Source of the DNA: a virus
Reading direction: 5' to 3' (one strand)
Virus record (IMG/VR): IMGVR_UViG_3300042898_001937
Coordinates: 1-43,549 of that record
DNA: 43,549 nucleotides
Shown: positions 1 to 43,549 of the stretch, piece after piece
How the letters are laid out: every line of letters begins with the position of its first letter
Position numbering within the stretch: position 1 is the stretch's first letter
Notes under the pieces: generated by a model
What the model was told of the DNA's origin: nothing
Seen by the model: the letters and a program-made list of their open reading frames with translations, nothing else
Database searches by the model: none
Position numbers and translations under genes: made by a program

Positions 1-10
1 ATATTCCAAA

Positions 11-358
11 TTATTTTACAAATAGTTGTATAAGAACTATTGTAAACCCTAACATCAAACAGATTGCATTTTTTAAATCTAATGGTTCTTTGAACAGGAA
101 GTGGGACATTAATGTAAAAATGATAACGCCAACACCAAAACCAACCAATCTACTTGGCCAAATTTGACCACCAAATCCTACGATAAAGTTATTAACTGAT
201 AAAATGTACACCCAACCAAGTGGAACACTTGCTAAGATAACCAACCATTGGTATTTCTCGTACCATCCATACTTATAAGATCCTTGTAATTGAAGGAAGG
301 TTCCTACCTGTCCTATAATACCGAATAGGATTCCCAATAATATTTTATTATAATTCAT
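11..358 (-). CDS. Small multi-pass membrane protein, DMT/SMR-like
   Basis: A 115-residue, very hydrophobic protein with about four predicted membrane helices (roughly residues 5-22, 36-55, 70-87 and 95-113). The end of the protein has the pattern FKEPLDLKNAICLMLGF, which resembles the last helix pair of EamA/SMR-type small transporters, where a Glu-Pro pair precedes the final helix. That family link is from memory and weak. It is the last minus-strand gene at the left edge. A terminator hairpin lies between it and the upstream gene. Transport activity cannot be inferred from sequence alone; it could equally be an inner-membrane superinfection-exclusion protein. Confidence 0.6.
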   Translation of the reverse strand: MNYNKILLGILFGIIGQVGTFLQLQGSYKYGWYEKYQWLVILASVPLGWVYILSVNNFIVGFGGQIWPSRLVGFGVGVIIFTLMSHFLFKEPLDLKNAICLMLGFTIVLIQLFVK

Positions 359-385
359 ATGTTATAATGTAAGAAAAATTTCTTG

Positions 386-416
386 AAATAAAAAACCCCA
401 CTTAAGTGGGGGTTTA
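386..416 (-). terminator. Rho-independent terminator after the 421-978 gene
   Basis: A GC-rich stem (ACCCC..CTTAAG..GGGGT) is followed on the minus strand by a run of six T residues. It sits directly behind the stop codon of the gene at 421-978 and in front of the membrane protein gene at 11-358. Confidence 0.8.
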
Positions 417-420
417 TGTT

Positions 421-978
421 TTAGTTGATGTATAATCTTAAATTATTGTAGAGTGCTACAGGATTATCCTCCGCAATTAAACCATACTCACCCGTCACCT
501 TTTCGTGAATCACTTTCTTATCTTCATTGATGTACTTACTAATGATGTTTACAAATCCGTAATTAGATTCATCAACTTGGTCTTGTTCGGTACCAGGTAA
601 TCCACAATACAATGCCTCACCAACTTCGCTGATGAACATACCAGAATAGAATCCCTCAAGTTGGAAGGTGTCTACAAATTTGTCAGCATTACACCAAATA
701 AAGACGCTGTTGTCCTTTTGTTTCAAAAGTGGTACAATCGATTGGTCAATGATGTAACCTCCGTATTTCGACCCACAATCAGTAAATTGACCTATATTGA
801 AAAGTCCGCCAGGACTGCCGTGTCCCATCATCATAACTCGGTCATGTGATTCAATTAATTTAATCACCTCCATTTTACTCATACCACCTGTTACAACTGT
901 TTTGTTAGGGACGTTTTTATAAACAATTTCCAAAAACGTTGTGCTTTCATCCGAAGGATGTATAATTAATGTTTTCAT
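421..978 (-). CDS. Possible caspase-fold (clan CD peptidase-like) protein
   Basis: A 185-residue protein with alternating hydrophobic strands. The segment VMMMGHGSPGG puts a His-Gly pair (His53) at the end of one hydrophobic strand. The segment SVFIWCNAD puts a Cys (Cys96) at the end of the next. This strand-HG, strand-C order with 43 residues between is the arrangement of the catalytic dyad in caspases, gingipains and other clan CD peptidases. No full caspase or CHAT profile can be recognised by eye, so the fold call is an inference. The gene begins 2 bases after the DnaA-domain gene stops, so both probably come from the promoter near 1378-1409. Alternative: an unrelated Rossmann-like protein. 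Confidence 0.4.
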   Translation of the reverse strand: MKTLIIHPSDESTTFLEIVYKNVPNKTVVTGGMSKMEVIKLIESHDRVMMMGHGSPGGLFNIGQFTDCGSKYGGYIIDQSIVPLLKQKDNSVFIWCNADKFVDTFQLEGFYSGMFISEVGEALYCGLPGTEQDQVDESNYGFVNIISKYINEDKKVIHEKVTGEYGLIAEDNPVALYNNLRLYIN

Positions 979-979
979 A

Positions 980-1360
980 TTATTCTATTTTTGATTTTAT
1001 TTTGTTAAAAATTGAGTCTGCAACATCTTTATAATCATCATAACATTTATAACGATTGTTAAATTTTTTGAGTGAATCTAAAATTGTTGTGTGGTCCCTG
1101 TCAACCATTCTACCAATTTCAGTTACAGGATATCTGAATATCTTTCTCATGACTGCTATGTACATATGACGAGCGTCAACTACTTCTCTTTTCCTAATTC
1201 TTGTTAGTATCCTTGTCGAACTTACCGAACAATGTTGGGACACTATTAATAAGATTTCTTCTTTGGATATTTTATCTCTATCAAATTTCTTTACTTTAAC
1301 ATAGTCGGCGGTATCTTTAATACCAGGATATACGTATGGACTTATTTTAGACAATATCAT
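980..1360 (-). CDS. Stand-alone DnaA domain IV (DnaA-box binding) protein
   Basis: A 126-residue protein. Residues about 55-103 match the C-terminal DNA-binding domain of bacterial DnaA: the VVDARHMYIAVMRKI helix followed by PVTEIGRMVDRDHTTIL, which is the DnaA signature (GGRDHTTV in hosts). The AAA+ ATPase domain and domain I are absent; the first 50 residues are not recognisable. Such a protein could bind host or phage DnaA boxes without being able to form the initiator helix. It could act as a decoy that blocks host initiation, as a phage origin binder, or as a transcription factor. It is the first gene behind a Bacteroidota-type promoter with a dyad, which suggests early expression. Confidence 0.85.
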   Translation of the reverse strand: MILSKISPYVYPGIKDTADYVKVKKFDRDKISKEEILLIVSQHCSVSSTRILTRIRKREVVDARHMYIAVMRKIFRYPVTEIGRMVDRDHTTILDSLKKFNNRYKCYDDYKDVADSIFNKIKSKIE

Positions 1361-1377
1361 TAAGTAATTTTAGAGTA

Positions 1378-1409
1378 CAAAGGTACGGGTTTTTTTGGAA
1401 TATTCCAAA
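1378..1409 (-). promoter_or_regulatory. Bacteroidota-type promoter with overlapping perfect dyad
   Basis: On the minus strand TTTG (1406-1409) and TACCTTTG (1378-1385) are separated by 20 bases, matching the Bacteroidota consensus TTTG-N19/20-TAnnTTTG. The -33 element is one end of a perfect 16-base palindrome, TTTGGAATATTCCAAA (1394-1409), a good candidate operator. It serves the DnaA-domain gene, whose start is at 1360. Confidence 0.75.
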
Positions 1410-1414
1410 TATAT

Positions 1415-1648
1415 TTAGAAATTACCAAAAAGATATTGGTAAACTACTTGTGGGATTCTGGTACAAATGTGTGGTTCTCCTTGAGAATCAGTACATTCCA
1501 ATGAAGGTAACGTATTAATATATTTCTTCATATAATTAGGTGCGTTGTTCAACTGAGAAACAATATGTCGCTTTGAGTAAAGCTTTTCAGGATTATAATA
1601 TTCGTTCAAAATTGTTTTGTATTGACTTTCAGTTAGGATTAATTTCAT
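1415..1648 (-). CDS. Small protein with ESQ...LNE N-terminal motif
   Basis: A 77-residue protein beginning MKLILTESQYKTILNE. This short amphipathic start ending in Leu-Asn-Glu resembles the starts of the proteins at 7266-8648, 9130-10665 and 3197-3418. In T4-like phages the prohead protease cuts after (L/I)-x-E, so the start could be a capsid-targeting propeptide; that is an inference. The remainder, with two Cys and a Pro-rich stretch, is not recognised. The leader contains a CTAG-rich inverted repeat. Confidence 0.6.
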   Translation of the reverse strand: MKLILTESQYKTILNEYYNPEKLYSKRHIVSQLNNAPNYMKKYINTLPSLECTDSQGEPHICTRIPQVVYQYLFGNF

Positions 1649-1680
1649 ACCAATAAATATCAGGTATTTTTTCTTTTTTT

Positions 1681-1746
1681 CCAGTATTTATCTAGTATAC
1701 TAGAACTAGTTGCTTAAATCTAGAAAACAATACTAGTAGATACTGG
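1681..1746. repeat. CTAG-rich nested inverted repeat
   Basis: The 66 bases start with CCAGTAT and end with ATACTGG, so the outer arms are inverted repeats. A perfect inner palindrome CTAGTATACTAG lies at 1692-1703. CTAG occurs five times (1692, 1700, 1706, 1720, 1733). It lies between the stop of the gene at 1753 and the start at 1648. On the minus strand no T-run follows, so it is not an ordinary terminator. Operator array, RNA-processing stem or recombination site are all possible. Confidence 0.55.
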
Positions 1747-1752
1747 ATAGGA

Positions 1753-2787
1753 TTAATTACCAAAATTAAACGAAGAGGGGGTTTGAGTTACCACATCAAG
1801 ATTTTCTCTATTCTCATAAAGTGATTCCTCAAGTCTTTCTTCCTCCATTTGTTGTTCTAACATCGGCATTTCTTCAGTTTCTTCTTCCTGAACTCTCTCA
1901 ATTCTATTTCTAATTCTTTCCGCTCTATTTTCACCAAGTTCTTCAATCGGAACCGAACCACTTTTATAAGAATAACCTATTTTTAAATTCTTTTCTTCTT
2001 TTCTTCTCTCCTCATCCGAAAGTAGAAATCTATTTGTTTTAGCACCCTTACCTTTAGATTCGTTGTAAATTACCAATCTTAAATCATCTGTCAAATCAGT
2101 ATCTAACGAGTCAACACGAGTGTCTTTTTGATTCCAAAATGAAAACTCTGGATCTCCTTTATCTAATGAATAAAAACTCGCAACTTTATAACCTGTTTTT
2201 TTGTTGATACAATAAATCAACACACCTTTGTTTGAGTACTTCATAAAGTAGTCAGGATTATTCTCTTGAGTTGTGCACCATTTAGTATTAGAACCATACT
2301 TCCGAGATGATTGAAATGTTAATGGTCTAAGTAATAACCATTCTTCAGTATCCAAAACTACTTTAACTTGTTTTTCTAAATCTTTACCTTGGGAAATCAT
2401 TTCAGCAACACTAACTGAATTTGTTATGTCTTCAAATGAATTATACTTAGATAAATCATTTTGTTTAATTAGATTTCTTTCATTAAACTCACAAAACTTT
2501 TGAAATGTTTGAAGATCTGAAACATTAAACATTGTATCAATTAATCTATAAAAGAAAACGATTTGTAATTTACCAAATCCTTCCCATTCTTCTTTTGGTA
2601 TGTTAAATTCGGTGGACAGCTTTTCTTTAATCTCATCAACATGGTCATCAATATTTCTGGTTTTTTTCATTAACCTCAACAAGGTGTCGACATATTTTGA
2701 TTTTTTTTCGGGTACAAACTTCTCAAATAGTTCATAGAAGTTTAGATTGTTTTCTTGATTAGTTCTTAGTTCCCTTGCTTTCGACAT
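1753..2787 (-). CDS. PcfJ-like Trp-Cys motif protein
   Basis: A 344-residue protein. Residues about 150-215 carry the pattern W-LLLRPLT-SS-KYGSNTKWCTT (Trp170-Cys171), then YF-KYSNKGVLIYCIN and a strand that ends in Phe-Trp. This resembles the conserved Cys motif and following beta strands of PcfJ-like proteins, seen more clearly in the two genes at 16999 and 18454; homology is suggested, not shown. The N-terminal 130 residues are helical. The C-terminal 70 residues are Glu/Arg-rich and probably coiled coil or disordered. Function is unknown. It is transcribed from its own promoter (2830-2861). Confidence 0.65.
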   Translation of the reverse strand: MSKARELRTNQENNLNFYELFEKFVPEKKSKYVDTLLRLMKKTRNIDDHVDEIKEKLSTEFNIPKEEWEGFGKLQIVFFYRLIDTMFNVSDLQTFQKFCEFNERNLIKQNDLSKYNSFEDITNSVSVAEMISQGKDLEKQVKVVLDTEEWLLLRPLTFQSSRKYGSNTKWCTTQENNPDYFMKYSNKGVLIYCINKKTGYKVASFYSLDKGDPEFSFWNQKDTRVDSLDTDLTDDLRLVIYNESKGKGAKTNRFLLSDEERRKEEKNLKIGYSYKSGSVPIEELGENRAERIRNRIERVQEEETEEMPMLEQQMEEERLEESLYENRENLDVVTQTPSSFNFGN

Positions 2788-2829
2788 ATTATGAAATTTT
2801 AATAATTTACAAAAAAGTTTAATTGTTCA

Positions 2830-2861
2830 CAAAGATAGTGATTTTTTGTGAAATCACAAAA
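2830..2861 (-). promoter_or_regulatory. Bacteroidota-type promoter with TTTTGTGA dyad
   Basis: On the minus strand TTTG (2857-2860) and TATCTTTG (2830-2837) are separated by exactly 19 bases. A perfect inverted repeat TTTTGTGA-TT-TCACAAAA (2844-2861) overlaps the -33 element and half the spacer. The start of the 344-residue gene lies about 43 bases downstream of the -7 element. Confidence 0.8.
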
Positions 2862-2865
2862 TTTA

Positions 2866-3108
2866 TTAGTATTTATTTTTCTCTGATTTACCTAAATGTA
2901 TGTGACCTTTAATTGTTCCATTTAAATTATCTTCCTCAATTTTTCTATCAACGACTACAACGGTACTATCAAGACTTACCATTTCTTGAAGTGTTTTCTT
3001 TGCAATTGAGCCAACATATTTTCTTTTGTGTTTTGTATTATCAACACCCAATAATGGTGCCTCAAATTCAACTTCCATTTCTAAAGTGATTGTGTATTTA
3101 AATAACAT
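2866..3108 (-). CDS. Small hypothetical protein, beta-rich N-terminus
   Basis: An 80-residue protein. It starts with a strand-like segment MLFKYTITLEMEVEFEAP, has a basic middle with KHKRK, and has a charged C-terminal tail. No family is recognised. Its stop overlaps the outer edge of the promoter at 2830-2861. A TATATTTG element (3128-3135, minus strand) lies 20 bases upstream of its start but has no good -33 partner. Confidence 0.55.
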   Translation of the reverse strand: MLFKYTITLEMEVEFEAPLLGVDNTKHKRKYVGSIAKKTLQEMVSLDSTVVVVDRKIEEDNLNGTIKGHIHLGKSEKNKY

Positions 3109-3127
3109 ATATCTTGTTCTTTATAAT

Positions 3128-3135
3128 CAAATATA
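3128..3135 (-). promoter_or_regulatory. Isolated TATATTTG -7-like element
   Basis: The minus-strand sequence TATATTTG fits the Bacteroidota -7 consensus TAnnTTTG. No TTTG is found 17-23 bases upstream, where the terminator T-run lies. It would give a very short leader for the gene starting at 3108. Confidence 0.35.
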
Positions 3136-3150
3136 CTAAAATAATTGAAT

Positions 3151-3179
3151 AAAAAAAAACCTCACATTTCTGTGAGGTT
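3151..3179 (-). terminator. Rho-independent terminator after the 3197-3418 gene
   Basis: A perfect 9-base-pair stem AACCTCACA / TGTGAGGTT with a 4-base loop is followed on the minus strand by a long T-run. It lies 18 bases behind the stop codon. Confidence 0.88.
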
Positions 3180-3196
3180 CGTATTATAATTTTTTA

Positions 3197-3418
3197 TTAT
3201 TTATCGAATTTCTTAACAACCTCTTCGGTACCATCGGGATTGGTTTTGTAAAGAACATAACCTGTCGCACCAACCAATCCTAATTTTAATTCCATTCCAC
3301 CTTCTGAACTGTCATCGACACCGTCAATTTCGTCCAAATTAGCGTTCATATTTTCAGTAACAATCTTAGTTACAATTCTTTCAATATCTGATTGTTTTAT
3401 CTTAATAGTTTTTGACAT
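3197..3418 (-). CDS. Small acidic protein with amphipathic N-terminus ending in VTE
   Basis: A 73-residue protein. The first 23 residues (MSKTIKIKQSDIERIVTKIV then TE) form an amphipathic helix ending in Val-Thr-Glu, similar in style to the starts of the proteins at 1415, 7266 and 9130. The middle is Asp/Glu-rich. The C-terminus has a GLVGATGYVLYKTNPDG strand pair. Small acidic proteins with cleavable N-termini are typical internal head or scaffold proteins in T4-like phages, but that is only an analogy. It is flanked by a terminator and by a GTATTTATATA leader motif, so it is probably a single-gene transcript. Confidence 0.6.
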   Translation of the reverse strand: MSKTIKIKQSDIERIVTKIVTENMNANLDEIDGVDDSSEGGMELKLGLVGATGYVLYKTNPDGTEEVVKKFDK

Positions 3419-3433
3419 GATTCCTGTTTTATA

Positions 3434-3442
3434 TATAAATAC
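3434..3442 (-). promoter_or_regulatory. GTATTTATA motif (candidate late promoter)
   Basis: The minus-strand sequence GTATTTATA lies 16-24 bases before the start codon of the 3197-3418 gene. A second copy is at 3463-3471. The same 9-mer, or a one-base variant, precedes the genes at 8648, 31709 and 33579 (minus) and 23389 (plus), which are putative virion or small structural genes. Confidence 0.4.
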
Positions 3443-3472
3443 TTGTTATTAGGTTTTATTCTTATAAATACA

Positions 3473-4012
3473 CTATAAAGATAAAAAAGTGGGTAGTTCT
3501 AAGTCCTTACTTGATATTCTTTCTAAATAACCACTCACTCTCCATTTGATATTCAAAGTTGGGTCGTTGTATATAATTCCACCTTCACTTTCTTTGTTGT
3601 ATGGGTTATCAACTTTATATTGGAATATTGTATTATCACTTAATGCTGAGAATCCGTGAGCACATCCTCTTGGTACGAACACTTGTTTGTTTTTTCCCCA
3701 ACCAAGTTCAACCTCAACAACCTTACCATAACTTGGGGAACCCTTTCTAATATCAACGATAACATCCAATACTCGTCCGGTGATACACGTAACAAGTTTA
3801 GCCTGTTCATAGTCACCAGTTTGAAAATGAAGTCCTCTAATGGTCCCTAAATGAGAAAATGACATATTATCCTGAATGAACTCCACTTCATACCCCACAT
3901 TTTGATTGAATATATCTTTATTATATGGCACGGCGAAGTAACCACGTTCGTCCACATATGTGTCGTGGGTTATTACGTAACAACCCTCAATATCTGTCTT
4001 ATTAAATTTCAT
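3473..4012 (-). CDS. rfbC: dTDP-4-dehydrorhamnose 3,5-epimerase (RmlC/RfbC)
   Basis: A 179-residue protein of full family length. It epimerises dTDP-4-keto-6-deoxyglucose at C3 and C5 on the way to dTDP-L-rhamnose. Signature features are visible: FIQDNMSFSHLGTIRGLHFQ with the catalytic His62, FVPRGCAHGF in the cupin barrel, YKVDNPYNKESE with the active-site Tyr, and Asp170 in SSKDLELP. RmlA, RmlB and RmlD are not in this window, so it must draw on host or other phage enzymes. Its start overlaps the stop of the upstream membrane-protein gene by one base. It probably belongs with the sugar genes at 23-43 kb, although it lies apart from them. Confidence 0.93.
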   Translation of the reverse strand: MKFNKTDIEGCYVITHDTYVDERGYFAVPYNKDIFNQNVGYEVEFIQDNMSFSHLGTIRGLHFQTGDYEQAKLVTCITGRVLDVIVDIRKGSPSYGKVVEVELGWGKNKQVFVPRGCAHGFSALSDNTIFQYKVDNPYNKESEGGIIYNDPTLNIKWRVSGYLERISSKDLELPTFLSL

Positions 4013-4293
4013 TATTGGTTTCCTCCTAAATCAAATTCATCTTCCCAATCCTTAGTTGTTTTGGGTTTGCGTTTGGTTCTAGTTTTTACAAATGGTTCTT
4101 CACTTTTAATTCCATCAAATTGTTTTGGATTTGGTTTTGATTGAAATGTAATCTTAACAGCATCCTTTTCCAACTTAGTTAATCTTTCTTCTAACAATAG
4201 TAAACTATCATTTGTTAAAGATATTTTTTCAGTCCAAAAAACAATCCCTATTAATAATATAACCACAAATAAAATAACCATAAATAATAACAT
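4012..4293 (-). CDS. Single-pass membrane protein with coiled coil
   Basis: A 93-residue protein. Residues 1-21 are a hydrophobic helix that looks like a signal anchor. A heptad-like segment LLLLEERLTKLEKD follows, and then a basic C-terminal tail rich in Lys and Thr. This architecture fits a small membrane-anchored accessory protein; an inner-membrane spanin is one possibility. No family is recognised. It overlaps rfbC by one base. Confidence 0.6.
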   Translation of the reverse strand: MLLFMVILFVVILLIGIVFWTEKISLTNDSLLLLEERLTKLEKDAVKITFQSKPNPKQFDGIKSEEPFVKTRTKRKPKTTKDWEDEFDLGGNQ

Positions 4294-4321
4294 AATATTA
4301 GTTTTGATAAAATGTAAATAA

Positions 4322-4348
4322 AAAAAATGGGATAAAAAAATTATCCCA
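4322..4348 (-). terminator. Terminator overlapping the phosphoesterase stop codon
   Basis: The stem TGGGATAA / TTATCCCA with a 5-base loop is followed on the minus strand by seven T residues. The 5' arm includes the TAA stop codon of the gene at 4341-4994, so translation to the last codon would compete with hairpin folding. Confidence 0.8.
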
Positions 4349-4994
4349 CAACATTTTTCATTCCATCTACATGATGATCATCAGGCCCAAGTTCAGAACC
4401 TATCGGTTGTTTCTTCATTGGGTTTAATATTTCATGATGTAAATCATATGGTCTAAATTCAAGATGTCCGTCCATACCAACATCCATTCTTCTAAACAAT
4501 ATCTTCTTTTCATTTGGGAGATGAGAGTGTCCATGAAGATGGATACGACCCTTAGCAAGACTGTTCCAAGATAGTATTGGAAAGTGCATACATTCCATCG
4601 TTTCACCCATGTGATTTAATTGTAAAAACCATTGTGTACTTGTGAACAAACTTTGACAGTTCTCCCTATTGTTCACAATATGATGGTCGTGGTTACCATA
4701 AATTAAATGTATCTCTTTACATGTAATTCTATTACGTAACTCTTCAATGTTTTCAAATCCACCAAATGACCAATCACCAAAATGTATCAACACATCATCT
4801 TGACCAACAACCTCATTAATGTTATTAACTATTGATGCGTTCATCTTATCCAACGTTTCAAATGGGCGTGTTTGTTTTTCTGGTACCTCACCATTCGGCA
4901 ATCTCCAATTAGTTATTCCACGACATATATTTGTGTGTGAATAGTGTGTGTCCGAAGTCACCCATACTTTCCTATCGTTTGGAATCTTTAACAT
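4341..4994 (-). CDS. Calcineurin-like metallophosphoesterase
   Basis: A 217-residue protein with all the metal-binding motifs of the calcineurin-like superfamily: Asp15-x-His17 in VTSDTHYSH, GD in IHFGDWSF, GNHDHH, and GHSH in HLHGHSHLP. Such phage enzymes are generally metal-dependent phosphomonoesterases or phosphodiesterases; the DTHYSHxNI start is typical of small phage and bacterial members annotated only as metallophosphatases. The substrate is unknown. The start codon overlaps the stop of the upstream membrane-protein gene in a TAATG arrangement. Confidence 0.88.
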   Translation of the reverse strand: MLKIPNDRKVWVTSDTHYSHTNICRGITNWRLPNGEVPEKQTRPFETLDKMNASIVNNINEVVGQDDVLIHFGDWSFGGFENIEELRNRITCKEIHLIYGNHDHHIVNNRENCQSLFTSTQWFLQLNHMGETMECMHFPILSWNSLAKGRIHLHGHSHLPNEKKILFRRMDVGMDGHLEFRPYDLHHEILNPMKKQPIGSELGPDDHHVDGMKNVVG

Positions 4995-5377
4995 TATTTC
5001 TGAAAAAATTTAAAATCTTTATTATTAAATCTTCTATTTGGTGGTTCTACTCTTGATATTGGTGGTGGGGGTGGAATAGTTCTATTAGAATATACATGAG
5101 GTGGTATTCTTTGTCCAATATTACTTGTTCTTTCTCTGTTAATTAATCCCAAGGTTTGAAACCATTTCCTATGTCTTTCATTACTTTCCATTACTCCATA
5201 ATATTTCTTCTTCTCTTCAACATCCTTTCCCACTATTAAAGCTAATATTGGCCCTAACAATATTGCACCTATTATCATATCCAAACCCAATGTGTAATGT
5301 TTATTATGATAATACATTACATATGTTGATGACATTATCCAAACCAATATTAAAAAAACAATTAATAACGTACTCAT
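4994..5377 (-). CDS. Two-helix membrane protein with Pro-rich tail
   Basis: A 127-residue protein. It has two hydrophobic helices (about residues 3-22 and 30-50), and then a cytoplasm-type charged region with NRERTS. The C-terminal tail contains PPPPP and many Arg and Asn residues. No family is recognised. It is in the middle of the minus-strand run from 7125 to 3473, where genes overlap or are only a few bases apart. Confidence 0.6.
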   Translation of the reverse strand: MSTLLIVFLILVWIMSSTYVMYYHNKHYTLGLDMIIGAILLGPILALIVGKDVEEKKKYYGVMESNERHRKWFQTLGLINRERTSNIGQRIPPHVYSNRTIPPPPPISRVEPPNRRFNNKDFKFFQK

Positions 5378-5393
5378 TTAATAAAATTTATTT

Positions 5394-5696
5394 TTAATTA
5401 TCGGGTAACATATCAGGATCATTTAATATTCCCCTTTTACTTTTAATAACATCTTTAATGTTTTCTTCGTAATTGGTTTTACCTGATTGTTGTGTTGTCA
5501 TTGTTTCACCTCGACTTGTAAAATAATGAAAATGTGTTCCATCATAAAATCGATAAATCTTGACACCATCTTTTTCAAAAAGATATGTAACGGAATAATC
5601 ATCATTATTTGTTTTTAATTTTTCAACACCATCTCCATAGCAAGAAACAAATGTGATTGAAATTAAAAGTAATAATAAAAGTTTAGAGGTTCTCAT
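5394..5696 (-). CDS. Lipoprotein, DUF4884-like
   Basis: A 100-residue protein with a lipoprotein signal peptide (LLLLLLISITFVSC, lipidated Cys19). The mature part has YLFEKDGVKIYRFYDG-HFHYFTS, a pattern I associate with DUF4884, a family of small Bacteroidota lipoproteins; the assignment is from memory. It would be anchored in a membrane of the infected cell. It overlaps the end of another small lipoprotein gene by 14 bases, so the two are coupled. Candidate roles are spanin, superinfection exclusion or surface modification. Confidence 0.7.
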   Translation of the reverse strand: MRTSKLLLLLLISITFVSCYGDGVEKLKTNNDDYSVTYLFEKDGVKIYRFYDGTHFHYFTSRGETMTTQQSGKTNYEENIKDVIKSKRGILNDPDMLPDN

Positions 5697-5949
5697 GGTT
5701 AATATATTTTGGGTGTTTTATTTCTTTAATAAATTGTTTCTTTGTAATCCATTCTTTTATTTCCCTGTTTGCACTACTCAATGATGAGTGAGCAAAATAA
5801 GATTCCTTCCATACAAACCCAACTCTTTGTGTTGGTATATAGAAAACATTATTATCATCGTGACGAACGACTTTGACTTTATAATTAACACATGACTGTA
5901 CCGACAACACTCCCATTATCGATACCACTAATAAAACGATTTTTTTCAT
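5683..5949 (-). CDS. Small lipoprotein
   Basis: An 88-residue protein if translation starts at the internal Met at 5949. That start is chosen because it gives a clean signal peptide, MKKIVLLVVSIMGVLSVQSC, with a lipobox Cys, and because it lies 1 base after the exonuclease stop. The longer reading frame would overlap the exonuclease by 83 bases. The mature protein is basic and not recognised. Its 3' end overlaps the start of the DUF4884-like lipoprotein gene. Confidence 0.72.
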   Translation of the reverse strand: MKKIVLLVVSIMGVLSVQSCVNYKVKVVRHDDNNVFYIPTQRVGFVWKESYFAHSSLSSANREIKEWITKKQFIKEIKHPKYINHENL

Positions 5950-5950
5950 A

Positions 5951-6607
5951 TTAATAAAATTTTCTAAGTACTTCAATAACATCCCAAGCATCTTCCAATG
6001 CGTTGTGGGTAACAATTCCATTAACACCCGCACGTTCTTTACATTGTGTTAAGTTTGGTAATGACTTATCATTTGTCCAATCAACCATTAATATTGCAGG
6101 GTCCAATACTCTTTGACGAGTACGGATTAATTTTTGCCACCAAGGTAATTCTTGTAAGAATAGTTTATCAAACGTTCCAAAGTTTTTACCTGCAACATTT
6201 AATGTGATTGGTTTAGTTTTACCATCAATGATTGGTGTTAATTTTCCATTCACATGAGTTGATTGTGAATCTAAAAGTGAAAATCCATTACACCATAGAA
6301 ACATATAGAATTCTTTGGTTACCTCGTCTTCATGATAAAAACTATAATCGGAATGTGTTTGCATAAGATGTTTAGTCTCATCGGTACCCTCAAGATATTC
6401 ACCAACCATTTGAATGATTCCTCCATTCATCGTGATTGCCCTTGGTGAACCGATGATTTCATTTTGAAGAACTATCGCATTGAACTTAGGACATTCCTCG
6501 TAAGGTAATTTCTTTTCGGTATCTTCAATGATTGCACCGATAGATAATACTTTGTGTTTCTCGTGATCAAGACCTGATGTCTCGATGTCTATTGATACAT
6601 ATATCAT
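5951..6607 (-). CDS. DEDDh-type 3'-5' exonuclease (DnaQ-like)
   Basis: A 218-residue protein with exonuclease motifs: Exo I Asp7-Ile-Glu9 in SIDIETSG, Exo II Asp147 in NFGTFDKLFL, and Exo III His201...Asp206 in HNALEDAWD. The His places it in the DEDDh group with the DNA polymerase III epsilon subunit, RNase T and oligoribonuclease. An insertion of about 70 residues between Exo I and Exo II is larger than usual. It probably trims DNA or short RNA 3' ends. No polymerase is adjacent, so a proofreading role is not implied. It lies between the gene at 6625 and the lipoprotein pair. Confidence 0.87.
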   Translation of the reverse strand: MIYVSIDIETSGLDHEKHKVLSIGAIIEDTEKKLPYEECPKFNAIVLQNEIIGSPRAITMNGGIIQMVGEYLEGTDETKHLMQTHSDYSFYHEDEVTKEFYMFLWCNGFSLLDSQSTHVNGKLTPIIDGKTKPITLNVAGKNFGTFDKLFLQELPWWQKLIRTRQRVLDPAILMVDWTNDKSLPNLTQCKERAGVNGIVTHNALEDAWDVIEVLRKFY

Positions 6608-6624
6608 ATTAAATGTTTATAATT

Positions 6625-7125
6625 TTAACAAAAATCATCTGATGATGAAACCCTAAGTCCATCTACAATTCTATCGTCATATTTTGGGTCATCAAAAAAT
6701 GAACCCATACCTTTTGAACGTTGTTCTTTTCTATATTCTTGGTCCACAACCAAACCGTCGGGTTCACCCCAATTAAGTGCCATCACAATAAACTCATTCA
6801 CCTCTAATTCTTCCCCATATTCGTTAACCACTCGACCCGAACGAATAAATTCAAGTAGACTTTCTTTATCTTGATAGTATTTGTCTTTGTGAAAATTCCA
6901 ACAGAACTTCCAACCTGAACTTCTTTTACCTAAATGAATATTTGTTCCATTGATAAACATTTCCCAAGGTGAAAACCATTCCCAATCTTTTGTTGGTGAA
7001 ATATATTTCATTTCTCTTTCAAGGTTTTCAACAGACATATCCATTGATGTAACTTGTTGAATTAGAGTCTGTTGTCTCTTTAACATCTCTTCTTTTGTGG
7101 GTATTCGATAATAGTTTGTTGACAT
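6625..7125 (-). CDS. Conserved phage hypothetical (MSTNYY family)
   Basis: A 166-residue protein starting MSTNYYRIPTKEEM and containing NIHLGKRSSGWKFCWNFHK. This combination is familiar from small phage proteins of unknown function (an MSTNYY start and an I-H-x-G-K-S-x-GW core). The region is Trp-rich. The C-terminal 40 residues are acidic with FFDDPKYDD. It is the first gene behind a strong promoter and heads a run of closely spaced genes reaching to rfbC. Function is unknown. Confidence 0.7.
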   Translation of the reverse strand: MSTNYYRIPTKEEMLKRQQTLIQQVTSMDMSVENLEREMKYISPTKDWEWFSPWEMFINGTNIHLGKRSSGWKFCWNFHKDKYYQDKESLLEFIRSGRVVNEYGEELEVNEFIVMALNWGEPDGLVVDQEYRKEQRSKGMGSFFDDPKYDDRIVDGLRVSSSDDFC

Positions 7126-7142
7126 TTTAGTAAGTTTATATG

Positions 7143-7173
7143 CAAATTTACGTATTTTTTATGATATAACAAA
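7143..7173 (-). promoter_or_regulatory. Bacteroidota-type promoter for the 7125-to-3473 gene run
   Basis: On the minus strand TTTG (7170-7173) and TAAATTTG (7143-7150) are separated by exactly 19 bases, an exact match to TTTG-N19-TAnnTTTG. The -7 element ends 18 bases upstream of the start codon at 7125. Confidence 0.8.
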
Positions 7174-7180
7174 ATATGTA

Positions 7181-7210
7181 AAAAAAAATCCCCACATTTC
7201 TGTAGGGATT
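7181..7210 (-). terminator. Rho-independent terminator after the 7266-8648 gene
   Basis: On the minus-strand RNA, AAUCCCUACA pairs with UGUGGGGAUU (one G-U pair) around a GAAA loop and is followed by eight or more U residues. Confidence 0.83.
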
Positions 7211-7220
7211 GTTAACTGAA

Positions 7221-7257
7221 ACACTAGTGTGTCAATCCTTGAATACTTACCAAGGAT
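7221..7257 (-). other. Additional stem-loops before the terminator
   Basis: Between the stop at 7266 and the terminator are a perfect palindrome ACACTAGTGT (7221-7230) and an inverted repeat ATCCTTG / CAAGGAT (7235-7241 and 7251-7257) with a 9-base loop. Together with the terminator this makes a 3' region of three hairpins. It may stabilise the transcript or be a small RNA; no known family is recognised. Confidence 0.45.
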
Positions 7258-7265
7258 GGGTCCAA

Positions 7266-8648
7266 TTATTTAATTATTCTCTTCATTACATTTTGAACAA
7301 TTGAATTAACATAACTTTCATTAAGTTGTGGTTCTTCTTGTCCTTGTGTTTGTTCTTCATCATCGTTAAACGCCGCTAAACGTGCCGCTCTATTTGATCT
7401 GATTTCTGCACGTTGTTCATCACTCAATTCGTAGTTTACAATCTTAGCTCTTGTTAATTGTTCAGGGATTGGTATTTCCATGATTTGTTGTACAATCTCA
7501 CTTAGAACTTCTTGTAATCCTTGTCTGATTGCCTCGTTGTTTGCAATTGTATCTTTACTCGATATGTCACCACTCAATGGATTTTCTTCCAAATCAATAG
7601 TTCTTGAAGCGGTAAAATTATAATCTTCAGCCAATTTTGCTCTCTCTATTTGACCATTGTTTCTAATGTTTTTACCATGTTCGGTTTTAAACGTTGCATT
7701 GATTTTATAATATTGAGTAACACCTTGACCTAACATACCATCGATAGTTAACAATGAAGTCACACAAGTATCAAACGTTGTTGGTGATAAACCATATTTT
7801 TCTAAATTGTACAATTCAGTAAACCCTTCCCATCGACCAGAACTCTTTTTAGTTTTATCCCAGTTGTCATAAACTTTATTAAATTGACGACCTAAATGGT
7901 GTTCTCTATAAAATTTTTCATCGGCACTTGTTACACCATTTACATTTCTTACCGCTGAATTGTAGTAATCCCTAACATTTTCATATGAATTAAATGAAAG
8001 TGTTTGATATGTAAATGCATTATTAGTAAATTTACTATGTCTATCTAAGAAAGCTCTTTCATTAATACTGATTTTTGGAATACTATTTTTTTCTAAATAA
8101 TCTTGAACTTGACTATTAATTGTCCGTTGAGCAATTGGATATAACATATACCTTTTGATGTACTCGGCGTCAGCTATCTCACTATCAAATCTTACTCTTG
8201 CATCAATTGTTTGACGTTCACCTTCTGGTTCATATACTTCAAATTCTCCGGTTGTTACTCGAGGTTCGCAAGTTGGGTTTGTTTTCTTTTTTGATATGTA
8301 AAATTTACCATATTCTTCTTTTAACGCATTAATTGCCGATTGATGTGTTTGAATAAACTCATCAATTTGACTAAGACATGGGTAAATAATAACAATTGGT
8401 TGTTTAGTGGTTTTGTCTAAGATTTTGTGTCCAATATGACTACCTTTAGCCTTACCTGATCTTAACTCAGAACCTCTGGCTTTATATGAACCCTCGTAAC
8501 CTTTACTATCTTGAGGTTCACTCATGATTGGTTCCCAAGACTTTTCAGTTCCTTGTTGTTTTTTAAAGTCAGCTAATTCGTCTATGTCCATTTCTAACGA
8601 GTTTTCGTTCAACATCGTTATCAATTCACTTTTTTTAAATTCTCTCAT
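7266..8648 (-). CDS. Putative virion or internal head protein with cleavable N-terminus
   Basis: A 460-residue protein beginning MREFKKSELITMLNENSLEM, where LNE at residues 13-15 fits a T4-type prohead protease cleavage site. The body is mixed alpha/beta, hydrophilic and without recognisable motifs. The C-terminus is acidic (DDEEQTQGQEEPQ) and ends in an amphipathic helix (YVNSIVQNVMKRIIK) similar in style to the starts of the small proteins at 1415 and 3197. It is isolated between a GTATTTATATA leader motif and a strong terminator. A virion role is inferred from these features only. Confidence 0.6.
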   Translation of the reverse strand: MREFKKSELITMLNENSLEMDIDELADFKKQQGTEKSWEPIMSEPQDSKGYEGSYKARGSELRSGKAKGSHIGHKILDKTTKQPIVIIYPCLSQIDEFIQTHQSAINALKEEYGKFYISKKKTNPTCEPRVTTGEFEVYEPEGERQTIDARVRFDSEIADAEYIKRYMLYPIAQRTINSQVQDYLEKNSIPKISINERAFLDRHSKFTNNAFTYQTLSFNSYENVRDYYNSAVRNVNGVTSADEKFYREHHLGRQFNKVYDNWDKTKKSSGRWEGFTELYNLEKYGLSPTTFDTCVTSLLTIDGMLGQGVTQYYKINATFKTEHGKNIRNNGQIERAKLAEDYNFTASRTIDLEENPLSGDISSKDTIANNEAIRQGLQEVLSEIVQQIMEIPIPEQLTRAKIVNYELSDEQRAEIRSNRAARLAAFNDDEEQTQGQEEPQLNESYVNSIVQNVMKRIIK

Positions 8649-8672
8649 ATCTGTTAAAATTTCTTATATGTA

Positions 8673-8681
8673 TATAAATAC
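8673..8681 (-). promoter_or_regulatory. GTATTTATA motif (candidate late promoter)
   Basis: The minus-strand GTATTTATA lies 25-33 bases upstream of the start codon of the 460-residue gene, and is followed by TACATATAAG. Confidence 0.4.
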
Positions 8682-8703
8682 TCCAATTATAGTATTTGTA
8701 TCA

Positions 8704-9066
8704 TTACACATTCATTTTAAGAACACATTCGAGATGGTTGGTATTAACCAAATAGTCGGTATCCACATTTGAGGTGTCTCCACCACAATATTCACAAACC
8801 CATTGACTCGTTGTGTCAATCTTTTCCATACCATAATTTTCGTAAAAATATTGTCTAATTTTACCCCCTAACTCAAAATTGTTGGGGTACGTTGTCACGT
8901 AATGTTTTGGGATGGTAATCATGTCTCTACTCTCAGGACCACCTTTAAGGTGACATTCTAAACATAGTTGACCAGCACCCTCTATGTAACCAGTTCTAAA
9001 ATCTACGTGTGTGTTAATGTTGGTTGTGGTTTCTTTACCACATAAAATACAAATTTCGTTTGGCAT
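8704..9066 (-). CDS. Zinc-ribbon protein with four Cys/His pairs
   Basis: A 120-residue protein with paired metal ligands: Cys6-x2-Cys9, Cys35-x2-Cys38, Cys91-x2-Cys94 and His111-x2-Cys114. The first two pairs (CILCG, CLECH) and the last two (CEYCG, HLEC) each look like one zinc site, giving two zinc-ribbon or HNH-like knuckles separated by about 50 residues. There is no HNH catalytic His-Asn-His. It may bind nucleic acid or protein. It is not assigned to a named family. Confidence 0.7.
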   Translation of the reverse strand: MPNEICILCGKETTTNINTHVDFRTGYIEGAGQLCLECHLKGGPESRDMITIPKHYVTTYPNNFELGGKIRQYFYENYGMEKIDTTSQWVCEYCGGDTSNVDTDYLVNTNHLECVLKMNV

Positions 9067-9129
9067 AATAATAAATTTATAATATGAATATAAACTTATT
9101 ATTTTGTATTAAAAAGTGTTTTTGGGGAA

Positions 9130-10665
9130 TTACACGTAAGTATCGGTTGATTTGTTCTTATTAAGAGAAGCATAAATTGGAGCCGCGATTCTATTTGCTT
9201 GAGCCGCAATTTTATTAATAGACTTCTCATATCCACCACTTGCATATCTTTGGTTGTTTTTATTGACAAAGTTTGCCAATAAATCATTAGCGGTTTTACC
9301 TTTTACCAAGTAACTCCTTGCAATTAAATTATAATATGTGTCAATACCACTCTGAACGGTACCATGTTGAACGTTTGCTCCTGAATCTGTATTTCCTACG
9401 TTAAATGGATTGTTTGTTCTAATTGGTCTACTTTTAGGGTCCGAGTTTCCAATACCTCCTTCGGTAGCCAATTGAGCTAAAGCCAATTCAGGTGGAACAT
9501 ACTTATTATACTTTTGGAAGGCGTTTTTAGCTCCTTGGGTTAACATATTACCTTTAATACCCAATAAGTTAGGTGGTCTGGTTTTAATAAATTTATCACA
9601 TATTTCAGAATATGCATTTTGACCCTCATTGGTTGTTAAATCTAAATCTGTAAATAATATACCACCACCTGTTGTGGATGCCTTATCTATATATGGGTCT
9701 AAGTCACTAGGTTTTAAATTTTTAACTAACAATTTAGAGACCATTGAATCAACCATTTCGGGACTTATAACCGACTCACTTCCGTTACTTGATTGGTTAG
9801 GTGTTGAGAAATCATAACCACCTTTACCTATAAAATTCATTGGGTTAACTAATTGTCCATCTTTTCTTAATGTAAAATGTAGGTGAGCCCCTCTAGAATT
9901 ACCTTTACCAGAGTCGTTAGCATCTCCACCACTTAAACCCACAATATCTCCCGCATTAACATTTTGTCCTTGAGTTACTTTAATATCTTTAATATGACAA
10001 AATCCAGATTGAAATCCACTTCCGTGTTTAATAATTATCGTTCCTCCACATCTTGGTGTTTCTCCTGCTTTTGTCACTACACCTTCAGCTGGTGACTTAA
10101 CGGGTGTTCCCGATTTAGCCCTTAAATCCACACCAGGGTGGGTTTCATAACTTCTTTTTTCACCAAATGGAGAATTAACACTATTAGAATCGATAGGAAC
10201 AGGTTCCATTAATGCTGCCTCATGAATTAAGGCGGATTCTATTAATATCCTCATCGGGATTGATGATTCTTCAATTGTATCTTTATCTGTAATATTGTTA
10301 TCTTTCTTGTATTGATTTACCGCTTTTGCCGTTTCAGGACCAAATAAACCATCAACACCGTGCAATGGTAAGTTATAACCTAATAACATTAAACCTATTT
10401 GAACTGACTCAACATCGGTTTGATATTCCATACTTCCAACTCTTTGTTGGAATAAAGGTTGGTCTATATTTTTTAATGTATCTAAAAATTTAGTAACATC
10501 ATTAGTTACGTAATCGGCTGTTTTTTGATTATCTACTTTTTTTACCTCTTCAGGTTCTTTATTTGATTTAGATAATAAATCAGACATAAATGATTCATTC
10601 ACCACATTTTCACCGTAAGTGATTGTGTGAATCCTTTTTAATTCTTCAATTAAGTTATTCTTCAT
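9130..10665 (-). CDS. Three-domain peptidoglycan hydrolase (PG-binding, M23, lysozyme-like)
   Basis: A 511-residue lysin. Residues about 80-125 are a peptidoglycan-binding domain (VQIGLMLLGYNL, GVDGLFGPETAKAVNQYKK). Residues about 160-280 are an M23 metalloendopeptidase with zinc ligands His176 and Asp180 in HPGVDL and His263 in AHLHF. Residues about 385-500 resemble a glucosaminidase/lysozyme-like domain, with a candidate catalytic Glu402 in LATEGGIG and TNNPFNVGNTDSG. The N-terminus ends its first helix with VVNE (residues 21-24), a possible prohead-type cleavage site, and there is no signal peptide. It may be a virion-associated lysin that acts at entry, or an endolysin needing a holin. 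Confidence 0.9.
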   Translation of the reverse strand: MKNNLIEELKRIHTITYGENVVNESFMSDLLSKSNKEPEEVKKVDNQKTADYVTNDVTKFLDTLKNIDQPLFQQRVGSMEYQTDVESVQIGLMLLGYNLPLHGVDGLFGPETAKAVNQYKKDNNITDKDTIEESSIPMRILIESALIHEAALMEPVPIDSNSVNSPFGEKRSYETHPGVDLRAKSGTPVKSPAEGVVTKAGETPRCGGTIIIKHGSGFQSGFCHIKDIKVTQGQNVNAGDIVGLSGGDANDSGKGNSRGAHLHFTLRKDGQLVNPMNFIGKGGYDFSTPNQSSNGSESVISPEMVDSMVSKLLVKNLKPSDLDPYIDKASTTGGGILFTDLDLTTNEGQNAYSEICDKFIKTRPPNLLGIKGNMLTQGAKNAFQKYNKYVPPELALAQLATEGGIGNSDPKSRPIRTNNPFNVGNTDSGANVQHGTVQSGIDTYYNLIARSYLVKGKTANDLLANFVNKNNQRYASGGYEKSINKIAAQANRIAAPIYASLNKNKSTDTYV

Positions 10666-10694
10666 ATTAATATAAATATATGAAAATCGAACTT

Positions 10695-10862
10695 TTACTT
10701 CTGACCGGTGTTGTTTTTATCATCTTCATCAAAAATCCCGAATAAATCGTCTCCTGTGTAATCAGGGTGATTCTTATGCATGTAGTCAATACCCCTAACC
10801 CAAAAGAATGAAACAATTGCCGCCAATACGAAACTACAACCAATACCAATTAATAATCCCAT
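10695..10862 (-). CDS. Short membrane protein (55 aa)
   Basis: A 55-residue ORF found by reading the gap between the lysin and the HAD gene. The first 23 residues are a hydrophobic helix (MGLLIGIGCSFVLAAIVSFF), followed by RGIDYMHKNHPDYTGDD and an acidic tail. The coherent helix and acidic tail support a real gene. The start lies 3 bases after the HAD gene's stop codon. A holin or lysis-accessory role is conceivable because it sits next to the lysin, but it has only one helix. Confidence 0.65.
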   Translation of the reverse strand: MGLLIGIGCSFVLAAIVSFFWVRGIDYMHKNHPDYTGDDLFGIFDEDDKNNTGQK

Positions 10863-10865
10863 AAT

Positions 10866-11396
10866 TTATCTGTTTAATTTTTTAACGCATTCATCAATCT
10901 TATCTCTCAACTTACCACCTTTACCCCAATCACCATCAACTTGTACGTGATGAAATTGTGGGATACCTAATGATTTATATCCAAAGTTTAGTTGCATATC
11001 ATCAATAGAAATCCAATTGGTAGGTTTGAATGATTTAACCCATGTCTCAATTTCACACGCCCTATCCCATTGATTTGATGAACTCATTTTCTTTTTGGGA
11101 TTGAAGTGGGTTGTAGTATCTAATACGTTCCATCTACCAATACCATAATGTTCGAATATCATAGCTAAGTTAAGAATACCAAAATGCTTTTTCCAATCAG
11201 ATGATACCACTAAACTGGCATCAGTTTGTTTTATAATTTCAGCCAATGCATCACAATCTTCTTTAACCCACGGGTATGGTATTGTGAATTCACTTTTAGT
11301 TCCTTCCAATATTTTTACCTTACCTTCATCCCAAGTCCCCCACGATAATGGACCATCAACATCTATAAAAATTACTTTACCTCTCATTTGTATCAT
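10866..11396 (-). CDS. HAD-family phosphatase (Swiss-army-knife RNA-repair type)
   Basis: A 176-residue HAD phosphohydrolase. Motif I is FIDVDGPLSW (Asp12 nucleophile, Asp14), motif II is VVSSDWKKHFG (Ser65), and motif IV is SIDDM (Asp132-Asp133). The SSDW variant is seen in the HAD domain of RNA-repair proteins, so a 5'- or 3'-phosphatase role on nucleic acid or nucleotides is plausible. The substrate is not settled. The start at 11396 is supported by an ATGA overlap with the stop of the 45-residue upstream gene. Confidence 0.8.
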   Translation of the reverse strand: MIQMRGKVIFIDVDGPLSWGTWDEGKVKILEGTKSEFTIPYPWVKEDCDALAEIIKQTDASLVVSSDWKKHFGILNLAMIFEHYGIGRWNVLDTTTHFNPKKKMSSSNQWDRACEIETWVKSFKPTNWISIDDMQLNFGYKSLGIPQFHHVQVDGDWGKGGKLRDKIDECVKKLNR

Positions 11397-11530
11397 TTAA
11401 ATAATTCGTGGTAAACTCCTGTTGCAATTGTATACATTAAAATGGACATCATAATAAATAAAAAAGTTCCTAATGAAATCATCACCACGAACAAGAATAC
11501 TTTAAATATGTTTTCAACTATATTTTTCAT
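11393..11530 (-). CDS. Short membrane protein (45 aa)
   Basis: A 45-residue ORF in the gap before the HAD gene: MKNIVENIFKVFLFVVMIS and onward, with one long hydrophobic helix from about residue 9 to 38. Its TGA overlaps the ATG of the HAD gene (ATGA), a layout used repeatedly in this genome, which supports it being real. Function is unknown. Confidence 0.6.
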   Translation of the reverse strand: MKNIVENIFKVFLFVVMISLGTFLFIMMSILMYTIATGVYHELFK

Positions 11531-11540
11531 ATCATCTGTT

Positions 11541-12221
11541 TTATTTTGTAAAGTTACGAAAATTCTTTTTAAATTCGTTTTGATATATTTTTAATTCTTT
11601 TATATCTAAACCGTTATATAACCCTGTTGACATAAACGCTTGAATTTCATCATCTATGATTTTCTTATCATTCACATAACCCATTTTGATTAATTTATTT
11701 TTTAATTTTGTGTAATGGGTTGGTTTAACATTACCAATGATTTTATTTACCTTTTTCTTATAATCCTTGTTGGTGAAATATAAACCATGTGCAATTTCAT
11801 GATCCATTGTTTTTAAATCCTTACTACTTGCCCCAATCAAATACCAATCACATCTTGTTCCATTATTTTTATTTTGTGAGTCAATTGCACAATAAAAATA
11901 AATGTCATTCATTATTTCATCATACTCTGTGTCTTTACAAAAAATACCATTAGCTCGTTGAACTATATTACATGGAATATTATATCCAGACCAATCGTCG
12001 GGATATGTAAATGTTCTTTTCTTCCATGCCGATTTATAATGTCTCATATATTCCATCCAAGTAAATGGTTTACCTCTGAACTTCTTATATGGTGATTCGT
12101 AAAACTCTTGGTAACGACAAAATAACATTGCCCTGTCGTAATCATCATCGACAGTTACACAATATATTCTTGGGGATACTTCTTTAACTACACCTTTAAC
12201 TAGTGGGTGTTTAATCTTCAT
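11541..12221 (-). CDS. HEXXH metallopeptidase-like protein
   Basis: A 226-residue protein. The segment MDHEIAHGLYF contains an HEXXH zinc motif (His141, Glu142, His145), and a candidate third ligand, Glu192, lies 47 residues downstream in DDEIQAFM, as in gluzincins. There is no signal peptide, so it should act in the cytoplasm or in the virion. The N-terminal 130 residues are Tyr/Trp-rich and are not recognised. The target is unknown; a role against host proteins or in maturation is speculative. Confidence 0.65.
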   Translation of the reverse strand: MKIKHPLVKGVVKEVSPRIYCVTVDDDYDRAMLFCRYQEFYESPYKKFRGKPFTWMEYMRHYKSAWKKRTFTYPDDWSGYNIPCNIVQRANGIFCKDTEYDEIMNDIYFYCAIDSQNKNNGTRCDWYLIGASSKDLKTMDHEIAHGLYFTNKDYKKKVNKIIGNVKPTHYTKLKNKLIKMGYVNDKKIIDDEIQAFMSTGLYNGLDIKELKIYQNEFKKNFRNFTK

Positions 12222-12321
12222 TATTTGGTAATCTTTTAATTTGTATCAACATGTTTATTAATCCGAACACCGATAGTGTTGCAAATAATACAAATCCAAT
12301 AATTGTTAACATTTCAATCAT
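12211..12321 (-). CDS. Short membrane protein (36 aa)
   Basis: A 36-residue ORF in the gap between the small cytosine methyltransferase and the HEXXH gene. It begins MIEMLTIIGFVLFATLSVFG and is one membrane helix with a basic end. Its ATG overlaps the methyltransferase TGA (ATGA), and its stop overlaps the next start by 11 bases. This coupling is the main support. Confidence 0.55.
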   Translation of the reverse strand: MIEMLTIIGFVLFATLSVFGLINMLIQIKRLPNNED

Positions 12322-12932
12322 AAACAACTTTTTAATATTTCTAAACATAATTCGGCAGGTATCTTACTTCTCTCATAAGCATTGGCTCTACCTTGTGTTC
12401 CAGTTCGTGATCCTCTTGGTGCCGCGACGTGACAAGGGTCACCATTCTTACACATTTTACGAGGAGTCCACAAATCACTATTGGTCCATATGTCGGTTGG
12501 TTTCATACGTTCATCACCATACTGACAATATGTAACGGTATTTCTTTTATAACCTTCCATGAACGGCATCTTACGAAGAACCCCACGAGGATTCTCAATG
12601 AACCAGTATGTTGGATTAAAGTGTTCTATCACTTCTATTGTTTTCTTAACTAACTCAATACCTAATCGTGCTGTGTCTGTTTTGGGAATGTATGCACCTT
12701 TACCTCCAGCCCAATGATGTCCAATTGCTGCAACACTAAATCCAGTACATGGTGGTGATGCCCAAATAACATCGGGTTGAAATGGTACCTTGGTTACATC
12801 AAAATCAAGGATACTCACAGGGTAGTGAATACCTTCAAATGGTGTAAGATCAGAAGAGAATACCTCCATACCTAAACCTTCAGCTATCTTACCAACCGAA
12901 CGACTACCAGCAAATAATTCTAACACTTTCAT
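12318..12932 (-). CDS. Phage-type DNA C5-cytosine methyltransferase (short form)
   Basis: A 204-residue protein. Motif I is VLELFAGSRSVG, motif IV is WASPPCTGFS with the catalytic Cys62, and motif VI is FIENPRG. The protein lacks the large target-recognition domain and motifs IX-X of Dcm/HhaI-type enzymes, which is normal for short phage cytosine methyltransferases. The ENP variant of motif VI is likewise common in that group. It probably marks phage DNA against host restriction. The target sequence cannot be read off. It is coupled by ATGA to the 36-residue membrane protein. Confidence 0.83.
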   Translation of the reverse strand: MKVLELFAGSRSVGKIAEGLGMEVFSSDLTPFEGIHYPVSILDFDVTKVPFQPDVIWASPPCTGFSVAAIGHHWAGGKGAYIPKTDTARLGIELVKKTIEVIEHFNPTYWFIENPRGVLRKMPFMEGYKRNTVTYCQYGDERMKPTDIWTNSDLWTPRKMCKNGDPCHVAAPRGSRTGTQGRANAYERSKIPAELCLEILKSCL

Positions 12933-13135
12933 TAACGTAAGTATTTAAATTTATTAGCAAGGTTATTAATAAAATTTTCTTCTTCTAGTGATAACAAGTC
13001 TCTACACTTTGTTAACTTTTCGAGACTTTCCCAAAATATTTGGTCGTTGATATTTGGATTACTAACAAGATTATTCTTACGTTTGATTTCTTCAGAAAAC
13101 TCACTTGGGTTGGTTTCAGTTGTAAATTCTAGCAT
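12932..13135 (-). CDS. Small hypothetical protein
   Basis: A 67-residue helical, charged protein (MLEFTTETNPSEFSEEIKRK and onward). The start at 13135 is chosen over the longer frame because it begins just after the stop of the upstream membrane-protein gene at 13141 and avoids a 145-base overlap. It overlaps the methyltransferase start by one base. No family is recognised. Confidence 0.55.
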   Translation of the reverse strand: MLEFTTETNPSEFSEEIKRKNNLVSNPNINDQIFWESLEKLTKCRDLLSLEEENFINNLANKFKYLR

Positions 13136-13140
13136 ATATT

Positions 13141-13476
13141 TTAATTTAAAATGTGTCTTAATATTATTGTTAAAGAAATCACAATCCATATTGTGTTGAA
13201 TAAGATTAATGTGGGTAATGACTTCCTCATACTTGCCCAAATCAATAATGATGATGTTAGTAATGTAAAGAAATGCATGTACCATAATTCAATACCAAAA
13301 ATTAACCCCGGTACAATGATGATTGCTTTTGCCATCCAAGATGCAAATTCAATTGTGTTATAATTAATCCAATATTCTCGTGACTTAAACATCAATAGTT
13401 TACTCCATATTTTTTTATACCCAACAATGTAGTATAAACCCGCAATGAAAATAACGTAAGTTAAGATGTATTCCAT
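13141..13476 (-). CDS. Multi-pass membrane protein
   Basis: A 111-residue protein with about four hydrophobic helices (roughly residues 3-20, 43-63, 66-84 and 89-109) and a short basic loop near residue 30. No transporter signature is visible. It is next to the Fe-S assembly genes on the same strand but 37 bases away, so a functional link is only a possibility. Confidence 0.6.
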   Translation of the reverse strand: MEYILTYVIFIAGLYYIVGYKKIWSKLLMFKSREYWINYNTIEFASWMAKAIIIVPGLIFGIELWYMHFFTLLTSSLLIWASMRKSLPTLILFNTIWIVISLTIILRHILN

Positions 13477-13513
13477 ATCTTAAATTATAAATAAAATAAA
13501 CGATAAAAAAAAA

Positions 13514-13843
13514 TTATAAAGAAAAACTTTCACCACATCCACAAGTACGTGATGCGTTTGGATTCACCCAATGGAACCCCTTTCCGTTCAGACCGTCGGA
13601 ATATTCTAATTGTGTACCATATAGGTACAAGACAGATTTTTTGTCAACAACAACTCTCAACACAGTCAAATCAATAACCTCATCCATGTCGGTTGTTGTG
13701 TCATCAAAATCCATAACATATGATAAACCACTACACCCACCTCCCTTAACACCTACACGCAAAAAATGAGTCTCGGGAGTTAACCCTTGACTCATCATTA
13801 ATTCAACGACATGCTCAAGAGCATTATCACCAATTGTAATCAT
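13514..13843 (-). CDS. iscA: A-type iron-sulfur carrier protein (IscA/ErpA)
   Basis: A 109-residue protein of typical family length. The three conserved cysteines are present: Cys37 in GGGCSG, and Cys101 and Cys103 in RTCGCGESF. The core strand GKGFHWVNPNAS is also typical. A-type carriers accept a [2Fe-2S] or [4Fe-4S] cluster from the IscU scaffold and pass it to client proteins. The gene follows the ferredoxin and iscU genes with almost no spacing, forming a three-gene Fe-S module. The radical SAM protein at 39,898 is a possible client in this same genome. Confidence 0.93.
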   Translation of the reverse strand: MITIGDNALEHVVELMMSQGLTPETHFLRVGVKGGGCSGLSYVMDFDDTTTDMDEVIDLTVLRVVVDKKSVLYLYGTQLEYSDGLNGKGFHWVNPNASRTCGCGESFSL

Positions 13844-13844
13844 A

Positions 13845-14153
13845 TTAATTATACTTTAAACCAAAGAACTCATAATTTTTATGTACTGATACTTCATCAC
13901 CCGCTTTAATTGCAATATCTTCATCTTCATAAATTGCACTAACAGGACATTCAGGAACACACGCTCCACAATTGATACATGTATCAGGATTTATATATAA
14001 CTGTCCACCAGGAAATGCATCTTTACCTTGTTTACCCACTTCTGAACCTGATCCATCTATATCAATAGGTCCGTGAATACAATCAACCGGACATACATTT
14101 GCACAAGCGGTATCCATACAATCAACACAAGCCCCCCCAATAATAAAACTCAT
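13845..14153 (-). CDS. 7Fe-type (3Fe-4S / 4Fe-4S) ferredoxin
   Basis: A 102-residue protein. Its cysteine pattern is Cys9-x2-Cys12-x4-Cys17-x3-Cys21-Pro-x2-Cys25 and then Cys59-x2-Cys62-x2-Cys65-x3-Cys69-Pro. This is the order found in Azotobacter FdI-type ferredoxins, with a longer insertion of about 15 residues between the halves. It is an electron carrier, and its place between iscU and iscA suggests that it supplies electrons for cluster assembly. The canonical ISC ferredoxin is a 2Fe-2S protein, so this is an unusual pairing. It starts 13 bases after the iscU stop. Confidence 0.9.
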   Translation of the reverse strand: MSFIIGGACVDCMDTACANVCPVDCIHGPIDIDGSGSEVGKQGKDAFPGGQLYINPDTCINCGACVPECPVSAIYEDEDIAIKAGDEVSVHKNYEFFGLKYN

Positions 14154-14166
14154 GATTTATATTTTT

Positions 14167-14628
14167 TTATTTTTGTTTGTGTTCTAAAATGAACTGTTTA
14201 ACACTTTCTTTTTTTTCCTCATTAAAGATATCCTCGAATTTAATTTCTTGTAATCCTTGCTTCTTTTTATAGTCATTTATTGCGGATTTAATAGCGTCCT
14301 CCGCCAATACCGAACAGTGTATTTTAACTGGTGGGAGATTTAATTCCTCAACCAAATCCATGTTATCAATCGTTAACGCCTCATCTATACTTTTACCTTT
14401 TAACCATTCGGTTGCCACCGACGAAGATGCTATCGCTGAACCACACCCAAAAGTTTTAAATTTAGCATCAAATATAATGTTGTCCACCACCTCAATCTGT
14501 AACCTCATTACGTCACCACATTCTGGTGCACCAACCAACCCCGTTCCAACATTTTGTTTACTCTTATCAAGAGTTCCTACATTTTTTGGATTTGAGTAGT
14601 GATCCAACACTTTTTCTGAATATGACAT
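14167..14628 (-). CDS. iscU: Iron-sulfur cluster scaffold protein IscU
   Basis: A 153-residue protein. All scaffold residues are visible: Cys37 and Asp39 in APECGDV, Cys62 in FGCGSAIASSS, and His104-Cys105 in the chaperone-binding LPPVKIHCSVLAEDA, close to the HscA-recognition LPPVK motif. The C-terminus is extended by about 25 charged residues compared with bacterial IscU. It assembles [2Fe-2S] clusters with sulfur from a cysteine desulfurase; no IscS is present in this window, so the host enzyme is presumably used. It leads the IscU-ferredoxin-IscA set. Confidence 0.94.
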   Translation of the reverse strand: MSYSEKVLDHYSNPKNVGTLDKSKQNVGTGLVGAPECGDVMRLQIEVVDNIIFDAKFKTFGCGSAIASSSVATEWLKGKSIDEALTIDNMDLVEELNLPPVKIHCSVLAEDAIKSAINDYKKKQGLQEIKFEDIFNEEKKESVKQFILEHKQK

Positions 14629-14631
14629 ATG

Positions 14632-14796
14632 TTATAAATATCGTTTTTTCTTTTTAAACAGGTCACTAAACTTTTTACCTGGTTTAGTTATTCTTCCTTG
14701 TTCATCCATTTCAGGTGCGGCATACATAAAATACGCCATAAGTATACCCGAAATAATCATAAAACCCCCAATAATTTCATATGTTTTCATTGTCAT
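14632..14796 (-). CDS. Small single-pass membrane protein
   Basis: A 54-residue protein if started at 14796, where its ATG overlaps the upstream TGA (ATGA). A membrane helix (IIGGFMIISGILMAYFMY) is followed by a polar, strongly basic C-terminus (KKFSDLFKKKKRYL). The longer frame start is less likely. No family is recognised. Confidence 0.55.
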   Translation of the reverse strand: MTMKTYEIIGGFMIISGILMAYFMYAAPEMDEQGRITKPGKKFSDLFKKKKRYL

Positions 14797-15092
14797 GTGT
14801 TTTTTGGTTTCCAAAATTGATACCACTTTCTTTTCTCATTGGTTTTACACATTGAGAATGGATTATCAGTAAAGGTTACTTTATTTAAATACTTTGAAGA
14901 TAGAACATTGAAAAATATTTCATGGTATTTTTCGGGTATTTCCGCAAAGTCTGCCGTTATTTGTACATTTAACCTTATTGGTGTTCCGTCATCGTCAATT
15001 GTAAATGCTTCATATAACGTCACATTATTACTGGTTTTGATATTCATAAAATATCCATTACCCATATGTAAATCAGTCTCTTTTTTATTCAT
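14793..15092 (-). CDS. Hypothetical protein with basic aromatic tail
   Basis: A 99-residue protein if started at the Met at 15092, which is preferred because it lies just beyond the upstream stop at 15094. It is mainly beta, with a Lys/Trp-rich end (KRKWYQFWKPKN) that could bind membrane or nucleic acid. No family is recognised. Confidence 0.5.
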   Translation of the reverse strand: MNKKETDLHMGNGYFMNIKTSNNVTLYEAFTIDDDGTPIRLNVQITADFAEIPEKYHEIFFNVLSSKYLNKVTFTDNPFSMCKTNEKRKWYQFWKPKNT

Positions 15093-15093
15093 G

Positions 15094-15378
15094 TTATTCT
15101 GTTTCGTGTCCGTAAAATTTTTGATACTCACTATTCACCTTTGGGTATTTTACTAACACCCCTTCTCTCGACATTTCATGTCTCATAATTTCAACATTTA
15201 AAATGAAATTTTCCTCACGTAAACTATCTGTTATAGCTTGTAAACTATCAGTTTCAAGTTTATACGTAGTCTCAAATTTATTATATCTTGTATTGGTTGT
15301 ATATAATAAAAACGTTAAAATAAAAGACGTTAAAGATAAAAAAACTAATAACGTTTTTAACCAATTTCCATTTTTCAT
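15094..15378 (-). CDS. Membrane-anchored coiled-coil protein, spanin-like architecture
   Basis: A 94-residue protein with an N-terminal membrane anchor (residues 7-26), then a coiled coil with DSLQAITDSLREEN, and a hydrophilic end with YQKFYGHE. The layout resembles an inner-membrane spanin. The protein at 20779-21144 has the same layout and shares the DSLQ segment at the coil start. Lipoproteins that could partner with it are at 5394 and 5683. Architecture alone is weak evidence. Confidence 0.55.
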   Translation of the reverse strand: MKNGNWLKTLLVFLSLTSFILTFLLYTTNTRYNKFETTYKLETDSLQAITDSLREENFILNVEIMRHEMSREGVLVKYPKVNSEYQKFYGHETE

Positions 15379-15379
15379 A

Positions 15380-15676
15380 TTATAAATCTTTGATTTTATT
15401 TAATGTGTCCTCAACATCTTGTTCTGTTAAATAACCAAGTACATCATCTGTGATTGGTGTGTCATATGTTATGTGACCGTCTTTACCAAAGACCGCCAAT
15501 TCGTATAAACCATCTTTACCACCATAGGTATGGTCACCCTTTACGATACTAGCCCCGTAACCATTTGGAAATTGTACTATACATTGATTTCCTACTCCCA
15601 TTGGATGAGGTTGGAATATCAATTCGTTGAACGTTGTCGGATTTACGTTGTTTACCGGTCTTATCTTTGTTTGCAT
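15380..15676 (-). CDS. Conserved phage hypothetical ([10 protein letters not shown] family)
   Basis: A 98-residue protein with [32 protein letters not shown] and [18 protein letters not shown] recognise this pattern from phage proteins of unknown function, sometimes encoded near DNA metabolism genes. It is soluble and compact, and probably a small beta domain. It lies 2 bases upstream of the coiled-coil membrane gene. Confidence 0.65.
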
Positions 15677-15731
15677 TTTTTTGATTTTTTAAACTTTTAA
15701 CAAAAGCACTGATTAGAAAACTATTCATAAT

Positions 15732-15893
15732 TTATAATTCTTCTACGATTCCTAAAAATTCTGCAAGTATAAATAAAATACCCGCAGTGATAAAATATTG
15801 TTGGACTAAAGCCCCACCCGCACCAATTCTAAGTATTGACTTAGCAATACTGATTTTAAAGTGCCAATTTGTTTTTGATTCTTTCTCTTGCAT
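15732..15893 (-). CDS. Short membrane protein (53 aa)
   Basis: A 53-residue ORF in the gap between the 98-residue gene and the cytosine methyltransferase. An N-terminal polar part (MQEKESKTNWHFKISIAKS) is followed by RIGAGGALVQQYF and a hydrophobic helix ending ILAEFLGIVEEL. The pattern HFKISIAKSI-RI and the AEFLGI end are familiar from short phage membrane proteins. Function is unknown. Confidence 0.65.
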   Translation of the reverse strand: MQEKESKTNWHFKISIAKSILRIGAGGALVQQYFITAGILFILAEFLGIVEEL

Positions 15894-15932
15894 AATAGTA
15901 CTAATTTAAGAAATTATGTTGATAATTCAAAA

Positions 15933-16922
15933 TTACTTGTAAAATTTCATGATGTGAGATGTTACTCCGATACACCAAGCATTTCCAATCATACGGATTC
16001 TTTGTGTATTTGATACACCTTTAACATTGGTATATCCCTTCTCTAAACATTGAAGAACTTCTATATGTTCAATCTTTAAAAGTTCAACATTACCTTTCTT
16101 GGTTAGATAATAACCAGTACCGTATCTCTTATCAGTACCTGATTTTTTTCCGTTGTTCCCCAATGAAGTTACAATCGTATTTGATTTTAATTGTTTAGTA
16201 TATGTTTTAAAGTATTCATACACACCATTTATCTTTCTTCCTCTAAACCCTGCTCCACAAATGGCATTTTTAATCACATCACCCAATTTAATATTTAAAT
16301 CCTTTGGTTGTGTCACCCCTTCCAAACTTGTCCAAAACAAACGAACTCTATTTTGTGCCGATACTAATGCCGCATCAATCACAATAGGGTTGACACCCAT
16401 CGCCTTGGTGATTACATTTTCCCATTTAGTTGCCATCTTAACATTTTCTAATAAGAAGTCTAATACAGGTAAACCCATTTTAATTTGTAATGCTTTAATC
16501 TCACGATATAATCTCACAAACTCCCAAAACAAATATGAATCACCATCATCTTTAGTGAATACGTGATTATTCTTTTTAAGTTCTGTGTAACTTTTAAGAT
16601 CTGTAAGTTCCTTAATTTTTGTAGCCATTCCATTTCGACTACCCATCAAAGAAAAATTCTGACAAGGAGAACCCGCCGTAATCATAGTGACATGTACAAA
16701 ATCAATTGCTTTTAAATTTCTAACATCACCTACAGGAATCGAATCGGGAAATCTTTTTTTCATCACTTTAAGTGCATGAGGGTCAACTTCACTATAGTAT
16801 TCGGTTTTAACTTTTAAACCTGCTCGTTCAGCAGATAACCTACCCCCACCTAAACCTGAAAATAGGTTTAACATGACAATTTCTTTACGACCTTTGTTAG
16901 TCTGATTTTTAGTAATTTCCAT
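15933..16922 (-). CDS. DNA (cytosine-5) methyltransferase, full-length type
   Basis: A 329-residue C5-cytosine methyltransferase. Motif I is LNLFSGLGGGRLSAERAG, motif IV is GSPCQNFS with the catalytic Cys87, motif VI is LLENVKM, motif VIII is QNRVRLFWT, and motif X is RIRMIGNAWCIGVTSHI near the end. The target-recognition region, about residues 200-290, contains GAGFRGRKING. It protects phage DNA or alters its regulation. It differs clearly from the short enzyme at 12318. It is the first gene behind the promoter at 16945-16975. Confidence 0.93.
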   Translation of the reverse strand: MEITKNQTNKGRKEIVMLNLFSGLGGGRLSAERAGLKVKTEYYSEVDPHALKVMKKRFPDSIPVGDVRNLKAIDFVHVTMITAGSPCQNFSLMGSRNGMATKIKELTDLKSYTELKKNNHVFTKDDGDSYLFWEFVRLYREIKALQIKMGLPVLDFLLENVKMATKWENVITKAMGVNPIVIDAALVSAQNRVRLFWTSLEGVTQPKDLNIKLGDVIKNAICGAGFRGRKINGVYEYFKTYTKQLKSNTIVTSLGNNGKKSGTDKRYGTGYYLTKKGNVELLKIEHIEVLQCLEKGYTNVKGVSNTQRIRMIGNAWCIGVTSHIMKFYK

Positions 16923-16944
16923 TTCTTAAGTTTATTTGTTGACA

Positions 16945-16975
16945 CAAATTTAAGAATAATTCGTGAAATAGCAAT
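16945..16975 (-). promoter_or_regulatory. Bacteroidota-type promoter for the methyltransferase gene run
   Basis: On the minus strand ATTG (16972-16975) and TAAATTTG (16945-16952) are separated by 19 bases. The -7 element matches exactly and the -33 element has one mismatch. The start codon follows 22 bases after the -7 element. Confidence 0.65.
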
Positions 16976-16998
16976 AAACTTTTTGATATTTTTTTATA

Positions 16999-18417
16999 CT
17001 AATTGTAACCTGTTGGAAATGAGTTAGTTATGAAATCGTATTTTTCTTTTTTCCATACGATGTTTGGGTCACTTTTAAACCTGTCAGATAGGATTTGAGT
17101 GGCCTTACCAAAGAGTTCTTCTTGAACTGTTGTGTTCGCCTTACCAAATGATTGAATTAAAGATCCTCTCTTATATTGTAGATTGATTCGTTTACGACCT
17201 GTTTGAAGTGCAACATATAGGTATATAACACCATGTGGAAATTGTTTACTCATACAATTTTTCATAGTAAACCCCTCAATTCTAAACTCCTCTTCGGTTA
17301 ATATTAATTTAGGTTTATATACAACACCTTCAATCAAGATATCTTTCTCAATCATATTAACAAAATCTTCAGATATATCGTACTTAACTCTGTAACCACG
17401 TGCAAAGTGAAATTTAATTCCATACCACATTTCAGATGTGTTTTCAAATTCCGAATCGTTCTTGGGTTTAAATTTCAAATATAATCCCCTGTTTTCCAAT
17501 AATTCTCTTGTCGATAATAATTTGTTAAGACTATAAACTAAAGAATCTGATTTTAATGTGTCACATTCCCATTTGTTAATGACACTAACCATACATTTTT
17601 TTTCAGATTCATTTTTTAATTCGTGAATCCTTTTGTTTGGTGGTACGTCAAAACAATGCATTTCCCAAGGTATTAGTTTTATATATTCAAGATGATTATC
17701 GCCAAACAATTTACATATGTAATTTAAAGATGCAATATTAATAGGTTTTCCTAAATTTTTATTTAATTCACTTACAAGATATTTTGATTTAATACCATAA
17801 TAATCCAACACAGACGGTAAGAATTTATAATCGTTCTTTTCTAAAAACTTTTTTCTTGGGTATTCGTTTTGAATGTCGTAGTATACGGTGTCGTGACCTT
17901 TAATTCCTTTCACATCCAAATGATAATCAACTATTAAATCATATAATGGATTTATTTGGTACTTGTCAATGTACTTTTTGTTTCTTATTGAATCAAGTTT
18001 AATTTTAGAATTCACTTTAGAGTATATTATCTGAAGTAATTCCGCTGTTGCCCTATTATACTTAACTCCCCAATATCCTTTTCTTTTTTCTCCTCTAACA
18101 AAACCATTTTCAGATAAATCAAATAGTAATTTAAAATCGTTCTTCTTATGTTTAGTTATATTCCTAAACATCTTTTCTTCGGTTAAATTATCGTTGATGA
18201 TTTTATATGTTACAGTGAAGTCACCGTTATTAATGTTTAAATTAAATGAATGGGTAAATTCAATTAACTTTCTTGTACCATACCTATTATAATCAAATTG
18301 AAATTTGGATTGGAATTCTAAATTGTTATCATCAAAAAATAACATTAGAGTACATTCAGATACCGCACCATACCTCTTATCTATTTTCTTTTGTTCGTGT
18401 CTAAATAATAAATCCAT
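16999..18417 (-). CDS. PcfJ-like protein, paralogue A
   Basis: A 472-residue protein. Residues about 375-430 carry IEGFTMKNCMSKQ (Cys388), VIYLYVALQTGRKRINLQY and SFGKAN, a divergent form of the PcfJ-like motif EG-x-MHHCV followed by beta strands and a Q-x-x-G-x-x-N end. Residues about 195-260 (KNDYKFLPSVLDYYGIKSKY) align by eye with KNDRKLLASILDMLGIKSKF in the neighbour at 18454, so the two are paralogues. Function is unknown; PcfJ was first noted on conjugative plasmids. The start codon lies in a perfect 12-base-pair hairpin (18411-18437). Confidence 0.72.
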   Translation of the reverse strand: MDLLFRHEQKKIDKRYGAVSECTLMLFFDDNNLEFQSKFQFDYNRYGTRKLIEFTHSFNLNINNGDFTVTYKIINDNLTEEKMFRNITKHKKNDFKLLFDLSENGFVRGEKRKGYWGVKYNRATAELLQIIYSKVNSKIKLDSIRNKKYIDKYQINPLYDLIVDYHLDVKGIKGHDTVYYDIQNEYPRKKFLEKNDYKFLPSVLDYYGIKSKYLVSELNKNLGKPINIASLNYICKLFGDNHLEYIKLIPWEMHCFDVPPNKRIHELKNESEKKCMVSVINKWECDTLKSDSLVYSLNKLLSTRELLENRGLYLKFKPKNDSEFENTSEMWYGIKFHFARGYRVKYDISEDFVNMIEKDILIEGVVYKPKLILTEEEFRIEGFTMKNCMSKQFPHGVIYLYVALQTGRKRINLQYKRGSLIQSFGKANTTVQEELFGKATQILSDRFKSDPNIVWKKEKYDFITNSFPTGYN

Positions 18418-18437
18418 ATATAAAATATATATGGATT
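18411..18437 (-). promoter_or_regulatory. Perfect hairpin enclosing the start codon of the 16999-18417 gene
   Basis: A 27-base element with a perfect 12-base-pair stem (AATCCATATATA / TATATATGGATT) and a 3-base loop. The ATG of the 472-residue gene (18415-18417) lies inside the 3' arm, so the folded mRNA would hide the start codon. It could also be a DNA operator. Confidence 0.6.
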
Positions 18438-18453
18438 CATTTACATTGTGTAG

Positions 18454-20346
18454 TTAAAATTCAAATGGAAGTCGATGTCCTTCAAAGATGTCTCCAGCCC
18501 TAACAATCTTTTGTTCGGGGACAATTGGTTTTCCATTTATCAAAACAGGAACCTTTTGTTTTTCTTTCCAATTTAATAATCCCCATCTCGCTCGTTTACT
18601 AATCCTATCTTCTAATAATAATAAAGCGTCTTTGAAATAGTCTGGTGGGTTTGCATTACAGAAATGACGTTGTTGAAGACATCTACCCGTTTGTATATCA
18701 AATTCACATGTAACCCTATTTGAACTATCTTTGTTTCTTACAGATATAACCATTGATTTATCTTTATCCGCATAAGTTGCAACACAATGGTGCATGAATG
18801 AACCCTCCTCAACATATTCTTCTTCCCTTTTCAATATATGTGGATACAGTTGTTCAATTTCTCCAACATTATCATCCACAAACTCTAAAGGTTCTTCAAC
18901 AACCTTAGTGGTTTCATCGTCGTACTTGTATTCTAATACCCAACCCTTTCTAATCGCCGAAACCATCTTTGAGAGTTCCCTATGTTCTTCATTAAACTCC
19001 GACATAGTTTTAGCCTTCATAAATAAATTAGGGTCATAGGGTCGTATCTTCGTAATCATATTAAAATGATCCTCAAATAATCTAAATGTGTCCGCCGAAA
19101 ATGCCCCTCTGATTAGATTATTTGGTATGTAAGATTCCATACTAACTGTAGAATTAATAATTTTAATTATATTCTCCCTTTCAATATCCTTTAATTCATA
19201 ATTAAATGTATAATTTTTTTTACTTAAAAGGGTTTTGTTGACACCGTCGTAAGTATCGTTACTATTTTTTCTTCTGTCTGATAAGTTAATAACTTCATCC
19301 TTAATATTTGCAATGTATTTTGAATAATTAGAGCCTAACATGTTACAAAATCTAACAAACCCCTCAATCTCAATATTTGGATTTAGGTGTAGAATTTTAA
19401 CTGCAAATTTACTTTTAATACCCAACATATCTAATATTGATGCTAGTAACTTCCTATCATTCTTTTTTAGATATTTTTCGGTTGGATAGAATCTATATAA
19501 CCAATATGAAACGTCACCATCGGGAACTTTAATTTGTTTCTTTTTGATAAACATACCCATTAAATCTCTAATGAATTGTTCTGGTGTATTTGAATAGTTA
19601 ATACAACCAAAATCGACATCTAACGCTTCCTGTATTTTAATACTAAATTCTACATTATTAAATGTTTCAGATATTTCTTCATAAAGTCTGGATGTTTTAT
19701 TAATACTCTTCATTGGGTTGAAAAAAGAGTGTGTTTTTGAAACGGCATTATTCAACGTTTGAAAACCATTTGTAACAAACCTTTGGACGTTTTTCTTACC
19801 ACTTTTTTCTTTTTCTAAAACCGTGAAGTTCCCCGTTTTTAGATTTATAGTTAACGATATTACATAAAAAGACTTAGTGAAATATATTGAATTGAACTTT
19901 CTTCTTTTATATCCGTGGTAAATTTTAATGGTCACTTTATCACCAAATTTTCTTATCGAACGTTCAATTGTTTGAATACCAATTGAACTGAAGGGTCTAC
20001 CAAAATGTCTTTTAATTTGGTGATCTTTTGTTGTGTCAAAAGAAAAATCACTTTTAACGTTCTGATATGCGTATTGTATTTTAAATGTTTCATGTACTTC
20101 CGTATTATCATAAAAAAAATTAAGTTTTCTTTTATGGTACGATAATTTATCTGGAAGTGAATAAGTTCTTCCTGTTATGTCTTTGGTAAAAACACCCCTA
20201 ATATAGTCCTCATTATTTGGGTCCAACACATCAACCTCATTTAATTCAAAGGTATTTAACGACGATTTTTTGTCCGATAGTTTTGAGTAGTCCTTATATG
20301 GGGTTATGGTCGCAAAGGTGAATTTCTGAGTTATTAAGGTTTCCAT
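18454..20346 (-). CDS. PcfJ-like protein, paralogue B
   Basis: A 630-residue protein. Near the C-terminus VEEGSFMHHCVATY (His519, His520, Cys521) is followed by MVISVRN, VTCEFDIQTGRCLQQRHFCNAN and PPDYF, which is the PcfJ-like domain in its usual form. The central part (residues about 295-350) matches the 16999 neighbour. The N-terminal third is beta-rich and unrecognised. The MHHC cluster could bind metal or be catalytic, but no activity is established for the family. It lies 36 bases upstream of its paralogue, so the pair looks like an old tandem duplication. Confidence 0.8.
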   Translation of the reverse strand: METLITQKFTFATITPYKDYSKLSDKKSSLNTFELNEVDVLDPNNEDYIRGVFTKDITGRTYSLPDKLSYHKRKLNFFYDNTEVHETFKIQYAYQNVKSDFSFDTTKDHQIKRHFGRPFSSIGIQTIERSIRKFGDKVTIKIYHGYKRRKFNSIYFTKSFYVISLTINLKTGNFTVLEKEKSGKKNVQRFVTNGFQTLNNAVSKTHSFFNPMKSINKTSRLYEEISETFNNVEFSIKIQEALDVDFGCINYSNTPEQFIRDLMGMFIKKKQIKVPDGDVSYWLYRFYPTEKYLKKNDRKLLASILDMLGIKSKFAVKILHLNPNIEIEGFVRFCNMLGSNYSKYIANIKDEVINLSDRRKNSNDTYDGVNKTLLSKKNYTFNYELKDIERENIIKIINSTVSMESYIPNNLIRGAFSADTFRLFEDHFNMITKIRPYDPNLFMKAKTMSEFNEEHRELSKMVSAIRKGWVLEYKYDDETTKVVEEPLEFVDDNVGEIEQLYPHILKREEEYVEEGSFMHHCVATYADKDKSMVISVRNKDSSNRVTCEFDIQTGRCLQQRHFCNANPPDYFKDALLLLEDRISKRARWGLLNWKEKQKVPVLINGKPIVPEQKIVRAGDIFEGHRLPFEF

Positions 20347-20366
20347 GTAAGTTAATTGTTAGAATA

Positions 20367-20374
20367 CAAATATA
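20367..20374 (-). promoter_or_regulatory. TATATTTG -7-like element before the 630-residue gene
   Basis: The minus-strand TATATTTG lies 20 bases upstream of the start codon at 20346. No TTTG is found at the expected distance. An inverted repeat AAGTATT-ATAA-AATACTT (20380-20397) occupies the -33 position and also lies upstream of the plus-strand gene at 20420, so this is a divergent control region. Confidence 0.45.
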
Positions 20375-20419
20375 CGAAAAAGTATTATAAAATACTTATT
20401 AGTATAAAACACACAAATT

Positions 20420-20551
20420 ATGGCAGCAAAAAGTAAAGGTTCCTCTTCATCAATCAAGGTTACTTTCGGTAAAAGAAAGACCGGTAAGGCTCAAAAGAGT
20501 TGGGGTCCTAAAGCACAAAAACCTAAGAAGTACAAGGGTCAAGGTCGTTAA
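20420..20551 (+). CDS. Short, very basic Ser/Gly/Lys protein (43 aa)
   Basis: A 43-residue ORF: MAAKSKGSSSSIKVTFGKRK at the start and KKYKGQGR at the end, with about one third Lys or Arg and only one acidic-free stretch after another. It reads on the plus strand between two minus-strand genes, with an A-rich leader (ACACAAATT before ATG). Its TAA overlaps the TAA of the convergent gene within TTAATTAA. I have a general memory of similar short basic phage proteins. Nucleic-acid binding or packaging with DNA in the head is plausible but unproven. Confidence 0.7.
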   Translation: MAAKSKGSSSSIKVTFGKRKTGKAQKSWGPKAQKPKKYKGQGR

Positions 20552-20766
20552 TTAAGACCTAAGTATGAATTAAGTTTGTGTAAAGTCCAAACTGAATCAT
20601 CCTGTTGATTATAGATAAAATCCCAAAGGGTTAAATCTTTTGAAACAGGGTGATTTTTGTATTTACAGTATCTCTTGGCACTATTAAAATCCTTAACGGA
20701 CCAACCAAAGCATTCTTTTGGTTCTCTTATGAAAAGTGAAATGAATTTTCTAAACAATATTAACAT
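20548..20766 (-). CDS. Small hypothetical protein
   Basis: A 72-residue protein (MLILFRKFISLFIREPKECF and onward) with an amphipathic hydrophobic N-terminus and a Trp-containing C-terminal part (LTLWDFIYNQQDDSVWTLHK). No family is recognised. Its stop overlaps the stop of the convergent 43-residue gene. Confidence 0.5.
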   Translation of the reverse strand: MLILFRKFISLFIREPKECFGWSVKDFNSAKRYCKYKNHPVSKDLTLWDFIYNQQDDSVWTLHKLNSYLGLN

Positions 20767-20778
20767 AATTTATATTTA

Positions 20779-21144
20779 TTATTTTGGTGATTCCAACCTT
20801 TTTATATTTTCTTGTTCGTCTTGTCTATTAAAAATTTCTTTATGAGATAAAATTCTGTGAAACTCTCTATATGCTTGTGGCTGATAGTTTTTTAAATGGT
20901 CAACCCCATATTCATACTCAAATAAAATTTCGGAATATCTTTTTTCTTTAGAATCAAATCCATCTGATTGCATTTTCAAATCCATTTGTAATTCATTAAT
21001 GACGTTTTGTAATGAATCTTCCTTACAGATTGTGGTTGTCACAACGGGTATGGGTTTATCATTAAAATACATTAACGAAACTAATACACCAAATAGGGAA
21101 ATAATCGCCCCGAATGCTAATATACTTGTATCTCTATTTTCCAT
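20779..21144 (-). CDS. Membrane-anchored coiled-coil protein, spanin-like architecture
   Basis: A 121-residue protein if started at 21144, just beyond the upstream stop at 21146; the longer frame would overlap. A membrane helix (about residues 6-26) is followed by DSLQNVINELQMDLK, a long coiled coil, and YQPQAYREFHRILSHKE. It resembles the protein at 15094-15378 in layout and in the DSLQ and Y-x3-Y-x-x-F segments. An i-spanin-like or virion-tethering role is possible. Confidence 0.58.
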   Translation of the reverse strand: MENRDTSILAFGAIISLFGVLVSLMYFNDKPIPVVTTTICKEDSLQNVINELQMDLKMQSDGFDSKEKRYSEILFEYEYGVDHLKNYQPQAYREFHRILSHKEIFNRQDEQENIKRLESPK

Positions 21145-21145
21145 A

Positions 21146-21337
21146 TTAATACCCTTCTTGTATTTGAAATCCAACCATATATGTTAACCACCTAACAGTT
21201 AACCCCCAAGATGGTGAGTAGACACCAGTCTCAAGAAACGTTTCTTTATTATGAAAGAAAACAATTGTTGGTAAGATAAACCAATGATGCTTCTTGTTAT
21301 AAACAAAGAAATCTTTAAGATATATTTTTTTCTTCAT
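21146..21337 (-). CDS. Small hypothetical protein
   Basis: A 63-residue protein if started at 21337, which follows the upstream stop at 21343. It is aromatic and basic (MKKKIYLKDFFVYNKKHHWF) with a possible interfacial helix. The C-terminal SWGLTVRWLTYMVGF pattern is not assigned to a family. Confidence 0.5.
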   Translation of the reverse strand: MKKKIYLKDFFVYNKKHHWFILPTIVFFHNKETFLETGVYSPSWGLTVRWLTYMVGFQIQEGY

Positions 21338-21342
21338 TTTAT

Positions 21343-22041
21343 TTATTTTTTTATAATGTAACAACCTGGAGGTAAACCCGAGTCATCATTTGTATACCTT
21401 AAATTAATGTCTAATTGTTGATTGGTTACGGGATGGTTTAAGAATTCAGGTATGTCTCTTTGTTTAAAAAATACTCTAATTGCATCTAAGGATTCATATA
21501 GACCAGAATCATCAAATATAATGTATCCACCTGGTTGTACCTTATCGTATAATTCTTCTAAAGTTTCTAGTGTGGCGGAAAATGCATCCACATCTATTCT
21601 TAATAATGATACTTTTTCTATTCCAGATGTTGGTAGAGTATCTTTAACAAATCCTTTTAAAAATTTAATTCGTTTGTCATCACCTAATCCGTATGTTTTA
21701 AAGTGTGATTGAACTTCCTCTAAACTAATGGCTATCGGACCAACAGAATTGTGTGTGTATTGATCTGTATGTCTTTCCCTATCATAACTATGTTTAGCAA
21801 TTTCAATAGGTTGGAACCCTTCATATGAATCACATACCCAAATATTTTTATCCTGAAAAACATGACTTAAAAATATTGAAAATCCACCCCTCCAAACACC
21901 ACACTCTACTATATCCCCATCTACTTTGGATATTTCAGAATGATGGTTGAATATCGTTTTAAATTCATCGGGGCGAACCATCGTAATTTTGTTATCAATT
22001 AGATGTTTTATCAAATCTTCATAACTTGTAATTGTATCCAT
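21343..22041 (-). CDS. TylF/MycF-like sugar O-methyltransferase
   Basis: A 232-residue protein if started at 22041, 1 base after the upstream stop. It has the TylF (macrocin O-methyltransferase) pattern: GDIVECGVWRGG as the SAM-binding motif I, VCDSYEGF, LLRIDVDAFSATLETLEEL with the metal-binding Asp, and GGYIIFDDSG with a second Asp pair. These enzymes methylate sugar hydroxyls in a metal-dependent way. It probably belongs to the glycan-modifying genes further right, although it is on the opposite strand from the nearest ones. Confidence 0.85.
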   Translation of the reverse strand: MDTITSYEDLIKHLIDNKITMVRPDEFKTIFNHHSEISKVDGDIVECGVWRGGFSIFLSHVFQDKNIWVCDSYEGFQPIEIAKHSYDRERHTDQYTHNSVGPIAISLEEVQSHFKTYGLGDDKRIKFLKGFVKDTLPTSGIEKVSLLRIDVDAFSATLETLEELYDKVQPGGYIIFDDSGLYESLDAIRVFFKQRDIPEFLNHPVTNQQLDINLRYTNDDSGLPPGCYIIKK

Positions 22042-22042
22042 C

Positions 22043-22225
22043 TTATTTATTTTTTTTAGGTTTTCTAATGTAATCCAATATAATGTTAAATGACCCAAGA
22101 CTAATTACTCCCCACCCAAAATATTTAACCAATTCAGGGTCAGCACCTTTTAATCCATATTTTTCAATTAAGATTCCCGTAAGAATCAACATCACATAAA
22201 TGACTTGTTTTATTTTCATATTCAA
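22043..22225 (-). CDS. Small two-helix membrane protein
   Basis: A 60-residue protein with two membrane helices (VIYVMLILTGILIEKYG and YFGWGVISLGSFNIILDYI) and a basic end. The start may be Met1 or Met3. It is the first gene of a minus-strand run that diverges from the DUF192 gene. No family is recognised. Confidence 0.55.
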   Translation of the reverse strand: MNMKIKQVIYVMLILTGILIEKYGLKGADPELVKYFGWGVISLGSFNIILDYIRKPKKNK

Positions 22226-22276
22226 TATTTTTACTAATATACGGAATTATTATTAAAAATCCAAATAATTATCAAT

Positions 22277-22651
22277 ATGGTACACATTAATAATCAAAGT
22301 TTTCCAGCCGAATATCTAACCACATCAGAAGAGAAACAAAGAGGTATGATGGGTAGAGATAGTTTAGAGGGTTGTATGGTATTCAAAATGGGTAGAGGCC
22401 ACCATACGTTTTGGATGAAAAATTGTTTAATACCACTTGATATTGTGTTTGTTATGAATAATCGAATCAGTCACATACACCCGAATTGTGAAGTTCCTGA
22501 TTCACATAGAATGAACCCGCCGAAATACACTGGTATGGGTGACCACATTATTGAATTCCCCGCGGGAACATCCAAAAATTGGAGAGTTGGTGACCGAGTT
22601 GCTATGTATTTGGGGACTCCTCAGAATCCAGTACGACCATCTTATTCATAA
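22277..22651 (+). CDS. DUF192 family protein
   Basis: A 124-residue protein with the DUF192 pattern: EEKQRGMMGRDSL, then GCMVFKMGRGHHTFWMKNCL and IPLDIVFVMNNRI, and a late GDRV strand. DUF192 proteins are small beta-barrel-like proteins, usually exported. This one has no signal peptide, so it should stay in the cytoplasm or virion. Function is unknown across the family. Its 3' end overlaps the convergent methyltransferase gene by 50 bases. Confidence 0.87.
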   Translation: MVHINNQSFPAEYLTTSEEKQRGMMGRDSLEGCMVFKMGRGHHTFWMKNCLIPLDIVFVMNNRISHIHPNCEVPDSHRMNPPKYTGMGDHIIEFPAGTSKNWRVGDRVAMYLGTPQNPVRPSYS

Positions 22652-23291
22652 ACTCATACTTCACTCTTGGTTTTACCTTTTCAAACACCCAAAAATAACT
22701 ATGGTATTTTCTTGCGTGTTCTTGTTTAGTCCATTTGGTACCAAAACTATTAATTCTCACGTTTGAATTTAAAATAAACAAATCTCTTGGGTAGAACCCT
22801 ATTTCCATGGCCATATTCATAATCAAACAATGTGAGAAGTGGTTCTTACCACCGGATACCGTGTCTTGACATTTCATGACCACATGACCACCTTTCTCAC
22901 AAATTCTGTATAATTCCTTCAACGTGTTGTAATAGTTGACTGTGAGGTCGTTATATGTGTTGTAACCCTCAAACCTTTTAGCCATAATAGAACTACCATC
23001 TTTATTATCTCTATAGGTTTTACCAGCAATAACAAATGGAGGGTCGTACATTATATTTTTCATTGATCCGTCCCCAAATGGTAAATTCTCAGAACTTGCT
23101 TGAACTACGTCTTCATTCACAGGATACAAATCAGATTTAAACTTTGGGGATGGTAGGTCTTTCCAAAATGCTCCCTTAGAATAGGTACAATCCAAATCGA
23201 ATTGTTCTATATTATATAAAAACATAATGTTTTTAATCGTGTCAAAATTTGAATTGTAGACACTTTTTACTGGTTTGAAATCTTTATCCAT
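22602..23291 (-). CDS. DNA methyltransferase, DPPF type (probably N6-adenine)
   Basis: A 229-residue protein. The catalytic motif is NIMYDPPFVIAG (Asp83-Pro-Pro-Phe86), and FDLDCTYSKGAFW is the nearby conserved block that often precedes motif IV in short phage enzymes. HVVMKCQDTV and FVFE-like strands complete a Rossmann methyltransferase. DPPF/Y favours N6-adenine over N4-cytosine, but the target is not readable. It has a TAG stop, and its end overlaps the convergent DUF192 gene. Confidence 0.82.
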   Translation of the reverse strand: MDKDFKPVKSVYNSNFDTIKNIMFLYNIEQFDLDCTYSKGAFWKDLPSPKFKSDLYPVNEDVVQASSENLPFGDGSMKNIMYDPPFVIAGKTYRDNKDGSSIMAKRFEGYNTYNDLTVNYYNTLKELYRICEKGGHVVMKCQDTVSGGKNHFSHCLIMNMAMEIGFYPRDLFILNSNVRINSFGTKWTKQEHARKYHSYFWVFEKVKPRVKYEFMNKMVVLDSEESPNT

Positions 23292-23366
23292 TACTTCTAT
23301 TGATTTTTTGTTTAAAATTGTTTATACTTTATTAAAATATAGAGAATAAATTTCAATAAAACAAAA

Positions 23367-23374
23367 TATTTATA
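23367..23374 (+). promoter_or_regulatory. TATTTATA motif (candidate late promoter)
   Basis: The plus-strand ATATTTATAAAA lies 15-23 bases before the start of the 42-residue MGCGC gene. It is the only plus-strand member of the motif class found in front of putative virion genes at 3434, 8673, 31730 and 33602. Confidence 0.35.
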
Positions 23375-23388
23375 AAAAAACAACAACT

Positions 23389-23517
23389 ATGGGATGCGGA
23401 TGTAAAAAACCAAAACAAGAACAACCTACTCAACCTCCGGTTTCGATTAGGTTAACAGAAGTACAACAAACTGCGAGTCAACCAACTCCACAAGCAACAA
23501 GTACTAATAATCAATAA
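23389..23517 (+). CDS. Short Cys- and Pro/Gln-rich protein (42 aa)
   Basis: A 42-residue ORF: MGCGCKKPKQEQPTQPPVSI at the start and a low-complexity Gln/Thr/Ser end. The MGCGCK start with two close Cys residues could bind metal or be acylated. A terminator follows its stop and an A-rich leader precedes it, which supports a separate transcript. Function is unknown. Confidence 0.62.
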   Translation: MGCGCKKPKQEQPTQPPVSIRLTEVQQTASQPTPQATSTNNQ

Positions 23518-23524
23518 TTAATAT

Positions 23525-23555
23525 TATATCATCTATTCTTAGGTGATATTTTTTA
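23525..23555 (+). terminator. Rho-independent terminator after the MGCGC gene
   Basis: On the plus strand AUAUCAUCU pairs with AGGUGAUAU (one G-U pair) around a 5-base loop, followed by six T residues. Confidence 0.75.
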
Positions 23556-23593
23556 TAATAAGGGTATATAAAAATTTATATATATAATACAAT

Positions 23594-23791
23594 ATGAAAG
23601 TAGAAATGAAATTAACAAGTGTACATGTCTTAGATGGTATTTACAAAAAATTTAAAATAAACGCAATAGATGGTAGCATAAATCTTCAAAAATTAGTAAA
23701 TCGTTCTTTGGATTTATATGTTAAAGATGAAAAATTTAGAGACACGATTAATAACTATACTGATTTAGCAGTAAGTGGTTCAAAATATTAA
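23594..23791 (+). CDS. Ribbon-helix-helix-like small protein
   Basis: A 65-residue protein. The first strand VEMKLTSVHVLDGIYKKFK, followed by SINLQKLVNRSLDLYVKDE, fits the ribbon-helix-helix layout (one strand, helix A, a turn, helix B). Proteins of this type bind DNA as dimers and often repress their own operon. It is the first gene of the plus-strand glycosyltransferase operon and lies 1 base from the next gene, so it could be the operon's regulator. A similar pattern is common in myoviruses. Confidence 0.65.
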   Translation: MKVEMKLTSVHVLDGIYKKFKINAIDGSINLQKLVNRSLDLYVKDEKFRDTINNYTDLAVSGSKY

Positions 23792-23792
23792 T

Positions 23793-25145
23793 ATGAGTAA
23801 AAAGAAAATTTTATTATTATCAGATGATTTAAGAATGACAAGTGGTATTGCCACCATGTCAAAAGAGATAGTACTTGGTACTGTTGATAAATTTGATTGG
23901 GTACAATTAGGTGCAGGTATTAACCATCCTGAAAGTGGAAAGGTTGTAGATTTAAATGATGATGTAAGAAAACGAACTGGTGTTAATGATGCTAATGTTA
24001 AAATTTATGCCAATAATTCATATGGTGACATTTTTTTATTACGAAAATTAATTAAAGATGAGAAACCAGATGCAATTTTACATTTTACAGATCCACATTA
24101 TTGGGAATGGTTATACGATTCTGAACATGAAATAAGACAACTCGTACCAATTCTATATTATCACATTTGGGATAACTTACCAGACCCATCTTATAATAGA
24201 AATTATTACGAAAGTTGTGATTGGTTAGGGTGTATTTCTAAACTAACATATGGTATTGTTAGTAGGGTTGGGGGTTTGACAACCAAACCTTCTTTTAAAC
24301 CACTAGAAAAATGGCAAGTTAGTTATGTACCACATGGTATTAATCAAAATCTTTTTAAACCATTGGATAAAATATCTGATGATGTTAAAACACTTGTGAA
24401 TGGGGATAAAGAATATGATTTTATTTTATTTTATAACAGTAGAAACATAAGAAGAAAACAACCATCTGACGTAATTTATTCATACAGAAAGTTTTGTGAT
24501 AAATTAACTAAAGAACAATCAAGTAAGTGTCTTTTATTAATGAAAACGAATCAAGTGGATAATAACGGTACTGATTTAGGTGCTGTGGTTGATACATTAT
24601 GTAAGGATTATGATGTTAAAATTTTTGAAAATAAAATAGAACAAGAGACATTAAATGAATTGTATAATATTTCTGATTGTACAATAAACATTTCAAATAA
24701 TGAAGGGTTTGGTTTGGGTACAACTGAAAGTTTAATGTCGGGAACACCAATCATTGTTAATGTCACTGGTGGTCTACAAGATCAATGTGGATTTCCTTTA
24801 ACTGCAGATGATTATATTGAGGTTGGTTCGTTACATCAAACAAACAGCGGGGTGACTGGTGAATGGGTAGTACCTGTTTGGCCATCAGCAATTAATTTAA
24901 ACGGTTCACCAATAACTCCTTATATATTCGACGATAGAGTGAATGATGATGAAGTTGCCGATGCAATTATGACAGTATATAATTGGGGTCGTAAGGAAAG
25001 AAAAGAAAGAGGAAAAAAAGGTAGAGAATGGGCAATTGAAAATTTATCATCAAAAATCATGTGTGATAAAATGTCCGAAGGTATTGAAACAACGTTAAAA
25101 AACTATAAACCAAAAGAAAGATTTAATTTATATAAAGTAATATGA
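23793..25145 (+). CDS. Glycosyltransferase family 4-like
   Basis: A 450-residue GT-B glycosyltransferase. The N-terminal loop LLSDDLRMTSGIATMSKEI fits the acceptor-side Gly loop. The C-terminal half has DCTINISNNEGFGLGTTESLMSGTPII, with the two Glu residues of the E-x7-E donor-binding motif. The start at 23793 is chosen because it lies 1 base after the upstream stop. The donor and acceptor sugars are unknown. It overlaps the next GT gene by ATGA. Confidence 0.88.
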   Translation: MSKKKILLLSDDLRMTSGIATMSKEIVLGTVDKFDWVQLGAGINHPESGKVVDLNDDVRKRTGVNDANVKIYANNSYGDIFLLRKLIKDEKPDAILHFTDPHYWEWLYDSEHEIRQLVPILYYHIWDNLPDPSYNRNYYESCDWLGCISKLTYGIVSRVGGLTTKPSFKPLEKWQVSYVPHGINQNLFKPLDKISDDVKTLVNGDKEYDFILFYNSRNIRRKQPSDVIYSYRKFCDKLTKEQSSKCLLLMKTNQVDNNGTDLGAVVDTLCKDYDVKIFENKIEQETLNELYNISDCTINISNNEGFGLGTTESLMSGTPIIVNVTGGLQDQCGFPLTADDYIEVGSLHQTNSGVTGEWVVPVWPSAINLNGSPITPYIFDDRVNDDEVADAIMTVYNWGRKERKERGKKGREWAIENLSSKIMCDKMSEGIETTLKNYKPKERFNLYKVI

Positions 25146-26389
25146 GTAAACCGATAATTTTATTTAGAGGACCAGTTAAAACAAGAAGTGGTTATGGTGC
25201 ACATTCAAGAGATTTACTGTGGGCATTAAAAGAAATAGATTTGTTTGATATTAAAATAGATAGTTGTTTATGGGGGTCAACACCATTAACCGCATTGGAG
25301 GATGGTAATGAGTTTCATGAATGGATTGAAGAGAATACCGTTACACAATTTAATGGTCTTCCCGAAATTTACATTCAAGTAACTGTACCAAATGAATTTA
25401 AAAGACTTGGTAAATTTAATATAGGTGTAACTGCGGGTATCGAAACAACGGTCGCACCAAAAGATTGGATTGACGGTTGTAATGTAATGGATATGATTAT
25501 TACAACATCAAATTTTTCAAAAGAGGTTTTATTGTCAACTGTTTATAATGAAAATGATAAAAACACAAATAGATTAATTAAACAACATAGAATCGATAAA
25601 CCTATTAATGTTTTATTTGAAGGTGTAGATAAAAAAATTTATAACAATAATGTAAATGATACTTTTAAATTAGATATTGAAGAGGATTTCGCTTATCTTT
25701 TTGTAGGTCACTGGTTAAAAGGAAGTATTGGTCAAGATAGAAAAGATGTTGGTATGTTAATTAAGTGTTTTGCTAATTCTTTTAAAGATGAAATAGATAA
25801 ACCGGCTTTAATATTAAAAACATCTTCAGCATCATTCTCGGTTAAAGAACGTGAAAATTTAATCAATAGGATTCAAAAAATAGTTGGTGACGATAAAGTA
25901 CCGGTATATCTTTTATTTGGTGATTTAAAGGATGAAGAGATGAATGATTTATATAACCACCCAAAGGTAAAGGCAATGGTTTCCATAACTAAAGGAGAAG
26001 GTTTTGGTAGACCTCTATTAGAATTTACAATGACAGGTAAACCTGTGATTGCATCTAATTGGTCGGGTCACAAAGATTTTTTACCGATGGATTATGCCGC
26101 AATGATTGGTGGTAAATTAACAGATGTGGATGTAAGTGCACAGGACAATTTTATAATAAAGGATTCAAAATGGTTTACTGCAAATTACGATGAATTTATT
26201 CATGTATTAAAATTAGTCAAATCGAACTATGATGAGTTTTTGATTAAGTCTGAAAAATTAAGAATTATGAATTCAGAAAAATTTACATTAGACAAAATGA
26301 AAGAACTTTTAAAATCTTATATGGAACCACATTCAATTATTTCAAAACAAATTAATTTGATGTTACCTAAATTAAATAAAATTAAATAA
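25142..26389 (+). CDS. Glycosyltransferase family 4-like
   Basis: A 415-residue GT-B enzyme. Its N-terminus is ILFRGPVKTRSGYGAHSRDLL, a Gly loop variant seen in phage enzymes. The donor-binding end has VSITKGEGFGRPLLEFTMTGKPVIASNWSG with an E-x7-E pattern. The two adjacent GT4 genes share layout but differ at the N-terminus, so they probably transfer different sugars. It is coupled to the upstream gene by ATGA. Confidence 0.88.
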   Translation: MSKPIILFRGPVKTRSGYGAHSRDLLWALKEIDLFDIKIDSCLWGSTPLTALEDGNEFHEWIEENTVTQFNGLPEIYIQVTVPNEFKRLGKFNIGVTAGIETTVAPKDWIDGCNVMDMIITTSNFSKEVLLSTVYNENDKNTNRLIKQHRIDKPINVLFEGVDKKIYNNNVNDTFKLDIEEDFAYLFVGHWLKGSIGQDRKDVGMLIKCFANSFKDEIDKPALILKTSSASFSVKERENLINRIQKIVGDDKVPVYLLFGDLKDEEMNDLYNHPKVKAMVSITKGEGFGRPLLEFTMTGKPVIASNWSGHKDFLPMDYAAMIGGKLTDVDVSAQDNFIIKDSKWFTANYDEFIHVLKLVKSNYDEFLIKSEKLRIMNSEKFTLDKMKELLKSYMEPHSIISKQINLMLPKLNKIK

Positions 26390-26390
26390 T

Positions 26391-26636
26391 ATGCCAAGGA
26401 AAAAAAAGACATCAACTAAGGTTGAACTTGAAAACACCATTCAATATTTTAGTCCATGTGAATGGGTAGTACAATTTGACAACGACGAACCAGTTGTCTT
26501 TACCGAGGCGGATGAAAACTCAACGAACAAAGAAGTTATAATCACATTAGGTAATGATAGTAATTCATATATAAAATTTACAGATCCAAACACAGGTAAG
26601 TTTTTTAAATTATTTGCTAGAGAAAAACTATCATGA
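26391..26636 (+). CDS. Small hypothetical protein
   Basis: An 81-residue protein: a basic start (MPRKKKTSTK), then an all-beta, acidic body with EWVVQFDNDEPVVF and SYIKFTDPNTGKFFKLF. It has no membrane segment. It is embedded in the glycosyltransferase operon and overlaps the next gene by 4 bases. No family is recognised. Confidence 0.55.
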   Translation: MPRKKKTSTKVELENTIQYFSPCEWVVQFDNDEPVVFTEADENSTNKEVIITLGNDSNSYIKFTDPNTGKFFKLFAREKLS

Positions 26637-26941
26637 AAAAATTTATATTTTTTGAAGGGATGGTTAAAGATACCTATGTGTTTAATAACATAGATACTGT
26701 TAACGTTGCTGGTGGTGTAAGGACATTAAGGGCAATGTGGACTCGTGAGGCGAATGAAGATTTAAATCAACATCATGGAATTGACGCGGAAGCCGAACTA
26801 ACAAGAATAATGTCAGAAGAAATTGCGAGAGGTATTGATGAAGATGTAATAAGAACAATAACAAGAAGAATAAATGGTGGTGATAATCATGGTATTGATT
26901 ATCTAAATCATTGGTTAAGAATAGGAGACAATAGAGCATGA
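26633..26941 (+). CDS. Small protein with a gp23-like capsid segment
   Basis: A 102-residue protein. Residues about 31-68 (LRAMWTREANEDLNQHHGID, then AEAELTRIMSEEIARGIDED) resemble, from memory, a conserved helix of T4-like major capsid proteins (DLxAxHGxDAEAELTxILSxEIxxEIDRE). The whole capsid fold is absent. It may be a short virion protein that keeps this assembly helix, or a remnant. It lies inside a glycosylation operon and overlaps the next gene by ATGA. Confidence 0.5.
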   Translation: MKKFIFFEGMVKDTYVFNNIDTVNVAGGVRTLRAMWTREANEDLNQHHGIDAEAELTRIMSEEIARGIDEDVIRTITRRINGGDNHGIDYLNHWLRIGDNRA

Positions 26942-27885
26942 AATGTGACAGACATATTTGGGACACGGATGATATAGAATGGTGTTGGAGGTGTGAAGAA
27001 TTGACAGCAAATGAATATAAAAAAAATCTTAAAAAAACTATGAAGATACTTGTAACTGGCGGTGCGGGTTTTATTGGTTCAAGTTTAATTAAGCTTTTAA
27101 TTAAAGAAGGATATATTGTTCATTCATTAGACAATTACAATAGTGGATTACATGAGAATGAAATCATTGGTTGTAATTACCATAATGGTGATATAGAACA
27201 AATTGATTTAATGGATAAAGACTTTGATTTGATATACCATTTTGCAGCATTAAGTAGAATTCAACCCTCATTTAACAATCCATCTGAAACGTTTAGAGTT
27301 AATGTGACAGGTACACAACTTGTTTGTGATTTTGCTAAAAAAATTAATAGTAAAGTTATTTACTCAGGTTCATCATCTCGTTGGCACAATCCACATATAT
27401 CACCATACGCATGTTATAAACATATGGGTGAGGAGATATGTAAAATGTATAAAGAGGTTTATAAATTAAACATAGAAATTGCTAGATTTTATAATGTGTA
27501 TGGTCCAAATGAAATTATGGATGGTGATTGGGCTGCGGTTATTGGACTGTGGAGAAGACAAATTAGAGATGGTCAACCAATAACAATTGTAGGTGATGGT
27601 GAACAACGTAGAGATTTCACTCACATAGATGATATTGTTGATGGGTTATATAAACTTGGATTTACTAATGAGAAACACGAAGACGGTTGGGAATTTGGTA
27701 CTGGATTTAATTATTCCATCAATGAAATTTCCCATATGTTGGTGGATAGGTTTGGGTGTGAGGTAAAATATATTCCCAATCAAAAAGGTAACTACCAAGA
27801 AACTTTAAGAGAGAATAATGATGCATTAAATAAATTAAATTGGAAACCTCAAGATAGATTAAAACAATATATTAATAGTTTATGA
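26938..27885 (+). CDS. NAD-dependent sugar epimerase/dehydratase with Cys-rich N-terminal extension
   Basis: A 315-residue extended SDR protein. From Met35 (27040) it has ILVTGGAGFIGSSL for NAD binding, YSGSSSRW with the Ser, the catalytic SPYACYK (Y-x3-K) and RDFTHIDDIVDG. UDP-glucose 4-epimerase or a related 4,6-dehydratase is the closest role. The first 34 residues, with CDRH and CWRC, are not part of the SDR fold and look like a small zinc knuckle. The ATG at 27040 forms ATGA with a TGA in another frame, so two separate genes with an indel in an A-run are possible. Confidence 0.85.
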   Translation: MKCDRHIWDTDDIEWCWRCEELTANEYKKNLKKTMKILVTGGAGFIGSSLIKLLIKEGYIVHSLDNYNSGLHENEIIGCNYHNGDIEQIDLMDKDFDLIYHFAALSRIQPSFNNPSETFRVNVTGTQLVCDFAKKINSKVIYSGSSSRWHNPHISPYACYKHMGEEICKMYKEVYKLNIEIARFYNVYGPNEIMDGDWAAVIGLWRRQIRDGQPITIVGDGEQRRDFTHIDDIVDGLYKLGFTNEKHEDGWEFGTGFNYSINEISHMLVDRFGCEVKYIPNQKGNYQETLRENNDALNKLNWKPQDRLKQYINSL

Positions 27886-28502
27886 AAATAAGTTACGCAA
27901 TAACAGTTTGTAATGAACTGGAGGAGATAAAGAGATTAGTTCCGTTCCTATTAGAACACAAGAGAATTCATGACGAGATAGTAATATTATATGATGAAAA
28001 TAATGGTAATAAAGAAATATTAGATTTCTTATTACCATATAATATCAAACCAAATGTACAAACTTGGAGAAGTATTGATTGGAACAACAACTTTGCCGAT
28101 TGGAAGAATAAATTAAATGATTACTGTACTGGTGATTACATTTATCAAATTGATGCTGATGAAATGATTAGTGAGTACATGGTTAAAAATCTTCATGAAA
28201 TATTAGAATTGAATCCCAACGTTGATTTAATATTTGTACCAAGAATTAATACTGTTTCAGGTATCACATATGAACATGTTGTTAAGTGGGGTTGGAGAGT
28301 TAATGAAAATGGATGGGTTAACTTTCCGGACGCACAGGGACGAGTATATCGTAAAGGAATGACATGGTACGGTAAAGTTCATGAACGAATAGTTGGTGGT
28401 CAGAAATTCTCATCATTACCATTGGATGAAGAATATTGTATTCAACATCATAAGACAATTGAACGTCAAGAAAAACAAAACAATTTATACAATTCATTAT
28501 GA
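27882..28502 (+). CDS. Glycosyltransferase family 2-like
   Basis: A 206-residue GT-A enzyme. It starts ISYAITVCNELEEIKRLVPF and has the metal-binding DxD-type motif in YQIDADEM. WYGKVHERIVGG and HHKTIERQ near the end are typical of short GT2 proteins resembling SunS-type and LPS-core enzymes. Its last 47 codons, from an internal ATG at 28359, are repeated almost exactly at 29110-29253. It is coupled by ATGA on both sides. Confidence 0.85.
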   Translation: MKISYAITVCNELEEIKRLVPFLLEHKRIHDEIVILYDENNGNKEILDFLLPYNIKPNVQTWRSIDWNNNFADWKNKLNDYCTGDYIYQIDADEMISEYMVKNLHEILELNPNVDLIFVPRINTVSGITYEHVVKWGWRVNENGWVNFPDAQGRVYRKGMTWYGKVHERIVGGQKFSSLPLDEEYCIQHHKTIERQEKQNNLYNSL

Positions 28503-29113
28503 GTTATCAATATCCGGAACATTTTAAATATCCCGAAGGAGAACGTTATTTCTTTTTAAATCATGTAGATGCGTGGGAACATTTTTTACCTAACTATGGT
28601 GATGAACCAAGAGTGTGTTTAGAAATTGGTGCGTTATATGGTGGATCTTCAGTTTATATTCTAGAGAACTTTTGTAAAATGAATGGTTCTCAACATTATA
28701 TCATGGATATTAATACAAATGAGTTTATTGAAAATAACATTAAACCATACGATAATAAGGTTACATACATTTTAGGGGAATCGGCCGATAGTTTTAAAAT
28801 GTTTAATCATAATGGTGAAACAAAAGAATTTTTAGATTTTGTTTATATTGATGGTAACCATATGTCAAAATATGTTTTAGAAGATGCTGTAAATGCATTT
28901 TACTGTTTAAAAAATAATGGTTACATTATATTCGACGACTATGGTGGTGGACTTGAACAAGAACAATATTTACAGGTTAAAACAGGGGCGGATGCATTTT
29001 ATCATGGTTATCACAAATATTTAGAAATAGTACACAATGGTTACCAAGTTATTATGAAAAAAATAAATTATATAAATGAAAACGATTTAAAAGAAAATTA
29101 TTATAAAGTATGA
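28499..29113 (+). CDS. SAM-dependent methyltransferase (Methyltransf_24 type)
   Basis: A 204-residue class I methyltransferase. Motif I is VCLEIGALYGGSSVY, the acidic loop is IMDINTNEF, FVYIDGNHMSKYVLEDA follows, and GYIIFDDYGGG is the typical late motif with two Asp residues. The enzyme probably methylates a sugar made by its neighbours. It sits between an intact GT2 gene and a fragment of a second copy of that GT2 gene, which suggests module duplication. Confidence 0.83.
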   Translation: MSYQYPEHFKYPEGERYFFLNHVDAWEHFLPNYGDEPRVCLEIGALYGGSSVYILENFCKMNGSQHYIMDINTNEFIENNIKPYDNKVTYILGESADSFKMFNHNGETKEFLDFVYIDGNHMSKYVLEDAVNAFYCLKNNGYIIFDDYGGGLEQEQYLQVKTGADAFYHGYHKYLEIVHNGYQVIMKKINYINENDLKENYYKV

Positions 29114-29253
29114 GTTGGTATAATAGAGTACATGAAAGAATTATCGGTGGTAGTAAATTTGCGTCATTACCTGATGATGAAGAATATTGTATTCAACACC
29201 ATAAAACAATTGAAAGACAAGAGCGTCAAAATAATTTATATAGTAGAATTTAA
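29110..29253 (+). pseudogene. Duplicated C-terminal fragment of a GT2 glycosyltransferase
   Basis: A 47-codon ORF. VHERIIGGSKFASLPDDEEY and the following CIQHHKTIERQERQNNLY match residues 160-206 of the GT2 gene at 27882-28502 with few changes, but the N-terminal three quarters, including the DxD motif, are missing. Both copies begin at an ATG, at the same point of the protein. The fragment keeps an intact frame and an ATGA overlap with the methyltransferase, so it may still be translated. It is best read as the remnant of a tandem GT2-methyltransferase array. Confidence 0.8.
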
Positions 29254-29258
29254 AAATA

Positions 29259-30377
29259 ATGAATATTAGTTTTGTTTTGGCGGTTTATAATAGATTAGAA
29301 TTAACAAAAGAATGTTATAGTAGGTTACGCAAAATCTATCCGAGTGCTCCGTTGGTGATTAGTAGTGGTGGTTCATCTGATGGAACTAAAGAATGGTTAG
29401 AATCTTTGGATGATGATAACCTTTCATATATTCATGATGATGAGAGATTGACGTTTTCAGACAATTACAATTCAGGTATAAAACTTGTTGATACTGAAAA
29501 ATTAGTTCTTATACATAATGACATGGTAATTGGTGAAGGATTTTTAGAATCAATTGAAAGATTACTTACTCCTGATATGTTATTATCATATACCACAATT
29601 GAGCCACCAATATTTGAAGGTCATAAAAGACCAGGTAAAGTGATATTAGATTTAGGTTCTAACTTTTTGGATTTTGATGACCGTAAGTTTAATGAATATG
29701 TTCATCAATGGAAAGATAGTGATACCCTATATTCAGGTGCAGTTTTCTTTATGAGTGGTTATAAAAAAATGTTTGAGGATGTGGGGGGATTTGATGGGTT
29801 TAGTTTTAAACCATGTTTTTGTGAAGATGACGATTTCTTAATTAGAGCAAAACTTAAAGGTTATAAGTTAATGACTTGTGAAAGTGCAATCACATATCAT
29901 TTTGTTTCCCAAACTTCAAGGTTCAATGATGAGATTAAAAATGATAGACATAAAATTGAATTCAACTCTAATAAAAATTTTATTAGAAAATGGGGTATAC
30001 CAATCAAATCATTTAATGAGTTAAGATATTGGGAGGATTCTATATTTAAATTTGAAACTTTTAATATGAGTTTAATCACTCGTAATAAAAATAGGTTAGG
30101 TCAATTAGAACCTTTTTTTGATAAGATTTTTGTTGGTGATATTCCAGAAGATTATATTAATGAAGAACAACCTAACACGAATTACGATTTAAAATCAAAA
30201 TTCACGTTTGTTAACATATCTGATGTATTGATATATGAGATAAATGAGTTTACTGACCAAGACATATACACCCTCTATACGTTACGATTGTCCATTCCAC
30301 ATTATGAACCAGGTGAGTATGAGATTGGTAATATGAAAATTGTTATAAAGAAAGATTTTCAGACTCCGAAAGCGTAA
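29259..30377 (+). CDS. Glycosyltransferase family 2
   Basis: A 372-residue GT-A enzyme. It starts ISFVLAVYNRLELTKECY, has SSGGSSDGTKEW, LVLIHNDMVIG in the place of the DxD motif, and FCEDDDFLIRAKLKGYK, which contains the catalytic ED motif. The C-terminal 100 residues are extra and unrecognised. It is the last plus-strand gene, and its end overlaps the convergent gene at 30359 by 19 bases with no visible terminator. Confidence 0.87.
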   Translation: MNISFVLAVYNRLELTKECYSRLRKIYPSAPLVISSGGSSDGTKEWLESLDDDNLSYIHDDERLTFSDNYNSGIKLVDTEKLVLIHNDMVIGEGFLESIERLLTPDMLLSYTTIEPPIFEGHKRPGKVILDLGSNFLDFDDRKFNEYVHQWKDSDTLYSGAVFFMSGYKKMFEDVGGFDGFSFKPCFCEDDDFLIRAKLKGYKLMTCESAITYHFVSQTSRFNDEIKNDRHKIEFNSNKNFIRKWGIPIKSFNELRYWEDSIFKFETFNMSLITRNKNRLGQLEPFFDKIFVGDIPEDYINEEQPNTNYDLKSKFTFVNISDVLIYEINEFTDQDIYTLYTLRLSIPHYEPGEYEIGNMKIVIKKDFQTPKA

Positions 30378-31000
30378 TTACCAATGTGTTTAATATCTTT
30401 ACTTAATACAGTGTCGATATAAACATCGTATCCTAACTTCCTAAGTTTAGCAAGAAGATTAAAATCTTCACCATACCAATCTTGACTGTCCTCTTTATAT
30501 GTGAACTCAAAGTATGGTTTAATCAATTTACTGAACACATTTGTTTTCATTAACATACATCCCATACCAACTCCTTCGACTTTAACAAGTCCATCTATCT
30601 TATCTAGTGGTAACCACGTATCCCAATCACTTACGTCCGTGTATGCGACCGTTTTATCTCCTTTGGTACGTTTCATATAGTTACATGCAATGATGTCCTT
30701 ATTGTGTTCTAAAAGACGTAATGCGGTGGTTGATGGGAACATCATATCACTATCTAACCACAACACATAGTCAGATTTAACTTCTTTAGCTTTTTCTATT
30801 AATTTTTCCCTTTGGTTTAATAGAATTGTACTTGAATCGTAAAACAAATAAGTATCAATCCCCATTTCTGATGTTGTCTTCATTAATTGAGCTAAACAAT
30901 ATGAAAAGTGTGCATGTACCATGTCTCTTGTTGGTACTAAAATTGATAATTTGCAAGTTTTACCGTCCCATATGGAACTGTTATAGAATGATTTACTCAT
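30359..31000 (-). CDS. GT-A fold glycosyltransferase-like protein
   Basis: A 213-residue protein. KLSILVPTRDMVHAHF is a typical GT-A start, VLWLDSDMMFP is a DxD motif, GMGCMLMKTNVF and WYGEDFNLLAKLR are later acceptor-site patterns. Similar short GT-A proteins are found in phages near structural genes. The start overlaps the upstream gene by ATGA. It is the last minus-strand gene before the convergence with the glycosyltransferase operon. Confidence 0.78.
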   Translation of the reverse strand: MSKSFYNSSIWDGKTCKLSILVPTRDMVHAHFSYCLAQLMKTTSEMGIDTYLFYDSSTILLNQREKLIEKAKEVKSDYVLWLDSDMMFPSTTALRLLEHNKDIIACNYMKRTKGDKTVAYTDVSDWDTWLPLDKIDGLVKVEGVGMGCMLMKTNVFSKLIKPYFEFTYKEDSQDWYGEDFNLLAKLRKLGYDVYIDTVLSKDIKHIGNYAFGV

Positions 31001-31443
31001 AGTCCTGGAATGTCGTTTGAAATGTCATCTGATTGATGTGTAACCTCTCTACCCAATTTAACCATCTCTTCAATTCGTTTCATGACCAATTGAAAATCTT
31101 TAATAGGGAAGTTACTGATTATTGTGTATGTACCTCTTGAAAAGGAATTGGTTAATAGAATATCAATTGCGGCAATTCGAGCCCATTTTTCAATGAGTGC
31201 CCATCTTGATATGGTTTCGTCGTTGTTAAGGATACCCTTTAAGGTATCTTCATTATATTGACTATAAATTTCTAATAGGATTTGTAACTCTTCTCTTTTA
31301 GATGATGAGAAGATAGATAGGAATTTTAACCATTTAATACGTTTAACGAATAGTATTAGTTTGTCTTTATCAAATCCAATACCATTCCATTTAATGTAAT
31401 ATAGTTCGTATTTACTTGGGAAATTTTTATAATTAATATCCAT
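30997..31443 (-). CDS. Hypothetical helical protein
   Basis: A 148-residue, mainly helical protein with LFVKRIKWLKFLSIFSSSKR, a long helix rich in Glu and Leu, and ERWARIAAIDILL-like central segments. There is no signal or membrane segment. It lies between virion genes and the GT-A gene. A tail-fibre assembly or chaperone role is conceivable by position only. Confidence 0.5.
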   Translation of the reverse strand: MDINYKNFPSKYELYYIKWNGIGFDKDKLILFVKRIKWLKFLSIFSSSKREELQILLEIYSQYNEDTLKGILNNDETISRWALIEKWARIAAIDILLTNSFSRGTYTIISNFPIKDFQLVMKRIEEMVKLGREVTHQSDDISNDIPGL

Positions 31444-31484
31444 AATCTGATATTAATATAAGTAAAAAAATTGAAAATGTAAAA

Positions 31485-31709
31485 TTAATATGTGAATGAA
31501 GATGACATTCCACCAAAATCGGTACCTTCTTGTGTTGTACCTGAGGCTGCAATATTTGTGTTTTGTGCTACTGAACCTGATAATTTAGAACGATTTACAC
31601 CTAATGTTGAATTTAAACCAACGTTTGTAGTGGCTAGACCCATCGCTCCCGCAATTCTACCCATACTTATTTCTGATCCTGTTGCTGGTATAACACTAAC
31701 TAAAGCCAT
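31485..31709 (-). CDS. Small virion-type protein, Ser/Thr/Gly-rich
   Basis: A 74-residue protein (MALVSVIPATGSEISMGRIA and SGTTQEGTDFGGMSSSFTY at the end). The SEISMGRIAGAMGLA pattern resembles a short repeat (S-x-I-S-M-x-D/R-I) at the start of many phage tail and fibre proteins. It has almost no charged residues and looks like an exposed virion accessory or fibre-tip protein. It lies 73 bases downstream of the tail fibre gene with a hairpin between. Confidence 0.65.
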   Translation of the reverse strand: MALVSVIPATGSEISMGRIAGAMGLATTNVGLNSTLGVNRSKLSGSVAQNTNIAASGTTQEGTDFGGMSSSFTY

Positions 31710-31729
31710 TTCTTATTTAAATTATATTT

Positions 31730-31738
31730 TATAAATAC
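31730..31738 (-). promoter_or_regulatory. GTATTTATA motif (candidate late promoter)
   Basis: The minus-strand GTATTTATA lies 21-29 bases upstream of the start codon of the 74-residue virion-type gene, at the edge of a hairpin (31734-31771). Confidence 0.4.
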
Positions 31739-31771
31739 CTATCATATCTTTTTATCAACATGATAGGTATT
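31734..31771 (-). terminator. Inverted repeat after the tail fibre gene
   Basis: Perfect 12-base arms AATACCTATCAT (31734-31745) and ATGATAGGTATT (31760-31771) are separated by 14 bases. On the minus strand the stem is followed by ATAAAATA instead of a clean T-run, so termination would be weak. The 3' arm runs into the GTATTTATA motif. It may be a terminator/promoter junction or a processing site. Confidence 0.5.
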
Positions 31772-31782
31772 ATATTCTTCTA

Positions 31783-33579
31783 TTATTTTATTTTGGCTTC
31801 AAGTGCCTCAACTCTCTCTAACAATTCTTTATTTGTTTGGATTAACAAAGCGACCAATTTTTCATATTTAACAGCTTTATAACCATTATCTCTTGTTGTT
31901 ACAACTTCAGGTAGAACTTTCTCAACTTCTTGAGCTATCACCCCTATGTCGTGACCTTCATTCTCATGAACTCCTTCCATTGGAATCCAATCGAAAGAGT
32001 ATCCATTGATTTGTTTTAATATATCTAAAGAATTTGGTATTGTCAACACATTCTCCTTTAATCTTTCATCAGAACTGTAGAATGCAATAACGTCGTTGGT
32101 TGCTCTAATGAGACCTGCTGTTGCACCTGCTGCCGTTCCAACACCTAAAGCGTTAAATTGAACATTTGATGATGTTGCCACCGCTTGACCGATTGAGAAC
32201 GTAACTGCTCCTGTTGCAGCACTTACACCAACACCTGTACCCGCTACCGCCGATGTTACAGCGGTTGAAAGATATCCAGCACCATTGGTTAATTGGTTAT
32301 TGTTAGTAATAGTATTTGTGATTGTAACTGCTCCTGTTGCACTTACGTTTGAACTTAAACCTGTATTTGTTGTGATTGACGTTACACCTGCGTTTGTTAA
32401 TGTCACAGTACCTCCTAACGATACCGCACCACCACCACTCATACCTGTTCCTGCTGAAACCGTTACAGATGAGTTAGTTAATTTACCGTTAGCAACCGAT
32501 GCGTCAACTAATTGAGATGCATTTATTGTTTTGTTTGTAAGTGTTTGTGTACCAGTTGTTGTAACAATTGGTACTTCGGCACCAGTCAAACCAGCTTCCC
32601 ACACATCCGCAGTTTCGTCCCATATTAAACTTGCATTTGTAGATGTTCCTCTTTCAATTTCAATACCACCATTTTGTGATGGGGTACCTATTTCATCTGA
32701 ATTAAGAATTAAAATGTTATCTCCAATATTAACCGTATTTGAATTAACCGTAGTTGTTGTACCATTAACAGTTAAATTACCACCAATTGTAACTGTTGTA
32801 CCATCATCAGTTACTAATGAGTTAACCATAGTTCCTGAACTGAATTTACCAAGTACGTTGTTTGTACCCGATACTGTTACCGACGTACCTGATGTACCTG
32901 CCGTTCCTGAAGAACCACTAGAACCTGAAGTTCCTGAAGAACCACTAGAACCTGAAGTACCAGCCGTTCCTGATGAACCACTAGAACCTGAAGTACCGGC
33001 TGTTCCTGATGAACCACTAGAACCTGAAGTACCAGCCGTTCCTGATGAACCACTAGAACCTGAAGTTCCTGATGAACCACTAGAACCTGAAGTTCCTGAT
33101 GAACCACTAGAACCTGAAGTACCAGCCGTTCCTGATGAACCACTAGAACCTGAAGTTCCCGCTGTTCCTGAAGAACCAGCTGTTCCTGAAGAACCACTAG
33201 AACCTGACGTTCCTGAAGTTTGTGATGTATATGTTTGTCCGTTTAATTTTAAATCACCAAGGATATTAACGGAACCTGTAAAATTATGAAAGTCTAAAGA
33301 ATCGTTACCGAATGTATTCGAACCGCTCAATGTAGACTCTGTCACATAATAAACAGATGAACTCACAATATATTGTTGAGCTGTTAAGTTTCCCGTAACA
33401 AATAAATCACCGTTTATTGTTTGGTTTCCTTGAAAAGTGTTGGAACCCGTGGTTGCTCCACCACCAACGCTACCTTCAATGTTTGCTCGTAACGTACCCG
33501 TTACAATCAAATCACCTGTTATTGTTGCTGAACCTGATACCATTAAGGAACCGGTTACTACTGGATCAAATATATTCAT
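31783..33579 (-). CDS. Tail fibre with collagen-like repeats and S74 chaperone domain
   Basis: A 598-residue fibre. Residues 1-115 are repetitive beta strands (VTGSLMVSGSATITGDL, FQGNQTINGDLFVTGNL). Residues about 122-231 are collagen-like triplets GTS, GSS and GTA, rich in Ser and Thr. Residues 232-500 are more repetitive strands (LTVNGTTTTVNSN). Residues 502-598 are an intramolecular chaperone of the Peptidase_S74 type, with SSDERLKENV at the cleavage site, GVIAQEVEKVLPEVV and a final coiled coil. The chaperone trimerises the fibre and cuts itself off. A TibC-like O-glycosyltransferase gene is next upstream. Confidence 0.93.
   Translation of the reverse strand: MNIFDPVVTGSLMVSGSATITGDLIVTGTLRANIEGSVGGGATTGSNTFQGNQTINGDLFVTGNLTAQQYIVSSSVYYVTESTLSGSNTFGNDSLDFHNFTGSVNILGDLKLNGQTYTSQTSGTSGSSGSSGTAGSSGTAGTSGSSGSSGTAGTSGSSGSSGTSGSSGSSGTSGSSGSSGTAGTSGSSGSSGTAGTSGSSGSSGTAGTSGSSGSSGTSGSSGSSGTAGTSGTSVTVSGTNNVLGKFSSGTMVNSLVTDDGTTVTIGGNLTVNGTTTTVNSNTVNIGDNILILNSDEIGTPSQNGGIEIERGTSTNASLIWDETADVWEAGLTGAEVPIVTTTGTQTLTNKTINASQLVDASVANGKLTNSSVTVSAGTGMSGGGAVSLGGTVTLTNAGVTSITTNTGLSSNVSATGAVTITNTITNNNQLTNGAGYLSTAVTSAVAGTGVGVSAATGAVTFSIGQAVATSSNVQFNALGVGTAAGATAGLIRATNDVIAFYSSDERLKENVLTIPNSLDILKQINGYSFDWIPMEGVHENEGHDIGVIAQEVEKVLPEVVTTRDNGYKAVKYEKLVALLIQTNKELLERVEALEAKIK
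31786..32076 (-). other. Peptidase_S74 intramolecular chaperone domain
   Basis: This codes for residues 502-598 of the tail fibre. The SSDERLK motif carries the Ser of the self-cleavage site. The C-terminal ELLERVEALEAKIK is a trimeric coiled coil. Confidence 0.9.
32887..33216 (-). repeat. Tandem 9-base-type repeats coding Gly-X-Y triplets
   Basis: About 36 collagen-like triplets, arranged as near-copies of units coding GTAGTSGSSGSS and GTSGSSGSS. The near-identity of neighbouring units at the DNA level, such as repeated GAACCACTAGAACCTGAAGT on the plus strand, suggests recent expansion and contraction by slippage or recombination. The repeats give long antisense open frames rich in Pro, Glu and Val that are artefacts. 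Confidence 0.9.
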
Positions 33580-33601
33580 ATCTTATATTGTATTATACAA
33601 C

Positions 33602-33610
33602 AATAAATAC
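33602..33610 (-). promoter_or_regulatory. GTATTTATT motif (variant) before the tail fibre
   Basis: The minus-strand GTATTTATT lies 23-31 bases before the tail fibre start, a one-base variant of the GTATTTATA motif. Confidence 0.35.
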
Positions 33611-33639
33611 TTCAATATTTTTATTTGGGACAAAGAAAT

Positions 33640-35775
33640 CTAAAATAATATAAAATTTATTTTGTCGATTACACTTTTTGATGTTATTTTTTTAGAACAT
33701 TCAAATTCTCTCTCAGTTCCTTTGTGAATTGGGCACCAATTCCAATCTCCTGGATTAAATTCATGGGTTGACCAACAACCATGACAAACTTCTTTATTAA
33801 TAATACGTGACACTCCACCCTCTAAAGGTTCTAAGTCGATATCTGTGAATCCTGAAATTATTATTGTAGGAGTATCTGTGGCCCAAGATAACCAACTTAA
33901 ACCACTACTAATTCCAATAAATAATTCAGACTCTTGTAGTGTTTTCATAATGGTTTCTAAAGACCCAACAGGTTGTTGAGTGACTCCTTTGGGGTTTATA
34001 TTACCCATATACCCATCTTCTTCTTTTGATAATAATCTAACCTCATACCCTTTCTCTGTTAAATAATCAACAACTTCTTGCCAACCAAGTGGATTATTCC
34101 AATATTTTGCCTGTGCGGTCGAATGTATGGCTATACAAACCCTTTTTTGTTTTTTAACTTTAAATTTCTTTAATTTTGGTTTTTTCTCCACATATTTTAA
34201 TCCTAAAATATCGGATGGTATTTTTAACAATGGTAAACTTTTTGGGTCGTATGGGTGATATGTCAAATCAATCTCCCTATTTTGTCCATTTCCTTTATAA
34301 AAAACACCCAATCTATATAATGCATTTATGTTTGAAACACTAGAACCCGGTTCAACAAATTCAATGTCAGGATATTGGTCCTTAAATAAGTAATTGTGGA
34401 AAGTAGAACAAATAACCCTTACCTCTTTATCTATTTTGAATTTTTCAACATATGGCATGAAGGCTAACGTGTCACCAAGTGATTTACTTTCAAAACAAAT
34501 AAACACTCTTCCTCCTTTAACCACTATCGGATACTCTCCGTAAAAATCATTATCAACACCCTTAATGGTTATTTTCCAATCAACATAATATTTTATAGCA
34601 CATCTAGACCAATGATTACTTTTTAGGTTTGTTTGATATTCAACTTTATTATTTTTTAAATTAATAAATTTAACTTCGTACAAATAATCACCATCTTCTT
34701 TAATTTCAACAAATGGTCCATCAATATTATGAATTGACACTTGTCTATTTGTGTTGATGTTTTTTCTTGTTAATTTATTCTTTCTTCTAAATTCATCATA
34801 ATCGTCTTTTAGGTATTCATCAAAAACGTTGAGTCCTTGGTAAAATACTTTGGCTCTTTCTCCTTTATTATATTTCCCAACCTTTAAAATTGATGACTCA
34901 CCCCTTTTAATTGTATAGAAAGATTTAAAATCACCATAATTTACTTCAATCAAATAATCTTTGTCTGCTGGTTTTTCATGAAATCCAGAAAGAAAGTGGA
35001 AGTATAGGTTTTCTTGTTCGTCACCAACTAAATAGATTTGAAAACGAGCACCACCTCTATCCATACCGTCTCTGTTCCAAACCGCTTGGGTGTTTAATTC
35101 ATTACTGTTTGCAATATATTTTGATATGAATATACTATCTGTAACCTCTTTTAGATGTTGTAGGAAAACTCTTTCTAACTGCCATCCCTTTGGTCTATTT
35201 GCAAAATATTCGTACTTTGAATTAACTTTATCAATTACCTGAATTGCAATGTCAGTTTTAATTGAGAATATGAATGTTGCACAATATTCAGCAAAATGTT
35301 TGTCTTTACTTGAACCCTCGTTATATTCATATAATATAGCATCGTAATTTCTACTGTACTCTAAAAATGCTTGTCTATATTGTATGGGGTCAGGTATGTT
35401 ATCATATTCAAAGAAATGGATATGTTTTTTACCAAGTGTTTTAACAAACTTAAACGCGTTTCTCATTGTACACCATATAGCATAATCATGATGAAATTCG
35501 TTTTTATTTTCTGCTTTCCATAAACCCATGTCAGTCCATCGACCACTGTTTACACCATATTGTTCAAATTCAGATTCCATTAATAAATCATTATTTTTAT
35601 CGAACAAATAGTAATCGACCATTTTTTGTATTTCAGGTTTAACCGCATAGTGACCGGTTAATAAGATTGGAATATTAAATTCTTTTAATATTTTAATTAA
35701 ACTAATTAAGTCATTCTCTTTACTTACCGTGTCAGTCCAACAATCGATAACAAAAATATCATCTTCAAAAATCAT
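33640..35775 (-). CDS. TibC/Aah-like protein O-glycosyltransferase with N-terminal extension
   Basis: A 711-residue protein. The C-terminal half, from about residue 410, resembles the autotransporter O-heptosyltransferase family (TibC, Aah): VFICFESKSLGDTLAFMPYVE, CIAIHSTAQAKYWNNP, GISSGLSWLSWATDTPTIIISG, and a four-cysteine end (Cys664, Cys667, Cys681, Cys693) with CHGCW, WNWCPIH and FECSKKI, the iron-binding motif of TibC. TibC puts heptose on Ser of autotransporter adhesins. The N-terminal 400 residues are different, and contain a GT-A-like HFFEYDNI segment. It lies directly upstream of the Ser/Thr-rich tail fibre on the same strand. The stop is TAG. Confidence 0.8.
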   Translation of the reverse strand: MIFEDDIFVIDCWTDTVSKENDLISLIKILKEFNIPILLTGHYAVKPEIQKMVDYYLFDKNNDLLMESEFEQYGVNSGRWTDMGLWKAENKNEFHHDYAIWCTMRNAFKFVKTLGKKHIHFFEYDNIPDPIQYRQAFLEYSRNYDAILYEYNEGSSKDKHFAEYCATFIFSIKTDIAIQVIDKVNSKYEYFANRPKGWQLERVFLQHLKEVTDSIFISKYIANSNELNTQAVWNRDGMDRGGARFQIYLVGDEQENLYFHFLSGFHEKPADKDYLIEVNYGDFKSFYTIKRGESSILKVGKYNKGERAKVFYQGLNVFDEYLKDDYDEFRRKNKLTRKNINTNRQVSIHNIDGPFVEIKEDGDYLYEVKFINLKNNKVEYQTNLKSNHWSRCAIKYYVDWKITIKGVDNDFYGEYPIVVKGGRVFICFESKSLGDTLAFMPYVEKFKIDKEVRVICSTFHNYLFKDQYPDIEFVEPGSSVSNINALYRLGVFYKGNGQNREIDLTYHPYDPKSLPLLKIPSDILGLKYVEKKPKLKKFKVKKQKRVCIAIHSTAQAKYWNNPLGWQEVVDYLTEKGYEVRLLSKEEDGYMGNINPKGVTQQPVGSLETIMKTLQESELFIGISSGLSWLSWATDTPTIIISGFTDIDLEPLEGGVSRIINKEVCHGCWSTHEFNPGDWNWCPIHKGTEREFECSKKITSKSVIDKINFILF

Positions 35776-35785
35776 GTATTATATT

Positions 35786-36445
35786 TTAACGTTTTCTAAT
35801 TAATATTATTCCATTAAGGAATGTTATGGATTCAATGTCCGTTCTACAATCTGATTGTTCTTTTAATAATGTTTCCGTACACCAATCTTCTCTTCTTGCA
35901 TGAACATTTGGTTTATCGAGATTCATTACCCCTCTAAAATTTACATCATCGGTTAATCTTTTAAAATATTCCATCATTGTTGTTTCTTTAAGATAACCAC
36001 CTTCCCAATGACTCCAATATGATGTTGCACAATCTTCAACAATATATATACCACCCGATTTTACAGATTGAAATAAATGTTCAAATGAAAATATCACGTG
36101 ACTATTCATATGTGAACCATCATCTAATATCATGTCAAATGGTCCGTATTGTTGCCAAATTCTTGATAGGAAGTTACCGTCAGCTTGTGAACCTATCTCA
36201 ACTGATATACCTGATTCCTCATACTTCTTACAATCAGGGTTAATATCGATACCTAATATATTGGAACGATAGAAATATTCTTTCCATGTTTTTACAGATT
36301 GTCCGTCTAATACACCAATCTCCATGATGTTTAGTTTATCATATCTTTTGAATGGAAGATAATTAGAGTATTTATCACAATAATTGTGACAATCGGAACT
36401 TTTATCAGTTCCATAACTTTGTGCTATTTTGTTTAATGTACTCAT
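35786..36445 (-). CDS. SAM-dependent methyltransferase, demethylmacrocin-methyltransferase-like
   Basis: A 219-residue protein. The start AQSYGTDKSSDCHNYCDKY and motif I KLNIMEIGVLDGQSVKTW, then ILGIDINPDC, FDMILDDGSHMNSHV and GGIYIVEDCATSYW match class I methyltransferases related to TylE and to surface-polysaccharide methyltransferases. It probably methylates a sugar hydroxyl. It overlaps the upstream trifunctional gene by ATGA and stops 10 bases before the TibC-like gene. Confidence 0.85.
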   Translation of the reverse strand: MSTLNKIAQSYGTDKSSDCHNYCDKYSNYLPFKRYDKLNIMEIGVLDGQSVKTWKEYFYRSNILGIDINPDCKKYEESGISVEIGSQADGNFLSRIWQQYGPFDMILDDGSHMNSHVIFSFEHLFQSVKSGGIYIVEDCATSYWSHWEGGYLKETTMMEYFKRLTDDVNFRGVMNLDKPNVHARREDWCTETLLKEQSDCRTDIESITFLNGIILIRKR

Positions 36446-39162
36446 CTTGTAAAATATATCATTTGTAATTTGTTATTTCCACCCATAAATAAAAGATATG
36501 ATTGGAACCCCAATCCATTCATTCTATCTATTAATCCTTGCCTTAGTTCTTCATTGTAGTTCAATTGACCGTGGTGATATTCCATTGCAATGTTTTTAAC
36601 TTTCATTAAATTATCATCCGATATACCAGCAAAAGCATGTAGTTCGGCACCCTCAATATCAACTTTAAGAAAATCAATCTTGTCAACTAAACCAGTTTCA
36701 AAAAGATAGTTTAAAGTATATGTTCTAACGGGATAATTCACACTATCACCTGAACCGAGTAATGTTGATCCACCTAAGTGTTCTGATTGATACAATATAA
36801 ATTCATCAATGGTATCGGCCATTGCGGCATTAAACAATATGGAACGTGGGTCGGCATTTAATGATAGTAATTTGAAGTATCGTTTATCAGGTTCAAATGA
36901 AATTACTTTACTAGCACCTTGACTATATGCCCATCTGTTGAATATTCCAACATTACCACCTAAATCAACAACCACATCTCCTTCATTGATTGTTTTTTGT
37001 CTGTCCTTATAATAATCTAACAGATTAAATATTTCGTGATAAATGGCTCTGAACCAACCATACTTGTTTGCTATTTCAATCGTACCTCCTTGAACATCTT
37101 TAATGTCTCCTAAATTTTCAACTTTGTAAACATCGGTGTAGAATTGTTCTGATTTATAAAATGAATTGTTTTTCATCATTGTAATGAATTCAATCATCTT
37201 GTCAGATATTTCAGCATGTTTATTACCATGAAAATAAATGATTTTAGATTTATCTTTTGGTATGAATTGATAACCAAATATCCTATTGAAATTTTGTGGA
37301 CCTTCTTCATTCCAAAACTTATAAAAGTGATGTAACATTTCATTAGTGTTACCTAAGTCACCATCATAACCCGATGTGTCAAAGTTTGATAGTGGTAAGA
37401 ACTTATCACATCCATATTTCCATCTCATTGCGTTATCGATACCCTCATCATTCCAGAGATATAGACGTTTATAATCTTTAGGATTATTCTCAATTACTTT
37501 TGTGTAATGTTCAAGAATTTCCGTAAACCATTTATGACAATTTGAATTATAAATGTAGAAACAAATATGTGCATAAGGATTTCTTTTAGTAATTTTCCAT
37601 TCGTTAGCTAATTGTTCATTGAATAGTTGTGAGTCCTTACCATCATTGTAGGTTCCAAAAAATTCCGTTTGAACATGAATGTCGGGAATTGGGTATGTTG
37701 TTAATTGTGAGAAATATTCTTTTACATTATCAACATTATGATTCACAACTACATCACCATCAATCCACACATAGTTATCAAAACCATAATCCAATGATTC
37801 TAAACATGCATGTTGTTTCCAATACCACTTATCATGTTCAGATATTTTTGGTGGGTTAATTGTTTTTTTAATCACGTTTGGATAATCAAATGGTACTTCA
37901 CAATCAACACCATACACTATAATTTTATGTCTTGAGAATTGTAACAATGATTGAACTAATTTTTCAATGACCGGCATATATTGTAAATTACCTGTGGTTA
38001 CAAATGCAAAATGTTCATTGGTTCTTTCTAATATATCAGTAGCACCTTTAGCTATAGTGTCCCAATTAAAATTTTCATGAATGGTTTTAGATTCGGTTAG
38101 AGCCAAAACTTTATGTTGTTTACTATTCTCGTAAGCATTTCTTAATTGAGATTTTAAATTTTCCCAATCGGGTTCACAGTAATCACCTGGAAAGTCTTTG
38201 TGTTCGTGATTTGCGGGTGTTAAACCTTTAATATCCACGGGTAGACCACCATCTGATGTAAATTGTAATTGTCCACCCCAATTTGAGTATATGGAGGGTG
38301 TACCACAAGCCATAGCTTCTATTAATGGTAAGTTCCAACCCTCACTTCTTGCACACGAAACAAACACGTTAGCTTCTTGTAGATATCTAACATATTCATC
38401 TCTTGATGGAAAATTTATGAACTTAATCTTCTTAGTGTCAATACCATAATGTTTAATTCTTTCCTCAGTTGTTTTTAAGCCGTCCGAAGGATATGGATTT
38501 TCAACCGAAGCGATTAATTCAACATTGTCAGTATCTTTAAATTCTTCTGAGAATGCTTGTAAAATTTCGGTAGTCCCTTTTCTCCATTCCCATCTACCAA
38601 ACAATACAAATTTAGTCTTCTTTGTTTTTATTGTTTTGTTTGTAGGTTTAAAGGTATCAACATCAACCCCTTCGGGTACTATAAAGACTTTTTCTTTGGG
38701 ATAACCTTGTTCCACAATACAATCATACTGCCATTGTGATGGTACCCACATCTCATCAAACGTGAGTAATCTTTTAAAGAAACCATCACTAAATCTTGTT
38801 GACTCCCAAACACAATATGCGATTTTATAACCCTCGTAATTGTCATAATAGTAATGACTGTTATTCTCCATCAATACAATGTGAACATCGGGTATAAAGT
38901 TGGGGTCGTGTCCGTAAATTGGATAATCGGTTCTTGAGTTATCCCCATTAATTAGTGTTTGTTGGTGTAACATTTCCTTCATCTCATCCGTAATGTAGGA
39001 TTCCCCGTCATGTGGGGTGTTGTTATAACCTGACCAACTACCCCCAACGGTTAAATTTCTAACTTTAACTTGGTGGTATTTGTTAAGTGCCGTGAAGAAT
39101 GAACGTGCATGATTGGCATAACCAGTAGTACCAATAAAGGGGGCGTGTGCTAAGATTTTCAT
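36442..39162 (-). CDS. Trifunctional protein: GT4 + GT-A + FkbM methyltransferase
   Basis: About 906 residues from the Met at 39162; a longer in-frame start exists at 39198 but adds a hydrophobic stretch. Domain 1 (about 1-380) is a GT4 enzyme: ILAHAPFIGTTGYANHARSF, SEGWNLPLIEAMACGTPSI. Domain 2 (about 385-640) is GT-A-like: FAFVTTGNLQYMPVIEKLVQ and the DxD motif YVWIDGDVVV. Domain 3 (about 728-906) is an FkbM-type methyltransferase: VVDLGGNVGIFNRWAYSQG, ISFEPDKRY and FLKVDIEGAELHAF. One protein would add two sugars and a methyl cap. It is coupled by ATGA to the next gene. Confidence 0.88.
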   Translation of the reverse strand: MKILAHAPFIGTTGYANHARSFFTALNKYHQVKVRNLTVGGSWSGYNNTPHDGESYITDEMKEMLHQQTLINGDNSRTDYPIYGHDPNFIPDVHIVLMENNSHYYYDNYEGYKIAYCVWESTRFSDGFFKRLLTFDEMWVPSQWQYDCIVEQGYPKEKVFIVPEGVDVDTFKPTNKTIKTKKTKFVLFGRWEWRKGTTEILQAFSEEFKDTDNVELIASVENPYPSDGLKTTEERIKHYGIDTKKIKFINFPSRDEYVRYLQEANVFVSCARSEGWNLPLIEAMACGTPSIYSNWGGQLQFTSDGGLPVDIKGLTPANHEHKDFPGDYCEPDWENLKSQLRNAYENSKQHKVLALTESKTIHENFNWDTIAKGATDILERTNEHFAFVTTGNLQYMPVIEKLVQSLLQFSRHKIIVYGVDCEVPFDYPNVIKKTINPPKISEHDKWYWKQHACLESLDYGFDNYVWIDGDVVVNHNVDNVKEYFSQLTTYPIPDIHVQTEFFGTYNDGKDSQLFNEQLANEWKITKRNPYAHICFYIYNSNCHKWFTEILEHYTKVIENNPKDYKRLYLWNDEGIDNAMRWKYGCDKFLPLSNFDTSGYDGDLGNTNEMLHHFYKFWNEEGPQNFNRIFGYQFIPKDKSKIIYFHGNKHAEISDKMIEFITMMKNNSFYKSEQFYTDVYKVENLGDIKDVQGGTIEIANKYGWFRAIYHEIFNLLDYYKDRQKTINEGDVVVDLGGNVGIFNRWAYSQGASKVISFEPDKRYFKLLSLNADPRSILFNAAMADTIDEFILYQSEHLGGSTLLGSGDSVNYPVRTYTLNYLFETGLVDKIDFLKVDIEGAELHAFAGISDDNLMKVKNIAMEYHHGQLNYNEELRQGLIDRMNGLGFQSYLLFMGGNNKLQMIYFTR

Positions 39163-39211
39163 TATAGATAATATAGAGAAAATCCACGAAAATATCAAAT
39201 AAATTGAAAAA

Positions 39212-39898
39212 TTATATTAGGAAAAAGAATTCTGGACGTGTTCTTTTTAAATTAGATAACTCTGTATCATTTAAATCCATATGGGTAAAATTATTATTAT
39301 TTGGAGTTAATATTTTAAATCCCTTTAATTCTTTATAATTTAAAAATAAATCATATATATAATCTTTATAAATAAAATCAGGTTTCAGATTATAATCTCC
39401 TTTAATTTGATTTATAAATCCATTGTTACATATGACAACAACAACCCTACTATAGTTGTATCCATTTATATCATATTCTCTAAGTTCCAAAAGATTTTGA
39501 TGGGAGTTGACTCTACCACAGTTATGTAATCTAAATAACATTTCATAACTATAATAACAATTTAAATCAACCCAATAATACCCAACTCCATTTTTTCTAT
39601 AGTCTAAAATTATATTATTTTTTTCCACATAATTAAATGTTGTAAACATTTTTTCGTGCAACTTATACCAATTTGAATACATCAAATCCATTTCATCTAT
39701 TGTTTTATTCAATAAAAATTTAGAATCTCCGTTGAATTCAAAATCAATTAAATGTACAATCGGATAAATTAATTCATTTAAATCTTTATTTGATATTCTA
39801 CTTAAAGATATTGATGATTCATTTATTTTACTTATAATAAATTCTGAATGTTCATCAAAATGTTTTTCAATAAATCCCACACTTCTTATATTGGACAT
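39212..39898 (-). CDS. Hypothetical protein next to radical SAM gene
   Basis: A 228-residue protein with Asn-, Ile- and Tyr-rich composition. MLFRLHNCGRVNSHQNLLEL is the most distinctive segment. No catalytic motif is obvious. It overlaps the radical SAM gene by one base (TAATG), so the two are translated together and it may be its substrate or partner. Confidence 0.6.
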   Translation of the reverse strand: MSNIRSVGFIEKHFDEHSEFIISKINESSISLSRISNKDLNELIYPIVHLIDFEFNGDSKFLLNKTIDEMDLMYSNWYKLHEKMFTTFNYVEKNNIILDYRKNGVGYYWVDLNCYYSYEMLFRLHNCGRVNSHQNLLELREYDINGYNYSRVVVVICNNGFINQIKGDYNLKPDFIYKDYIYDLFLNYKELKGFKILTPNNNNFTHMDLNDTELSNLKRTRPEFFFLI

Positions 39899-40944
39899 TA
39901 TATTAAAGTTTTTTGTGTGGTGTCGACAAATTCATATAAATTATGAAATAGATTAGTGTTTTTCCATATCCTATTAAATTCTTTTTTAAATAACTCATGC
40001 TCAGGGTGATTGGTATCCCAAACCTGTTTTAATTTAAATTCACCATCTGAGAATGTACCCCAATTAACTATTTTACCAAAAAACACATTTACCTTTTTTC
40101 CAAAAATAGAATACATTAAATTATAAAAGGTTTCCATTTCCATATAGTTACTATCTTGAACAACAAACGATGTTTTTACTGATTTCAATGTTTCTATTGT
40201 AGAAATAAATTTTAAATTATTTATTAAGGTATCCCACTTACCACCTAATCTGGTTTTATTTTCATAGGTGTTTTGTGTTCCTGCATCTATTGATATCTCA
40301 CACGTTGTTACATACTTATGAACATTTGGCATACTGTCCCACATTTCCTTTGTCCACATTGATGCATTTGTATGAAAATGTATACTTGTTAATTTTGGGT
40401 ATTTTTTTGGATTAAAGTTTCTTAAATAATTTCTAAAACTAACTGAAACAAAGGGATCTCCAGTACCAGTAATGTATAAAGTTTTTACGTTTGCCGAATA
40501 ATAGGTATCAATCTCGTCTATTGTTTTTTCTATTCGTTCTATACCTTTACTACTTTCAACAATTAAGTCGACTCTACACGATGGACATTTATAATTGCAG
40601 GTCCTATCAAAATTCATTAAAATTGTGGTCGGTGTGGTTGGTTCAATAATTGGTGTTGTATATTTTGAATTTGATTTTAAGTGAATAGGGCCAGAGGTGA
40701 CACCATAGTTTAACAATCTACTTAAATGTGGACATAATTCTTTGTTACAATATTTAAATGAACCATCTAAAATGGAATTTCTAATATCCACAACCGGTTC
40801 ACTATTATATACATTTTTTAAAGATGTATCATTAAGTTCTATTTTATTTGGTAACCAAGATGGACAACAAACAAACCCAACATTATCATGTATTTCTAAA
40901 GTGGTAAATGGATTACTACACGTATATTGTTTTAAATCTATCAT
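39898..40944 (-). CDS. Radical SAM protein with extra Cys-rich N-terminal region
   Basis: A 348-residue protein. The radical SAM signature is NFDRTCNYKCPSCR (Cys116, Cys120, Cys123, CX3CX2C), followed by TLYITGTGDPFVS, the SAM-binding GGE-like strand, and IHFHTNASMWT. The N-terminal 75 residues hold Cys9, Cys26, Cys27, Cys66 and Cys71 (FVCCPSW, YCNKELCPH), like a SPASM/Twitch region placed at the N-terminus, as in several sugar- or peptide-modifying enzymes. It should need a [4Fe-4S] cluster. It is coupled to the sulfotransferase gene by TAATG. Confidence 0.87.
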   Translation of the reverse strand: MIDLKQYTCSNPFTTLEIHDNVGFVCCPSWLPNKIELNDTSLKNVYNSEPVVDIRNSILDGSFKYCNKELCPHLSRLLNYGVTSGPIHLKSNSKYTTPIIEPTTPTTILMNFDRTCNYKCPSCRVDLIVESSKGIERIEKTIDEIDTYYSANVKTLYITGTGDPFVSVSFRNYLRNFNPKKYPKLTSIHFHTNASMWTKEMWDSMPNVHKYVTTCEISIDAGTQNTYENKTRLGGKWDTLINNLKFISTIETLKSVKTSFVVQDSNYMEMETFYNLMYSIFGKKVNVFFGKIVNWGTFSDGEFKLKQVWDTNHPEHELFKKEFNRIWKNTNLFHNLYEFVDTTQKTLI

Positions 40945-41423
40945 TAAATTATATTAGTTATTGACATTCGTAACCTATCCGCTGAATTATTATCAAAAAT
41001 ATCTTCATAGTATGTAATTGGTATTTTAGTAATTTTTGAAAGATGGTTGATTTCCTCATTCCAATTTAGTATATCAGACGTACACAAATTTATTATTTCT
41101 TGTGGTGGTTCTTTATAGACATATGGATTATTAGAATTATAACCTGTTTTTAAAAAATACGTTTGATATGAGTGAGATTCTATTAACTCTTTTATATTTT
41201 TTCTATTAAGAAGTATAATTTCATCAAAGTTATTAATAAGTTCTAAATTATTTTGGTAGTGTGATATAATTGTTTTAACAACCGAATTATCTTCATTGTT
41301 ATAGATAACTCTACCAGTCCCATCAAATGGTTCAAAGAATGGTTTTAGATTTCTATCTTTAGATATTTTTTTTAAAAGAGAAGTTGAGCCGGTTCTGGGT
41401 AATGCTATTATTAATATTTTCAT
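40944..41423 (-). CDS. Sulfotransferase-like protein
   Basis: A 159-residue protein. The 5'-phosphosulfate-binding loop is ILIIALPRTGSTSLLKK, FEPFDGTG is the typical next block in short sulfotransferases, and IILLNRKN provides the 3'-phosphate-binding Arg. It is shorter than most carbohydrate sulfotransferases (200-300 residues). It would transfer sulfate from PAPS to a sugar or Tyr. PAPS must come from the host. It is coupled to both neighbours by overlapping stop and start codons. Confidence 0.8.
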   Translation of the reverse strand: MKILIIALPRTGSTSLLKKISKDRNLKPFFEPFDGTGRVIYNNEDNSVVKTIISHYQNNLELINNFDEIILLNRKNIKELIESHSYQTYFLKTGYNSNNPYVYKEPPQEIINLCTSDILNWNEEINHLSKITKIPITYYEDIFDNNSADRLRMSITNII

Positions 41424-41938
41424 ATGATACTAAATTCTGCTTTCTTTTTTGAAAACCATATTATTAATACATCTCGTTCCCCATTAATTATCTTTTTTAC
41501 TTCGTGGGATTCATTACCCCCATTGAATACAATATAATCTCCTTCATTTGTCAATGATAGATCTTTATCATTTATATACATTTCACCACCTGTAAAATCG
41601 GATGACAATAAAATACTAACGGTCTTATGTGTTGTAAATCTATCTTTATGTTTTTTAGCATAACCATTTTCACCATATATTAATCTATGCATTATGTATA
41701 AATTATCAATGGGTTCTTCAAATTTATTACAAATAAATTCATTTAAATTTTTATTTTCTAAAGTATAAACCCAACTATCATTTGGAAAGAGAGATAGAAT
41801 ATCGGCTTTTTCTGGATTTGTGGTATGATATAATTGGGGATGTGCTGATTTTATATAGCTTAAATCTTCTTCATTCATTATTCGAGTGTTATTTAATTCA
41901 GATTTTAAAAAAACTAAATCATCGATTGATAGTTTCAT
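41420..41938 (-). CDS. 2-oxoglutarate/Fe(II) dioxygenase
   Basis: A 172-residue protein with the double-stranded beta-helix iron site: His97-x-Asp99 in AKKHKDRFT, the GGEMYIND strand, distal His145 in GNESHEVKKI and the 2-oxoglutarate-binding Arg155 in NGERDVLIIWF. This is a prolyl-4-hydroxylase-like subgroup common in phages. The substrate may be a protein, sugar or nucleic acid. It is coupled to the sulfotransferase gene by ATGA. Confidence 0.84.
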   Translation of the reverse strand: MKLSIDDLVFLKSELNNTRIMNEEDLSYIKSAHPQLYHTTNPEKADILSLFPNDSWVYTLENKNLNEFICNKFEEPIDNLYIMHRLIYGENGYAKKHKDRFTTHKTVSILLSSDFTGGEMYINDKDLSLTNEGDYIVFNGGNESHEVKKIINGERDVLIIWFSKKKAEFSII

Positions 41939-41972
41939 ATTAGTTTATTTGTATTATTTTTTTTAGTTAACA

Positions 41973-42539
41973 TTATATAACAGTTTTATTAGATTTTAAT
42001 TTAGGGTAATCAAAATCAGTTTCTGTCATCCAAATATTCAAGGCATACCTCGTTCCATTTGTTACCGGTAACACTCCGTGATAGGTTTCGGAACCATTAA
42101 ATGAAATTAAATCACCCAATTTTAAGTCAAATGTACTTATACCTTCAAGGGTTTCAAAATTAATAGGTGGATTTTTATCACCACATAAAGCAAACTGACC
42201 ACCTTCAAAGTTATCTGAAAGGACAATCACGGTCGTTAATTCACTTGATTTATCTTTATGCAAATTGAGATATCTACCATCATAATATGAAGTTAGACTG
42301 ATATTAAAATTCTTTAAATTAAAGGTAGAGTAATCAAACCATAATTTAAAATATCCGTTTTTATAATTGGTTATTAATAAATCAATTATTCTCTTTTTAA
42401 AATCAGAATCATATATTCGTCTACAATCCCATCGTTCTGACGGGTTGTATGAAAACGGTTCACCAAATTTAATACAGAACTCAATGATATCTTTAGCAGT
42501 TTCACTATTACAAAAATTACTATTTATGGTATAATTCAT
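41973..42539 (-). CDS. 2-oxoglutarate/Fe(II) dioxygenase
   Basis: A 188-residue protein with iron ligands His94-x-Asp96 in LNLHKDKSS, the FEGGQFALCG strand, distal His154 in ETYHGVLPV and Arg164 in NGTRYALNIWM. It is similar in fold and pattern to the neighbour at 41420 and may be a divergent paralogue. Its start overlaps the SGNH hydrolase stop by ATGA. The substrate is unknown. Confidence 0.86.
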   Translation of the reverse strand: MNYTINSNFCNSETAKDIIEFCIKFGEPFSYNPSERWDCRRIYDSDFKKRIIDLLITNYKNGYFKLWFDYSTFNLKNFNISLTSYYDGRYLNLHKDKSSELTTVIVLSDNFEGGQFALCGDKNPPINFETLEGISTFDLKLGDLISFNGSETYHGVLPVTNGTRYALNIWMTETDFDYPKLKSNKTVI

Positions 42540-43357
42540 AATAGATTTGAATTTTTTAGTTTGATGGGTACTAATAAATTACCCTCATTTATAAATTTAT
42601 ATAATTCCTCAGCAATCAATTTATATCCATTACTACTTGGGTGTTTACCTGCTGTGGTATCAACCCAATGGTTATTATCTTGCCACACATCTTTTCTATT
42701 AGTATTAATTAATAAATTTGCCATAGTTTTATCTCTATAACCCCAATATCTATTACTCTCAATTAAATGGGATTTGTCAACTAACGTATCAATATTTTTA
42801 TTAATCATTATATCAAATCCATCACAAAAAAGGTATCTAATACCTAATTCTTTAAACATAAATTGAAGATGTAATATGTAATTTTGATTTACTATATCGT
42901 AGTAGGTATCACTAAATAAATTATTAATGTAATAATCTCTAAAGTTTTTTTCTGCCCTATTATAGTTTATATTATCACTATTAACTCCATCAAAAATATA
43001 CTTTAAAAGGTGTTCTTTACTTTTATATCGTTTGCCCCAAATAAAAAAATCATCTTCAGTAGGGAAAAAAGGTAACGAATCCCGTAAAGATGATGACCAC
43101 ATAATAACAACGAAATCATCTTGAGTGATGATTTCGTTTTTTAATTGATATGATACTGCGTTAAATATTGCATTATTTGAGAATGCACCAACTCCATTAT
43201 TTTTAACTTCACATTTTAATAGTTCTGATAAGTGTTTAGGCCAACAATATTTTTGTCTTATGTTTGTTCTTTCTTCGAGATTATCCGTACTATATTCGTC
43301 TTCAGTATTTCCACCAACTCCCTCAGTCCAACTATCCCCATATGTAAATAACTTCAT
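42536..43357 (-). CDS. SGNH/GDSL hydrolase
   Basis: A 273-residue protein. Block I is LFTYGDSWTEGVGGN (Ser9), block III is VKNNGVGAFSNNAI with the Asn, and block V is TAGKHPSSNGYKLIAEEL with the catalytic His239. The family includes esterases, carbohydrate acetylesterases and also O-acetyltransferase-associated domains. In this operon it would fit a glycan deacetylase. There is no signal peptide, so it acts in the cytoplasm or virion. Confidence 0.85.
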   Translation of the reverse strand: MKLFTYGDSWTEGVGGNTEDEYSTDNLEERTNIRQKYCWPKHLSELLKCEVKNNGVGAFSNNAIFNAVSYQLKNEIITQDDFVVIMWSSSLRDSLPFFPTEDDFFIWGKRYKSKEHLLKYIFDGVNSDNINYNRAEKNFRDYYINNLFSDTYYDIVNQNYILHLQFMFKELGIRYLFCDGFDIMINKNIDTLVDKSHLIESNRYWGYRDKTMANLLINTNRKDVWQDNNHWVDTTAGKHPSSNGYKLIAEELYKFINEGNLLVPIKLKNSNLL

Positions 43358-43368
43358 GAGACATTGTC

Positions 43369-43512
43369 TTATTCTCCTAAGTGTTTAACCTTAATTGCCG
43401 TCACAACCGCCTGAAATGCGGTCGCCACTTTTGTTTTTAATTCACTTGAAATTGGTGCAACAACCGTTTTAATTGTTTGTGCCGGTCTTTCTACTCTTAC
43501 TTTTACTGCCAT
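43369..43512 (-). CDS. Short basic protein (47 aa)
   Basis: A 47-residue ORF found in the right-end gap: MAVKVRVERPAQTIKTVVAP and ending VVTAIKVKHLGE. It is rich in Val, Lys and Thr and could be a short virion protein, but there is no recognisable family. Its stop lies 11 bases before the SGNH gene start. Only the first bases of its leader are inside the window. Confidence 0.55.
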   Translation of the reverse strand: MAVKVRVERPAQTIKTVVAPISSELKTKVATAFQAVVTAIKVKHLGE

Positions 43513-43549
43513 TTTAAAATGTGTTTATGTTATTTTATTTTATTTTATT

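Follow-up and report, generated by a model that had tools for sequence, protein, structure and literature searches.

The window analyzed here, a 43,549-nucleotide stretch of viral DNA, appears to hold parts of two separate systems. We consider it reasonably probable that positions 39212-43357 make up the downstream half of an operon by which the phage produces a modified, Cys-rich mini-protein, and that positions 31783-39162 form a second system, devoted to the glycan of a tail fibre. The best reading of the former is a RiPP-like phage system, in which swappable, tag-recruited enzymes modify a mini-protein released by a Hint domain. Whether freshwater T4-like phages thereby possess a new class of modified-peptide pathway, with a self-cleaving Hint precursor, a hypervariable product containing six or eight Cys, and shuffled, unrelated enzymes recruited by one C-terminal tag, is a proposal for which we hold belief and doubt to be evenly balanced.

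The eight minus-strand genes described by the first-pass annotation between 35786 and 43357 are all present, and their coordinates and mostly overlapping ATGA or TAATG junctions are confirmed. Those that belong to tagged families are an SGNH/GDSL-type hydrolase or acyltransferase (42536-43357; C-terminus NSNLL), two 2OG-Fe(II) oxygenases (41973-42539, NKTVI; and 41420-41938, EFSII), a small sulfotransferase (40944-41423; ITNII), a radical SAM enzyme with an N-terminal Cys-rich, twitch-like region (39898-40944; QKTLI), and U228, an alpha/beta protein (39212-39898; FFFLI). ATGA overlaps join the SGNH gene to the adjacent oxygenase (42536-42539) and the other oxygenase to the sulfotransferase (41420-41423), TAATG junctions follow at 40944 (sulfotransferase/radical SAM) and 39898 (radical SAM/U228), and the two oxygenases are separated by a 34-nt gap. 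The untagged genes are a three-domain GT4, GT-A-like and FkbM methyltransferase protein (GT-GT-FkbM; 36442-39162) and a Methyltransf_24-like methyltransferase (35786-36445), joined by an ATGA overlap at 36442-36445. The former was assigned the conserved ATG at 39162 as its start, which leaves a 49-nt gap after U228, and not the listed TTG at 39198.

Both oxygenases exceed the PF13640 cut-off of 27 bits, with 40.7 bits for 41973-42539 and 28.4 bits for 41420-41938. The SGNH assignment is based on a GDSW motif and a weak match to DUF6071, and homologues occur in 58 loci. As a single query the sulfotransferase gave no match in Pfam and no useful match in the PDB; its family profile matches NodH (E 0.0013) and CurM (E 0.004), weakly but consistently, and the 5'-PSB P-loop, ALPRTGST, is kept, with R10, G12, and S13 conserved. 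The radical SAM enzyme, which has homologues in 52 loci, scores 26.6 against a Radical_SAM cut-off of 29.5, just below it, while conservation of its CxxxCxxC motif and N-terminal Cys set reaches 97% or more among 54 sequences. Its best model is NF033640, a twitch radical SAM family with a similar layout of N-terminal Cys-rich region and CxxxCxxC, yet its score of 57.5 bits lies well under that family's cut-off of 170. Foldseek found weak similarity between the AlphaFold2 model of U228 (pLDDT 82) and MYST/GNAT acetyltransferases (E 0.016, TM ~0.3). U228 had been suggested as a possible substrate, which is unlikely: it is a compact, folded protein, its family (f54) carries the enzyme tag, and the probable substrate is encoded past the end of the window.

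The tag, K/N-[S/T/K/N]-L-I, stands at the C-terminus of about 20 unrelated enzyme families, in 46-100% of their members, against a null of about 2% (0-6% at positions inside the same proteins). Among the families represented in the window it occurs in 90% of sulfotransferases, 83% of radical SAM enzymes, 80% of SGNH proteins, and 57% of U228 homologues, and in 2% of the GT-GT-FkbM family; eight untagged neighbor families carry it in 0-10% of members.

In related contigs the tagged families surround a precursor gene of about 500 amino acids, which here would lie just past the end of the window. Although the precursor gene is outside the window, its companion P46 is inside it (43369-43512, minus strand; 46-47 amino acids, translation MAVKVRVERPAQTIKTVVAPISSELKTKVATAFQAVVTAIKVKHLGE). 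Homologues of this small protein occur in 116 loci, directly downstream of the precursor in 113, the remaining three being contig-edge or additional precursor loci. Furthermore, two contigs, L050 and L055, align at about 96% identity from the window edge and then run on into the precursor. Together, P46 and these contigs suggest at the sequence level that the window's tagged genes belong with the precursor. The precursor was detected in 226 viral contigs, and turned up even in a record where it was first thought absent; none of 50,697 phage records yielded it, and no cellular copy was found among the candidates from one scan of genome contigs.

The precursor consists of a conserved N-terminal domain, a Hint/intein domain ending in His-Asn, and a hypervariable tail of 25-49 amino acids that drifts faster than the Hint domain and contains exactly six or eight Cys in all 92 distinct precursors. 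A Foldseek search with the AlphaFold2 model of the precursor returned 54 PDB matches at E ≤0.001, and all 50 of those listed were inteins, BIL, or hedgehog proteins. VIA-align likewise gave its best scores to BIL and inteins (Z up to 16.7; 140 residues superposed at rmsd 1.8), several of the inteins terminating at model residue 467 in the superpositions, and a PDB profile search found the KlbA intein (E 7.6e-5); the model and both structural comparisons thus assign a Hint fold. His466 and Asn467, the terminal pair required for Asn cyclization, are invariant in 43 of 43 precursors. Position 1 of the Hint domain (position 290) is H, L, I, or V in all 43, never Cys, Ser, or Thr; a splicing intein was therefore rejected, and release of the tail by Asn cyclization is expected instead.

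The N-terminal domain had no match in Pfam, NCBIfam, or PDB sequence families, and no recognition domain could consequently be identified. An ATP-grasp fold, suspected there by eye, was unsupported by Pfam, by the PDB profile search, and by hhalign against E. coli RimK. A diversity-generating retroelement was also considered as the source of tail variation and set aside, because 11 large records contained no reverse transcriptase; where a second copy of tail DNA was examined, it proved to be a match of 14-19 nt only. The precursor operon additionally contains a tryptophan halogenase gene (Pfam E 1e-89) and, upstream, an APS kinase (E 8e-17). In halogenase-bearing loci the tail contains Trp in 26 of 26 cases (Fisher p 6e-4), a link that is confounded with precursor subtype and vanishes within MHN-type precursors.

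We propose that the tag brings each enzyme to a common docking partner, for which the conserved part of the precursor is the likeliest candidate. A role for the tag in localization or stability is also conceivable. The docked enzymes would then act on the tail, by 2OG hydroxylation, radical-SAM chemistry, and Trp halogenation; the sulfotransferase would sulfate Tyr or a hydroxyl using PAPS supplied by way of the upstream APS kinase, the SGNH protein would carry out acyl transfer or hydrolysis, and U228 might acetylate. Asn cyclization at the His-Asn pair would free the finished tail; perhaps the virion displays this product, or it is shed around the lysed host. Docking, cleavage, and modification are all predictions.

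Beside the tagged genes, a separate gene set probably places sugars on a collagen-like tail fibre. The fibre gene (31783-33579, minus strand) encodes 37 collagen-like triplets of the form G-[ST]-[STA], with a Peptidase_S74 chaperone at the C-terminus; PF01391 and PF13884 are over their cut-offs, and the gene matches phage tail-fibre PHROGs. It is followed in position by a TibC/Aah-type protein O-heptosyltransferase with an N-terminal extension (33640-35775, minus strand), which scores 247 bits against a cut-off of 200 for the BAHT profile TIGR04414 and matches TibC (4rap, E 7e-46). In 11 sequences the catalytic Asp and all four Cys of the iron finger are invariant, with D110 and the iron-finger Cys of TibC as reference residues (PMC4358343). 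Multidomain TibC-like genes have a collagen-like protein as neighbor in 36 of 45 clusters, compared with 1 of 95 other loci, and some of the nine clusters lacking a detected collagen-like neighbor do so by truncation; stand-alone TibC-like genes are mostly without one. A test of TibC against collagen anchored on g31k yielded only five loci. Pfam cut-offs are exceeded by the GT1 (PF00534, E 2.8e-16) and FkbM (PF05050, E 1e-13) domains of GT-GT-FkbM, while the methyltransferase matches phrog_21658 (E 9.6e-29), with PF13578 below cut-off. The TibC-type enzyme would O-heptosylate Ser/Thr of the fibre, and the linked glycosyltransferases and methyltransferases would extend and cap the glycan.

The first-pass annotation had envisaged one eight-gene pathway either building a heavily modified glycan or modifying a small peptide. 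A single glycan pathway was dropped, as the two halves occur apart and both tag and co-occurrence divide the genes in two: the peptide alternative fits the tagged genes, given the precursor and its tail in relatives, and the glycan alternative fits GT-GT-FkbM and the methyltransferase, given the TibC-type enzyme and fibre. As bounds, 35786-43357 enclose genuine genes but leave out the linked heptosyltransferase and fibre at one end and, at the other, the precursor operon. Nor does a fixed gene order recur across metagenomic phage contigs, 26 orders being found among 28 deduplicated loci.

The whole region might instead be an island for host recognition. Its enzymes would then assemble or alter a surface glycan, of host LPS or of the virion, with sulfation, methylation, hydroxylation, and ester chemistry all directed at sugars and the precursor as a passenger. 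Glycosyltransferases, FkbM, a carbamoyltransferase, and sugar enzymes do lie close by, and pelagimyophage islands of glycosyltransferases, tail fibres, and radical SAM cassettes have been interpreted as modifying LPS (PMC7029224). We nevertheless judge this unlikely, since the tag marks the tailoring enzymes and reaches at most 10% in the GT-GT-FkbM, TibC, methyltransferase, and carbamoyltransferase families, the tryptophan halogenase indicates an amino-acid substrate, and the Hint precursor is the constant center of the tagged genes. The carbamoyltransferase, glycosyltransferases, and FkbM nearby, being typical of glycan pathways too, count against a peptide reading.

It is less likely still that virion proteins, for instance fibre or capsid, are what the tagged enzymes modify, with the Hint-tail protein serving separately as an adhesin or bacteriocin. 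In some loci fibre genes come next after the tagged cassette, but in many non-fibre genes do, so that the cassette is neither tied to a fibre nor always beside one, and the tagged genes gather around the precursor whatever the fibre type. Least credible is that the common C-terminus arises as a side effect of translational coupling, or from a DNA motif for recombination at junctions, and is no peptide signal. The last tag codon is indeed skewed to ATA (78%, against 39% in the genomes), as expected beside TAATG or ATGA junctions. However, the Leu codons of the tag (TTA, TTG, CTA, CTT) follow genome usage, implying that the peptide rather than the DNA is conserved; the tag persists in 106 of 129 cases (82%) where over 15 nt separate it from the next start, compared with 21 of 521 other genes; and the untagged GT-GT-FkbM/methyltransferase pair has a similar junction without it. 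A junction artefact is therefore not supported.

Should tag-recruited modification of a Hint-released mini-protein be correct, a viral peptide-tailoring operon combining Hint cleavage with an enzyme-side tag would offer a natural plug-in logic for peptide modification. The tag alone would mark which uncharacterized phage oxygenases, sulfotransferases, and SGNH proteins work together, and the question of what the tailoring enzymes of aquatic-phage islands act on would reduce to a test on one peptide. From the TibC-collagen pairing one would separately predict that many uncultivated phages bear O-heptosylated tail fibres.

A literature search of partial coverage found no earlier description of such a system. 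The pelagimyophage host-recognition cluster is likewise a hypervariable island of T4-like phages in which tail fibres occur together with glycosyltransferases and radical SAM cassettes, but the available part of its description (PMC7029224) reports no Hint precursor, tag, or TibC-type enzyme, and infers LPS modification. As in RiPP biosynthesis, a gene-encoded precursor with a hypervariable, core-like C-terminal segment lies among radical SAM, halogenase, sulfotransferase, methyltransferase, and oxygenase genes. Unlike in that pathway, the leader is predicted to be removed by a built-in Hint domain and not by a protease, none of the searches revealed a leader-recognition domain, the short tag is on the enzymes and not the precursor, and the system was found only in viral contigs. 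With BIL and hedgehog/intein Hint domains the precursor shares the fold, the terminal His-Asn, and, for several inteins, an alignment that ends on the terminal Asn; lacking Cys, Ser, or Thr at position 1, it is predicted to undergo C-terminal cleavage only, and to release a Cys-rich peptide served by dedicated enzymes. Finally, the window's O-heptosyltransferase passes the profile cut-off of the BAHT heptosyltransferases TibC and Aah (eLife 2014, PMC4358343) and keeps their Asp and four Cys, but it is phage-borne, N-terminally extended, and encoded beside a Ser/Thr collagen-like fibre rather than an autotransporter.

All eight minus-strand cassette ORFs (35786-43357) listed in the first-pass annotation are present as described, and five of the seven junctions overlap; the other two are gaps of 34 nt and 49 nt, the latter arising from the conserved ATG start of the GT-GT-FkbM gene at 39162. 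The proposal that these genes form a single pathway fares less well. Related viral loci were retrieved with the radical SAM (52 loci), SGNH (58) and U228 (1) proteins of the window, and locus frequencies are conditional on such retrieval by cassette genes; ORF calling and clustering used simple methods, and the cluster taken as the 2OG family is a broad one. As the gene maps illustrate, gene content is mixed and matched across these loci, and the two halves of the cassette are not obligately together, which argues for two modules instead. The GT-GT-FkbM (36442-39162) and Methyltransf_24-like (35786-36445) genes travel with a TibC-like gene (33640-35775), which adjoins the first-pass region from outside, and with a collagen-like tail fibre (31783-33579), both on the minus strand. 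The remaining genes (39212-43357: U228, radical SAM, sulfotransferase, two 2OG oxygenases and SGNH) also occur without that pair, ahead of different fibres or of non-fibre genes, so that this half is not always found beside a tail fibre in related contigs. Both modules appear in one stretch of locus L248, which holds, in this order, carbamoyltransferase, halogenase, precursor, SGNH, sulfotransferase, radical SAM, TibC and the first part of a fibre.

Comparison of gene ends across loci shows that unrelated proteins terminate in K/N-[S/T/K/N]-L-I. Among deduplicated proteins, this tag is carried by 86% of 2OG oxygenases, 90% of sulfotransferases, 83% of radical SAM enzymes, 80% of SGNH hydrolases, 98% of tryptophan halogenases, 97% and 85% of protein families f5 and f4, 57% of U228 and 46-100% of others, against an internal null of 0-6%. 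It is found in 0-10% of the members of the precursor, carbamoyltransferase, APS kinase, nucleotidyltransferase-like, f11, TibC, GT-GT-FkbM and methyltransferase families. The pattern was noticed post hoc; given the effect size, the selection of families is unimportant. Nor is the tag a junction artefact: of the 129 distinct tails followed by a start more than 15 nt away, 106 carry it, versus 21 of 521 elsewhere. Its Leu codons follow genome usage, and its Ile codons are skewed to ATA.

The tagged genes flank a precursor family, f3, of about 500 aa, which together with P46, a small companion gene, is the constant untagged member of these loci. The window ends just past the expected precursor stop, and P46 (43369-43512, minus strand) lies inside it; of the 116 loci with a P46 homologue, 113 have it immediately after the precursor, and the remaining three are edge or newly retrieved precursor loci. 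Starting from the window's edge, L050 matches it over 3.1 kb and L055 over 2.6 kb, both at about 96%. Each then runs on into the precursor, and L055 also carries f4, f5, tryptophan halogenase and three further 2OG oxygenases beyond the window-like part.

The AlphaFold2 model of the precursor (pLDDT 81) matches inteins, BIL and hedgehog domains in Foldseek; VIA-align superposes 140 residues with Z 16.7 and rmsd 1.8, several inteins end at residue 467 of the model, and a sequence profile matches the KlbA intein. In an alignment of 43 members, H466-N467 is invariant and is followed by a hypervariable Cys-rich tail. As no member has Cys, Ser or Thr at Hint position 1, the domain would be expected to perform C-terminal cleavage without splicing. 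In all 92 distinct precursors examined, the tail is 25-49 aa long, has abundant Gly, Pro, Ser, Tyr and Trp, and contains exactly six Cys (77 precursors) or eight (15); its non-Cys identity is only 76% where the region before the cut is 97% identical. The N-terminal domain had no match in Pfam, NCBIfam or PDB sequence families. The precursor is present in 226 viral contigs, is absent from the 50,697 phage records searched and was not found in one scan of cellular genomes. One 288-kb record has, away from its first match to the Hint precursor, a second, weaker one (G002:C1:163243-163791, E 1.6e-7, profile positions 245-442). A small stand-alone protein at L124 5101-5571 (start MGKGSFAPGMMVLMADGTEKEIENVVKGD), which has tagged genes on one side and the TibC module on the other, resembles a lone Hint domain.

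In the simplest mechanism, the tag would recruit the enzymes, which would modify the tail before cleavage at HN; the precursor and P46, being constant and untagged, are the candidate partners for the tag. APS kinase, which would make the sulfo donor, lies upstream in 17 of 28 loci. Tails contain Trp in 26 of 26 cases with halogenase versus 13 of 21 without (p 6e-4), a comparison confounded by precursor subtype.

The source of the window, a 43.5-kb virus record, is most likely a T4-like phage, because the T4 gp23 capsid family is matched in nine of 12 large records with homologous loci, six above its cut-off. The matches in G005, G006, G009, G010 and G011 are short (ORFs of 73-107 aa), which suggests divergent, fragmented or interrupted capsid genes. 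Consecutive minus-strand IscU-like scaffold, 4Fe-4S ferredoxin-like and IscA-like genes (13514-14628) could supply Fe-S clusters to the radical SAM enzyme. On the plus strand, GT4, GT2, NAD-dependent epimerase and methyltransferase genes cluster at 23775-30377, heading towards the fibre region, and are probably a second sugar module.

By sequence, 33640-35775 is a predicted TibC/Aah-type protein O-heptosyltransferase: it scores above the TIGR04414 cut-off and matches 4rap (E 7e-46), and the catalytic Asp and four iron-finger Cys are conserved, being invariant in 11 sequences. A viral scan gave at least 589 relatives. A collagen-like ORF is present at 59 of the 102 TibC loci and at one of 95 others, this one being a contig that begins within a collagen gene. 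By 90% clusters, such a neighbour accompanies 36 of 45 multidomain TibC-like enzymes versus five of 26 stand-alone ones. TibC-like genes with no collagen-like neighbour detected, as in L133, L138, L140, L147 and similar loci, are mostly stand-alone, of about 383 aa, and may act on a different repeat protein. The TibC-collagen pairing recurs in Microcystis phage Mel-JY01 and a 735-kb phage; TibC itself is reported to act on Ser but not on Thr residues of its known substrate (PMC4358343).
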